A stretch of DNA of 44,954 nucleotides from Olsenella uli. Its GTDB lineage: Bacteria; Actinomycetota; Coriobacteriia; Coriobacteriales; Atopobiaceae. Made by a program: the position numbers and the translations under genes. The notes beneath the pieces are model-generated. The model was not told the DNA's origin. It saw only the letters and a list, made by a program, of their open reading frames with translations, and did not search any database. Positions 1 through 44,954 of this stretch are shown here, piece by piece; position 1 is the first letter of the stretch, and each line of letters begins with the position of its first letter. Location: the NCBI RefSeq assembly GCF_016900775.1, contig NZ_JACJKN010000021.1:1-44954 (forward strand), in the 5' to 3' direction.

Positions 1-270
1 GCCCTCCCCTCTCCCCCGTTCCGCGCGGGAATGAAGAGCGACCTTGACTGGGACGCATGGGAGCGCTTCTCACGCCTTGACGGCTCCTTCGTCTACGACC
101 CGGAGATCCTCATGCATCACCGCATCCATGAGGGCTCTGAGACCTCAGCCCTCATCAAGGACAACACCCGCACTCACGAGGACCTCGAGATGCTCAAGAG
201 GTTCTGGCCGAGCCCGGTCGCGCGTCTCATCAACCTCATCTACTCCCAGGGGCAGAAAAGCAATGGGTAG
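1..270 (+). CDS. Family 2 glycosyltransferase, C-terminal fragment (cut by window edge)
   Basis: The reading frame is open from base 1, so the gene begins outside the window and only about the last 89 residues are seen. The fragment has the look of the C-terminal end of a GT2 enzyme: an acidic-aromatic stretch (DWDAWERF), then a block resembling the 'HHRIHEGS' segment that follows the catalytic domain in many cell-wall glycosyltransferases, then a conserved E-D-L-E-M-L helix and a basic tail. No catalytic DXD is in view, so the family call rests on the tail alone. Its stop codon overlaps the start of the next glycosyltransferase by 8 bases, so the two are probably co-transcribed and translationally coupled. 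The ATG at 31 is internal and should not be taken as the start. Confidence 0.6.
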   Translation, partial: ALPSPPFRAGMKSDLDWDAWERFSRLDGSFVYDPEILMHHRIHEGSETSALIKDNTRTHEDLEMLKRFWPSPVARLINLIYSQGQKSNG

Positions 271-1177
271 CAGCACCTCATCTCATCCCGCCGTCGCCGT
301 TGTCATGTCCACCTACAACGGCGAGCGCTATCTCAAGGAGCAGATAGACAGCATCCTCGCCCAGACGTATCCAAACATGCTCGTCCACGTGCGCGACGAC
401 GGATCAAGCGACGGGACGATCGCCCTTCTCGCAGCCTATGAGCGAGAAGGGCTCATCGAGGTCGACCGCGGGCAGAACGTCGGCGTAACGAGGTCCTTCT
501 ATCTGGGGATTGCGGCAGTGGCCGACCGAGCGGACTACATTGTCCTCTGCGACCAGGATGACGTCTGGCACGCCGACAAGGTCGAGCGGGCCGTCGGCGC
601 CCTGAGGAGGTACCCGAGCGGCACCCCGCTCCTTCACTACACGGAGGTCAACTACTGCGACGGGGCCCTCGTCCGCCAGGGAGTCTCGCATCTCTGCCGG
701 TTTGTGCCTCGCTTCGAGGGCCTCTTCTTTGAGAACTGCTGCTCCGGCAACGTCACGACCATCAACCGGCCCCTCGCCGAGCTCGTCCTGGAGAGTGGGC
801 CTGAGCGCGTCTTCTACCATGACTGGTGGATTGCCCTGCTCTGCGCCTGCTTCGGACACCTGGTCTACGATCCTGAGCCCTCGGTCGAGTATCGGCGCAC
901 CGGGGAGAACGTGAGCCCCACGGGTGCGGGCGTCAAACTCGCAATCCACCGCCTCAAGGAGGCTCTGGACGCCAAGCGCCTTTCCCCCATCTCAGGACAG
1001 CTCGAGAAGCTCCTTGACGAGTACGGCGATGCCATGGCGGACGAGCGGCGTGCGGCCCTCGAGCTCTTCTGCACGAGGGGCCACCGCCTTCGCAAGGCGC
1101 TCTACCCGCATCGCCTTCGTCAGACCCTCGCCGGCGAGGCCGCCGTGCGCCTCCTCCTCCTGTTGGGCAGGCTCTAG
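263..1177 (+). CDS. Family 2 glycosyltransferase, rhamnosyltransferase-like
   Basis: This 304-residue GT-A enzyme probably transfers a sugar, possibly rhamnose, from a nucleotide donor to a growing surface glycan on the cytoplasmic side. The N-terminus has the GT2 signature VAVVMSTYNGERYLKEQ, then DDGSSDGT near residues 45-52. The metal-binding motif is CDQDD at 96-100, and an HDWW segment follows in the acceptor region, a combination typical of alpha-1,3-rhamnosyltransferase-like proteins. I start at 263 because the GT2 fold begins about ten residues later; the frame is open upstream to 44 but that part is low-complexity and overlaps the preceding gene. A weak AGGGG lies upstream. It ends 5 bases from the stop of the convergent gene at 1183, with GTAGCTAC between them. 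The exact sugar cannot be read from sequence; local dTDP-rhamnose genes make rhamnose reasonable. Confidence 0.8.
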   Translation: MGSSTSSHPAVAVVMSTYNGERYLKEQIDSILAQTYPNMLVHVRDDGSSDGTIALLAAYEREGLIEVDRGQNVGVTRSFYLGIAAVADRADYIVLCDQDDVWHADKVERAVGALRRYPSGTPLLHYTEVNYCDGALVRQGVSHLCRFVPRFEGLFFENCCSGNVTTINRPLAELVLESGPERVFYHDWWIALLCACFGHLVYDPEPSVEYRRTGENVSPTGAGVKLAIHRLKEALDAKRLSPISGQLEKLLDEYGDAMADERRAALELFCTRGHRLRKALYPHRLRQTLAGEAAVRLLLLLGRL

Positions 1178-1182
1178 CGTAG

Positions 1183-2145
1183 CTACAGCGTGACGCCCCT
1201 TCCCAGAAGCGTGCGCACGCCAAGCACCCCGTACCACCGAAGCGGCGAGAGCAGCAGGCCGACCCTGCCCCTCTCCCCCATGAGATCGTGCAGCACCTGT
1301 CCTGGCCGCTCGCTCCCAAGCTTTGAGATGGCCCACTTGAGCCGCAGGCGATACCACGTGAGCCGCGCCGTGCGACGGGCATCCTCGGTGCCATAGCGGT
1401 CCGCATACTCGACAAGGGTGCGACCAAACAGGACCTCGTTTTTGGCGTAGCCCTCGTTGACCTTGGTCGTGGCGGAGTAGCTCGAGCCGCCCTTCTTGAT
1501 ATGACGATAGGCGTTCCACTGCTCTTGGAAGCAGCGGACCCGGCCCATGCAGAGCCAGAGGAAGGCGTTTCGGCGGTCGCCCGGGTAGGAGTCATAGCGC
1601 TTGAGCGCGACGAAGTTGTCCCGCGCGGCAAAATAGTCCTGAGCCCGGCACATGATCGAGCCGCTCTGACCCGGCATGCAGCTGTAGAAGTACTCCTTCC
1701 AGGAGTACTCCTCGTCATGGCACTCCGGGTACTTCTCGCCATTAGGCCGCGAGTCCGCCCCCACGACGAGGCTGTTCGAGGAGACGGCCGTGTAGTCCGG
1801 GTGCGCCTCGAGGAAGTCGGCCTGCTTCTGGAGCCTGCCGTCGAAGAGCATGAAGTCATCGCCCTCGAAGTCGACGAGGTACTTGCCGCGCGTGCGGGAG
1901 TAGAGGTCCTCGCCGTTTGCCACCGACCCCATGTTCTTCTCGCGATAGAGGATCGTGAAGTATGACGGAAGCTCCGGCTCCAGACGCCGGAGGACCGCGC
2001 GCGTGTCGTCAGTCGAGCAGTCCTCCCCGACAAGGACCTCGATCGGGAAGTCCACCCTCTGCGCGGCTATGCTCCTCAGGCACTCCTCGATGTAGTTCGC
2101 ATGGTTGTAGACGGAGACGAGGACGGTGACGAGCGGCTCCTGCAT
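1183..2145 (-). CDS. Family 2 glycosyltransferase
   Basis: A 320-residue cytoplasmic glycosyltransferase. The N-terminal nucleotide-sugar domain shows VTVLVSVYNHANYIEECLRS, then EDCSTDDT near 41-48, with a modified DXD motif EGDD at 94-97. The second half carries tyrosine- and tryptophan-rich acceptor-site sequence, including WNAYRHIKKGGSSYS, common in cell-wall GT2 enzymes. The start is well supported by GGGAGGT six bases upstream; this Shine-Dalgarno overlaps the stop of the upstream aminotransferase, which is only 4 bases away, so the two form an operon. The pairing suggests this enzyme may attach the amino sugar made by that aminotransferase, but this is inference. Confidence 0.8.
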   Translation of the reverse strand: MQEPLVTVLVSVYNHANYIEECLRSIAAQRVDFPIEVLVGEDCSTDDTRAVLRRLEPELPSYFTILYREKNMGSVANGEDLYSRTRGKYLVDFEGDDFMLFDGRLQKQADFLEAHPDYTAVSSNSLVVGADSRPNGEKYPECHDEEYSWKEYFYSCMPGQSGSIMCRAQDYFAARDNFVALKRYDSYPGDRRNAFLWLCMGRVRCFQEQWNAYRHIKKGGSSYSATTKVNEGYAKNEVLFGRTLVEYADRYGTEDARRTARLTWYRLRLKWAISKLGSERPGQVLHDLMGERGRVGLLLSPLRWYGVLGVRTLLGRGVTL

Positions 2146-2149
2146 CGAG

Positions 2150-3262
2150 CTACCTCCCGCAGGACAGGACGATGTCGCAGATCCAGTCCACGTCCTCGAG
2201 CGCGAGGTCCGCGTACATGGGAAGCGTGAGCACCTCGTCCGCCGCGCGCTTTGCCACGGGAGTGCTCGAGGAGTCGAAGCGGCCCTCGTAGCACTCGTAG
2301 TCGCTCACGAGCGGGTAGAAGTACTTGCGCGGGTGGATGTCCTTGGCCATGAGGGCGGCGTAGACGTCGTCCCTCGAGGCGCCGAACGCCTTTGCGTCAA
2401 ACGTGACGGGCAGGTAGGCGTAGTTGTAGCGCACGCCCTCCTGCGGGCGGAACACCCGCACGCCGGGTGCGCCCTCCAGGCGCTCCCAGTAGCGCTCCGC
2501 CACGTGGCGGCGCTTCTCGATCTCCTCGTCCACATGACGCAGGTTGCAGATGCCCATGGCGGCGCAGAACTCGTTCATCTTGGCGTTGCCGCCCACGTAC
2601 TCCACGGACTCGGTGCCCGTGATGCCGAAGTTCTTCCACTGGTCGAGGAGCTTCTTGAGCGCGTGGTCGTGGAAGCAGACCGCGCCGCCCTCGATGGTGT
2701 TGAAGACCTTGGTGGCATGGAAGCTGAACATGGAAGCGTCGCCGTACCTTGCCGCGGAGACGCCGTCACGGAAGACGCCGAACGCGTGCGCGGCGTCATA
2801 GATCACCTTGAGGCCGTGCTCGTCAGCGATGCGCTGGATGGCGTCCACGTCACAGAGGTTGCCGTACACGTGAACGGGCACGATGGCGCAGGTCTCGTCA
2901 TCGATGAGGCGCTCGACGGAGGCCGGGTCGATGGTGAAGTCGTCAGCCTTGATGTCGGCGAAGACGGGCGTGAGCCCCTTGCGCACGATGGCATGCGTGG
3001 TGGAGGCGAAGGTGAAGGGCGTGGTGATGACCTTGCCCTTGAGGCCCATGGCCTCGAAGACGCACTCGAGGGCGTTGTGCCCGTTGGTGAAAAGGGCGAT
3101 GTCGTCCACCTGGAGGTAGCGCTCGAGGTCTGCCTCCAGCTGGTGGTGTTTCTCGCCCATGTTGGTGAGCATGTGCGTCTCCCAGAGTGGCGCGATCTCC
3201 GCCGTGTACTCCTCGAGAGAGGGCATCGAGGAATGGGTGACCCAGATGGGCGTCTTGTGCAT
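2150..3262 (-). CDS. DegT/DnrJ/EryC1/StrS-family nucleotide-sugar aminotransferase
   Basis: This 370-residue PLP enzyme is expected to transaminate a keto nucleotide sugar, normally from glutamate, to make an amino deoxysugar for a surface glycan. The family hallmarks are visible: the cofactor-binding TNGHNALE loop (59-66), DAAHA at 156-160 whose aspartate contacts the pyridine nitrogen, and FHATKVFNTIEGGA with the Schiff-base lysine K185. Length is normal for the family. The dTDP-4-keto-6-deoxy intermediate made by RmlB in this locus is a plausible substrate precursor, which would make it VioA- or FdtB-like, but regiochemistry cannot be decided from sequence. GAGGAG lies eight bases before the ATG. 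It is divergent from the YfhO gene across 109 bases and heads a two-gene operon with the glycosyltransferase at 1183. Confidence 0.88.
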   Translation of the reverse strand: MHKTPIWVTHSSMPSLEEYTAEIAPLWETHMLTNMGEKHHQLEADLERYLQVDDIALFTNGHNALECVFEAMGLKGKVITTPFTFASTTHAIVRKGLTPVFADIKADDFTIDPASVERLIDDETCAIVPVHVYGNLCDVDAIQRIADEHGLKVIYDAAHAFGVFRDGVSAARYGDASMFSFHATKVFNTIEGGAVCFHDHALKKLLDQWKNFGITGTESVEYVGGNAKMNEFCAAMGICNLRHVDEEIEKRRHVAERYWERLEGAPGVRVFRPQEGVRYNYAYLPVTFDAKAFGASRDDVYAALMAKDIHPRKYFYPLVSDYECYEGRFDSSSTPVAKRAADEVLTLPMYADLALEDVDWICDIVLSCGR

Positions 3263-3293
3263 AGGGCAGGCTCCTCACACTCACGTGATTGTG

Positions 3294-3311
3294 CGGGGAT
3301 GATTATCCCCG
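3294..3311. promoter_or_regulatory. Perfect 18-bp dyad in a divergent intergenic region
   Basis: CGGGGAT, four bases, ATCCCCG lies between the divergent aminotransferase and YfhO genes. It could be an operator acting on both or a short hairpin in the leader of the leftward transcript. A TAAGAT at 3336-3341 is a possible -10 for the rightward gene, without a convincing -35. Confidence 0.3.
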
Positions 3312-3371
3312 TTCTGCGGCCCCAATTCTATCGCATAAGATGAATATGGCCTAAAAGCATACGTCGGGAGC

Positions 3372-5864
3372 ATGATGAACCGATTCAATCTCTGCATCCT
3401 CACGCTCTGCGCCGTCCTCGCGCTGGTGCTGGGCTATCTGATGTCCAGGCGCTATCGCTCTCTCACCGCCCCCTCGCGGAAGGTGGGCAGAGAGGAGCTC
3501 CTCTTCCTCCTGGGCATTCTCCTCATCGGGTCCCTTGCCATCTACGGCGCCTTCCTGCTGGGACACGCGTCGTTTGCCTACCGCGACGTTGGATCGGACA
3601 CCGTGGAGCTGTACGTTCCGTTCTACACGAACGTCATTGAAAGTATGCGAAACGGCAGCTTCGGCGCATGGAACTTCGAGTATGGGCTGGGCGCCGCCGC
3701 CACGAGCTACCAGTCGTGGCTGCTTGATCCCTTCAACGTGGTGCTCATCCCCCTGGGGCTCGTCCTTGGCAGCGAGCGCCTCTCTCTTGCCCTCTCACTC
3801 GTGCAGGTACTCAAGATCGTGGTCTCAGGCCTCGCGTTTGACCTCCTGCTCAAGCGATACTGCGAGACCCCGCTCGGCCGAATCGTCGGGGCCTCCTGCT
3901 TCGCCTTTGGGGGCTTTCTCATGCTCTGGGGCCAGCACTACTGGCTCGGCAGCGTCTACGCGGTATTCGCCGTCACCATACTGCAGTTTGAGCGCCTCAT
4001 GGAGCGGTGGAGCGCCACACGCTTCTGCGGCGTCGCCATTGTCTGCGCGCTCTGCATTGGCTGGAGCGCGTACTGCGGCTTCATGTCCCTGCTCGGCGCC
4101 GCGCTCTACTGCCTGCTTCGCCTCATCCACGCGGTCGAGGGAACGGGGAAGGTGGGCCAGGTCGTCAGAGGGACGCTCCGGCTCTGCCTGCCCGTCCTCT
4201 GCGGCACGCTGCTCTCGGGTGTCGCGCTCATCCCCTATGCGAGCTATCTGCTCGGGGAGACCTCGCGCGTGGCCACCGGCGCGGAGTCGTCGGTCATCCA
4301 GCTCGCGGGCGAGTACCTTCTCGGCTTTGTCCCCCTGCGCTGGGTTCCCATGGTTCTGAGCCGCCTTTTGGGAAGCGGCCTCATCTCGAGCGGCGCCCCC
4401 ATCCCACCGGAGCTTGTGCCTCCCACGGAGCACTTCTCATACGTCAACTGCTATGAGCTGGTTGTTCTTGGCTTCGGCTCGCTTGCCCTCGTCCTTCTGT
4501 CCCAGTTCTTCCACTGGGCGTTCAGGGAGTGCGGCAAGAGGGACCGGACGCTCACCGTCGTCGCAGGCGTCCTCGTGGCGCTGTACTGCTTCAACGAGTT
4601 TCTCCCCGCGCTCTTCAACGTCTTTGTTGAGCCCAAGTACCGCAGCAGCTTCGTTCTGGCGGTGCCCATCTGCATTGCAATGGCCCTGGGATGGGAGAGG
4701 AGAGTCCAGAGTGGGGAGACGTCGCGCGCCGCCCTCCTCGCGGGCGTCATACCCACCGTAGCGATACTCATCTGGTCCGCGGCCAACTCCGTCAACGGAA
4801 GGAGGCTCTGCGCCGCCTATCTCGCCGTCGTGCTCGTCTTCTGCGCGCTTTCTCTTCTCGCCTCCCCACGAGGGGGGCGGCGAATCCCCGCCCTCGAGGG
4901 GCCCGCTGCCCGAACCCTCCTGGCGGGCCTGGTCGTGGCGGGGTGCGTGCTTGACGGGTTCTACGTCACCCAGGTGCGCACGACCTGCACCAGCGATGAC
5001 TTCCCCTCGCGCGAGGCGGCGGGCACACAGGACACGCTCGATGCACTCAGCTGGATCCGCCAGAGCGACGACGGGCTCTATCGCATCGAGAAGACCTATG
5101 TCGAGTGCTGTTCGTACAACGACGCGCTGGTGCAGGGATACTGGGGGGTCAGCTCCTATAACTCGACGTCAGATGGGGACGTCATCGAGTTCTATCGCAC
5201 CTTCTGGCCTGATGCCTACCTGAGCGACTATGCGATCCAGGACTTCAAGCTCGACGCAAACGGCTACTCCCTGCTCTCACAGTTGGGGGTGCGCTACCTC
5301 CTCTCCAAGGGGCCGGTCGAGGACAGCCGCTTCACGCTCGTCAATCAGTGCGGAAGCGTCTACGTCTATCGAAACGAGGGAGCGGTCCCGCTTCTCTTCA
5401 CGAGGGAGGCCCTCATGGGGGAGAGCGATGTTGAGCTCCTCTCCAACGCCGCGGTACGACAGGTGGCCATTGGGAGGGCGCTTGTGGTCCCCGACGACAT
5501 TGCGTCCGCGCATGCGTCCCTGGAGCCCGCGTCTCTCACGTCGAGCTTCTCCGCCAAGGGGGGCGATTGCCTCGTCGGAACTGTGGAGACCACCGCACCC
5601 GCGGTCGCCTGTCTCTCCATTCCCTATACCTCCGGCTGGATCGTCACGATTGACGGCGAGGAGGTCGAGACCTTCCGCGCGAACGTCGGATTCGTGGGCT
5701 TTGAGGTGCCCGGGGGAAGTCACGACATCGAGGTTCGCTACGCCGTTCCCGGATTGACATCGGGCCTTGTGGTCAGCGCCGCCGGCACCGCGCTGACTGT
5801 CATCTCCTGCCTGATTGGCAGGAGAATCGCGCGCAGACGGGAAAATGAGGAAAAGATCGGCTAG
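3372..5864 (+). CDS. YfhO-family polytopic membrane protein (GT-C-type glycosyltransferase)
   Basis: An 830-residue integral membrane protein with a hydrophobic N-terminus, roughly a dozen membrane segments over the first 510 residues, an extracellular globular region around 520-800, and a final membrane helix near the C-terminus. The first long outer loop has YRDVGSDTVELYVPFY (about residues 71-86), matching the acidic loop motif of YfhO proteins, which are GT-C enzymes using polyprenyl-phosphate sugars outside the membrane. The C-terminal YTSGWIVTIDGEEVE and PGGSHDIEVRY blocks are also typical. In Bacillus and Listeria, YfhO relatives glycosylate lipoteichoic or wall teichoic acid together with a GtrB-like enzyme and a flippase; counterparts lie at 10876-12599 here. 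Two ATG codons stand at 3372 and 3375; GGGAG fits the second slightly better. Its stop overlaps that of the convergent flippase in a CTAG. Confidence 0.82.
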   Translation: MMNRFNLCILTLCAVLALVLGYLMSRRYRSLTAPSRKVGREELLFLLGILLIGSLAIYGAFLLGHASFAYRDVGSDTVELYVPFYTNVIESMRNGSFGAWNFEYGLGAAATSYQSWLLDPFNVVLIPLGLVLGSERLSLALSLVQVLKIVVSGLAFDLLLKRYCETPLGRIVGASCFAFGGFLMLWGQHYWLGSVYAVFAVTILQFERLMERWSATRFCGVAIVCALCIGWSAYCGFMSLLGAALYCLLRLIHAVEGTGKVGQVVRGTLRLCLPVLCGTLLSGVALIPYASYLLGETSRVATGAESSVIQLAGEYLLGFVPLRWVPMVLSRLLGSGLISSGAPIPPELVPPTEHFSYVNCYELVVLGFGSLALVLLSQFFHWAFRECGKRDRTLTVVAGVLVALYCFNEFLPALFNVFVEPKYRSSFVLAVPICIAMALGWERRVQSGETSRAALLAGVIPTVAILIWSAANSVNGRRLCAAYLAVVLVFCALSLLASPRGGRRIPALEGPAARTLLAGLVVAGCVLDGFYVTQVRTTCTSDDFPSREAAGTQDTLDALSWIRQSDDGLYRIEKTYVECCSYNDALVQGYWGVSSYNSTSDGDVIEFYRTFWPDAYLSDYAIQDFKLDANGYSLLSQLGVRYLLSKGPVEDSRFTLVNQCGSVYVYRNEGAVPLLFTREALMGESDVELLSNAAVRQVAIGRALVVPDDIASAHASLEPASLTSSFSAKGGDCLVGTVETTAPAVACLSIPYTSGWIVTIDGEEVETFRANVGFVGFEVPGGSHDIEVRYAVPGLTSGLVVSAAGTALTVISCLIGRRIARRRENEEKIG

Positions 5865-7315
5865 GACCGCCCGAGCAGCTCCTTGAGCGTGTTCCGCAGA
5901 TAGGTGAACTCCTCGACCCTGAACAGCAGGGCGATGCCCAGATATGCCACCGCCATCACGGCCACCTGCAGCAGGATCGTGAGGAGGTCGGGAAGGCCGG
6001 CAAGGGGCACCACGAGCGTCATGGCGGCGGCAACAGCAGCCATGACGAACGCGGGCAGGATGTCCCTGATCTGCTCGTGATACGCGTAGCCAATGACGCG
6101 CTTGTTCGGCGAGGCGTTGATGAACGTGCTCAGGACGCCCGAGACCATGTACCCGGCGACGATGAGATGAAGGTCGCGCAGCACGAAGACGGTGAATGCC
6201 AGGATGGCGATGCCCACGATCTTCTTGATGACCTCGAGCCTCAGGAAGAGGTCGCTCCTGCCCATGCCGTTAAGCGTCTGAAGGTTGGTGGTGTGGATCG
6301 GGAGAAGCGCGTACACGAAGCAGTACATCTGCAGAAACGGCACGCAGGGCACCCACGCCTCGCCGAGGACGACCCTCACGATGGGCTCCGCGGCGGCGGC
6401 GAAGAGCGCCATGGCGGGGGCCACGAGGAAGGTGCTCGTCTTGAGCGCGCGGCGGGCGATGCGCTTGACGAGGGCATGGTCGCTCTGGGCGTGGGCGACG
6501 GCGGACAGCATGACGGGCTGGATGGCGCCATCGAGAAGACCCCCGAGCGCGTTGGGATACCGCTTGCCCTGAGACACGTAGCCCAGGTCCGAGCTGGAGA
6601 ACACCTTGCCGATCATGAGGTCGGAGAGGCTCTGATAGCCCTGGTCAAGCAGGCCGGAGGCGAGGAGCTTCCACCCAAAGCGGAAGAGGGTCACCGCTCG
6701 GGCGCGTTCGAAGACGAAGTGCGGCTTCCAGGGAACCTGCAGCGCCAGCACGAGGCACTTGCACCCCTGCTGAACGATCTGCTGGAGCACGAGTGCCCAG
6801 ATGCCACCCCCCGCGAGCGCGACCCCGATGCCCGTGGCGCCGGAGACCACGCCTGCCGTGATGGTGGCCCGAAAGGTCTTGTGAAACTCCAGGTTGCGCG
6901 CGACGATTGCCTCCTGGATGGAGTTGTAAGCGTTGATCACCAGCACCAGCACGAGCACGCGCAGCGGGGTCACGGCAGCGGGCATGGCATAGAAGTCGGC
7001 GACCGCTGGTGCGGCGCAGAAGACGACGGCATAGAGCACCACAGAGGTGGTGAGGCTCATCCAGAACACGGTGGAGTAGTCTCGCTCCGTGGCGTCGGGC
7101 GCCTGGATGATCGCCGTGTTGAGCCCGCTCTGGACGATGACGTTGCCGATGTTCACGAAGACGAGCATGATGGCGAGCATGCCGAACTCGTCCGGGGAGA
7201 GCAGGCGCGCGAGGACGATCTGGATGAGCAGCGTCACGACGGCCGTCCCGCCCTGCTCGAAGAGCTTCCAGAACAGGGACTTGATCGTAGACATCTTGAA
7301 GTCGCTCGTCGGCAC
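5861..7315 (-). CDS. Polysaccharide flippase (Wzx-like, MOP superfamily)
   Basis: A 484-residue membrane protein with about 12-14 helices and the N-terminal signature FWKLFEQGGTAVVTLLIQIVLARLLSPDEFG, typical of the polysaccharide_synt/Wzx branch of the MOP exporters. It probably flips undecaprenyl-diphosphate-linked repeat units of the glycan built by the nearby glycosyltransferases. I choose a GTG start at 7315: it has GGGGGAGG eight bases upstream, whereas the ATG at 7294 has no ribosome-binding site. Residues further upstream (to 7489) are arginine-rich and overlap the promoter of the divergent gene, so they are not coding. The stop codon shares a CTAG with that of YfhO, so the two genes meet with no spacer and no terminator. 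Confidence 0.85.
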   Translation of the reverse strand: MPTSDFKMSTIKSLFWKLFEQGGTAVVTLLIQIVLARLLSPDEFGMLAIMLVFVNIGNVIVQSGLNTAIIQAPDATERDYSTVFWMSLTTSVVLYAVVFCAAPAVADFYAMPAAVTPLRVLVLVLVINAYNSIQEAIVARNLEFHKTFRATITAGVVSGATGIGVALAGGGIWALVLQQIVQQGCKCLVLALQVPWKPHFVFERARAVTLFRFGWKLLASGLLDQGYQSLSDLMIGKVFSSSDLGYVSQGKRYPNALGGLLDGAIQPVMLSAVAHAQSDHALVKRIARRALKTSTFLVAPAMALFAAAAEPIVRVVLGEAWVPCVPFLQMYCFVYALLPIHTTNLQTLNGMGRSDLFLRLEVIKKIVGIAILAFTVFVLRDLHLIVAGYMVSGVLSTFINASPNKRVIGYAYHEQIRDILPAFVMAAVAAAMTLVVPLAGLPDLLTILLQVAVMAVAYLGIALLFRVEEFTYLRNTLKELLGRS

Positions 7316-7384
7316 GCGGACACCCTCCCCCACATGCGGCCGCCCGCGCCGCCGCATACGTCTATTTGGCTCAGAGGCGTATTG

Positions 7385-7390
7385 TATACT
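7385..7390 (+). promoter_or_regulatory. Putative -10 box of the ATP-grasp gene
   Basis: TATACT lies 50 bases before the ATG at 7440 in an AT-richer stretch. No good -35 is present at the expected distance (TTGGCT is only 13 bases upstream), so the assignment is weak. Confidence 0.3.
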
Positions 7391-7439
7391 AGGAAATCGC
7401 AGATACGAGCACCTACACAGCCATCCCCTAGGAGTCAAC

Positions 7440-8588
7440 ATGAACGATAAGCCCCTGTCCCTAGACGTTCTTCTCGCCGACGGGTTCACCGAGCGCTTTG
7501 CCCGGGAGTACCTCGAGATTCTCGAGCGCGAGAAGGCGAGCGGGATGTACGAGCCCGACTATCTTGCCTGGTCGCACGCTCACGGCTTCTGCGCCGAGTC
7601 CGCCTACGCCTACGGCCTCACCGAGGACAACCTCGGTGACTACCTCTCCGACTACGACTACTGGCGCCTCTGGCCGCTCAACGGCTGGGAGCGCATCTGG
7701 ATCAACGACAAGCTCACGCTGAACGCCCTCGTCCAGGATTCCGACCTCGCGCGCTACGTGCCCGCCTACTTCTACTACAGCCGCCCCGAGGGGCTTCTCC
7801 CCCTCTCCGGGAGCGACTACGCCCCCGGGATGGGCGGTCTTCTCGCCTGCCTGCGCCGCGAGGGGGCCTTTGCCTGCAAGCCGAGCAACGGCACCGAGGC
7901 CAACGGCTTCCATAAGCTCGAGTGGCGCGGCGGCGCGTATCGCCTCGACGGCGAGGAGGTGACCGAGGCGGGCGTGCGCGAGTTTGTGAGCACCCACCCC
8001 AACTACGTCTTCACCGAGTTCATCCACCCCGAGGCGAGCCTCGCCGCCATCAACCCGCTCATCCACACCATTCGCGCGCTCGTGATCAACCCCACGGGCT
8101 CCGCCCCCACGCCCACCATCGGCTACCTCCGCTTTGCGCTCGAGGGGGCGGACGAGGGCAACGGCGCCAACTACGTCCCGCCCACCGAGGACCAGATCGG
8201 TGCCTACAACGTGCAGATTGACCTTACAACCGGAGAGTACGGCAACGGCAAGCTCGTCTTTGCCAACCGCGTGGTGGACTCCCCGCACCACCCCACGAGC
8301 GGCGTTCTCGCAGAGGGAACGCTCCCCTACTGGAGCGAGGCCAAGGAGATGATGCGGCGGCTCTCCCTCAAGGTCGGCGCCTGCGAGTACCTGGGCTTCG
8401 ACGCCTGCATCACCGACAAGGGCCCCCGGATCATGGAGATCAACTCCCACTCCGGCATCAAGTACCTGCAGCTCTTCCACCCCATCTGGAAAGATGAGAC
8501 GCTTGCTCCCTACTACCGAGAGAAGCTCGCCGCCATCGACGCGCTGGACGAGGCGGGCCGCGCAAGGAGAAACGCAATCGTGCGCTAG
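7440..8588 (+). CDS. Sugar-transfer-associated ATP-grasp protein
   Basis: A 382-residue soluble protein with the ATP-grasp layout: a helical N-terminal part with DYDYWRLWPLNGWERIWINDKL (about residues 71-92), an ATP-binding lysine and loop in ACKPSNGTEANGFHKL (about 143-158), a TEFIHPEASLAAINPLIHTIRALV block, and a C-terminal metal-binding EINSHSGIK. This matches the ATPgrasp_ST type found in polysaccharide loci. The family probably forms an amide or similar acyl bond on a sugar or carrier; the substrate is unknown. The start is set by AGGAG eight bases before the ATG. It is divergent from the flippase and convergent with the membrane protein at 8684, with a strong hairpin between. Confidence 0.72.
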   Translation: MNDKPLSLDVLLADGFTERFAREYLEILEREKASGMYEPDYLAWSHAHGFCAESAYAYGLTEDNLGDYLSDYDYWRLWPLNGWERIWINDKLTLNALVQDSDLARYVPAYFYYSRPEGLLPLSGSDYAPGMGGLLACLRREGAFACKPSNGTEANGFHKLEWRGGAYRLDGEEVTEAGVREFVSTHPNYVFTEFIHPEASLAAINPLIHTIRALVINPTGSAPTPTIGYLRFALEGADEGNGANYVPPTEDQIGAYNVQIDLTTGEYGNGKLVFANRVVDSPHHPTSGVLAEGTLPYWSEAKEMMRRLSLKVGACEYLGFDACITDKGPRIMEINSHSGIKYLQLFHPIWKDETLAPYYREKLAAIDALDEAGRARRNAIVR

Positions 8589-8615
8589 CTGGCGCGAACG
8601 ACGACGTACTTAGTC

Positions 8616-8657
8616 GGGCGGGCGGCGCAGAGAGTCATTCTCCTGCGCCGCCCGCCC
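8616..8657. terminator. Bidirectional terminator hairpin
   Basis: A perfect 15-bp GC-rich stem (arms 8616-8630 and 8643-8657) with a 12-base loop lies between the convergent stops at 8588 and 8684. There is no clear U-tract on either side, so it may block transcription by stem strength or with Rho. Confidence 0.6.
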
Positions 8658-8683
8658 TGCATATCGACAGCCCCAGGCCACCG

Positions 8684-10732
8684 CTAGACGACGATCTCAT
8701 ACAGGCGCATGTCCCCCTCTGCGAGCAGACACTCGAAACCCGGCGTCTCGTCAGTTACGCCGGTGGCGCCCAGCCAGTCGTCCTTCCCATACCCAAGCAG
8801 GTAGAGCGTCCCGTCCTCGCTGAACGCACTGCCCTTCTCGCCCTGGTCAAGGAGGATCACGTAGCGGATTCCCGCCGCCTCCGCCGCCGCCTCGACCGCA
8901 GGGTCGTTCGCTATGTTATCCAACCCCTTCTGCAGCACGAGAAGGTTGGAATCGCCCTCGGGGCCGAAGGACTTGTACGACACGTTGAGGTCACAGTCGG
9001 CATAGGCGAAGGCGCTTCCGTCAAAGGGGACGTTATAGACCTCGGCCCCGTCGGGAACCATCTGTCGGGCCCTCTCCGCAAAGGCAGCCTCCTGTTCGTC
9101 GAAGGCGTGATTCTCGGTGTTCTGGTAGAGGTCGCGCATCTCGTAACGAACCGCGTCGAACCCCCATGACGTCAGATAGCCGGGGACAAAGCCGAAGGGA
9201 ACGTAGTTGAGCGCCATGATGCCCGCGACGACCGCGGCGGCGAGAGCAGCGCCCGTCCTTTGCGCAATGCGGCCCGAGCGCGCCCCGCCGCGCTCCCCCA
9301 CTTTCCCAGCGCCCCACAGCACCGCCCCAACGATTGCGTCCATGCCTGCGGCGACGAGCGGCACGCAAAAGACGCAGGCCGTCGCCGCAAGGCGATAGTA
9401 GTCGCTGTACCAGAAGCCGGCAATGACGTTGCGCAGCGTCCCGGAGCAGCTAATGGCAACCACATAGAGAAGAAGCAGCAGCGCGTAGGAGCAGGGCACC
9501 CAGCGCGTCTTTGGCCGTGCCAGCAGAACGAGCGCCCCCAGCGCCACGACGGCGGCAATGAAGAACTGCTGGCGCCTAATGACGAAGGAGAATCCCAGAC
9601 CCCATCGAACGGCCTGCCCCACCGAGAGCGGGGTCTCCCGGGGATAGGTGACCACCGCCTGCATGAAGGGGGCATGGGCGAGAACGACCCACGCGAGCGC
9701 GATGAGCACAACAAGCCCACAGGCGGCGCCAACGGAGAGAAGCATGCGGTTCCGGCGGCCCCCCAGGGCATCGAACACCAGCTCCCGGAATCTCCAGACG
9801 CAGTACGGGATGAGAAAGGCGCCCGTAGAGAAGATGGCGTTCGGCTGCGCAAGCGCCATGGCAGCCCCTCCGAGGACGAAGAGCGCCCCGTAGCGCGCCC
9901 GGCGGGCACCGGTTACGCCTTTTGCGCACAGGAGGATGAAGAGCGCCGCCTCCACAGGCATAAGCGAGAACGCCGCGAGGTTGGGGTAGAGCGGCCCGAA
10001 GAGCATGATGCGCCAGGGGAAGAACGCGAAGGAGAGGCAGAGCATGCCGCCGAGCGCCACGAGACGAGGGCGCTCGGGAAAGAGCGTGGCGAGAAGGGCC
10101 ACCGAGCCCACGGGAAAGACGCCGATGATAAAGGCGAGGTTTGCCGCATGCTCTGCGAGCGCGCTCGAGACCCCCATCGTCAGCTCGACCATGGCGGCGA
10201 TCCCATGCCACGCAGACGGGTAGAGCGTCTCGTTGAGCGTCGAGAAGTTCTGCGTCTCGGCAAACATGTGGACCCGCGAGAGGTGCCATGCGTTGTCATA
10301 CGTCTGCTCGAAGGCGTTGGGGTCACCAAGGCTGGACGCATAAACGGCAATGGCGGTGGCTGCTGCCGCACATACGCCAAGCAGCAGGGCCAGTCGAACG
10401 GGCGTAAGGTGCCTCAACGGCCCCGACACCAAAAGGGGCCGCTCGAGCTTCTCGCCAAACCCCAGGGTCTCCTGCCACGTACCACGGCGGGACCTGACCG
10501 CCCACGCCGCCGCGGCTACGACCGTGACGGGCACGGCGAGCGTCACCCAGCCGCAGGGGATCCCGAGGGCCCCATACGCAATCGAGAGCACGCCGTAGGC
10601 GGCAAGCGTCACCAGCGGCGCCGCGCCAAGCGCGAACTCCCAGCGAGCCCCGAGCGCTCTCACGGCCACGAACCCAGGGACGAGCAGGACGGAGATTGCC
10701 AGGAGGGTCGCCAGAAGGAGGTCAGTCCACAT
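8684..10732 (-). CDS. Polytopic membrane protein, DUF6541-like (probable GT-C glycosyltransferase)
   Basis: A 682-residue membrane protein. It starts with a hydrophobic helix (LLLATLLAISVLLVPGFVAVRAL), has about 12 further membrane helices to residue ~500, and ends with a soluble C-terminal domain of about 170 residues. The pattern is that of DUF6541 proteins common in actinobacterial cell-envelope loci. The first outer loop contains QTYDNAWHLSRV, an acidic/histidine/arginine arrangement like that of GT-C enzymes, so a role in transferring lipid-linked sugars at the outer membrane face is likely but unproven. It follows the polyprenyl-phosphate glycosyltransferase gene by 143 bases on the same strand; the gap contains a palindromic repeat. 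Only a weak GAAAGG precedes the ATG. An alternative is an O-antigen polymerase-like function. Confidence 0.65.
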   Translation of the reverse strand: MWTDLLLATLLAISVLLVPGFVAVRALGARWEFALGAAPLVTLAAYGVLSIAYGALGIPCGWVTLAVPVTVVAAAAWAVRSRRGTWQETLGFGEKLERPLLVSGPLRHLTPVRLALLLGVCAAAATAIAVYASSLGDPNAFEQTYDNAWHLSRVHMFAETQNFSTLNETLYPSAWHGIAAMVELTMGVSSALAEHAANLAFIIGVFPVGSVALLATLFPERPRLVALGGMLCLSFAFFPWRIMLFGPLYPNLAAFSLMPVEAALFILLCAKGVTGARRARYGALFVLGGAAMALAQPNAIFSTGAFLIPYCVWRFRELVFDALGGRRNRMLLSVGAACGLVVLIALAWVVLAHAPFMQAVVTYPRETPLSVGQAVRWGLGFSFVIRRQQFFIAAVVALGALVLLARPKTRWVPCSYALLLLLYVVAISCSGTLRNVIAGFWYSDYYRLAATACVFCVPLVAAGMDAIVGAVLWGAGKVGERGGARSGRIAQRTGAALAAAVVAGIMALNYVPFGFVPGYLTSWGFDAVRYEMRDLYQNTENHAFDEQEAAFAERARQMVPDGAEVYNVPFDGSAFAYADCDLNVSYKSFGPEGDSNLLVLQKGLDNIANDPAVEAAAEAAGIRYVILLDQGEKGSAFSEDGTLYLLGYGKDDWLGATGVTDETPGFECLLAEGDMRLYEIVV

Positions 10733-10788
10733 GATGCTTGCCTTTCACGATGTCGCCCGTATCCCTGGGCACCAGCCTGCGACCTGTT

Positions 10789-10858
10789 GTCGAGTGACAG
10801 CTTTTGAACAAACGAGGCCGATTTGGGAGGTCCATCCGTCCGAAAAATGTCACTCAGC
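10789..10858. repeat. ~66-bp dispersed palindrome, copy 1
   Basis: An imperfect inverted repeat: the left arm begins GAGTGACAGCTTTTGAAC and the right arm ends AAAAATGTCACTC, around AAACGAGGCCG and TCCATCCGTCCG. The reverse complement of the element at 25791-25859 aligns with it over its whole length, so the two are oriented copies of one family. It sits in the 143-base gap between the glycosyltransferase ending at 10876 and the gene starting at 10732, so it lies inside or beside a leftward transcript. Confidence 0.65.
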
Positions 10859-10875
10859 CCGACGCGGGACCATAC

Positions 10876-11811
10876 CTACGCCTGCCCCTCGTTCTCGTCC
10901 GTGGTCTCCCGGACGATGAACTGCGGCGTGCCGTTGGCGGGCAGGACGAGGTTGCCCACGTACTCGCCGATGATGCCGAGCGTGAGCAGGATGAGCCCGA
11001 AGAAGAAGAGCAGGATGCAGATGATCGAGGACCAGCCCGCAGGCACGCCCGGCACCACGATGCGCCGCACGAGCACGAAGATGGCGTAGAGGAAGCCCAC
11101 GGCCGCCGAGATGACGCCGATGCACGAGACCATGCGCAGCGGCAGCACGGTGTAGTTGAAGTAGGAGAGCCAGAGCTTGGCGAGCTTGCCCAGGGTGTAG
11201 TTGGAGCTCCCCTGCTCGCGGGCATGATGCTCGATCGTCACGTTGCCGATGCGGTTGGTCATGCGCCCGAAGAGCGCCTCCACGTAGGGATTGTAGTTGC
11301 GGTACTGGACCACTTGGTCGCGCACGGCGCGGGTGATGAGCCAGAAGTTGCTCGTCTCGATGTCCTTGGGGCGGTCGAGGAGCTTCTGGGCGGTAACGCG
11401 ATTGAGCCAGCTCGTGAAGTTCTTGATGGGTCCGTTGGCGGACTGGCGGTAGACTCCGTAGACGACGTCATAGCCCTCCTCCATCTTGCGGATGAGGGCG
11501 GGAATCTGCGAGGGGTGGGTCTGGAGGTCGTCGTCCATGCCCATGACGAGGTCGCCGGTCGCGTGGTTGAGGCCGCACATGATGCCGTTGTGCTGGCCGA
11601 AGTTGCGCATGAGCGTGATGCCGTGCACGCAGGGGTGCTCCTCGGCGAGGCGGCAGATCTCCGCGTAGGTGCCGTCGGGCGAGCAGTCATCCACGAGGAC
11701 GAACTCGCAGTCGTAGCCCTTTAGCCGCTCGAACTCCGCAAGCGTGAGGTCCACGACCTGGCGAATCGAGTTCTCGGAGTTGTAGCACGGGATGACGATG
11801 GAGACGAGCAT
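10876..11811 (-). CDS. Polyprenyl-phosphate glycosyltransferase (GtrB/ArnC-like)
   Basis: A 311-residue enzyme with a GT2 domain (VSIVIPCYNSE at 3-13, DDCSPDGT at 41-48, MDDDLQ at 92-97) and two C-terminal membrane helices at about 227-248 and 260-282, ending in a short cytoplasmic tail. This is the layout of GtrB, ArnC and dolichol-phosphate-mannose-synthase-like proteins, which load a single sugar onto undecaprenyl phosphate at the inner membrane face. The gene is last in the leftward run rmlB, rmlC-rmlD, two SMR-type proteins, then this, and is 21 bases from the second SMR gene. The context indicates that those SMR proteins flip the lipid-linked sugar it makes. The sugar itself is unknown. 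Confidence 0.85.
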   Translation of the reverse strand: MLVSIVIPCYNSENSIRQVVDLTLAEFERLKGYDCEFVLVDDCSPDGTYAEICRLAEEHPCVHGITLMRNFGQHNGIMCGLNHATGDLVMGMDDDLQTHPSQIPALIRKMEEGYDVVYGVYRQSANGPIKNFTSWLNRVTAQKLLDRPKDIETSNFWLITRAVRDQVVQYRNYNPYVEALFGRMTNRIGNVTIEHHAREQGSSNYTLGKLAKLWLSYFNYTVLPLRMVSCIGVISAAVGFLYAIFVLVRRIVVPGVPAGWSSIICILLFFFGLILLTLGIIGEYVGNLVLPANGTPQFIVRETTDENEGQA

Positions 11812-11832
11812 GTGAGACCTTTCCGTTGGCGC

Positions 11833-12186
11833 CTACGCCCCAAGCGCGTAGACCACGATGCCGCAGACGATGAGCGCGAGGGCGAGGAGCTTCCTTGCGC
11901 TCATGCGCTCGTGGAAGATGGTGACGCCGAAGAGGGTCACCCAGAGGTAGCCCGTGGCGTCGAGGATGGGGCCCATGGAGAGCGGGATTCCCCGGTACGA
12001 GAGGACGGAGAGCAGCGTCGCCCCCACGAAGAGCACATACGCGAAGATGACGAGCGGGTTCAGGTACTCGCGCACCACGGAGCCATGCTCGCGCGAGGCG
12101 CTCTTCTTGAGCATGACCTGGGACACCGCGCTCACGAGCACGCCGAGGAGGTTGAGGGCCGCGAAGGCGAGGACGGTGCCATTCAT
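11833..12186 (-). CDS. Four-helix SMR/EamA-type membrane protein, subunit 2
   Basis: A 117-residue protein with four hydrophobic helices: TVLAFAALNLLGVLVSAVSQ, PLVIFAYVLFVGATLLSVLS, PILDATGYLWVTLFGVTIF and LLALALIVCGIVVYALG. The Q-V-M-L-K after helix 1 and the F-H-E-R loop after helix 3 are typical of small multidrug-resistance-like proteins and of ArnE/ArnF. Its ATG overlaps the stop of the preceding SMR gene by four bases (ATGA), which strongly suggests a heterodimer made in equal amounts. Next to an undecaprenyl-phosphate glycosyltransferase, the likely role is flipping of the lipid-linked sugar rather than drug efflux, as with ArnEF. Simple drug export remains possible. Confidence 0.75.
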   Translation of the reverse strand: MNGTVLAFAALNLLGVLVSAVSQVMLKKSASREHGSVVREYLNPLVIFAYVLFVGATLLSVLSYRGIPLSMGPILDATGYLWVTLFGVTIFHERMSARKLLALALIVCGIVVYALGA

Positions 12187-12599
12187 CGCGCCTCACCGTC
12201 CCTCTTGCCCTGCGCGCCCTTCTCGTCCCTCTCGGCAAGCGAGAAGAGCACGACGCCCGCGAGCACGATGAGGGCGCCAAGAACCTTCAGGGGCGACACC
12301 TGTTCCTGGAAGAGAAGCACGCCCCACACGATGCCCCAGAGCACCGTGACCGCCTTGTTGGCGTAGGCATAGGTGAGCGGAAGGCGCTTGATCACCTGCT
12401 GCCACCCGATGGCGTAGACGCCGAGAAGGGCGATCATTCCGCCGTAGCAGGCAATGAAGCCGAGGCTCATGAAGTCGAAGCCCGCGGCGAGCTTGGCGCA
12501 GACGCTCGAGAGCGAGTAGACGGCGAGCATCACGTGAAGGGCGACGAGGGCCCTCGCCCCGCCGCCCCCCTGTGTCCTGGTGTCCCTGTGGGCGTCCAC
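12183..12599 (-). CDS. Four-helix SMR/EamA-type membrane protein, subunit 1
   Basis: About 138 residues with four helices: ALVALHVMLAVYSLSSVCAK, FIACYGGMIALLGVYAIGWQ, YAYANKAVTVLWGIVWGVLLF and VLGALIVLAGVVLFSLA, followed by a charged tail. The F-Q-E-Q loop after helix 3 parallels F-H-E-R in its partner. I use the GTG at 12599, whose G is the last base of the upstream TAG stop, because an ATG at 12530 would cut helix 1 in half and lacks a ribosome-binding site; AAGGGA precedes the GTG. Overlap with both neighbours (one base upstream, four downstream) ties it to rhamnose synthesis and to its SMR partner. It is predicted to form one half of a lipid-sugar flippase. Confidence 0.72.
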   Translation of the reverse strand: MDAHRDTRTQGGGGARALVALHVMLAVYSLSSVCAKLAAGFDFMSLGFIACYGGMIALLGVYAIGWQQVIKRLPLTYAYANKAVTVLWGIVWGVLLFQEQVSPLKVLGALIVLAGVVLFSLAERDEKGAQGKRDGEAR

Positions 12600-14059
12600 T
12601 ATCCCTTGAGCTCCCTCTTGAGCCGCCCGAGGTACTCGGTGAGCTCGTCCTCCCAGTCGCGGGGCGTGAAGCCGGCGGCCTCGAGCTTCGAGAGGTCGAG
12701 CGCCGAGTGCGCGGGGCGCGGGGCGATGGGCCCCGCGGCGTTCGCGTAGTACTCCGCCGTGGAGACGGGCACGACGGCATCGCCGTTGCCGTTGGCGGCG
12801 TCGAAGGTTGCCCGCGCTATGTCCGCCCAGGTGCGCACGGCGCCGGAGCCCGTGCAGTCGTAGGTGCCGTAGGGGGCGCGGCCGTCCAGCAGGTGCATGA
12901 TCGCGGCGGCCATCTGGTCGGCGAAGGTGAGCCGGCCCTCCTGGTCGTCCACCACGGTCACGCGGTCGAGCTCGCCTGCCGCCACGCGGTCGGAGAGGCC
13001 CCACATGGTGCGCACGAAGTTCCTCCCGTCGCCGATGACCCAGCTCGAGCGCAGCACGTAGTGGGCGGGGCAGCCCGCCACGGCGAGGTCCCCCGCCGCC
13101 TTGGACTGGCCGTAGACGGACAGGGGCGAGAGGGGCTCGCCCTCGTCGTGGAGCTCTCGCGCGCCGTCGAAGACGTAGTCGGAGCTCACGTGCACGAGCG
13201 TGATGCCGTGCTCGGCGCAGGTGCGGGCGAGCAGGGCCGGGCCGGCGGCGTTGGCCCTCCAGGCGGCGGCGCGCCCCTCCGGCGTCTCCGCGGCGTCCAC
13301 GGCGGTGTAGGCGCCGCAGTTGATGACCGCGCCGTAGAGCGACCAGTCGTAGCGGTCGTACTGCGCGGGGTCGGAGAAGTCGAACTCGTCGACGTCGCAG
13401 TAGTCGAACGTGCCGGCGTCCGGGCGCGCCTCGGCGAGCGCGCGCACCGCGCGGCCGAGCTGGCCGTTCGCGCCCGTGACGAGCGTCCTCCTGGGCGCCA
13501 TGGGAACCACATCGGCGAGGGGCGGGTGATTCTTATCGGCCTCCGAGAGCTCCGCCTCCGAGAGCGGGATGGGCCACTCGATGGCGAGCTCGGGGTCGGC
13601 GAGGTTGACGAAGGTGTAGGTGCGCTTGAGCTCCGCCGACCAGTGGGCGTCGACGAGGTAGGTGTAGGCGGTGCCGTCCTCGAGCGCCTGGTAGGAGTTG
13701 CCGACGCCCCTGGGCACGTAGATCGCGCGGGAGGGGTCGAGGGTCGCCGTGTAGACCTCGCCGTAGGTGGGACTGCCGGCGCGCAGGTCCACCCAGGCGC
13801 CGAAGACCGAGCCCGTGGCGACCGAGACGAACTTGTCCCAGGGCTCGGCGTGGATGCCGCGCGTGACGCCGCGCTGGAGGTTGTAGCTCACGTTGTTCTG
13901 GACCCAGCGGCGGTCCGGCAGGCCGAGGCCCCCGACCATCTTGGCGCGCTGCCAGTTCTCCTTGAACCAGCCGCGGGAGTCGCCGTGGACCGTCAGCTCC
14001 ACGACGACGAGGCCCTCGATGCCGGTCTCGACTGCCTCGAGGCTCTTCTCGAACTCCAT
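12599..14059 (-). CDS. rmlC-rmlD: Bifunctional dTDP-4-dehydrorhamnose 3,5-epimerase / dTDP-4-dehydrorhamnose reductase (RmlC-RmlD fusion)
   Basis: A 486-residue fusion carrying the last two steps of dTDP-L-rhamnose synthesis. Residues 1-185 are the RmlC cupin: GDSRGWFKE near 26-34, QNNVSYN and the catalytic-base histidine in GIHAEPWDK (H70), and a tyrosine-rich AYTYLVD. Residues 190-486 are the RmlD short-chain reductase: nucleotide-binding GANGQLG at 196-202, the INCGAYTAVDAAE block, HVSSDYVFDG, and the catalytic VYGQSK with Y316 and K320. The junction is read through without a stop, so this is a real fusion and not a frameshift artefact. It lies 9 bases downstream of rmlB and its TAG overlaps the GTG of the next gene. 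Fusion guarantees equal amounts of both activities and may channel the unstable 4-keto intermediate. Confidence 0.93.
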   Translation of the reverse strand: MEFEKSLEAVETGIEGLVVVELTVHGDSRGWFKENWQRAKMVGGLGLPDRRWVQNNVSYNLQRGVTRGIHAEPWDKFVSVATGSVFGAWVDLRAGSPTYGEVYTATLDPSRAIYVPRGVGNSYQALEDGTAYTYLVDAHWSAELKRTYTFVNLADPELAIEWPIPLSEAELSEADKNHPPLADVVPMAPRRTLVTGANGQLGRAVRALAEARPDAGTFDYCDVDEFDFSDPAQYDRYDWSLYGAVINCGAYTAVDAAETPEGRAAAWRANAAGPALLARTCAEHGITLVHVSSDYVFDGARELHDEGEPLSPLSVYGQSKAAGDLAVAGCPAHYVLRSSWVIGDGRNFVRTMWGLSDRVAAGELDRVTVVDDQEGRLTFADQMAAAIMHLLDGRAPYGTYDCTGSGAVRTWADIARATFDAANGNGDAVVPVSTAEYYANAAGPIAPRPAHSALDLSKLEAAGFTPRDWEDELTEYLGRLKRELKG

Positions 14060-14068
14060 GCGCTCCCC

Positions 14069-15139
<1,071 letters not shown>

Positions 15140-15167
15140 TTATCCCATCAGGCACATTCAACACCAA

Positions 15168-15204
15168 ACATGCCTAAAAGGGGACAAGCCCCTTTTAGGC
15201 ATGT
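15168..15204. repeat. GCCTAAAAGGGG hairpin family, copy 1 (between rmlA and rmlB)
   Basis: A perfect 16-bp stem (ACATGCCTAAAAGGGG and its complement) around the loop ACAAG. It lies 44 bases after the rmlA stop and 80 bases before the rmlB start, so it could act as a terminator or attenuator within the rhamnose operon. The core arms are identical to copies at 25608, 37744 and 42487; the loop sequence shows that this copy is in the opposite orientation to the others. Confidence 0.8.
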
Positions 15205-15247
15205 TCTAGCTCGGAAGAATAACGAATGCGAGCTCTTCTCGTCTCTA

Positions 15248-16150
15248 CTAGTCCTTGTACGGCCGGTCCGGCGCGATCTTGCCCTCTGCCACGGTCCTCA
15301 GGTGCGCGCCGTAGTTGGACTTGCCGTAGCGCTCCGCGCACTCGAGCAGGCGCTCGCGGGAGACCCAGCCGTTCTCGTAGGCGATCTCCTCGGGGACGGA
15401 GACCGGCAGGTCCTGGGCGGTCTCCACCGTGCGCACGAACTGGGAGGCCTCGAAGAGCGACTCCATGGTGCCGGTGTCGAGCCAGGCGTAGCCGCGCCCG
15501 AGCGTCACAACGTCGAGCGTGCCGTCCTCGAGGTACATGCGGTTGAGGTCGGTGATCTCGTACTCGCCGCGGGCCGAGGGGCGCACGCGCGCCGCGTAGT
15601 CGCACACGCGCCCGTCGTAGAAGTAGAGGCCCGTCACGGCGTAGTTCGACTTCGGGTCGGCGGGCTTCTCCTCGATGGAGACCGCGTTGTAGTTCTCGTC
15701 GAACTCCACGACGCCGAAGCGCTCCGGGTCGTCCACGCGGTAGCCGAAGACCGTGGCGCGGCCGCGCCCGGCGTTGGCGGCGGCGCGCCTGAGGTGCCGG
15801 CCGAGCCCGTTGCCGTAGAAGATGTTGTCGCCCAGCACGAGCGCGCAGGCCTCGCCCGCGACGAACTCCCGCCCGATGACGAAGGCCTGCGCGAGGCCGT
15901 TGGGCTCGGGCTGCACGGCGTAGGAGAGCGAGATGCCGAAGTCCGAGCCGTCGCCGAGCAGCCGCTCGAAGTTGGGCAGGTCCGCCGGCGTGGAGATGAT
16001 CAGGATGTCGCGGATGCCCGCCAGCATGAGCGTGGAGAGCGGGTAGTAGACCATCGGCTTGTCGTAGACGGGCAGGAGCTGCTTGCTCGTGACCGTGGTG
16101 AGCGGGTAGAGGCGCGTGCCCGAGCCGCCCGCGAGGATGATGCCCTTCAT
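15248..16150 (-). CDS. rmlA: Glucose-1-phosphate thymidylyltransferase
   Basis: A 300-residue nucleotidyltransferase that joins glucose-1-phosphate and dTTP into dTDP-glucose, the first step to dTDP-rhamnose. The N-terminal [18 protein letters not shown] gives the GGSGTR phosphate loop at 8-13, followed by [20 protein letters not shown]. The metal-binding LGDN and the EKP segment ([21 protein letters not shown]) are the expected family blocks. I start at the ATG at 16150, which has GGAGGG eight bases upstream; residues further upstream lie across the promoter. It is first in the leftward rhamnose operon, and its product feeds RmlB directly downstream. Confidence 0.95.
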
Positions 16151-16189
16151 GGAGTCTCCCTCCGGCGAGTCCTTCTCTGCTATCAGCCC

Positions 16190-16217
16190 ATCATACGACA
16201 TGCACATGCCATGACAA
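16190..16217 (-). promoter_or_regulatory. Putative sigma-70-type promoter of rmlA
   Basis: On the minus strand TTGTCA (16212-16217) and TATGAT (16190-16195) are separated by 16 bases. Transcription would start near 16183, giving a leader of about 33 bases before the rmlA ATG. Confidence 0.55.
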
Positions 16218-16240
16218 ACGACCCGGTCACCAATGTCATG

Positions 16241-16271
16241 AAAAGAGGGGCCCGCCGAAGCGAGCCCCTCC
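16241..16271 (-). terminator. Intrinsic terminator of the cold-shock gene
   Basis: On the minus strand GAGGGGCTCGC, loop TTCG, GCGGGCCCCTC is followed by TTTT. The stable UUCG tetraloop and the position 20 bases after the stop at 16293 make this a convincing intrinsic terminator; it also insulates rmlA from read-through. Confidence 0.8.
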
Positions 16272-16292
16272 CAAGTCGCCTATGCCCTGAGC

Positions 16293-16496
16293 TTAGAGCT
16301 TGCGGACGTTGGAGGCCTGGAGCTTGCCGTTCTGGCCGGTCGTGACGTCGAACTCGACAGCCTGGCCCTCGTCCAGCGTCTTGAAGCCGTCCATCTGAAT
16401 CTCGGAGTAGTGAACGAACAGGTCGTCCCCATCCTCGCGGGAGATGAAGCCGTAGCCCTTGTCCGGATTGAACCACTTGACAGTACCCTGAGCCAT
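16293..16496 (-). CDS. CspA-family cold-shock protein
   Basis: A 67-residue single-domain RNA/DNA-binding protein, the usual size for the family. It begins [22 protein letters not shown]1 is KGYGFISR at 13-20 and RNP2 is LFVHYSEI at 26-33. Such proteins melt RNA structure and may be constitutive or cold induced. GAAAGG lies six bases before the ATG; upstream in-frame codons do not resemble the fold and are ignored. The leader may be about 80-100 bases and contains a short GC hairpin (CCCTGCGGGGC on the minus strand), as often seen for cold-shock mRNAs. It stands alone between two parts of the glycan locus. Confidence 0.93.
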
Positions 16497-16591
16497 GTCG
16501 TGCCTTTCTTTCTCTGCCCCGCAGGGCAAAAGCTGCGCTCGCGCGCGATACCGTGACCGTTTGGCCACGGGGGATATCTTACCCCGAAACT

Positions 16592-16634
16592 GGTCCCTCA
16601 ATCCCGACAATCCGTTGGGGGACGATTAGGGACC
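16592..16634. terminator. Inverted repeat downstream of the three-glycosyltransferase operon
   Basis: GGTCCCT (16592-16598) and AGGGACC (16628-16634) flank a partly complementary core, 23 bases after the stop at 16658 on the minus strand. It may end the operon, but there is no U-run and the core is irregular; it also lies in the promoter zone of the cold-shock gene. Confidence 0.35.
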
Positions 16635-16657
16635 GTCGGCAGAGTCCCGGGCGTCCG

Positions 16658-17719
16658 CTATCGGCCGGGGCCGCCAACCTTCTGCAGCGCTCGCCTGAGA
16701 AAGGAGCGCACCCCACGCTCCCGGAGGCGGTGCTCCAGCGCGAGCGCTCTTCTCGCTCGGGCGTGTATGTCCGTGCGATAGCAGGCGTCGAGCGCCATGC
16801 GGCGCGTCGTGCGAGGCAGGCGCATCGCCGAGACGTCGGCCTCAGTCCAGTAGCGGGAGAGAATCCGGCGCAGCCCCTCGGCAACGGAACGGTAGGTCGC
16901 GTCGTCCAGCTTGAGCGCGTCGTAGAGCGAGAAGTCGAGCGAGAAGGACACGAGGTCCGCCGCGTGGTCGCGCAGGAACCCTCCCGCGCTCCAGTCCGCG
17001 AGGATGCGCTCGATGACCTTGTTGTGCTCGAGCATCTTGGAACCAAAGTCGGCGCGCAGGCCGCTCATGAGCGAGCCGTCGCGCACGACCTGGTACTCGT
17101 AGAGCTCGTCGGAGATGAGCGTGGTGCGGCGCGAGCGCGGGTAGACGGCGAAGCAGAAGACTTGGTCCTCGCCGAAGCGGAGGCCCTCGTCGAGGGAGAG
17201 GCCGCGAGCGAGGAGGAAGTCCCGCCTGAGGGCGAGCTTCCAGACGAAGGGCCGCGAGGCCTCCCTGAGCAGGAGGTCCATGCTGAAGGCATCGTAGGTC
17301 ACGTCGCGCGGGTGGAGCGACTCTGTGAGCCACTCGGGGCAGGGCGCGTCATCCGGGAAGCACCGGCCGCCAAAGACGAGGACGTCCGAGCCGGTCTCGT
17401 CAAGCGCGGAGACGATGCGTCCGCACGCGCCGGGAAGGTAGCGGTCGTCCGCGTCCAGGAAGCTCACGTAGTCGCCGCGGGCGGCCCGGATGCCGGCGTT
17501 GCGCGCGGCAGACGGCCCTTGGTTGGCCTGGTCGATCACGCGGACCCGAGCGTCCTTTTCCTCCCACGCGGCGAGCCGCTGCCGGGAGTCGTCCGTGGAG
17601 CCATCGTTCACGCAGATGACCTCGAAGTCGTCAAAGTCCTGCGAGAGGAGCGACCCAAGGCAGCGGTCCGCCCAGCGCTCGACGTTGTAGACGGGGACGA
17701 TGACGCTAAGACGGGTCAC
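16658..17719 (-). CDS. Family 2 glycosyltransferase
   Basis: A 353-residue enzyme with SVIVPVYNVERWADRCLGSLLSQ at the N-terminus, CVNDGSTDDS near 36-45 and the donor/metal motif FLDADD at 88-92 (D89, D91). The C-terminal third is rich in arginine and aromatic residues, without obvious membrane helices. The start is a GTG at 17719 that overlaps the TGA of the upstream glycosyltransferase by four bases (GTGA), so translation is coupled. It is the last of three related glycosyltransferases in a leftward operon (19971 to 16658). These are probable cytoplasmic transferases that extend a surface glycan; linkage and sugar cannot be predicted. Confidence 0.82.
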   Translation of the reverse strand: MTRLSVIVPVYNVERWADRCLGSLLSQDFDDFEVICVNDGSTDDSRQRLAAWEEKDARVRVIDQANQGPSAARNAGIRAARGDYVSFLDADDRYLPGACGRIVSALDETGSDVLVFGGRCFPDDAPCPEWLTESLHPRDVTYDAFSMDLLLREASRPFVWKLALRRDFLLARGLSLDEGLRFGEDQVFCFAVYPRSRRTTLISDELYEYQVVRDGSLMSGLRADFGSKMLEHNKVIERILADWSAGGFLRDHAADLVSFSLDFSLYDALKLDDATYRSVAEGLRRILSRYWTEADVSAMRLPRTTRRMALDACYRTDIHARARRALALEHRLRERGVRSFLRRALQKVGGPGR

Positions 17720-18852
17720 AGCGCGGCCCCCCGCCCGTCGATTCTCCGCGTGGAGCGCCCGAAGAGCCTGAACCAGATGATGCGCGCCACCAGGGCAGGG
17801 CCGCCCATGCGCAGGTAGCGCCCGAGCGCGCCGAGGGCGCCGGAGGATGCCGCCGCGTCGCGCTCCGCGCAGAAGGCGGCTGAGTCGGCCACCATCGCGC
17901 GCAGGTCCGCCTCCGCCGCGGGCTCAAAGAGCGTAAGGTCGACCTCCCCCCTCTCGAGGGCCGCCCCGAACTCCCCCGCCGCGCGACTCACGAACGCCGG
18001 GCGCAGCTCGGGGGCGAGCCGGTCGTAGTTCCAGAGGTAGCTGTCGAGCTTCATGCGCTGGAGGATGCCCAGCAGCGCACGCTCGTCGGCACCGCCCCGG
18101 CCGCGGACGAACTCCTCCATGGAGGCGTACTCGTCGCAGACGCAGAAGACCTTGCCCGGGTTGTTGACGGAGGATCCCTCGTTGTCCTGGCGGTAGTTCA
18201 GGACCGGCTCGGAGAGAAACGCCGCGCGACGCGCCGAGGCCCAGACCTTGAAGTTGAAGCCGGAGTCCTGGTAGGAGGCGCCGGGCGTCTCGAGGAAGCG
18301 GATGCCGTTGGAGGCGAGGAAGTCCCGCCGATAGAGCGCGGACCAGATGGACGGCTTGCGGAAGAAGACGGCGAGGTCGTCGATTGGGCGGAGCACATGG
18401 CCGGCCTCGGCCTCGTCCACCACGCGGAAGAGCTCGCGACGCTCCTCCGGACGGGACCAGTAGAGGTAGAAGTTGGCCTTCACGACCTCGGCCTGGCTCT
18501 TCTCGGCGGCCTCATGGAGGACGGCGAGGGCGCGGGGCTCGAAGAAGTCGTCCGACTCGAGGATCGCCACGTATCGCCCGCGCGCCGCGTCGAGCCCGCG
18601 GTTCATGGAGGCGCCGTAGCCGGAGTTCTCCTTGTCAATCACGCGAAAGCGCGAATCGGCGTCGAGAAAGCGCTGGATGATGGCACGGGAGCCGTCGGTG
18701 GAGCCGTCATTCAGGCAGATGGCCTCGAAGTCGCCGAAGGTTTGGTCGGCAAGGGACGCGAGGCACTTCTCGAGGTAGCGCTCAACATTGTAGATGGGGA
18801 TGAGGACCGAGACCTCGGGCGCCGCCGCAGCGCCTTCTGACCCACGTGCCAT
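17716..18852 (-). CDS. Family 2 glycosyltransferase
   Basis: A 378-residue GT2 enzyme: VSVLIPIYNVERYLEKCLASLADQ at about 14-37, CLNDGSTDGSR at 46-56 and ILESDDF at 97-103, where a glutamate replaces the first aspartate of DXD, as in many cell-wall GT2 proteins. KENSGYGASMNRGLDAARGRYVA is a conserved bridge also found in the neighbour at 18871. It is the middle gene of the operon: the upstream gene ends 18 bases away and the downstream one overlaps by four bases. It is probably a paralogue of the gene at 18871 arising by duplication, since the first 100 residues are very alike. Confidence 0.82.
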   Translation of the reverse strand: MARGSEGAAAAPEVSVLIPIYNVERYLEKCLASLADQTFGDFEAICLNDGSTDGSRAIIQRFLDADSRFRVIDKENSGYGASMNRGLDAARGRYVAILESDDFFEPRALAVLHEAAEKSQAEVVKANFYLYWSRPEERRELFRVVDEAEAGHVLRPIDDLAVFFRKPSIWSALYRRDFLASNGIRFLETPGASYQDSGFNFKVWASARRAAFLSEPVLNYRQDNEGSSVNNPGKVFCVCDEYASMEEFVRGRGGADERALLGILQRMKLDSYLWNYDRLAPELRPAFVSRAAGEFGAALERGEVDLTLFEPAAEADLRAMVADSAAFCAERDAAASSGALGALGRYLRMGGPALVARIIWFRLFGRSTRRIDGRGAAL

Positions 18853-18870
18853 GTAAGCCCTCCGCCCCGC

Positions 18871-19971
18871 CTAGTCCTCAGGCATGTAGCGCCCGGTGAA
18901 GTGGTTGAAGGCGCTCTCCAGCACAAAGAGGAGGCCTTCCGTCCTGAGCGAGAAGCGCAGCTCCTCCATGAGGTATGCGAAGCGCGACTTGTCATACGGC
19001 AGACCCCGCTGCTCCGCGAAGAACTTCTTGTTGAACGGGGAGATCTGCTCCGAGCGCTCGACGATGCCCGGATCCATCTGCCCCACCATCTCATGGACGC
19101 GCTCGACCACGAGCGGGTTCTTCATGCCGTCGTCGTAGCGGGCGCCGTGCGCGTAGTTGAAGCCGCGAACGTAGTGCCCGGCGAGAATCCGCTCGTCCGT
19201 GATGCCGAGCCGCTGGATGATCTTGAGCATGTCGTCCCAGCGGTCGAAGGGGCGCTCGACGGCCTCCGCCGTCTTGTGGTGACGCGTGGCGCCGGGCAGG
19301 TCGCGCCGATAGTTGTAGTAGGCGTGGTCAAGGTAGACGATCGCCTTGGCCTGGCACATGGTCTCCACCAGGAAGGGGTTGTCCGCCCAGCCCGCGCCCG
19401 GGTACTCCGGGAAGCGTATTTTCCTCTCCTCGAGGAAGCCCCGGCGGTATATGGCCGACCAGATGGACGGGTGGTGCTCGATGAGCAGGGGGTTCTCCGC
19501 CAGCGTGAACGGGCGCCCTGAGGTCTTGATCTTGCCCTTCATGCTGCACTTGTGCGGATGCTGCTTTCTGGGGTTGTCCCAGTCGCAGATGTCCGTCCAC
19601 GGGGTCTTGACGATGTCAAGCTGCTCGTCGAAGGTCGAGGCGAAGGCGAGCATGTCCTCGTACATGGTGGGGTCGATCCAGTCGTCCGGCTCGATGATGG
19701 AGACCCACTCTCCCTTGGCGAGACTGAGACCGAGGTTGCAGCCCTGGCCGTACCCGCCGTTCTCCTTGTCCACCACGCGGACGCGCGGGTCCTTCTCGGC
19801 GTGGGCCGCCATGATGGCGCGCGAGCCGTCGGTGCTGCCGTCGTTGATGCAGAGGACCTCGATGTTCCTGTGCGTCTGGGCCTCGATGCTGCTGAGGCAC
19901 TGGTCGAGGTACTTCTCTGTGTTGTAGGTGGGGACGATGACGGAGACGAGCGCCTGGGAGTCGTTGCGCAT
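18871..19971 (-). CDS. Family 2 glycosyltransferase
   Basis: A 366-residue GT2 enzyme: VSVIVPTYNTEKYLDQCLSSIEAQ at 9-32, CINDGSTDGSRAIM at 41-54, KENGGYGQGCNLGLSLAKGEW at 69-89 and the donor motif EPDDW at 94-98. The second half has tyrosine-rich HAYYNYRRDLPGATRHHK, often seen in capsular and teichoic-acid glycosyltransferases. The ATG at 19971 is supported by GGAGG eight bases upstream; the frame stays open much further upstream but that sequence is repeat-rich intergenic DNA. First gene of the three-gene operon and divergent from the secreted amidase at 20245. Confidence 0.84.
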   Translation of the reverse strand: MRNDSQALVSVIVPTYNTEKYLDQCLSSIEAQTHRNIEVLCINDGSTDGSRAIMAAHAEKDPRVRVVDKENGGYGQGCNLGLSLAKGEWVSIIEPDDWIDPTMYEDMLAFASTFDEQLDIVKTPWTDICDWDNPRKQHPHKCSMKGKIKTSGRPFTLAENPLLIEHHPSIWSAIYRRGFLEERKIRFPEYPGAGWADNPFLVETMCQAKAIVYLDHAYYNYRRDLPGATRHHKTAEAVERPFDRWDDMLKIIQRLGITDERILAGHYVRGFNYAHGARYDDGMKNPLVVERVHEMVGQMDPGIVERSEQISPFNKKFFAEQRGLPYDKSRFAYLMEELRFSLRTEGLLFVLESAFNHFTGRYMPED

Positions 19972-20065
19972 GCGGTCTTCCTCCAAGGGTTGCGCGGATG
20001 GGCATGGAGCCCTCCTATCATAGCCGTTCTCCCCGGGGCGGCCCTCCGTTGTGCCGGCGGGCCGG

Positions 20066-20161
20066 CCGCAGGCGGAAAAGCGCGCCCCCTGCGCCAGGTC
20101 CTTCTCGCCATCTGCGGGGATGCGGGCGGGGCCGCGCAGAGGGCGCGCTTTCGGACGCGGG
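20066..20161. repeat. Large imperfect inverted repeat in the 273-base divergent region
   Basis: Arms of about 28 bases surround exact cores AAAGCGCGCCC (20077-20087) and GGGCGCGCTTT (20141-20151); the loop contains one copy of GTCCTTCTCGCC. It could form a long cruciform or hairpin upstream of both the glycosyltransferase operon and the amidase gene. The rest of 19972-20244 holds only the two leaders and a possible TTGAAA -35 near 20190 for the amidase gene. Confidence 0.55.
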
Positions 20162-20244
20162 ACGCGGCCTCCGCCGGGAGGAGCCCCTCCCTTGAAAAAG
20201 AGTAAACTTATGCATGTTTTGATGGACCTGCCAAGGAGGTTCCC

Positions 20245-22506
20245 ATGAATCGTCGGCTTAGGGCGTTTGCGGTGACGGCCGGGCTCGGGCTTGCCCTTGT
20301 CGCGGCGCCCGCCCAGGGTGCGCTTGCAGAGGAGCTGGACACGGCCTGCCCGCCACAGGAGCCGGCGGTGGAGCAGCCGGCCGAGGGGAAGATGCCGGAG
20401 AGCCCACGGCAGGAAGCCTCTGCCGTGGAGGGGGATGCGACGCCAGAAGCCGACTCCCCGTCGCAAGCCCCCATTGAGGACCCGGTCGAGAATCTGACGG
20501 AAGAGCCGCTTCCCACCCCGGATGAGACCGAGACAACGAGAGGACCGCAGACGGGGCCCAAGGGCGATCCCGCGACCGAGGCCCCACCTGCCCCAGAGGC
20601 CGACGCCATCATCTCAAACCCGCTCTCCGCCACGCCCACGCTCCCCGCCGAGCCCGAGTCCGCCCCTGAGCCCGCCGAGCCCGCCCAGCAGCCAACCCCC
20701 GTCAAGGGCTGGAGCGGGAACCACTACTGGGACGGCACGCTCAACGACGACGGCACGGAAGTGCCCTACACCGGGTGGGTCGTGGACGACCACGACGGCA
20801 AGGGTCTGCAGCGCTACTGGGTGGTCGCGGGCGAGAAGTTCACCGATGGGCTCTTCCACGTCGGCGACGGAACATGCGGCTACGCGCTCGCCGATGAGGG
20901 CTGGGTGCTGCGTGGCATCTCCGACGTCATCGACGGACTCGTCTACGTCGCGGACAACGACGGCATCCTCCTCTCCCCCGGCTGGCACGTGACGGGGGAG
21001 TTCACGGGCGGGGAGCTGCAGCGCTATTACATAGAGAGCGACCACGCCGCACACGTGGGCTACGCGGAGTCCGGCGGCTGGGCGCACTACACCACCTCCC
21101 ATGGCTACGTCGCCCGCGGAAAGACCGTGGACACGGACGGCACCATCGCCCTCGCGGACAACGACGGGCGCGTGGAGAGGGACGGCTGGCTCGTCACGGG
21201 AGCGTACGACGGCGGCCTACAGCGCTACTACATCGAGAAGGGCGCCGCCAAGCTCGGCGAGTTCACGGTGGGCGCGTCCAAGTACTTCGGCCTCGCTGAC
21301 GAGGGCTACGTCCTCAGAGGCGTCGGCGCGGGCGAGGCGAAGGGCCGCTACGCCGACAACGACGGCATGCTCGCCCAGTCGCGGTGGGTGGTGACGGACG
21401 CCTTTGGCCAGGGCCTCCAGCGCTACTGGTTTGACTCCTCCGCGCGCATGGCCGCGGGCCGCCTCGTTGACCCCACGAGCGCGCTGGACGCCGGCGCAGG
21501 CTGGTACGCGTATGCGCAGCCGGAGGGCTACGTCGTCCGCGGGAAGTACGACACGGGCAGGGGCCTGGTCTACCTTGCAGACAATGACGGCGTCCTCGCC
21601 TCGACGCCCGACGGCGACAGCTGGCTCGTCACGGCCGCGTACGATGGCCACCTCGAGCGCTACTACATCGACCCTATCTCCCACGCCGCCCGAAGCGGCT
21701 TCTTCGCCGTGGATGGGAAGACCTACTTCGGCCTCGGCGGCCAGGGCTACGTCCTGCGCGGCAAGATGACCTGGGGCGACCACGTCCTTCTCGCCAGCAA
21801 CGACGGAGACATGGCGCAGGTCGCCGGCTGGCTCGTGACCGGGCTCTACGACGGCGGGACGCTGCAGCGCTACTGGATCGGCGAGATCGACGGCTTCGCC
21901 GGCTTCTTCGGCGCCGTCACGGGCTTCTTCGACCTGGCCGACGGCACGTCGAGCTATGGCGTGGCGGGCCAGGGCTACGTGCTCCGCAACGCCCCCATCT
22001 GGCGCCTGGGCGACGACTACACCGCCCGCTACTGCGTTGCCGACAACGACGGGCGCCTCATCGTCGACGAGGCGCGCTCCAAGGTGGTGAGCGCCTACGC
22101 CAAGTGGATGGCAGAGATCGCCCTCGACGACTCGCACGGCTACGACCAGCTCTATCGCGAGGGCGAGTACGGGGACTACGACTGCTCGGCGCTCACCATC
22201 GCCGCGCTCCAGAAGGCCGGCATCGACACCGCGTGGGCGTGGAGCACGCGCGACATGCGCGCCGCGCTCACGAGCACGGAGTTCGAGTGGATCCCCAGCC
22301 TCTCTGACCTGCAGTACGGCGACATCCTCCTCGCGGAGGGGCACCACGCCGCGGTCTACCTCGGCGACGGGAGGCTCGTCGAGGCGTGGGCGAACGAGTT
22401 CAACGGGGCCGTGGGCGGCAAGCCCGGTGACCAGACGGGCGAGGAGATTCGCATCCGCAGCTACTACGACTACCCGTGGAGCGGCATCCTGCGCCTGAGG
22501 GCGTAG
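20245..22506 (+). CDS. Secreted repeat-containing peptidoglycan amidohydrolase (phage-type NlpC/P60-like amidase)
   Basis: A 753-residue exported protein. Residues 1-29 form a signal peptide (MNRRLRAF, a hydrophobic core, then AQGALA before EE). Residues 30-155 are a Pro/Glu/Ala-rich linker. Residues ~156-610 hold about six repeats of 66-75 residues, each with a DNDG turn (near 237, 305, 371, 446, 519 as SNDG, 600) and a GLQRYY-type aromatic strand (near 188, 258, 325, 391, 470, 540). These resemble the choline/glucan-binding repeat style and probably bind the wall or its glycan. Residues ~612-753 are a cysteine amidase with DYDCSAL (C647), GHHAAVYLGDG (H700 or H701) and LVEAW, like Amidase_5 phage lysins. 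AAGGAGG is five bases before the ATG. It lies beside the glycan locus, so the repeats may recognise that polymer. No membrane anchor or sorting signal. Confidence 0.82.
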   Translation: MNRRLRAFAVTAGLGLALVAAPAQGALAEELDTACPPQEPAVEQPAEGKMPESPRQEASAVEGDATPEADSPSQAPIEDPVENLTEEPLPTPDETETTRGPQTGPKGDPATEAPPAPEADAIISNPLSATPTLPAEPESAPEPAEPAQQPTPVKGWSGNHYWDGTLNDDGTEVPYTGWVVDDHDGKGLQRYWVVAGEKFTDGLFHVGDGTCGYALADEGWVLRGISDVIDGLVYVADNDGILLSPGWHVTGEFTGGELQRYYIESDHAAHVGYAESGGWAHYTTSHGYVARGKTVDTDGTIALADNDGRVERDGWLVTGAYDGGLQRYYIEKGAAKLGEFTVGASKYFGLADEGYVLRGVGAGEAKGRYADNDGMLAQSRWVVTDAFGQGLQRYWFDSSARMAAGRLVDPTSALDAGAGWYAYAQPEGYVVRGKYDTGRGLVYLADNDGVLASTPDGDSWLVTAAYDGHLERYYIDPISHAARSGFFAVDGKTYFGLGGQGYVLRGKMTWGDHVLLASNDGDMAQVAGWLVTGLYDGGTLQRYWIGEIDGFAGFFGAVTGFFDLADGTSSYGVAGQGYVLRNAPIWRLGDDYTARYCVADNDGRLIVDEARSKVVSAYAKWMAEIALDDSHGYDQLYREGEYGDYDCSALTIAALQKAGIDTAWAWSTRDMRAALTSTEFEWIPSLSDLQYGDILLAEGHHAAVYLGDGRLVEAWANEFNGAVGGKPGDQTGEEIRIRSYYDYPWSGILRLRA

Positions 22507-22531
22507 GGGACGGGCACCACAGACTCGCGAC

Positions 22532-22576
22532 GGGGCGCGGGACGCCGGCGACTTTTCCGCCGGCGCCCCGCGCCCC
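22532..22576. terminator. Strong bidirectional terminator hairpin
   Basis: GGGGCGCGG, two bases, CGCCGGCG, then a seven-base loop ACTTTTC and the complementary arm ending at 22576. It lies between convergent genes ending at 22506 and 22600. The 17-bp paired stem with one two-base mismatch is strong, without a U-tract. Confidence 0.65.
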
Positions 22577-22599
22577 TTGTCCGCCACGCCCTCGACGCG

Positions 22600-23127
22600 C
22601 TACCGCGCGTCGCTCTTCTCGATGTCTATGAGGATCTCGTCCGCGTCGATGAGGGGCAGCATCACGGTGCCCATGGGCGACATCGCGGACATCTCCGCGA
22701 GCTTGCTCGTGGCGAAGGCGTAGCCCGCCTTGATGGCCTCGAGGCGCATGGCGTGCTCCATCTTCTTGTCGCGCTGCGCGGCGGCGGACTCCTCGCTGCC
22801 GGCCATGTGACGCGCGGCTATCGCAGCGTCCCCCATGATGGGCGAGGTCACGACCACGCCGACGAGCGCTCCGAAGTGCAGGAACTCGGGATGCTCGCCC
22901 TGCTCGCCTGCGGGCGCGGACGGGTCGGCGATGCCAAACTGGATGCCCACCATGGCGCGCAGCACGTTCTGGCGGTTCTTGACGTCCAGGCTGAAGCGCT
23001 TGTCCGGGTTGGTGATGGCGAGGCGGCTCTCGCCGGCGCGCTCCGCGACGGGCGCGGCGTGGAAGACACACTCGATGAGCGAGAGGTCGTCGACGCGCAT
23101 GGCGAGGGAGATGTCGGTATCGCTCAT
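22600..23127 (-). CDS. Hypothetical protein, possibly SecB-like
   Basis: A 175-residue soluble protein without signal peptide or membrane helices. I do not recognise it with confidence. An N-terminal strand-rich half (ISLAMRVDDLSLIECVFHAAPV; ITNPDKRFSLDVKN; GIQFGIAD; GALVGVVVTSP) is followed by a charged helix (ESAAAQRDKKMEHAMRLEAIKAGYAFATSKLAEMS). It ends GTVMLPLIDADEIL, close in position and pattern to the SecB ending that includes a proline and a hydrophobic N-[FL]-D-A-L-like strand. A SecB-type holdase is therefore a guess from strand order, not from motifs. AAAGGAG is four bases before the ATG. It is alone on the minus strand downstream of metK, with a terminator between. No toxin-antitoxin pair lies beside it. 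Confidence 0.5.
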   Translation of the reverse strand: MSDTDISLAMRVDDLSLIECVFHAAPVAERAGESRLAITNPDKRFSLDVKNRQNVLRAMVGIQFGIADPSAPAGEQGEHPEFLHFGALVGVVVTSPIMGDAAIAARHMAGSEESAAAQRDKKMEHAMRLEAIKAGYAFATSKLAEMSAMSPMGTVMLPLIDADEILIDIEKSDAR

Positions 23128-23212
23128 GTGGCTCCTTTCGTGCGATGGCTCCCGTGCATCTTAGCATGCGGGGCGCCTGGGCCGGGGCACGGCCATCGAC
23201 CAACGAGAACGA

Positions 23213-23236
23213 GGCCGGGGAATCGCTCCCCCGGCC
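23213..23236 (-). terminator. Probable metK terminator
   Basis: GGCCGGGG and CCCCGGCC arms (23213-23220, 23229-23236) with an eight-base loop lie 37 bases after the metK stop on the minus strand. It is followed by a weak TCGTTCTCGTT tract. A CTTCTCGCC copy at 23262 lies between stop and hairpin. Confidence 0.5.
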
Positions 23237-23272
23237 CCGCGGCGGCGTCGTGCCTCTCGTTCTTCTCGCCCG

Positions 23273-24556
23273 CTAGCGCGCGAGCTCCCCCGCCGCGGCG
23301 CGGAGCTCGTCCACGCGGTCCGTGCGCTCCCAGGTGAACTCGGGCAGCTCGCGGCCGAAGTGGCCGTAGGCGGCGGTCTTCTCGAAGATGGGGCGGCGCA
23401 GGTCGAGGTCGCGGATGATGGCGCCCGGGCGCAGGTCGAAGACCCTCTCCACGGCCGCCTCGACCACCGCGTCGTCGACGCAGCCGGTGCCGAAGGTGTC
23501 AACCATCACGGAGAGCGGGTGGGAGACGCCGATGGCGTAGGCCAGCTGCACCTCGCAGCGGTGCGCGAGGCCCGCGGCCACCACGTTCTTGGCCACCCAG
23601 CGCGCGGCGTAGGCCGCCGAGCGGTCCACCTTGGTGCAGTCCTTGCCGGAGAAGCAGCCGCCGCCGTGGCGGCCCATGCCGCCGTAGGTGTCCACGATGA
23701 TCTTGCGGCCGGTGAGGCCGGTGTCGCCCATGGGGCCGCCCACCACGAAGCGGCCGGTGGGGTTCACGTAGACGTCGGCGTTGTGCCACTCGATGCCCAC
23801 CATGTCCATCACGGGCGCGATCACGTAGTCGACCATGTCCGCCTTGACGGTGGCCATGTCCTCGATGGAGGCGTCGTGCTGGGTGGAGACCACGATGGCC
23901 GTGACCTCCACGGGGACGTCGTCCTCGTAGCGGACGGTCACCTGGGTCTTGCCGTCCGGGCGCAGGTAGGGCACCTGGCCGTTCCTGCGGACCTCCGTGA
24001 GGCGCTCGGCCATGCGGCTTGCCAGGTAGTGCGGCATGGGCATGAGGACGGGGGTCTCGTCGGTAGCGTAGCCGAACATCATGCCCTGGTCGCCCGCGCC
24101 CACGAGGTCGATGGGGTCGGTGGTGCGGCCAGCCTGGGCGTCGAAGGACTCGTCGACGCCGGCGGCGATGTCGGGGCTCTGCTCGTGGATGAGGTTGAGG
24201 ACGCCGCAGGTGTCGGCGTCGAAGCCGAACTTGGCGCGCGTGTAGCCGATGCGGCGGATGACGTCGCGGGCGATCTTCTGCACGTCGAGGTAGGCCTCGG
24301 TGCGAATCTCGCCGGCGATGATCACGGTGCCCGTGGTCACGAAGGTCTCGCACGCGCAGCGGACGTTGTCCACGTTGGCCGCCACGCCCGAGGGCGAGAC
24401 GTAGCCGGCCTCCTGGAGCTCGGCCTCCTTGGCGAGAAGCGCGTCCAGGATGGCGTCCGAGACCTGGTCGCAGATCTTATCCGGGTGGCCCTCCGTCACG
24501 CTCTCCGAGGTGAAGAGGTAGCTGCGGGGCGAGGTGGAACGATGGGATGACGACAT
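23273..24556 (-). CDS. metK: S-adenosylmethionine synthetase
   Basis: A 427-residue cytosolic enzyme making S-adenosylmethionine from methionine and ATP. The signature [24 protein letters not shown] includes GHPDK at 23-27 with H24, D26 and K27; the ATP loop [12 protein letters not shown] begins at 153; [21 protein letters not shown] and GGGCFSGKD are also intact. It is somewhat longer than the usual ~390 residues, partly because of about 18 extra residues (near 42-60, [16 protein letters not shown]) between the first helix and the conserved ACET. AGAAGGA lies five bases upstream of the ATG; earlier in-frame codons have no support. The 378-base region upstream holds repeats, and no SAM-riboswitch pattern is evident. 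It carries a stand-alone transcript as judged by terminators on the 3' side. Confidence 0.96.
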
Positions 24557-24686
24557 GTCGGTCCTTCTTCCGCTTTCGGGGCGGCCGTTGCCATTCCGCC
24601 CCTCCCAATACAAATGCCTAGTGATGATACCCCGCAGGCGCGGCGGTCATGCGGGCATGGCGGCGAAGGCGCGGGAAGTCCACGTC

Positions 24687-24874
24687 CTTCTCGCCGGCCC
24701 TTCTCGCCGGCCCTTCTCGCCGCGCGGAACCGTGCGCCACGGCATGCTCGGCAGGCGCGGATGGCGAGAAGGACGTGCCCTCCCCGCCCGCGAGCATGCC
24801 GCATGTGCCAGCATGCCCATGCGCACGGAATCGGGCCCCGGAGGCGAGAAACCGTGCGTGGGGGCATGCTCGGC
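24687..24874. repeat. Repeat island A in the gene-free stretch 24557-24934
   Basis: This 378-base region between tetR and metK holds no gene. It contains three tandem CTTCTCGCC units with 13-base period (24687, 24700, 24713), an inverted copy at 24763, and copies of a second motif running from CCGTGCGC to GGCATGCTCGGC. The second motif is direct at 24728-24752 and about 24849-24874, with two degraded inverted copies between 24791 and 24830. A 17-base tandem duplication follows at 24878-24894 and 24895-24911. The same two motifs recur together at 37039-37318. Confidence 0.75.
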
Positions 24875-24934
24875 AACGTGGCTACGGCGGCGGCGTGGCT
24901 ACGGCGGCGGCGTGCCGCAGCGGCCGCCTGCGGG

Positions 24935-25570
24935 TCAGCCGAGGAAGACGGCGCGGCCGCGCTCCGTGCCCACGCCGGAGAGCGCGAGGTCCAGGATCCT
25001 CCGGGCGAGCCCCTCCACGCCCTCGGGCGCGCCGGCGGGGGCAACGTGCTCGAAGACCAGGAAGGCGCCGGCCACCGCGGCCGCGGCAAGGCGGCTGTCG
25101 GCGTCCTCGCGGACGAGCCCCTCCCCCTTGGCGCGCTCGAGCTGGGCCGTGAGGATGGCGAGGACGCGCGCGAGCCGCGGACCCTCCACGGCCGCGGCGC
25201 CCGTCGCGCCCGACCCGGAGCCGAGCATCGCGAGCATGAGGGGGCCGCCGGGGCGCAGGGCCTCGGCGAGCGCGCGCACGAGCCCGAGGATCGAGTCGGC
25301 CGCCGAGGGGGCCTGTGCCACGACGCGCTCCACGGCGTCGACGAGCGCCTCGACCGAGCGGTCCAGCACGGCGCGGACGAGCTCGCCCTTGTCGGCGAAG
25401 TAGTAGTAGAGCGAGCCCTTCGACATCTCGCAGCGGGCCGAGACCTCCATCATCTGGAAGTCCGTGCCGCCGCGCTCCACCATGAGCTCCGCCGCGGCCT
25501 CCATGATCTTCTCGCGCGTCACCGCGCTCTTGCGGGTCCTCGCCTCCGCCCGGCCTCCCCTGACGACCAT
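24935..25570 (-). CDS. TetR-family transcriptional regulator
   Basis: A 211-residue one-component regulator. The N-terminal DNA-binding domain has TREKIMEAAAELMVERGG, then the helix-turn-helix over about residues 37-61 with VSARCEMSKGSLYYYFADKGEL, a near-consensus TetR recognition helix. The C-terminal ligand domain (about 75-211) is alanine- and leucine-rich and not diagnostic of a ligand. I start at the ATG at 25570, which has AAGGAGG five bases upstream; a GTG two codons earlier would sit inside that site. It is divergent from two YhgE/Pip exporters, and a 25-bp dyad between them (25696-25720) is the best operator candidate, so it probably represses the exporters and itself. Confidence 0.9.
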   Translation of the reverse strand: MVVRGGRAEARTRKSAVTREKIMEAAAELMVERGGTDFQMMEVSARCEMSKGSLYYYFADKGELVRAVLDRSVEALVDAVERVVAQAPSAADSILGLVRALAEALRPGGPLMLAMLGSGSGATGAAAVEGPRLARVLAILTAQLERAKGEGLVREDADSRLAAAAVAGAFLVFEHVAPAGAPEGVEGLARRILDLALSGVGTERGRAVFLG

Positions 25571-25607
25571 GTGCACCTCCTTCTCCTCCGTCCGCTAGGG
25601 CCGCACT

Positions 25608-25636
25608 GCCTAAAAGGGGCCCGTCCCCTTTTAGGC
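25608..25636. repeat. GCCTAAAAGGGG hairpin family, copy 2 (tetR leader)
   Basis: A perfect 12-bp stem (25608-25619 and 25625-25636) with loop CCCGT. It lies 38 bases upstream of the tetR start in the divergent promoter region and not after any gene, so it is not simply a terminator here. If transcribed leftward it would form a hairpin in the tetR leader. Confidence 0.75.
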
Positions 25637-25695
25637 GAGTACCCCTCCTCCGTCCGCCGGGGACTGCCCCCTCTAGCATCCTACCATCCATGCGC

Positions 25696-25720
25696 TATTT
25701 TTGAGCTTGATTCAAAAATA
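25696..25720. promoter_or_regulatory. Candidate TetR operator
   Basis: TATTTTTGA (25696-25704), seven bases, TCAAAAATA (25712-25720): perfect nine-base arms in an AT-rich patch of very GC-rich DNA. It is placed over the -35 zone of the rightward promoter (TATAGT at 25734) in the tetR/exporter divergent region. Size and symmetry suit a TetR dimer. Confidence 0.55.
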
Positions 25721-25733
25721 TTGGACGCGCGTG

Positions 25734-25739
25734 TATAGT
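25734..25739 (+). promoter_or_regulatory. Putative -10 box of the YhgE/Pip operon
   Basis: TATAGT lies 14 bases after the candidate operator. The -35 position (about 25711) falls inside the dyad as TTCAAA. Predicted leader is about 155 bases and includes the palindrome at 25791-25859. Apart from the sites listed, the 331-base region 25571-25901 shows no gene. Confidence 0.4.
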
Positions 25740-25790
25740 TTCGACCGGGCGGGAAACAAGAGAAGCCGCGGGCCCGGTAGCCCGCCCGAC

Positions 25791-25859
25791 GGTCGAGTGA
25801 CGGTTTTTGGACGGACGGGGCCCCGGAAACGGCCTCGTTTGTCCGAAACCCGTCACCCG
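25791..25859. repeat. ~66-bp dispersed palindrome, copy 2 (exporter leader)
   Basis: An imperfect inverted repeat with left arm GTGACGGTTTTTGGACGGAC and right arm containing CCTCGTTTGTCCGAAA and GTCAC. It is the reverse-oriented counterpart of 10789-10858. It lies 43 bases upstream of the first exporter start within the predicted mRNA leader, where it could form a stable hairpin. Confidence 0.65.
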
Positions 25860-25901
25860 GCCGGACAGACCCGCCCGGAGGACCAGAGGAGATCGCCAAG
25901 C

Positions 25902-28496
25902 ATGCGCACCGTCATCCGAATATTCGCCCGCGACCTGAGGAGGCTCCTCGCGAGCCCCGCCGCGGTCGTGATCGCCGTGGGGGTCTGCGTCATACCCTCC
26001 GTCTACGCGTGGCTCAACATCCTCGCCAACTGGGACCCGTACGAGAACACGGGCACGGTCCCCGTGGCGGTGGCCGAGCTCGACCGGGGGGCGGACGTCC
26101 CCGGGATGGGCCCCACGGACGCGGGCGACATGGTCCGCCAGCGCCTCGAGGAGAACGACCAGCTGGGCTGGACGTTCGTCGACAGCGAGGAGGACGCGCT
26201 CGAGGGCGTGCGCTCGGGGCGCTACTTCGCGGCCTTCGTCATCCCCGAGGACTTCACCGCCACGCTCGCGGGCGTGCTCGACGGGCGCACCGAGCCCGCG
26301 CGCGTGGGCTACTACGTCAACGAGAAGGCAAACGCCGTGGCGCCCAAGGTCACGGACACCGGCGCCACCACGCTCGAGACCCAGATCGCGCAGGAGTTCG
26401 TCAGCGTGGCGGGAGAGACGGTGACCGAGCGGCTCCAGGGCGCCGTGCGCGAAGCGACGGACGCCGCCGGCGCCGCGTCCGAAGGCGCCGCGGCCGACCT
26501 GCGCGACGTCGGCGGCCGCCTCGGCGGGCTCGCCGACGTGCTCGAGGCGGCGCGCGGCGACGTCGCCTCCGCGCGCGGGGCCGTGGGTGACGCGCGCTCC
26601 GCCGTGGCGGAGGCCGGCAGGGCCGCGAGCTCCCTCGCCGGGTCCCTCGACGCGGCGCTCGGGACGCTCGGTCAGGCGCGCGGGCGGGCGCGGACCCTCG
26701 CGGGCGACCTCTCCGCCGCGCTCGGGACGGGCGCAGGCGCGCTCGCCGACCTCTCCTCGACCGCGAGCCACGACATCGGCGCCATAGCCGGGGACGTGGG
26801 CTGGGCGCAGGGGCGCGCGCAGGCGGCCATCTCGCAGATCCGCGCCGCCAACGACACCGTGGGCAGCATGCTGGGGACGCTCGGATCCGCCCTGGACGAG
26901 CTCTCCGCCGCCGGCCCCTCGGACGGGGCGGCGGCCGAGCTTCGCGACCGCGTGGTCGAGGACCTGCGCTCCGCCCTCGCAGACCTCGAGCGGCTCTCCG
27001 CCGACCAGGCCTCCGAGCTCGACGAGCTGGAGGCCGCCTCCCGGGAGGTCGCCGCCGGGGCGGACGCGATGGGCAGCCTCGCCGGGGAGGTGAACGACGC
27101 CGTGCAGGCGGGCGCCTCCTCGCTGGAGGGGCTCCGCTCCCAGGTGGCGCAGGACGCCTCGCCCCAGCTCTCCGCCGCGCTCGACGAGCTCGCGGACGCC
27201 GGCGGGCGCGTGGCGGGCGGCGTCTCCGCGCTCGGCCCGATGACGGGCCAGGCGGACGGCACGCTCGCGCAGCTCGACGCCCTTCTCGCCCAGTGCGACG
27301 CCACGCTCGACCGGGCCGCCTCGGGCCTGCGCGACGCGGCAGGCACCGCGGACGGCCTCGCCGACGACCTCGCGGCCGTTTCGGGGGCCTCCGACTCCGC
27401 CGCCGTGAGCGGCCTGCTCGCGCTCGACCCCGCGTCCGCGGGCTCGGCGCTCGGCTCGCCCGTCGAGATGGTGGACGAGCCCGTCTTCCCCGTCGCCAAC
27501 TACGGCTCGGGCGTGGCGCCCTTCTACACCAACCTCGCCCTCTGGGTGGGCGGGTTCGTCCTCGTGGCCGTCTACAAGCTCGAGGTCGACCGCGAGGACC
27601 TCGACGCGGCCGAGGTGACGCCCACCCAGGCGTTCTTCGGCCGCTGGCTGCTGCTCGCCCTGCTCGGGCAGGTGCAGGCGCTCGTCTGCTGCGTGGGCGA
27701 CGTGGCGCTCGGCATCCAGTGCGTCAGCCCCGCGGCCTTCGTGCTGGCGGGGATGGTAGCCTCGCTCGTCTACGTGTTCGTCGTCTACGCGCTGGCGGCG
27801 GCCCTCAAGCACGTGGGGAAGGCCCTCGGCGTGCTGCTCGTGGTCCTGCAGATCCCCGGCGCGTCGGGGCTCTACCCCATCCAGATGCAGCCCGACTTCT
27901 TCCGCGCGCTCGGGCCGTGGCTGCCCTTCACCTACGGCATCAACGCCATGCGCGAGGCCGTCGCGGGCTTCTATGACGGCTACTACGCGCGCAACCTGCT
28001 GGTCCTTCTCGCCTTCGCACTGCCGGCGCTGCTGCTCGGCGTGGCAGCACGCCGCCGGCTGGCGGGCGTGAACGCCCTCTTTGACCGGAGCCTCGCCCGG
28101 ACGGACCTCCTCATCGCCGACCACCCCGCCGCGTGGGGCGAGAAGGACGAGGGGCTCCTCGCGTCCGTCGTGGACGCGCTCGCCACCTCCCCGGGCCACC
28201 GGGAGGCCTTCCTCGCCCGGGCCGCGCGCTTCGAGCTCGCGTACCCGCGGCTCGTGCGACGGGGCGTGGCGGCGCTGCTGGCCGTGCCGCTGGTCCTTCT
28301 CGCCCTGCTCTTCGTGACGCCCGCGAAGTTCGCGCCGCTCGTGCTGTGGGTGCTCTCGCTCGTGGCCGCAAGCGCGTACCTCATCGGCGTCGAGTACGCG
28401 CACGACCGGATCGCGCGCAGAGGCGAGCTGGCGCGGATGGGGACCGACGAGCTCGTAAGGCTCGTCGAGGACATGAGAGGGGGCGATGTGCGATGA
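25902..28496 (+). CDS. YhgE/Pip-family membrane exporter subunit (ABC-2-like), first of pair
   Basis: An 864-residue membrane protein. One helix near residues 16-36 is followed by the family block PSVYAWLNILANWDPYENTG, then a large outer region (about 45-540). The middle of this region is Ala/Asp/Leu-rich and helical with repeated RDVGGRL/LADVLEAAR-like heptads, probably a long coiled coil. About five membrane helices follow from ~545 to 715 (LALWVGGFVLVAVYKL; LLLALLGQVQALVCCVGDVAL; HVGKALGVLLVVLQIPGASG). Unusually there is an added C-terminal soluble segment and two more helices near 787-806 and 813-833. Named after the Lactococcus phage-infection protein; EsaA of type VII secretion and ABC-2 permeases are relatives. 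GAGGAGA lies upstream. Regulated probably by the divergent TetR. Substrate unknown. Confidence 0.85.
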   Translation: MRTVIRIFARDLRRLLASPAAVVIAVGVCVIPSVYAWLNILANWDPYENTGTVPVAVAELDRGADVPGMGPTDAGDMVRQRLEENDQLGWTFVDSEEDALEGVRSGRYFAAFVIPEDFTATLAGVLDGRTEPARVGYYVNEKANAVAPKVTDTGATTLETQIAQEFVSVAGETVTERLQGAVREATDAAGAASEGAAADLRDVGGRLGGLADVLEAARGDVASARGAVGDARSAVAEAGRAASSLAGSLDAALGTLGQARGRARTLAGDLSAALGTGAGALADLSSTASHDIGAIAGDVGWAQGRAQAAISQIRAANDTVGSMLGTLGSALDELSAAGPSDGAAAELRDRVVEDLRSALADLERLSADQASELDELEAASREVAAGADAMGSLAGEVNDAVQAGASSLEGLRSQVAQDASPQLSAALDELADAGGRVAGGVSALGPMTGQADGTLAQLDALLAQCDATLDRAASGLRDAAGTADGLADDLAAVSGASDSAAVSGLLALDPASAGSALGSPVEMVDEPVFPVANYGSGVAPFYTNLALWVGGFVLVAVYKLEVDREDLDAAEVTPTQAFFGRWLLLALLGQVQALVCCVGDVALGIQCVSPAAFVLAGMVASLVYVFVVYALAAALKHVGKALGVLLVVLQIPGASGLYPIQMQPDFFRALGPWLPFTYGINAMREAVAGFYDGYYARNLLVLLAFALPALLLGVAARRRLAGVNALFDRSLARTDLLIADHPAAWGEKDEGLLASVVDALATSPGHREAFLARAARFELAYPRLVRRGVAALLAVPLVLLALLFVTPAKFAPLVLWVLSLVAASAYLIGVEYAHDRIARRGELARMGTDELVRLVEDMRGGDVR

Positions 28497-30718
28497 GGGC
28501 GATCTGGGCCTTTCTGCGCCGCGACGCGCGGCACGCGGTCTCGAGCGCGATCGCGCTCGTCGTGCTTGCGGGGATCGTGGCCGTGCCGTCGTTCTACGCG
28601 TGGTTCAACATCGCCGGCAGCTGGGACCCCTACGGCAACACGAGGAACCTCCGCGTGGCCGTGGCCAACGAGGATGCCGGCTACGAGGGGAGCCTCCTTC
28701 CCATGAGGGTCAACATGGGCGAGCGCGTGGTGTCCGACCTGCGCGCGTCCGAGTCGATCGGCTACGAGGTCACCTCCGCGGACGACGCCGTCGAGGGCGT
28801 GCGCTCCGGCGCGTACTTCGCCGCGATCGTGATCCCGGAGGACTTCTCGCGCGACATGATGGGCGTCCTCTCCGGGGACTCCGCCCGGCCGCAGGTGAGC
28901 TTCTACCAGAACGAGAAGGAGAACGCCATCGCCACGATCGTGACGGACAAGGCGTCGTCCGCCGCGCAGGCGGACATCGACGCGAGCTTCGCGCGGTCGG
29001 TCGCGAGCGTGGGCGCGGGCGTGCTCGACGAGCTCTCCCGCGCGCTCGACGACGACGGCGTCACCTCGCTCGCCGCGCGGCTCGGATCGGCCGTGGCCGA
29101 CGCGGAGGACGCGCTCGCCGGCACGGCCAACGACGTGCATGGGTACTCCGAGCTGCTCGCCTCGACGCGGGGGCTTCTCGGCAGCGGGGCGGACGCGGCC
29201 GAGTCGGCGCTCTCCCCCGCCGCCGGGGCGGGCGACGCGCTGCGCGAGACGGCCTCCGGGCTCGCGGGCGCGGGGTCCGCGATCGACGGCGCGGCGACGT
29301 CCGTCGAGGGGGCGCTCGCGTCCGCCGGGGCGGGCCTCGACGGCGTGGACGACGCCATCGAGGGCGCGCTCTCCGCGGCGGGGGCGCAGTCGGCGCGCGT
29401 CCGCGGCCTGCTCGACGACGCGCGGGCCACAGCGGACGGGCAGGCCACCTCGCTCGACGCGCTCGCGTCCGCGCTCAGCGAGCAGGACGCGCTCATGGGC
29501 CAGCTCGAGGGGATGCTCCCCGAGGGCGCCGCGCGCGACCGGGTGGCGGCGGCACGCGAGCGCGTGCAGGGGCTCGCCGAACGCGCGACGCAGGCGGCCG
29601 AGGAGATGCGCGAGCTCTCGCAGGGCCTCCAGCGCACCATGGCCGACCTCGACGCGGGCACGGCCGACGCCGAGGCGGCGCGCCAGGAGCTCGCGGGGCT
29701 CATCGGCGAGGCGCGCGCGGCGCTCGACGAGGTGCGCGGCTCCTACGACGCCGACGTGCGCGGCACGCTCGAGGAGCTCGCGACGCAGGTCGGCGACGCC
29801 GCGGCGCAGGCGGACGCCGTGCAGGGGAGCCTCTCGGCGGCGCTCTCCTCCGCACGCGACGCCGCGCAGGGCGCCGAGGGCACGCTCGGCGACGCGCAGG
29901 CCTCGCTCGACGAGACGGCGGACGCCATCGAGAAGAGCGCCGGTCGGCTGGGCGACCTGCGCGAGCGCCTCTCCGCGGCGCTAGCCTCCGGCGACGTCGC
30001 GCAGGTCCGCAACGTGCTCGCCGCCGACCCCACCGAGCTCGCCGACTTCGTCGCGGCGCCGGTCAATGTGGAGCGCACGGCCGTCTTTCCCGTGGAGAAC
30101 AACGGGTCGGCCATGGCCCCCTTCTACACCACGCTCGCCATCTGGATCGGGGGCGTCGTGCTCTGCGCGCTCGTGCGGGCCACCCCCTCGGACGAGGCGC
30201 TCTCCGAGACCGGCTGCTCGCATGCGCAGGCCTACGTGGGGAGGCTTCTGCTCTTCTGCGCGGTCGGGCTCGCCCAGGCGGCGCTCATCTGCGGGGGCGA
30301 CCTCTTCTACCTGGGCGTGCAGTGCGAGCACCCGTGGCTGTTCCTCCTCGTGTGCCTGGCGTCCTCGCTCGTGTACGTGAACCTGATCTTCTCGCTCACG
30401 GCGTCCTTCGGCGACGTGGGCAAAGCCGTGGCCGTGGTGCTCATGGTGGTCCAGGTGGCGGGGTCGGGCGGCACCTTCCCGCCCCAGATGCTGCCTCCCG
30501 CCTTCCAGGCCGTCTACGCGTGGCTGCCCTTCGTCCACAGCGAGAACGCCATGCGCGCGGCGATGTTCGGCATCTGGGAGGGCGACGTCTGGCGCGAGCT
30601 GGCGGTCCTTCTCGCCTACCTCGTTCCGGCCCTGCTCCTGGGCCTGGTGCTCCGCCGCCCGGTGATTCGCCTCAACGAGCGCCTGGAGGAGCGCCTGGAG
30701 GAGACCCGCCTCATGTGA
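28493..30718 (+). CDS. YhgE/Pip-family membrane exporter subunit, second of pair
   Basis: A 741-residue paralogue of the preceding gene. It has an N-terminal helix then VPSFYAWFNIAGSWDPYGNTRNLRVAVANEDAGYEG (about 25-60), and a long Ala-rich helical outer region to ~540. About six C-terminal helices follow (TLAIWIGGVVLCALV; YVGRLLLFCAVGLAQAALICGGDLFYLGVQ; DVGKAVAVVLMVVQVAGSGGTFPPQMLPPAFQAVYAWLPFVHSENAMRAAMFGIW). It lacks the extra C-terminal domain of its partner. The ATG overlaps the upstream TGA by four bases (ATGA), so the two are translated together and likely form a heterodimer. Several tandem YhgE pairs with TetR are known in Gram-positives; the transported molecule is not established. 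No ATPase gene is beside them. Confidence 0.85.
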   Translation: MRAIWAFLRRDARHAVSSAIALVVLAGIVAVPSFYAWFNIAGSWDPYGNTRNLRVAVANEDAGYEGSLLPMRVNMGERVVSDLRASESIGYEVTSADDAVEGVRSGAYFAAIVIPEDFSRDMMGVLSGDSARPQVSFYQNEKENAIATIVTDKASSAAQADIDASFARSVASVGAGVLDELSRALDDDGVTSLAARLGSAVADAEDALAGTANDVHGYSELLASTRGLLGSGADAAESALSPAAGAGDALRETASGLAGAGSAIDGAATSVEGALASAGAGLDGVDDAIEGALSAAGAQSARVRGLLDDARATADGQATSLDALASALSEQDALMGQLEGMLPEGAARDRVAAARERVQGLAERATQAAEEMRELSQGLQRTMADLDAGTADAEAARQELAGLIGEARAALDEVRGSYDADVRGTLEELATQVGDAAAQADAVQGSLSAALSSARDAAQGAEGTLGDAQASLDETADAIEKSAGRLGDLRERLSAALASGDVAQVRNVLAADPTELADFVAAPVNVERTAVFPVENNGSAMAPFYTTLAIWIGGVVLCALVRATPSDEALSETGCSHAQAYVGRLLLFCAVGLAQAALICGGDLFYLGVQCEHPWLFLLVCLASSLVYVNLIFSLTASFGDVGKAVAVVLMVVQVAGSGGTFPPQMLPPAFQAVYAWLPFVHSENAMRAAMFGIWEGDVWRELAVLLAYLVPALLLGLVLRRPVIRLNERLEERLEETRLM

Positions 30719-30775
30719 GCGCCGGGCACCGCCGGCCGCGCGACATCCCGTACGGGCTCTTGCCCCGCCTCGGCC

Positions 30776-31006
30776 GCGCAATCAGGCCCTTGGTGCGAAA
30801 AAACGGCGCGCCCTTGCGCAACCGGCCCCTTGGTGCGAAGGGTTTTAGGGAATGCCCGGAGTATCCGTCGATGCGCAACAGGCATTTTGCCGGCTGGGCG
30901 CGCTCCCGGCAGCCAGAAGTACCGAGATGGCCTGAAAAAGGCTTCGCACCAAGGAGCTGATTGCGCAGAAAAGGCCCCGGGTTTCGCACCAAGGGCCTGA
31001 TTGCGC
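30776..31006. repeat. 231-bp palindromic cassette with four 25-bp units
   Basis: The 417-base stretch 30719-31135 has no gene. A 25-base unit starting GCGCAATCAGGCCC and ending TTGGTGCGAAA occurs at 30776-30800 and, with three to four differences, at 30816-30840. It occurs inverted at 30942-30966 and 30982-31006. Spacing within each pair is exactly 40 bases; the outer pair is complementary at all 25 positions. The 101-base core contains a smaller GCCGG/CCGGC hairpin. No transposase and no clear target duplication was seen. It ends about 84 bases before the gltX -10 box. Confidence 0.8.
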
Positions 31007-31089
31007 TCGCATCGGCCCCCTCTCCTTGGAAGGGGCCGCAGCGCCGTCTCCCGGAAAGGCACGAGCTGCAGCGATATGGCGGGGCGCGC

Positions 31090-31095
31090 TATACT
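31090..31095 (+). promoter_or_regulatory. Putative -10 box of gltX
   Basis: TATACT within GCGCTATACTGAG lies 40 bases before the gltX ATG. No good -35 match is found 17 bases upstream (CTGCAG region). The same context, GCTATRCT, recurs before pepC (39399) and sda (35369). Confidence 0.4.
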
Positions 31096-31135
31096 GAGTG
31101 CGTATGTGACAAGCGGCTCCACCGAGAGGAATCCC

Positions 31136-32614
31136 ATGGCTGACACCCCCGTGCGCGTGCGCTTTGCGCCCTCCCCCACCGGCAAGCTCCACGTGGGCGG
31201 CGCGCGCACCGCGATCTACAACTGGGCCTTCGCCCGCGCGAACGGCGGCACCTTCATCCTGCGCATCGACGACACCGACCCCACGCGCTCCACCGAGGAG
31301 AACACCCAGATCATCCTGCGCGCCATGCGCTGGCTGGGCCTCGACTGGGACGAGGGCCCCGAGGTGGGCGGCGACTATGGCCCCTACTTCCAGACCGAGC
31401 GCGCCGAGCTGTACCGCGCCGCCGCACGTCGCCTCTGGGACGAGGGACGCGCCTACCCGTGCTTCTGCACGCCCGAGCAGCTGGCCGCCGACCGCGAGGC
31501 CGCCCAGGCGCGCAAGGACCCGTTCCAGGGCTACCAGCGCCGCTGCCGCGACCTCTCGCGCGAGGAGGCGCAGGCGCGCATCGACGCCGGCGAGCCCTAC
31601 GTCCTGCGCATCAAGGTGCCCGAGGACCGCGGCGACGTCATCGTGCGCGACGCCGTCCACGGCGACGTAACCTTCGCCGCCCGCGAGCTCGACGACTTCG
31701 TCATCCAGCGCACCGACGGCACGCCGACCTACAACTTCGCCACCGTGGTGGACGACGCCGCCATGGGCATCACCCACGTCATCCGCGGCGACGACCACCT
31801 CTCCAACACCCCGCGCCAGGTCATCGTCTACGAGGCCCTGGGCGCGCCCGTGCCCACCTTCGCGCACATCTCCATGATCCTGGGCGCGGACGGCAAGAAG
31901 CTCTCCAAGCGCCACGGTGCCACCAACGTGGAGGAGTACCGCGACGCGGGCTACCTCTCCGACGCCTTCGTGAACTACCTGGCGCTTCTGGGCTGGTCGC
32001 TCGACGGCGAGACCACGATCATCCCGCGCGACGTGCTGGCGCGCGAGTTCAGCCTCGACCACGTCTCCAAGAACCCGGCCACCTTCGACCCCAAGAAGCT
32101 CGACTGGATCCAGGCGGAGTACATCCGCTCGATGAGCGATCAGCAGTTCGCCGACGAGGTCATGCTGCCGGAGCTCCACGAAGCCGGCGTCATCGGCGGC
32201 GACTTCGAGGCCGACGAGGACTGGGTGGACGCGCTCGCCGCCATCGTGAAGCCGCGGACCAAGTTCCCCGCGGATGTGGTCACGGTGACCGCCCCGGTCT
32301 TCGCCACGGCCGAGACCCTCGTCTATGACGAGAAGAGCGTCGCCAAGGGCCTCGCCAAGGAGGGCATGGGCGCGGTGCTGGACGCCGCGCGCGAGGCGCT
32401 CGCGGCGCTGCCGGAGTGGGGGCCGGCCGCGATCGACGCCGCGCTGGAGCCGCTGCCCGAGGCGCTCGACCTGAAGAAGCGCCTGGTCTTCCAGGCCGTG
32501 CGCGTGGCCGTCTGCGGCAACATGGTGTCGCCGCCGCTGGGCGAGACGATGGCGCTCATCGGCCGCGATGACTGCCTCGCCCGCATCGACCGCGCCCGCG
32601 CGATGGCGCTGTAG
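31136..32614 (+). CDS. gltX: Glutamyl-tRNA synthetase
   Basis: A 492-residue class I synthetase that charges tRNA-Glu with glutamate. It begins MADTPVRVRFAPSPTGKLHVGGARTAIYNW, containing the HIGH-type motif as LHVGG; the KMSKS-type loop is DGKKLSKRHGA near residues 254-264, and the GDDHLSNTP and DGTPTYNFATVVDD blocks are family signatures. Length is typical. AGAGGA precedes the ATG. Whether it also charges tRNA-Gln cannot be read from sequence; many Gram-positives lack GlnRS and use GatCAB, and no glnS or gat gene is in this window. It carries a good terminator at 32639 and seems monocistronic. The tRNA-Glu and tRNA-Gln genes lie 5 kb downstream. Confidence 0.96.
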   Translation: MADTPVRVRFAPSPTGKLHVGGARTAIYNWAFARANGGTFILRIDDTDPTRSTEENTQIILRAMRWLGLDWDEGPEVGGDYGPYFQTERAELYRAAARRLWDEGRAYPCFCTPEQLAADREAAQARKDPFQGYQRRCRDLSREEAQARIDAGEPYVLRIKVPEDRGDVIVRDAVHGDVTFAARELDDFVIQRTDGTPTYNFATVVDDAAMGITHVIRGDDHLSNTPRQVIVYEALGAPVPTFAHISMILGADGKKLSKRHGATNVEEYRDAGYLSDAFVNYLALLGWSLDGETTIIPRDVLAREFSLDHVSKNPATFDPKKLDWIQAEYIRSMSDQQFADEVMLPELHEAGVIGGDFEADEDWVDALAAIVKPRTKFPADVVTVTAPVFATAETLVYDEKSVAKGLAKEGMGAVLDAAREALAALPEWGPAAIDAALEPLPEALDLKKRLVFQAVRVAVCGNMVSPPLGETMALIGRDDCLARIDRARAMAL

Positions 32615-32638
32615 GCGGGCCTGAACCTCCGGTGAAAA

Positions 32639-32694
32639 CGGGCGGGCCCCGGACGCGTTCCCGCATGGGAGCGTCCGGGGCCCGTCCGTTTTTC
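32639..32694 (+). terminator. Intrinsic terminator of gltX
   Basis: An 18-bp stem with one mismatch (core GGGCCCCGGACGC / GCGTCCGGGGCCC) and a 14-base loop, followed by GTTTTTCTT. The U-run is on the plus strand, so it ends the gltX transcript; it lies before the convergent pcp stop at 32731. Confidence 0.85.
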
Positions 32695-32730
32695 TTGGCC
32701 TACGCTATCGCCCGGCCAGGGCGGGAGGGC

Positions 32731-33375
32731 CTACTGCTCGGCGCCCTCGCCGGCCGCGACGGCGTCATCGGACCCCGTGACCGCGGCCTCGATCATGGCC
32801 GTGAGGCCCGTGACCATCATGTCGACGCTCATGGACGCGGTGCCCTCGCCCATGGACGTGACCTGCTCGGTGGCAAACGGCACGTGCACGAAGCCACCGC
32901 GAACGCCGGGGTGGCTCGTGGCGAGGGTGTGCAGCAGGCGGTAGAGGACCTCGTTGCAGCAGAAGGTGCCCGCCGTGTAGGAGACGAAGGCCGGCACGCC
33001 CGCGGCGCGCGCGGCGTCGACCATGGCGAAGACCGGCACGGTCGAGAAGTAGGCGTCCGGGCCGTCCTCCACGAGGCGGCCGACGGGCTGGTTGCCCTCG
33101 TTGTCCGGGATGCGAGCGTTCGCGAAGTTGATGCCCACGAACTCGGCGGCCATGTGGCTGCGACCGCCCGCCTGACCGATGCAGAGCACCACGTCGGGCC
33201 GCTCGGCCTCGATGGCGGCGTCCACCGCGGCGGGGCCCTTCTCAAACACCACGGGAATCTGGACGGTGACCACGTCCGCGCCGGCGATCTTTGCCGGCAG
33301 GCGGCGGACCGCCTCGAGCGCGGGGTTGATGGTCGCGCCGTCAAAGGGCTCGAAGCCCGTCACCAGTACCTTCAT
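32731..33375 (-). CDS. pcp: Pyroglutamyl-peptidase I
   Basis: A 214-residue cytosolic cysteine peptidase (C15) that removes N-terminal pyroglutamate from peptides. It begins MKVLVTGFEPFDGATINPALEAV, the family N-terminus. The catalytic glutamate is in GRSHMAAEFVGIN (E78), the cysteine in AGTFCCNEV (C140, just before N), and the histidine in FVHVPF (H164). Length equals the family norm. Of two candidate ATGs, 33375 fits the conserved N-terminus and has GGAAG eight bases upstream. It is downstream of the DUF969 and DUF979 membrane genes on the same strand, with a 59-base palindrome between. The three together suggest uptake or disposal of pyroglutamate or pyroglutamyl peptides. Confidence 0.93.
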   Translation of the reverse strand: MKVLVTGFEPFDGATINPALEAVRRLPAKIAGADVVTVQIPVVFEKGPAAVDAAIEAERPDVVLCIGQAGGRSHMAAEFVGINFANARIPDNEGNQPVGRLVEDGPDAYFSTVPVFAMVDAARAAGVPAFVSYTAGTFCCNEVLYRLLHTLATSHPGVRGGFVHVPFATEQVTSMGEGTASMSVDMMVTGLTAMIEAAVTGSDDAVAAGEGAEQ

Positions 33376-33406
33376 GAGCATCGCTTCCTTCCGGATCAAA
33401 CAGGTT

Positions 33407-33465
33407 CTGACAAAGGTGACAGGGGCAACTGTCATGATGACAATTTGCCCTGTCACCTTTGTCAG
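33407..33465. repeat. 59-base near-perfect palindrome between DUF979 and pcp
   Basis: Arms CTGACAAAGGTGACAGGG and CCCTGTCACCTTTGTCAG continue inward with few mismatches to a centre near ATGATGACA. It begins one base beyond the DUF979 stop and ends (on the minus strand) 31 bases before pcp, so it may attenuate pcp or stabilise the upstream mRNA. Style resembles the GGGGACAGGCCCC-type palindromes but the sequence is distinct. Confidence 0.8.
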
Positions 33466-33466
33466 G

Positions 33467-34426
33467 TTAGAGGCCGAAGACGATCATGTAGACAATCTGC
33501 ACGACGAGCATGATGAGGGCAATCGGCACCTGCTTCTTGATGACGCCGTAAGAGTCCTTCATCTCGAGGATTGCCACCGGAACGATGTTGAAGTTCGCGG
33601 CCATGGGCGTCATGAGCGTGCCGCAGAAGCCGCAGGTGAGCGCCACCGAGCCGATGAGGGCCGGGTCCGCGCCGAGCGAGAGCACGAACGGCGCGCCAAT
33701 GCCCACGGTCATGACCGTGATGGCGCCATACGCGTTGCCCATGACCATGGTGAAGACGGCCATGCCGATCGCGTAGACGATGATGCCCACGACGGCGTTG
33801 CCCTCGGGGATGATGCCCGAGACGAGCGTGGAGATCACGTCGCCCACGCCGGCGGCGGTGAAGATCGAGCCGAGCGCGGCGAGAAGGACGGGAAGCATCG
33901 AGAGCGGGCCCACGGTGTCGAGCATGCGGCGCGTGTCGTCGAGGAAGACGCGCGGGGTGTTCTTGCGCGAGAAGGCCATGAGCAGGATGCCGCCCACCAC
34001 GACGCCGAAGGTGAGGCCCACGAGCGAGCTGATGTTGGTGAACAGGGCAAAGACGAGGGCCATCACGCCGAGAGAGAGGGCGGGGACGAAGATCTTCATG
34101 CCGATCTTCTCGTAGTTCCCCTGCATCTCGTCCTGCGTGGGCGCGCCGCCGGAGCCGCGGCCGACCTGCTGCAGGATGGGCGGCAGCACCATGATGACCA
34201 CCATGACGCCCGCCACGGTGGTGGGGATCCAGCGGCCCACGATGAACAGGATGCCGAGCACGCACCAGAAGAGGGCCGTGCCCATGCGCTTCTCGTTGGA
34301 CTGGTCCATGGCGTTGCGGACGCCCGCGTAGAACGCCACGAGGCCGATGAGGATGTAGACGACCTCGAGGAGCTTGTCGGACAGCGTGACGTCGGCGCTC
34401 TGGAAGAACTGGAGGAACTCCATCAT
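33467..34426 (-). CDS. DUF979 family membrane protein (putative permease subunit)
   Basis: A 319-residue protein with about nine or ten membrane helices (for example LLEVVYILIGLVAFYAG, TVAGVMVVIMVLPPILQ, LVGLTFGVVVGGILLMAF, AVVGIIVYAIGMAVFTMVMG). Conserved glycine/asparagine-rich re-entrant-like stretches, GNAYGAITVMTVGIGAPFVLSLGADP and CGFCGTLMTPMAANFNIVP, suggest a transporter core. Its ATG overlaps the stop of DUF969 by four bases (ATGA). DUF969 and DUF979 are regularly found together near pyroglutamyl peptidase or 5-oxoproline genes; a role in transport of 5-oxoproline or its peptides is a reasonable but untested inference. There is no signal peptide. Confidence 0.82.
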   Translation of the reverse strand: MMEFLQFFQSADVTLSDKLLEVVYILIGLVAFYAGVRNAMDQSNEKRMGTALFWCVLGILFIVGRWIPTTVAGVMVVIMVLPPILQQVGRGSGGAPTQDEMQGNYEKIGMKIFVPALSLGVMALVFALFTNISSLVGLTFGVVVGGILLMAFSRKNTPRVFLDDTRRMLDTVGPLSMLPVLLAALGSIFTAAGVGDVISTLVSGIIPEGNAVVGIIVYAIGMAVFTMVMGNAYGAITVMTVGIGAPFVLSLGADPALIGSVALTCGFCGTLMTPMAANFNIVPVAILEMKDSYGVIKKQVPIALIMLVVQIVYMIVFGL

Positions 34427-35187
34427 GCGTCCTCACCGCCCTTCTCCGACGCGCCGTCCTCGCCGGCCGCGGGGTCCTCGTAGGTGGACGACCCGGTCGC
34501 CTTGATGACGCGCGCGCGGCGCTTCATGAGCCGGCGGTCGATCACGTTGTAGTAGATGACGGCAACGACCATCGCGACGATGGCGACCGGAATCTGCACG
34601 GCGGCGAGGTCGGCGAGGTTGACGTCGTAGCCGAGGCCGGCAAGCGTGCCCTGGACGAGCAGGCCGCCGGACCCGCCGATGAAGAGCACCTGCCCGAAGA
34701 ACCACGCCACGTTGTCGATGCCCGCCGAGATGCCCTTGAGCTCCTCGAGGTGCTTCTCGTCGATCTTCTTGCCGTCGCGCTCCACGGCGGCCTGCTCCAT
34801 CGGCATGACGACCGGGCGGATGAAGCCGGCCACGCCGCCGAAGTTGACGTTGAAGGCCGCAAAGAGCACGCGCACGACGCCGTAGGCGGAGACGATGATG
34901 CCCGCCGAGGCGTTCTTGAGCTTCTGGATGAGCGCCGCCGCTGCCTGACGCAGGCCGTTTCTCTCGAGCGTGCCCGTGATCACGAACGTCATGATGAAGA
35001 TGCACATACTGCGGTTGGAGACGAAGCTCGTGCCGAGGGTGTCCAGGAACGCCACCGGGTCCATGCCGCCCACCACGGCGGTCGCGACGGCGGCCACCAT
35101 GATGATGAGGATGGAGTCGAGCTTCAGCGCGAAGCCCACGACGACGATGACGATTCCCAGGAGCTTGAGGAGCTCTGCGGGATCCAT
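34423..35187 (-). CDS. DUF969 family membrane protein (putative permease subunit)
   Basis: A 254-residue protein with about six or seven helices: LLKLLGIVIVVVGFALKL, ILIIMVAAVATAVVGGM, MCIFIMTFVITGTLERNGL, AGIIVSAYGVVRVLFAAFNV and IPVAIVAMVVAVIYYNVI. A conserved FNVNFGGVAGFIRPVVMPM block is followed by a charged loop. The C-terminal ~35 residues are hydrophilic. AAGGAGG lies five bases before the ATG. First gene of the operon DUF969-DUF979-pcp. The two DUF proteins probably form one heteromeric permease. Confidence 0.82.
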   Translation of the reverse strand: MDPAELLKLLGIVIVVVGFALKLDSILIIMVAAVATAVVGGMDPVAFLDTLGTSFVSNRSMCIFIMTFVITGTLERNGLRQAAAALIQKLKNASAGIIVSAYGVVRVLFAAFNVNFGGVAGFIRPVVMPMEQAAVERDGKKIDEKHLEELKGISAGIDNVAWFFGQVLFIGGSGGLLVQGTLAGLGYDVNLADLAAVQIPVAIVAMVVAVIYYNVIDRRLMKRRARVIKATGSSTYEDPAAGEDGASEKGGEDA

Positions 35188-35217
35188 CGGGTCCTCCTTC
35201 TAAGATAGACAATCCAA

Positions 35218-35236
35218 CTTGGTTATCGTATCCAAG
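35218..35236. promoter_or_regulatory. Candidate operator upstream of DUF969-DUF979-pcp
   Basis: CTTGGTTA, TCG, TATCCAAG forms a 19-base dyad with one mismatched pair, 31 bases before the DUF969 start in an AT-rich patch. It may be an operator for a regulator not in the window. The remainder of 35188-35408 holds leaders and one GGCGAGAAG copy (35247). Confidence 0.35.
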
Positions 35237-35346
35237 CATCGCTCGCGGCGAGAAGAACGTGCGCAAACGGAAACATCACGGACCCGCGCGGGCGGCGTTG
35301 GGTATCCGGGACCGCCGCGGGCCCCTCTCGCCCGCGGCGGCCTCGG

Positions 35347-35374
35347 ATGACAACGCGCCCCGCCGCGCTATGCT
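35347..35374 (+). promoter_or_regulatory. Putative promoter of the serine dehydratase gene
   Basis: ATGACA (35347-35352) and TATGCT (35369-35374) with 16-base spacing; leader of about 28 bases to the ATG at 35409. Confidence 0.45.
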
Positions 35375-35408
35375 AGTCACCAACGCACGCGCCCCCGGAA
35401 GGAGCCCC

Positions 35409-37016
35409 ATGGCAGCACAGCCGCAGACCCTCGCCACGACCTCGGCCTTCGAGGTGCTCGGCCCCGTCATGGTGGGGCCCTCCTCGTCCCACACGGCAGG
35501 AGCCCTGCGCTGCGCCCGCGTGGCGGCATCGCTCATGGGCGGGCGCGTCGCCCGCGTGCGCTTCACGCTGTGGAACTCCTTCGCGCACACCTACCGCGGC
35601 CACGGCACCGACCGCGCGCTCGTGGCCGGCGTGCTCGGGCTGGACACCGACGACGAGCGCATCCGCGACGCCTTCGACCTCGCGCGCGAGGCGGGCCTGG
35701 CCTTCGAGTTCGTCGAGGCCGGCGACGACACCTCCGTCCACCCCAACACCGTCGACATCGACCTCGAGGGCGAGTCCGGCGCGCGCTGCCAGGTCCGCGG
35801 CGAGAGCCTCGGCGGCGGCAAGATGCGCATCAGCCGCATCAACGGCGTGGGCGTGGACATCACGGGCGCCTACGCCACGCTCTTCGTCTCGCACAAAGAC
35901 GCCCCCGGCATCCTCGCCTCCCTCACGCACCTGCTTGCGATGGCCGAGGTCAACATCGCCTTCTGCCGCACGTACCGCACCGAGCAGGGCGGGCGCGCGT
36001 ACTCGGTCTTCGAGACGGACGGCGCGCCGGACGACTCGGTGCTGCCCATGATCCGCCGCATCCGCGACGTGAGCTTCGCCACCTTCATCTCGGTCCCGGG
36101 CTCGGCCTCCACGGTCTCCCCCGGCGTCACGGCGGCCGAGCTCTTCGACGACGGCGCGCAGCTGCTGGCCGCCTGCGCCGAGCGAGGGCTCTCCATCGGC
36201 GGCGTGATGGCGCTGCGCGAGCGCGGACTCACGGGAGAGGAGCGCGCCGAGGCCTCCATGCGCCGCGTGATCGAGGTCATGCGCGAGGAGACCGCGGCGC
36301 CCATCGCCGCGCCGGCCCGCTCGCTCGGCGGCTTCATCGGCGGCGAGGCCAAGCTTCTGGACGCCGGCGCCGCGCGCTGGGCGGGCTCGCTCATGGGGCC
36401 CGTGCAGACCGACGCCGTGGCGCGCGCGATGGCCGTACTCGAGCGCTCCGCCGCGATGGGCGTCATCGTGGCCGCCCCCACGGCCGGGTCCGCGGGCGTG
36501 GTGCCGGGCAGTGTTCTGGCCGTCGCGGACGCCATCGGCGCGGACGACGACGCCGTGGCCTCCGCCCTCTGGTGCGCCGCCGCCGTGGGCCTCAACATCC
36601 AGACGCACGCGTGCGTGGCCGGCGCCGAGGGCGGCTGCCAGGCCGAGGTGGGCTCGGCCGCCGCGATGGCGGCCGCGGCCGTGGTGGAGCTCCTCGACGG
36701 CACGCCCGAGCAGGCGCTCTGCGCGGCCTCGCTTGCGATCTCCAACCTGCTGGGGCTCGTCTGCGACCCGGTGGGGGGCCTCGTCGAGGTGCCCTGCCAG
36801 GCGAGAAACGCCATCGGCGTCGCGGCCGCCATCTCCTCGGCGCAGCTCGCGCTCTCCGGCGTGCGCTCGCTCGTGCCGTTCGACGAGGTCGTGGCCGCCA
36901 TGGCCGAGGTCGGCCACGCCCTGCCCTCGCGCCTGCGCGAGACCGCGCGCGGCGGCCTTGCCGCAACCCCCACGGCCCAGGCCGCCTGCGCGGCGTGCGG
37001 GGCCTGCGGGCGATAG
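35409..37016 (+). CDS. sdaA: L-serine ammonia-lyase, iron-sulfur-dependent, single-chain form
   Basis: A 535-residue cytosolic enzyme deaminating L-serine to pyruvate and ammonia. Residues ~10-165 are the beta domain (FEVLGPVMVGPSSSHTAGALR), ~155-230 an ACT-like regulatory domain (FVSHKDAPGILASLTHLLAMAEVNI), and ~240-535 the catalytic alpha domain. Cysteines expected to hold the 4Fe-4S cluster are C410 (GGCQAEVGSA), C452 (VCDPVGG) and C463 (VPCQARNAIG). The C-terminus ends ACAACGACGR with C527, C530 and C533; in type 2 enzymes such as that of Legionella a terminal cysteine tucks into the active site as fourth ligand. GGAAGGAG precedes the ATG. The enzyme is oxygen sensitive, consistent with an anaerobe. 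Confidence 0.94.
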   Translation: MAAQPQTLATTSAFEVLGPVMVGPSSSHTAGALRCARVAASLMGGRVARVRFTLWNSFAHTYRGHGTDRALVAGVLGLDTDDERIRDAFDLAREAGLAFEFVEAGDDTSVHPNTVDIDLEGESGARCQVRGESLGGGKMRISRINGVGVDITGAYATLFVSHKDAPGILASLTHLLAMAEVNIAFCRTYRTEQGGRAYSVFETDGAPDDSVLPMIRRIRDVSFATFISVPGSASTVSPGVTAAELFDDGAQLLAACAERGLSIGGVMALRERGLTGEERAEASMRRVIEVMREETAAPIAAPARSLGGFIGGEAKLLDAGAARWAGSLMGPVQTDAVARAMAVLERSAAMGVIVAAPTAGSAGVVPGSVLAVADAIGADDDAVASALWCAAAVGLNIQTHACVAGAEGGCQAEVGSAAAMAAAAVVELLDGTPEQALCAASLAISNLLGLVCDPVGGLVEVPCQARNAIGVAAAISSAQLALSGVRSLVPFDEVVAAMAEVGHALPSRLRETARGGLAATPTAQAACAACGACGR

Positions 37017-37038
37017 CCGGCGAGGCGGGGCGCGAGGT

Positions 37039-37318
37039 TCTTCTCGCCCACTCTTCTCGACGCCGTCCCGACGCCCCCTCAACTTCTCCGGCGAGCATGC
37101 CCCCTGGCGCGGACGCGCCCGATTTCGGCATGGTTCCGTGCGCTGGGGCATGCTCGGCGAAAGCGTGCGCCACGGCATGGTCGAGGCCACCGCTGGCGAG
37201 AAGAACCCGCTGCGCGAAGCTCGCGAGCATGCCGCCCGGCACAGAACGCCCGAGCATGCCCCATGGCACGGAACCACCCCTCGAACGCGGGATTTCCGTG
37301 CGCCACGGCATGCTCGGC
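37039..37318. repeat. Repeat island B in the gene-free stretch 37017-37385
   Basis: This region between sdaA and the tRNA operon has no gene. The motif from CCGTGCGC to GGCATGCTCGGC occurs directly at 37134-37158 and 37294-37318, in degraded form at 37162-37185, and inverted at about 37091-37115, 37223-37246 and 37251-37275. CTTCTCGCC copies are at 37039 and (inverted) 37195. The neighbouring direct and inverted copies could pair into alternating hairpins. Island A (24687-24874) has the same composition. Confidence 0.75.
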
Positions 37319-37345
37319 GCGACGGGACCCATGACCTCGGCGCAA

Positions 37346-37378
37346 CGAAAAAGGGCCGGACCCGAAAGGCCCGACCCT
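37346..37378 (-). terminator. Intrinsic terminator of the tRNA operon
   Basis: On the minus strand a GGGTCGGGCC stem pairs (two G-U pairs) with GGGTCCGGCCC around TTTC and is followed by TTTTTCG. It lies 8 bases after the last tRNA. Confidence 0.75.
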
Positions 37379-37385
37379 GAACGTT

Positions 37386-37462
37386 TGGTAGCCCGTACCA
37401 GATTCGAACTGGTGATCTCCGCCTTGAGAGGGCGGCGTCCTGAACCGCTAGACGAACGGGCC
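37386..37462 (-). tRNA. tRNA-Glu (CUC), second copy in transcript order
   Basis: Cloverleaf with acceptor GGCCCGT/ACGGGCT (first pair G-U), D-arm, anticodon stem CCGCC/GGCGG with loop CTCTCAA (anticodon at 37426-37428), T-arm GTTCGAATC and encoded CCA. It decodes GAG. Identical to the copy 80 bases upstream in the transcript. Confidence 0.95.
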
Positions 37463-37465
37463 ATT

Positions 37466-37542
37466 TGGTAGCCCGTACCAGATTCGAACTGGTGATCTCC
37501 GCCTTGAGAGGGCGGCGTCCTGAACCGCTAGACGAACGGGCC
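37466..37542 (-). tRNA. tRNA-Glu (CUC), first copy in transcript order
   Basis: Same sequence as the tRNA at 37386-37462, including the three-base spacer: an exact 80-base tandem duplication. Anticodon at 37506-37508. CCA encoded. Confidence 0.95.
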
Positions 37543-37571
37543 ACATATGCGATTGTGAGGCAAGCGGCAAA

Positions 37572-37645
37572 TGGCTGGGACTGAGAGAGTCGAACTCCCG
37601 TTGACGGAACCAGAATCCGCTGTCCTACCACTAGACGAAGTCCCA
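37572..37645 (-). tRNA. tRNA-Gln (CUG)
   Basis: Cloverleaf with acceptor TGGGACT/AGTCCCA (U1-A72, usual for bacterial tRNA-Gln), anticodon loop TTCTGGT with CUG at 37611-37613, T-arm GTTCGACTC and encoded CCA. It is first in the leftward operon Gln-Glu-Glu. Confidence 0.95.
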
Positions 37646-37681
37646 ATTTGCCACTTCGTGCGCCTCTCAGCGCGGAGAAAC

Positions 37682-37710
37682 ACTATACGGCATCCCTCTG
37701 CGTCATGCAA
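37682..37710 (-). promoter_or_regulatory. Promoter of the tRNA-Gln/Glu/Glu operon
   Basis: On the minus strand TTGCAT (37705-37710), 17 bases, TATAGT (37682-37687); start near 37675, 30 bases before the tRNA-Gln 5' end. A good sigma-70-type match. Confidence 0.7.
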
Positions 37711-37743
37711 GCGAGAATTTTGGAGAAGTTGTGCATGGAAACT

Positions 37744-37774
37744 TGCCTAAAAGGGGCCTGTCCCCTTTTAGGCA
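37744..37774. repeat. GCCTAAAAGGGG hairpin family, copy 3 (end of cca)
   Basis: A perfect 13-bp stem with loop CCTGT. On the minus strand the last sense codon (GCC) and the TAA stop of cca are the first bases of the hairpin, so the element both ends the reading frame and can act as terminator. It lies 34 bases upstream of the tRNA promoter. Confidence 0.85.
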
Positions 37775-39168
37775 TCCCACCGAAGCCAGGCGAGAAGGTC
37801 GTCGCGCCTGTTGGGGACCTCCCCCGCCTTGACGGCCTCGAGCAGCTGCGCGAGCACCATGCCCACGCCGGGCCCGGGCTCCACCCCGCGCTCCCGGATC
37901 ACGTCCGCCCCGCCCACGGCCAGGTCGCGCACGCGCCACACCGCCCCGGCGGAGAGCTCCGCGCGCAGGGTCGCCGTCATGGCGTCGAGCTCCACCGCGT
38001 AGCCCATGCACGCAGGGGCCTTGGCCACCGCGTCGGCGCGCTTGAGGTCAAGAAGCGCGAAGGCCAGCGGCCGCGCCTGCCCCGGCGCCGCCGCCTCCAG
38101 CTCGGAGAGCATCCGGCGCATGGAGGGGGCCGTCGCGCGGATCTCAAAGTCGTGGAGCAGCACGAGCGCCGCCGCAGCGCGGGTCACCTCCCCGGGCACC
38201 GCCAGCCGCCCCATCACGCGGCGCGCCACGCGGGCGCCCTCCCCGGGGTGGCCGAAGAAGTGGCCGCGCCCCGAGACGTCCTCGCTCCAGCAGGCCGGCT
38301 TGGCCACGTCGTGCAGGAGCGCCGCCCAGCGCAGCGCGGGCAGCGGGCGGCCCCCGGCGAACTCCTCCACGCCCGCGCAGACGCGCGCCGTGTGCTCGAG
38401 CACGTCGTGGGCGTGATAGGGGCTCCTCTGGTCGAAGCCCGCCATCGGCGCGAGCTCGGGCACGGCCGCGGCGAGCACGGCGAACTCGTGGCGCAGCGCC
38501 CAGGCGGCTCGCCCCGTGGCGAGGATCCCGTCGAGCTCCTGGCCGATGCGCTCGTGCGCGATCTGGGAGAGCTCGGGCGCGCACGCCTCGAGCGCCGCCT
38601 GCGTGGCGGACTCGATCGCGGCGTCAAGCCGGCAGGCGAAGCGCACGGCCCGCAGCACGCGCAGGGCGTCCTCCTCGAGGCGCCTGCGCGGCGTGCCCAC
38701 CGCGCGGATGACGCGCGCCGCGAGGTCCCTCTCGCCGCCAAAGGGGTCGAGCAGGCCGCGCTCCGGGTGGAACGCCATCGCGTTGACGGTGAAGTCGCGC
38801 CGGGCGAGGTCCTCGCGCACGTCCGTGACAAAGCGCACCTCGTCCGGGTGGCGGCGGTCGGAGTAGCCGCCCTCCACGCGGTAGGTGGTGGTCTCCACGG
38901 GCCGTCCGTCCACGACGGCCGTGACCGTGCCGTGGGCGGTGCCGGTCTCGTGCACGGCGATCCCGGCCGCGCGCAGCACGCGGGCCGTCTCCTGCCAGGG
39001 GGCCGAGGTCGTCACGTCGACGTCATGTCCCGGCCGGCCGAGCAGGGCGTCGCGCACCCAGCCGCCGACGACCCACGCCTCGTAGCCGGCCGCCTCGAGC
39101 GCGCCGACCACGCGCCAGGCATAGCCGGGCAGCTCGCGCGCCAGGCGACTCTCGACGTCCGTGCCCAT
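37768..39168 (-). CDS. cca: CCA-adding tRNA nucleotidyltransferase
   Basis: A 466-residue class II nucleotidyltransferase that builds or repairs the 3' CCA of tRNA. The head domain has WVVGGWVRDALLGRPGHDVDV with GGWVRD at 35-40 and the metal pair D49 and D51, then RRDFTVNAMAFHPERGLLDPFGG and the RLEEDALRVLRAVRFACRL block that reads nucleotides. An HD domain follows with WAALLHDVAKP and LLHDFEIR. The ATG at 39168 has GGAGGGGG upstream; the frame stays open to 39282 without support. As the tRNAs here already encode CCA, the enzyme may mainly repair ends. Its stop codon lies inside a dispersed hairpin repeat. Confidence 0.93.
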   Translation of the reverse strand: MGTDVESRLARELPGYAWRVVGALEAAGYEAWVVGGWVRDALLGRPGHDVDVTTSAPWQETARVLRAAGIAVHETGTAHGTVTAVVDGRPVETTTYRVEGGYSDRRHPDEVRFVTDVREDLARRDFTVNAMAFHPERGLLDPFGGERDLAARVIRAVGTPRRRLEEDALRVLRAVRFACRLDAAIESATQAALEACAPELSQIAHERIGQELDGILATGRAAWALRHEFAVLAAAVPELAPMAGFDQRSPYHAHDVLEHTARVCAGVEEFAGGRPLPALRWAALLHDVAKPACWSEDVSGRGHFFGHPGEGARVARRVMGRLAVPGEVTRAAAALVLLHDFEIRATAPSMRRMLSELEAAAPGQARPLAFALLDLKRADAVAKAPACMGYAVELDAMTATLRAELSAGAVWRVRDLAVGGADVIRERGVEPGPGVGMVLAQLLEAVKAGEVPNRRDDLLAWLRWDA

Positions 39169-39230
39169 ATGCCCCCTCCGCCCGCGGTCCTTCTCGCCAC
39201 ATTCTAGCAGCTCGGCCGGACGCGCCCCGC

Positions 39231-39359
39231 CCGGGTGCGTACGAGGTTTCAGACCTGATGTTCTTCTCGCCACCGCGCCCACCTGCGGATTTTCCGCAGG
39301 GGAGACGATATCAGACCTCGAATCGCGTACGTACCCGGCCCCGGGGTGTACGCACCCGG
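39231..39359. repeat. 129-bp imperfect palindrome between cca and pepC
   Basis: Exact outer arms CCGGGTGCGTAC (39231-39242) and GTACGCACCCGG (39348-39359) enclose a second, degenerate inverted pair (CGTACGAGGTTTCAGACCTGAT-like, 16 of 22 matching, written here as its parts CGTACG and CCTGAT). A central hairpin CCTGCGGA/TCCGCAGG (39282-39300) completes it. One CTTCTCGCC lies inside and one just outside. The rest of the 279-base region holds leaders. Confidence 0.6.
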
Positions 39360-39395
39360 AGTGCCGCCCCGCTGCAGCGGTGCCGGCGTCCGAGT

Positions 39396-39404
39396 GCTAT
39401 GCTC
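39396..39404 (+). promoter_or_regulatory. Putative extended -10 promoter of the pepC operon
   Basis: TGCTATGCT is an extended -10, about 44 bases before the first pepC ATG; no recognisable -35. Confidence 0.4.
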
Positions 39405-39447
39405 GATGCTGGTCCAATCCGAACAAACGAACGGGAGGTACCGCACC

Positions 39448-40806
39448 ATGGACGAGATGGCATCCGTCACCGCCGACGACCTCGCCTGCGCCCGCGAGGA
39501 GTTCTTCTCCGAGCGCGCCAACGTGGTCGCCAAGAACGCCGTGAGCTCCGTCGGCATCCGTGCCGCCGCGCGCGTGCCCGAGGGCGTGGCGAGAAACGCC
39601 CTGACCTTCGACGTGGAGGTCACGCAGGGCGAGCGCTGCAACCAGGAGCACTCGGGCCGCTGCTGGATGTTCGCGAGCCTGAACACCATGCGCTACCGCG
39701 TCATCAAGAGGTACAACCTCAAGACCTTCGAGCTCAGCCAGGCCTATCCCCTCTTCTGGGACAAGCTCGAGAAGAGCAACTGGTTCTTCGAGAACGTCCT
39801 CGACACGCTGGACGAGCCGCTGGACGGCCGCCTCGTGAGCTATCTGCTCGCCGACCCCGTGGGCGACGGCGGTCAGTGGGACATGTTCAAGAGCCTCGTC
39901 AGGAAGTACGGCGTGGTCCCCAAGGAGGCCATGCCCGAGACCGCCTGCTCGCGCAACACCCGCGAGATGGACTCCTACCTCACGCGCTACCTGCGCGGCG
40001 GCGCCAGGCGCCTGCGCGAGAGCCACGCGGCCGGCGTCGGCGCGGGCGACCTCGCGGCCATGAAGAAGGAGATGATGGGCGACGTCTACCACCTCCTCGT
40101 GACCTGCCTCGGCGAGCCGCCCGCGAGCTTTGACGTGCGCCTGCGCGACAAGGACGGCAAGCTGGCGCTCTCCGGCACCTTCACGCCCGGCGCGTTCTTC
40201 GACGAGGCCGTGGGCATGGACGTGGACGACTACGTGAGCCTCATCTCCGCCCCCACCGCCGACAAGCCCTTCGGCCACACCTACACCGTGAGCCGCCTGG
40301 GCAACGTGGTGGAGGACGGCGGCGTGCGCTACCTCAACCTCCCCATCGAGCGCCTCAAGGAGTGCGCGATCGCGCAGCTGCGCGAGGACCTGCCCGTGTG
40401 GTTTGGCTGCGACGTGGGCCAGAGCTACCTGCGCGAGGAGGGCATCATGGACACCGCCGCGCTCGACGTGGACGGCCTTCTCGGCTTCCCGGTGGAGGGC
40501 TGCATGGACCGCGCCGAGCGCCTGGACTACGGCGAGTCGCTCATGACCCACGCCATGGTCCTCGAGGGCGTGAACCTGGACAAGGGCGGACGCCCCACGC
40601 TCTGGAAGGTGGAGAACAGCTGGGGCAAGGACCATGGCCGCGACGGCTTTGACACCCTCTCCGACGCGTGGTTCGACGAGTACGTCTATCAGGTCGTCGT
40701 TGACAAGAAGCACCTGACGGACGAGGAGCGCGCCGCCTACGAGACCGAGGAGCCCCGCGTGCTCGCGCCGTGGGACCCCATGGGCTCGCTCGCGCGCGTC
40801 CGCTAA
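39448..40806 (+). CDS. pepC: C1-family aminopeptidase C (bleomycin hydrolase type), first of pair
   Basis: A 452-residue papain-fold aminopeptidase of the PepC/bleomycin-hydrolase family, normally a cytosolic hexameric ring that trims peptides. The active-site block ERCNQEHSGRCWMFASLN gives oxyanion Q66 and nucleophile C72; the histidine is in LMTHAMVLEGV (H368) and the asparagine in VENSWGKD (N390). FELSQAYPLFWDKLEKSNWFFEN is a family hallmark. GGGAGGT lies before the ATG; sequence upstream in frame is promoter. It is followed after 14 bases by a paralogue, so the operon makes two PepC proteins. Substrate specificity cannot be read. Confidence 0.92.
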   Translation: MDEMASVTADDLACAREEFFSERANVVAKNAVSSVGIRAAARVPEGVARNALTFDVEVTQGERCNQEHSGRCWMFASLNTMRYRVIKRYNLKTFELSQAYPLFWDKLEKSNWFFENVLDTLDEPLDGRLVSYLLADPVGDGGQWDMFKSLVRKYGVVPKEAMPETACSRNTREMDSYLTRYLRGGARRLRESHAAGVGAGDLAAMKKEMMGDVYHLLVTCLGEPPASFDVRLRDKDGKLALSGTFTPGAFFDEAVGMDVDDYVSLISAPTADKPFGHTYTVSRLGNVVEDGGVRYLNLPIERLKECAIAQLREDLPVWFGCDVGQSYLREEGIMDTAALDVDGLLGFPVEGCMDRAERLDYGESLMTHAMVLEGVNLDKGGRPTLWKVENSWGKDHGRDGFDTLSDAWFDEYVYQVVVDKKHLTDEERAAYETEEPRVLAPWDPMGSLARVR

Positions 40807-40820
40807 GGGAGGCATCTGAC

Positions 40821-42263
40821 ATGACCGACTACTCCGCCGGCGCCATCGCGCCCGCAACCTCCGACGAGCTCGCCGCGTCCTTCTCGGCAGACCGCGCCAA
40901 CCGCGTGGCGAGAAACGCCGTGACCTCGATGAACGTCCACGCCGTCGCGCGCGACGTCTCGCGCCTGCGCACCTACCACGACACGTTCCGCGTGAGCCGC
41001 GTGCGCACGGGCAAGGTCACCAACCAGCGCCACTCCGGCCGCTGCTGGATGTTCTCCGCCTTCAACGTGGCCCGCGCGGCCACGATGGAGCTCCTCGACG
41101 TGGACGACTTCGAGTTCTCCCAGGCCTTCGGCTTCTTCTACGACAAGCTCGAGAAGTTCAACGTGGGCCTCGAGTACGTCATCGAGACCGCCGCGCTGCC
41201 GCTGGACTCCCGCGAGGTCTCCGGCCTGCTTGAGCACTCGATGGGCGACGGCAACTACTACCCCGCCGCGATGAACATCATCAAGAAGTGGGGCCTCGTG
41301 CCCAAGGACGCCATGCCCGAGAGCGCCTGCACCAAGGACGCCGACCAGATGAACGCCCAGCTCGAGCGCCTCTTCCGCAAGAGCGCGATGGAGCTGAGGC
41401 GCAGGGCGGCGGCAGGCGCCGGCACGGGCGAGCTGCGCTCCGCCAAGGAGGGCATGGTCGCCGACTGCCACCGCGTGCTGTGCGTCTGCCTCGGCGAGCC
41501 GCCCGCCACGATCGACGTCGAGCTCCCCGTGGGCGAGAAGTGCCGCGTGCACGCCTCCAAGCTCGTGGAGCAGGAGGGCGGCCCGGCGGCGGACGGCAAG
41601 ACGCGGCGCCTGCTCGTGGACCGCGGCATCACGCCCCGCGAGTTCGCCGAGCGCTACGTGCCCTTCGACCCGGACGACTACGTGCAGCTCGTGCACATGC
41701 CCGGCGAGAGCCGCCCCTTCGGCCACGCGTTCCACCGGCGCTTCTCGGACACCATGGCCGGCGGGCGGCCGCTCAGGATGCTCAACGTGGGCGTCGAGGT
41801 GCTCGAGGACGCCGCCGTGGCGTCGCTCTCCGCGGGCGTGCCCTGCGAGATGGCCTGCGACGTGGCGCAGCAGTTCCCGCGGCACATCGAGGACTTCCCC
41901 GGCGTGCTCGCGTGCGACACGATGGACTACGAGGGCCTCTTCGGCGTGGACCTCTCCATGGGCCGCGCCGAGATGATCGACGCGCACGAGACGCGCAACA
42001 CCCACGCCATGACGTTCCAGGGCGTCGAGCTCGGCGACGACGGGCGCCCCGTGGCCTGGCGGATCGAGAACAGCTGGGGCGAGGATGCCTGCAAGAAGGG
42101 CTACCTCGTGGCGAGCGCCGAGTGGTTCCGCACCTACGGCGGCGAGGTTGTCGTGCGGCGCGAGTTCGTGCCGGCAGACGTCCTCGACCTCTGGGACAAC
42201 GCGCCCGTCGAGGAGGTCGACCCCTGGACCACCGTCGGCCTGGCGATGGCGCCCCGGCTGTAG
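40821..42263 (+). CDS. pepC: C1-family aminopeptidase C (bleomycin hydrolase type), second of pair
   Basis: A 480-residue paralogue of the gene just upstream. Catalytic block TNQRHSGRCWMFSAFN gives Q69 and C75, histidine in RNTHAMTFQGV (H395) and asparagine in IENSWGEDA (N417), all intact. Compared with its neighbour it has about 28 extra residues, mostly in the middle (near 240-275, including EQEGGPAADGKTRR). AAGGGAGG is eight bases before the ATG. Sequence identity with the upstream copy is moderate, so duplication is not recent and the two have probably diverged in specificity. C-terminal residues reach into the active site in this family; the two tails differ. Confidence 0.92.
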   Translation: MTDYSAGAIAPATSDELAASFSADRANRVARNAVTSMNVHAVARDVSRLRTYHDTFRVSRVRTGKVTNQRHSGRCWMFSAFNVARAATMELLDVDDFEFSQAFGFFYDKLEKFNVGLEYVIETAALPLDSREVSGLLEHSMGDGNYYPAAMNIIKKWGLVPKDAMPESACTKDADQMNAQLERLFRKSAMELRRRAAAGAGTGELRSAKEGMVADCHRVLCVCLGEPPATIDVELPVGEKCRVHASKLVEQEGGPAADGKTRRLLVDRGITPREFAERYVPFDPDDYVQLVHMPGESRPFGHAFHRRFSDTMAGGRPLRMLNVGVEVLEDAAVASLSAGVPCEMACDVAQQFPRHIEDFPGVLACDTMDYEGLFGVDLSMGRAEMIDAHETRNTHAMTFQGVELGDDGRPVAWRIENSWGEDACKKGYLVASAEWFRTYGGEVVVRREFVPADVLDLWDNAPVEEVDPWTTVGLAMAPRL

Positions 42264-42295
42264 GCTCTTCTCGCCAGCACGGGTCCTTCTCGCCA

Positions 42296-42444
42296 GCATG
42301 CGTAAGCTCAATTTGCCGGACTTCTTGAGCTACGCGTCCAAAAGTTCAAACCGTCGAATACGTAACGCCGGATTTTGTGGCAAATGCGACCACAGATCCG
42401 GCGTTACGCGTTCTCGGCGCATGCGTAAACTCGAATGTCCGGAA
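42296..42444. repeat. Repeat cluster between pepC and the IMPACT gene
   Basis: A direct repeat of about 30 bases (starting GCATGCGTAAGCTC near 42297 and GCATGCGTAAACTC near 42419, both leading to CCGGA) flanks a hairpin. The hairpin arms CGTAACGCCGGAT (42361-42373) and ATCCGGCGTTACG (42397-42409) extend to a GTGG/CCAC base. Three CTTCTCGCC-type copies (42266, 42283, inverted 42461) border it. No gene is seen in 42264-42509. Confidence 0.65.
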
Positions 42445-42486
42445 AGCCGCGATTGCGCGGCGAGAAGGACGCGGGGTCTAAAAGGC

Positions 42487-42515
42487 GCCTAAAAGGGGCC
42501 TGTCCCCTTTTAGGC
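42487..42515. repeat. GCCTAAAAGGGG hairpin family, copy 4 (end of IMPACT gene)
   Basis: A perfect 12-bp stem with loop CCTGT. As at cca, the final GCC codon and TAA stop of the minus-strand gene are the first bases of the hairpin. Confidence 0.85.
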
Positions 42516-43172
42516 GAACTCCGCGAAGCGGGGCTCGCCTGCGCGCGCCAGGTCCTCGCCGTTGGCGAGCTCGCGGGCGGTCGCGAGGAAGCGCCCCTCG
42601 TCCCCGGCGCGAAAGACGCAGGAGAGCTGCACGTCCTCGGCGAAGAGCTGGTCCGCCACCTTGCCGCCGCAGTCGGAGACGAGCCGCGCCACGCGGTCGT
42701 AGAGGGCGTAGGGGAGCTGCACGGCCACCGGGGTCACGAGCGTCATCTCCACGATGGCGCCGTCCCGCTCGGCGGCGGCGACGGCGGCCTGCGCGGCGGC
42801 CGTGTAGGCGCGCACGAGCCCGCCGGGCCCGAGGAGCGTGCCCCCGAAGTAGCGCGTGACCACGCAGCAGACGTCGGCGAGGCCGGCGCCGCGCAGGACC
42901 TCGAGGGTGGGCATGCCGGAGGTGCGGCTGGGCTCGCCGTCGTCCGAGCAGCGCTCCCGGCCGTCCGAAAGGATCCACGCGGGGACGTTGTGCCGGGCGT
43001 CGTGGTGGCGGGAGCGCACCTCGGCGATGAAGGCCTCCGCGTCCCTCTCTCCCCCCACGCGGGCAAGCTGCGCGATGAAGCGGCTGCGCCGGTCCTCGAC
43101 CTCGCCCGCGACCTCGACGCCCGCGCGCAGCGTCCGGTAGCCCCCGGGCGCCGAGCCCTCACCGAGCGTCAT
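42510..43172 (-). CDS. IMPACT/YigZ family protein (UPF0029)
   Basis: A 220-residue soluble protein of the IMPACT/YigZ family, linked in other organisms to translation control or stalled ribosomes, though the bacterial role is unclear. The N-terminal domain has EVEDRRSRFIAQLARV, RHHDARHNVPAWIL, CSDDGEPSRTSGMPTLEVL and the signature RYFGGTLLGPGGLVRAYTAAAQ; a C-terminal ferredoxin-like domain follows. The ATG overlaps the TGA of the upstream EIIA gene by four bases (ATGA), so both come from one transcript. The frame upstream of 43172 stays open but is the shadow of that gene. The last codon and stop fall in a hairpin repeat. Confidence 0.88.
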   Translation of the reverse strand: MTLGEGSAPGGYRTLRAGVEVAGEVEDRRSRFIAQLARVGGERDAEAFIAEVRSRHHDARHNVPAWILSDGRERCSDDGEPSRTSGMPTLEVLRGAGLADVCCVVTRYFGGTLLGPGGLVRAYTAAAQAAVAAAERDGAIVEMTLVTPVAVQLPYALYDRVARLVSDCGGKVADQLFAEDVQLSCVFRAGDEGRFLATARELANGEDLARAGEPRFAEFA

Positions 43173-43708
43173 CGGGCCGTGCGCAGGAGCGCGCTGCCGG
43201 CGGCGACGAGCGTGTCGTCGGCGGCGGACGAGACCCGCGAGAACGCGTCGGAGTTGGTGACGGTGACGATCACCGTGTCGTCGATCCCACTGTCCGCCAG
43301 CAGCCCGCGGTCGAAGGAGATCGCGGGGTCCCCGGCGCGCACCTGGTCCCCCTTGCCCACGAAGAGGCGAAAGCCCCTCCCGCACAGGCGCACGGAGTCC
43401 ACGCCCACGTGCAGGAGCACCTCGGCCCCGGACTCCGTCCTCACGAGCAGGGCGTGGCGCGTCTTGACGTCGGCCATGACCGTGCCCGAGACCGGGGAGA
43501 ACGCCACGGCGGGGCCGTCCGCCTCCCCGCACGGCCTGATGCCCACCCCGGTCCCGAGCATGCCCTGGGCAAAGACCGGGTCCCCCACCCGCTCGAGCGA
43601 GACGACGCGGCCCGAGACGGGCGCGCTCACGACCCCGGGGTCGTCCGACGCTCTGACTGGCGAGGGCTTTGCGGCGCGACCGGCGCCTATGGCTTGGAGC
43701 AGACCCAC
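43169..43708 (-). CDS. PTS system EIIA component, glucose type
   Basis: A 179-residue stand-alone EIIA(Glc)-like phosphocarrier. The fold is recognisable from VVSAPVSGRVVSLERVGDPVFAQGMLGTGVGIRP, FSPVSGTVMADVKTRHALLVRT (second-site histidine H85), and EVLLHVGVDSVRL with the phosphorylated H100; GKGDQVRAGDPAISFD follows. It takes phosphate from HPr and passes it to a sugar EIICB or acts as a regulator; no EIICB is in view. It is cotranscribed with the IMPACT gene (four-base overlap), an odd pairing with no evident functional link. It is divergent from rnpB, with a possible promoter at 43771. Confidence 0.88.
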   Translation of the reverse strand: MGLLQAIGAGRAAKPSPVRASDDPGVVSAPVSGRVVSLERVGDPVFAQGMLGTGVGIRPCGEADGPAVAFSPVSGTVMADVKTRHALLVRTESGAEVLLHVGVDSVRLCGRGFRLFVGKGDQVRAGDPAISFDRGLLADSGIDDTVIVTVTNSDAFSRVSSAADDTLVAAGSALLRTAR

Positions 43709-43770
43709 GTGCTGAAACCTTTCGTCGAAGGCGTGCCGCCTGGCGGCGCGCCCGCGCCCAGACCCAATGT

Positions 43771-43776
43771 ATTGTA
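43771..43776 (-). promoter_or_regulatory. Putative -10 box of the EIIA-IMPACT operon
   Basis: TACAAT on the minus strand, 62 bases before the EIIA start; the -35 position is poor (TTTTCT-like). Assigned by position only. Confidence 0.35.
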
Positions 43777-43811
43777 GTCCACCTCATGTCCACAGAAAAC
43801 CGCCCGAGTCA

Positions 43812-43820
43812 TGCTAGAAT
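43812..43820 (+). promoter_or_regulatory. Extended -10 promoter of rnpB
   Basis: TGCTAGAAT places a start about 8 bases downstream, at the 5' end of RNase P RNA. No clear -35. Confidence 0.6.
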
Positions 43821-43828
43821 CATCGAAC

Positions 43829-44190
43829 GCGAGGTGGGCCAGGCGACCGCGGGGCTTCTCGGCAGCGAGATGCCATGAGGAAAGTCCGGGCTCCACAGGG
43901 CAGGATGCCGGCTAACGGCCGGGCGGGGTAACCCGACGGAAAGCGCCGCAGAAAAGAAGACTCCCACTGGCGCCCTCGGGCGTTAAGGGAAAAGCTGAAA
44001 CGGTGGTGTAAGAGACCACCAGCGTCGCGGCAACGCGGCGGCTTGGCAAGCCCCATCCGGAGCAAACGCAAATAGGAGCGCCATGGTGTGGCCCGCACTG
44101 CGCTCGGGTTGCGCGCTAGAGGCGGTCGGTGACGACCGCAGTAGATAAATGGCCGCCCACGACAGAACCCGGCTTACAGGCCCACCTCGC
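43829..44190 (+). ncRNA. rnpB: RNase P RNA, bacterial type A
   Basis: About 362 bases of catalytic RNA that matures tRNA 5' ends. The P1 helix is a perfect 12-bp pairing of GCGAGGTGGGCC (43829-43840) with GGCCCACCTCGC (44179-44190). The conserved GAGGAAAGTCCGGGCTCC block lies near 43877, GGGTAACCCGACGGAAAG near 43926, the P10/11 core with GCAAACG near 44063, and AGTAGATAAATGGCCGCC near 44141 with ACAGAACCCGGCTTA before P1. Both universal core halves are intact. It is preceded by an extended -10 promoter and followed after 109 bases by a radical-SAM gene. Confidence 0.96.
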
Positions 44191-44299
44191 GTGCTGCGCG
44201 CCAAGCGCGCCGACGGCGTCGCGCCTCCCAGAATCAGAACATGTGTCCGGCCCCTGTGCTACCCTACTCTCAAACAGACGTTCGGGAGAAGGGGGCCGG

Positions 44300-44954
44300 A
44301 TGGACACGCTCGACAAGCTCGGCATACTCGCGGAGGCCGCGCGCTACGACGCGGCCTGCACCTCGTCGGGGGCGATGCGCGCCCCGCGCCAGGGCACGCT
44401 CGGCGCCACGCAGCCGGCCGGCTGCTGCCACGCCTTCACGCCGGACGGGCGCTGCGTGACCCTGCTCAAGGTCCTGCTCTCCAACGCCTGCGCCCACGAC
44501 TGCGCCTACTGCGTCAACCGCAGCTCGGCCTCCTGCGCGCGGGCCACGTTCGCCCCGCGCGAGCTCGCCGAGCTCACGGTGGACTTCTACAAGAGGAACT
44601 ACGTGGAGGGGCTCTTCCTCTCCTCCGGCGTCCTGGGCACGGCCGACGCCACGACGGAGCGCATGGTCGCCTGCCTGCGCATCTTGCGCGAGGGCCTGCG
44701 CTTCAACGGCTACGTGCACGCCAAGGTCATCCCCGGGACGTCGCCCGAGCTCGTGGACGCGCTCGGGCGGCTGGCGGACCGCCTCTCGGTGAACATAGAG
44801 CTCCCGAGCGCGACCTCCCTCGAGGCGCTCTGCCCCGAGAAGAGCCGCGACGCCGTGCTGCGCCCCATGGCGCAGATCCGCTCGCGGCGCGCGGACGAGG
44901 AGCGGCGCCTGCTCGCGGACGGCGGTGCGCGCCGCGAGCGGATCTGCGCCATGG
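44300..44954 (+). CDS. Putative DNA modification/repair radical-SAM protein (cut by window edge)
   Basis: The first 218 residues are seen; the frame runs off the end. The radical-SAM cluster motif CAHDCAYC gives C64, C68 and C71, embedded in LLSNACAHDCAYCVNRSS. This is followed by FAPRELAELTVDFYKRNYVEGLFLSSGVLG and YVHAKVIPGTSPELVD, which match the subfamily usually found next to a uracil-DNA-glycosylase-like partner (the rSAM-link-UDG type). That partner would lie beyond the window. Function is unproven: a role in DNA repair or modification is inferred from gene pairing in other genomes. AGAAGGGGG lies four bases before the ATG. The 109 bases between rnpB and this gene hold only leader sequence. 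Confidence 0.85.
   Translation, partial: MDTLDKLGILAEAARYDAACTSSGAMRAPRQGTLGATQPAGCCHAFTPDGRCVTLLKVLLSNACAHDCAYCVNRSSASCARATFAPRELAELTVDFYKRNYVEGLFLSSGVLGTADATTERMVACLRILREGLRFNGYVHAKVIPGTSPELVDALGRLADRLSVNIELPSATSLEALCPEKSRDAVLRPMAQIRSRRADEERRLLADGGARRERICAM

Follow-up and report, generated by a model that had tools for sequence, protein, structure and literature searches.

An ArnE/F-like SMR pair as the probable flippase of a GtrB-YfhO sugar system in the gut actinobacterium Olsenella uli

The Arn/Pmr system of enterobacteria (ArnB-ArnC-ArnE/ArnF-ArnT) shares several components with the locus analysed here, which lies within a stretch of 44,954 nucleotides of Olsenella uli (contig NZ_JACJKN010000021.1; hereafter the window): a DegT aminotransferase, an ArnC-type transferase, two overlapping SMR genes, a GT-C protein and, as we infer for the window system, a 4-amino sugar as cargo. 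The two differ in that Arn/Pmr uses UDP-Ara4N, whereas the window system would use a dTDP-4-amino-6-deoxyhexose (the product of WecE); in place of the formyltransferase ArnA, loci of the window type have an ATP-grasp gene near the pair or WecE, and in place of ArnT, YfhO. Moreover, the window proteins do not reach the NCBIfam cut-offs for Arn proteins, and a Gram-positive-type cell, unlike the hosts of Arn/Pmr, has no lipid A.

The CsbB-GtcA-YfhO systems of Gram-positive bacteria follow the same logic, with a GT-A charging enzyme and a YfhO GT-C protein (available text of PMC7389260 and PMC8035078), but the candidate flippase of the window is a pair of SMR proteins. A 2021 review of such systems names, in its available text, GtrA-type and Wzx-type flippases (PMC8035078); the terms 'SMR' and 'ArnE' do not occur in that text. 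The window GT2 and YfhO also resemble PgfS and PgfM2 of the Pgf system (PgfS, PgfM1, PgfM2, PgfE), responsible for protein glycosylation in Streptococcus mutans, but score far under the equivalog cut-offs, and the available text of the Pgf paper (PMC5856776) does not contain the word 'flippase'. The Und-P-ribofuranose system of Citrobacter youngae comprises a four-helix EmrE/ArnE-like flippase (ORF14), a polyprenyl-phosphate enzyme and a GT-C protein; it differs from the window system in being Gram-negative, in its pentofuranose cargo made from PRPP, and in a single flippase gene, modelled as an antiparallel dimer, where the window has two genes (available text of PMC11127046). Finally, the ArnE/ArnF lipid-transporter subtype of SMR proteins is, like the window pair, paired, devoid of the central glutamate, oppositely biased in charge and encoded in a glycolipid operon. 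These transporters often carry asparagine at the glutamate position, whereas window-type pairs have Y/F and S/A/G, and all lipid SMRs of the GEBA genome set were singletons (available text of PMC9574504). In the literature searched (titles and beginnings of abstracts, with most subscription papers outside it) no description of an SMR pair accompanied by YfhO or WecE was found.

The reading frames of YfhO, DUF6541, GtrB, SMR1 and SMR2 are open at the coordinates given in Table 1, and the genes are real. The first-pass annotation had described an overlapping SMR pair whose genes also overlap the RmlC-RmlD fusion, and both overlaps exist: SMR1, with a likely GTG start at 12599, shares one base with the RmlCD stop, and four bases are common to SMR1 and SMR2. 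Position 12183, cited in that annotation, is the stop end of SMR1, the listed reading frame entering from upstream. The intergenic gaps are 9 bases (RmlB-RmlCD), 21 bases (SMR2-GtrB) and 143 bases (GtrB-DUF6541), and a scan for promoters and terminators gave nothing above chance.

Table 1. Predicted features of the locus, in window coordinates
Feature	Coordinates	Strand	Basis and remarks
Second GT2, directly beside the DesI-like aminotransferase	1183-2145		
DegT-family sugar aminotransferase, DesI-like	2150..3262	-	Pfam 298.3 bits; TIGR04427 DesI 277.9, cut-off 650
YfhO-family GT-C, candidate final transferase	3372..5864	+	Pfam YfhO 189.6 bits, cut-off 28.5
Wzx-type (MOP) flippase	5861..7294	-	Polysacc_synt_3 321 bits; likely start 7294
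Sugar-transfer associated ATP-grasp (PF14397), candidate acyl/amide ligase	7440..8588	+	58.8 bits, cut-off 31.4; likely start 7440
DUF6541 protein, GT-C-like fold, directly downstream of GtrB	8684..10732	-	Pfam 481 bits, cut-off 29
GtrB/PgfS/ArnC-type polyprenyl-phosphate glycosyltransferase (GT2, GT-A)	10876..11811	-	Pfam/NCBIfam, PDB match
SMR2, four-helix SMR subunit	11833..12186	-	Negative charge bias; putatively N-out/C-out
SMR1, four-helix SMR/DMT subunit	12183..12599	-	Positive charge bias; putatively N-in/C-in
RmlC-RmlD fusion	12599..14059	-	Pfam dTDP_sugar_isom 143.8, RmlD_sub_bind 219.1 bits
RmlB, dTDP-glucose 4,6-dehydratase	14069..15088	-	TIGR01181 474.7 bits, cut-off 365.1
RmlA, glucose-1-phosphate thymidylyltransferase	15248..16207	-	TIGR01207 468.4 bits, cut-off 360.65

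Both SMR proteins miss the Pfam cut-off for EamA (22.0 and 24.2 against 28.2 bits), and SMR2 also that for Multi_Drug_Res (18.3 against 23.7), so that the SMR label depends on tests with profiles and models. SMR2 does narrowly pass SLC35F, a family belonging to the same superfamily (21.2, cut-off 21). Structure prediction, suggested at the first pass, gave SMR2 the four-helix SMR transporter fold (pLDDT 91), with EmrE and Gdx-Clo as best matches: eight EmrE/Gdx entries top the list at Z 9.2-12.6 over 97-104 aligned residues (rmsd 2.5-3.7), where values below about 13 can be common among helical bundles and the unrelated rows of this list begin at 8.8. The best Foldseek match had an E of 0.025 (prob 1.00), while SMR2 profiles compared by sequence with solved structures found no SMR chain. 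The fold of SMR1 is assigned by sequence only, the A2 profile of its family picking up Gdx-Clo at E 0.0048. In NCBIfam the best match of SMR2 is ArnE, a weak one (33.8 bits, below the cut-off of 92), and SMR1 stays below the cut-offs for both ArnE (21.1) and ArnF (19.5, cut-off 99). To judge from these features the pair would work like ArnE/F, but it is not filed as such, being below the curated cut-offs. A tree would hardly resolve SMR proteins of about 110 residues and 15-30% identity. SMR2 proteins of 112-132 residues account for 65 of 80, and 57 of these, together with window SMR2, entered A4.

The Lys/Arg bias is +6 in window SMR1 and -6 in SMR2, and opposite biases were found in 71 of 79 pairs when the eight N-terminal residues are counted (the start codons of the relatives being uncurated); with the N-terminus left out, SMR1 is positive in only 31 of the 79. 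Eight pairs have an SMR1 with a bias of 0 or -1. The conserved TM1 glutamate of drug and guanidinium SMR exporters is absent from both subunits. The position equivalent to E14, located by counting back from a conserved Lys, is Y/F in 79/79 SMR1 (Y in the window) and S/A/G in 81/81 SMR2, and is acidic in none of these 160 sequences; D or E occurs elsewhere in the TM1 stretch in 8/79 SMR1 and 1/81 SMR2.

A survey of 60 genomes, including that of the window (G000), comprised about eight distribution tests; many of the genomes are drafts and hence single absences can be assembly gaps. SMR1 and SMR2 are present in the identical 15 genomes and are adjacent in every one, a pairing not due to chance. 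By sequence and statistics they are an obligate ArnE/F-like pair. WecE has exactly the same distribution (15/15 carriers against 0/45 non-carriers, p = 1.9e-14), with a limit of E <= 1e-100 that was chosen after the initial WecE results, all 15 matches exceeding the curated cut-off. Within the genus the pair and WecE are patchy (7/31), and the chance of their occupying the same set is 3.8e-7. In ten carriers no more than about 4 kb separate WecE from the pair; the distance is 20-24 kb in G022 and G009, and in G000, G012 and G016 the two are on different contigs. GtrB matches of at least 200 bits were found in 13/15 carriers against 0/45 non-carriers, and ATP-grasp matches of at least 300 bits in 9/15 against 0/45, both limits having been set once the scores had been seen; one non-carrier (G013) has an ATP-grasp match of 81 bits. 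YfhO is present in 14/15 carriers (the exception being G056) and 8/45 non-carriers (p = 2.3e-7). Relatives thus bear out the expected co-occurrence of modules for GtrB and YfhO, and for WecE too, but not for DUF6541 (7/15 against 18/45, p = 0.76), which the first-pass annotation had counted as a linked part along with YfhO.

Some of the 80 named loci come from genomes of the same set (e.g. L032 is G022), and the two surveys are therefore not independent. SMR1 adjoins SMR2 in 78 of these loci; in L038 and L067, SMR2 is at a contig end and SMR1 is missing from the examined stretch. Families were labelled by phmmer comparison with a limited set of proteins from the loci, the counts being subject to a floor of 60 bits; 'WecE-type' here means nearer to the locus WecE than to the window aminotransferase and implies no score over a curated cut-off. 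Of the 78 loci, 54 have two or more of the classes GtrB, aminotransferase, ATP-grasp and GT-C within 5 kb and 34 have three or more, while 12 have none of the four.

The window GT2 has the predicted character of the GT-A polyprenyl-phosphate glycosyltransferase of GtrA/GtrB/GT-C systems. Its nearest relative in the PDB is the solved ArnC (E 1.3e-41), with homology covering residues 3-303 (3-301 to the sll0501 GtrB), and it is 31% identical to E. coli ArnC, has a DDD motif at 93 and ends in two hydrophobic C-terminal stretches. Its nearest NCBIfam models, PgfS (175.8 bits, cut-off 500) and ArnC (159.3, cut-off 529), are both missed. In the tree the pair-adjacent GtrBs do not form one clade: 33 rows including the window (100/99) separate from groups of 18 Firmicutes/coriobacterial rows (100/100) and 4 more (100/100), and one pair-linked row (L098) falls in a GtrA-linked clade. 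The cargo may therefore differ between lineages.

The window YfhO is, by predicted function, a GT-C transferase; its best NCBIfam match is PgfM2 (67.5 bits, cut-off 1500), and no solved structure matching it or the window ATP-grasp was found by sequence. In five of the eight genomes with YfhO and no pair, GtrB, YfhO and GtrA lie within about 5 kb of each other (in L141 GtrB is interrupted by a stop), and GtrA and the SMR pair consequently look like alternative flippases beside YfhO. In G007, GtrA is about 5.5 kb from YfhO, with no GtrB seen there, and no GtrA was seen in the stretch examined around YfhO of G015 and G057. The window locus contains no GtrA and has the SMR pair instead; in the whole genome PF04138 matches only once, on contig C13 (31.7 bits, cut-off 26.1). 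Wholesale replacement of GtrA is ruled out: GtrA is equally common in carriers (12/15) and non-carriers (34/45), and the exchange therefore holds for YfhO loci only.

A WecE protein is encoded in the same genome but outside the window, on contig C15 (NF008687, 632.5 bits, equivalog cut-off 375; 67% identity to the E. coli enzyme in an alignment of 376 columns). This enzyme makes dTDP-4-amino-4,6-dideoxygalactose (dTDP-Fuc4N), which shares with dTDP-rhamnose a precursor formed by RmlB. The exact tracker of the pair could not have been seen from the window alone. In L039, L056 and L143, ATP-grasp homologues have the pair, YfhO or WecE in their vicinity.

Other readings of the locus have to be weighed against these data. 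DUF6541 might be the transferase, with YfhO serving another pathway: it is the next gene after GtrB, as also in L035, and its model, a weak one (pLDDT 63, five sequences), predicts a GT-C fold as the first-pass annotation had proposed, with matches to OST STT3 (Z 17.9, 421 aligned, rmsd 8.9), ArnT (Z 15.8, 381 aligned, rmsd 7.2) and AftA (Foldseek E 3.4e-4, prob 1.00). We nevertheless consider this rather unlikely, since YfhO tracks the pair and DUF6541 does not, the L035 copy is just 31% identical, and in other carriers that have it the gene adjoins the pair on the other strand (G035), lies 10-12 kb (G009, G016) or 64 kb away (G022), or is on another contig (G012, G053); distribution and position reject it as a fixed partner. 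The cargo could also be L-rhamnose, made into dTDP-rhamnose by RmlA, RmlB and RmlCD, loaded by GtrB onto polyprenyl phosphate, flipped by the pair and transferred by the GT-C enzyme. Local gene order favours this, as the operon of the window clade includes RmlCD and does not include WecE; the order RmlB-RmlC/D-SMR1-SMR2-GtrB is found in the window, where genes overlap, and in its near relatives L032, L033 and L035. However, RmlD is not associated with the pair (9/15 carriers against 24/45 non-carriers, p = 0.77), six carriers lacking a match at E <= 1e-25, so that the tie to rhamnose drawn at the first pass is only local and rhamnose as common cargo is rejected. Moreover, the window's 14-row GtrB clade (100/100) mixes RmlD-adjacent and WecE-adjacent rows, and a literature search on polyprenyl-phosphate-rhamnose gave no paper. 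Rhamnose is therefore an improbable cargo, and the RmlC-RmlD fusion probably just neighbours the system without supplying the sugar that is flipped. Somewhat less probable still is a sugar from the window's own aminotransferase (e.g. dTDP-4-amino-4,6-dideoxyglucose). DesI is its best family model, it belongs to the same locus, and a conserved Wzx-DegT-GT2b block accompanies the pair in the window clade (L032-L036, L038, L041, L043, L047); yet it scores below the DesI cut-off (and that of ArnB, 147.4 bits against 631), is near the pair in only 16 of the 80 named loci, and adjoins a different GT2 that may use its product.

Two further explanations concern the pair itself. In streptococci and lactococci a GT-A enzyme can be activated or anchored by small membrane proteins next to it, as GacI/WpsA are by GacJ/WpsB (available text of PMC10821137), but that the SMR pair is such an accessory and no flippase is very unlikely: SMR2 has the modelled transporter fold, WpsB has three helices and a partner without predicted membrane segments (same source), and the window GtrB aligns to ArnC with its hydrophobic C-terminal part included. 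Least credible is a drug, guanidinium or polyamine exporter located by chance in a glycan locus. The best family match of SMR1 is indeed MdtJ (25.6 bits, 33.2 in another comparison, cut-off 122), and some drug-type SMRs equal ArnE against the SMR1 profile (29.7 vs 29.1). Against this stand the never acidic E14-equivalent position, the distribution identical to that of WecE, and the lack of any partner family within about 10 kb of 20 drug-type SMR loci of the 60 genomes, a control in which 18 of 23 proteins match Gdx best and, being mostly one Gdx-type gene, the loci are not independent.

The results support the view, first proposed from the window, of a system with charge, flip and transfer steps in which an SMR heterodimer is likely to be the flippase. 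The probable role of SMR1-SMR2 is to move an amino sugar on its lipid carrier to the other side of the membrane, for attachment to the cell surface. In outline, RmlA and RmlB of the window and WecE of contig C15 would make dTDP-Fuc4N, whose amino group may be acylated by the ATP-grasp ligase beside WecE and perhaps also by that of the window; the GtrB/ArnC-like enzyme would load the sugar onto polyprenyl phosphate. We infer that the two SMR proteins assemble antiparallel into a heterodimer, which would carry a 4-amino-4,6-dideoxyhexose linked to polyprenyl phosphate from the inner leaflet to the outer one, where a GT-C enzyme, most likely YfhO and not DUF6541, would pass it to a wall or surface polymer. 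The WecE product could also feed a cytoplasmic transferase. Taken as a whole, a lipid-linked 4-amino-6-deoxy sugar flipped by an SMR pair and transferred by YfhO, Arn-like within a Gram-positive multi-component system, is the reading that we hold with reasonable confidence. More tentatively, with the balance somewhat against it, the system may be the Gram-positive-type counterpart of Arn, in which the ATP-grasp enzyme would aminoacylate the 4-amino group of dTDP-Fuc4N, a dTDP-sugar-using ArnC/GtrB relative, an ArnE/F-like heterodimer and YfhO would yield a cationic wall sugar, and the pair would add to GtrA and Wzx a third flippase class for such systems across Coriobacteriia and Clostridia.

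The flippase step is the least proven one in Gram-positive glycan decoration. A pair that takes the position held by GtrA next to YfhO in sister genomes, and whose distribution follows that of a single amino-sugar enzyme, offers a handle on cargo specificity, and the same final enzyme family would work with two unrelated flippases. Functionally, the pair would be the equivalent, in a Gram-positive-type cell, of E. coli ArnE/ArnF. This predicts, for common gut bacteria, a lipid-linked amino sugar and a charge-altering surface modification that mass spectrometry could reveal.

The small multidrug resistance (SMR) proteins SMR1 and SMR2 were encoded side by side in an identical 15 of 60 genomes (that of the window plus 59 relatives). 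WecE was present in all 15 carriers of this pair and in none of the 45 non-carriers, and in the genus of the window, where 7 of 31 genomes contain the pair, exactly the same seven encode WecE. GtrB (at least 200 bits) was found in 13/15 carriers versus 0/45 non-carriers, the GtrBs adjoining the pair in the remaining two carriers scoring 148 and 130 bits, while ATP-grasp proteins (at least 300 bits) were found in 9/15 versus 0/45.

The 2.48-Mb genome hosting the window is placed near Thermophilibacter/Olsenella (Atopobiaceae), and the GtrB of the window shares 95% identity with that of Thermophilibacter provencensis. The genes from RmlA to DUF6541 form a minus-strand run (successive gaps of 159, 9, -1, -4, 21 and 143 bases), downstream of which the genes from ATP-grasp to the second GT2 lie on mixed strands.

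Features of the window
Feature	Coordinates	Strand	Remarks
RmlA	16207-15248	-	above equivalog cut-off
RmlB	15088-14069	-	above equivalog cut-off
RmlC-RmlD fusion	14059-12599	-	one gene
SMR1	12599-12183	-	
SMR2	12186-11833	-	
GT2 enzyme (GtrB)	11811-10876	-	
DUF6541	10732-8684	-	
ATP-grasp, sugar-transfer type	7440-8588	+	
Wzx	7294-5861	-	
YfhO	3372-5864	+	
DesI-like DegT aminotransferase	3262-2150	-	
GT2, second	2145-1183	-	
Large secreted repeat protein	20245-22506	+	aromatic-glycine repeats; C-terminal part NlpC/P60-like by eye only
Two neighbouring long membrane proteins	25701-30718	+	YhgE/Pip family-like by eye only

Near relatives have the same RmlC-RmlD fusion; the two are unfused in loci L041 and L043, and absent from the stretch in others. 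A repeat resembling that of the large secreted protein occurs at L153:3092-4264, on contig C15 of the same genome.

Neither protein of the pair reached the Pfam cut-off for EamA, and SMR2 fell below that for Multi_Drug_Res, narrowly passing that of SLC35F, of the same superfamily (21.2 versus 21). The predicted structure of SMR2 (pLDDT 91) had EmrE and Gdx-Clo as its top structural matches (Z up to 12.6 over 104 residues, with rows of unrelated proteins starting at Z 8.8), and the best Foldseek E-value for this model was 0.025; Gdx-Clo was also found by sequence with the SMR1 profile (E 0.0048). The K/R bias is +6 in SMR1 and -6 in SMR2 of the window; the two subunits have opposite biases in 71 of 79 pairs. 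Where drug SMRs have their proton-binding glutamate, all 79 SMR1 proteins have Y/F and all 81 SMR2 proteins S/A/G. When compared with E. coli SMRs, the SMR2 profile gave ArnE as the top match (25.9 bits); for the SMR1 profile it was MdtJ (33.2 bits), followed by ArnE (29.1 bits), all of these scores being weak. Taken together, these features identify SMR1-SMR2 as a paired, ArnE/F-like SMR, though it does not reach the curated ArnE/ArnF cut-offs.

A GtrB-like gene is located near the pair in 13 of 14 relative loci; the 14th, in genome G016, is truncated where its contig ends, and the corresponding GtrB is on another contig. In ten of the 14 relatives the distance from the pair to WecE is at most about 4 kb. 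ATP-grasp is also present there in seven of these ten, and four of the ten (L023, L024, L028, L030) encode RmlA and RmlB but gave no RmlC-RmlD match within the stretch. In the clade of the window the gene set is divided: WecE is located elsewhere, and the pair and GtrB are near Rml genes in most members. In T. provencensis (G022) a single contig carries the pair and, about 20 kb away, WecE and ATP-grasp; in the window's genome the latter two are at C15:26206-28609. Genome G012 has a second locus with YfhO, WecE, ATP-grasp-ST and ATP-grasp.

Of 222 related stretches, the best 80 were taken into a wider survey, which ranged from Coriobacteriia to Lachnospiraceae, Oscillospiraceae and a Coprobacillaceae. 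SMR1 adjoins SMR2 in 78 of these 80, and within about 10 kb of the pair we found GtrB (55/80), WecE-type (41/80), ATP-grasp (36/80), YfhO (27/80), RmlB (18/80), DesI-like (16/80), RmlD (12/80) and DUF6541 (6/80) genes. Within 5 kb, at least two of four partner classes were present in 54 of the 78 pair loci, at least three in 34 and none in 12. The order WecE-type, GtrB, SDR, ATP-grasp, SMR1, SMR2 recurs in L063, L086 and L103. The 60-genome set also supplied 20 drug-type SMR loci as controls, most of them one Gdx-type gene of one genus; none had a member of these families less than about 10 kb away. Loci L072 and L085, whose gene order is common in part, as well as L068, L074, L077, L078 and L088, contain the pair without a recognised partner gene nearby. 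In the Lachnospiraceae loci L051, L084, L104, L106 and L109 the pair is near large proteins (about 760-1320 residues) with little or no YfhO match, possibly other GT-C families.

GtrB, YfhO and GtrA occur together in five of the eight genomes that have YfhO without the pair (L137-L141), an arrangement corresponding to CsbB-GtcA-YfhO. The best evidence that the pair would act as a flippase, genomic rather than biochemical, is that it occupies the slot held by GtrA in these sister loci. GtrA as such was found in 12/15 carriers versus 34/45 non-carriers; its single match in the window's genome (31.7 bits) is on another contig. In the GtrB tree, four of the L137-L141 proteins belong to a clade (seven rows, 100/95) apart from window GtrB; this clade also includes a T. 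provencensis paralog that adjoins GtrA and RmlA, as well as a row (L098) that comes from a pair locus. Pair-linked GtrBs are split over separate clades, one of 33 rows that includes the window (100/99), another of 18 rows (100/100) and a third of 4 (100/100). Upstream in the polysaccharide locus of T. provencensis that carries the pair there is a second set (L017:2978-7204), composed of GtrA, RmlA, the GtrB paralog (27% identity to that of the window) and a 611-residue protein without a family assignment. Therefore two lipid-sugar systems, each with a different flippase, may coexist in one locus.

The first-pass annotation had named both YfhO and DUF6541 as GT-C candidates. YfhO, present in 14/15 carriers versus 8/45 non-carriers, tracks the pair, in agreement with that proposal, whereas DUF6541 (above cut-off in 7/15 versus 18/45) does not, which argues against DUF6541 as the transferase of the window system, even though its gene directly follows GtrB there. 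Its structure model has a GT-C enzyme fold, as had been supposed, and Y145, D146 and H150, which lie within or next to a low-confidence part of the model after helix 111-135, are invariant in five sequences; for these reasons DUF6541 could be an interchangeable transferase, and it is kept as a rival candidate to YfhO in the window.

The WecE encoded in the window's genome shares 67% identity with its E. coli counterpart, for which the family model gives dTDP-4-amino-4,6-dideoxygalactose as the product. Since WecE co-distributes exactly with the pair and RmlD is not associated with it (9/15 carriers versus 24/45 non-carriers), we favour Fuc4N over rhamnose as the predicted cargo, at least in Coriobacteriia. 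The ATP-grasp proteins are similar to carboxylate-amine ligases and to ATP-grasps of the purine pathway, which makes an N-acyl or aminoacyl form of the sugar possible. The SMR pair is followed by genes for an SDR and a PLP decarboxylase similar to LysA in L023 (10473-12799, assigned by family search) and L024 (10496-12786, assigned by similarity), a hint that the ATP-grasp ligase may act on an unusual amino acid or amine.

The charge-flip-transfer logic is already known, as is YfhO with GtcA (PMC7389260, PMC8035078), and the SMR pair known to serve a lipid-linked amino sugar is ArnE/F (PMC9574504). In the literature searched, no publication was seen to describe an SMR pair together with WecE or as part of a YfhO system. 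A cationic amino sugar, if it is the cargo here, would be similar to Ara4N, the cargo of ArnE/F.
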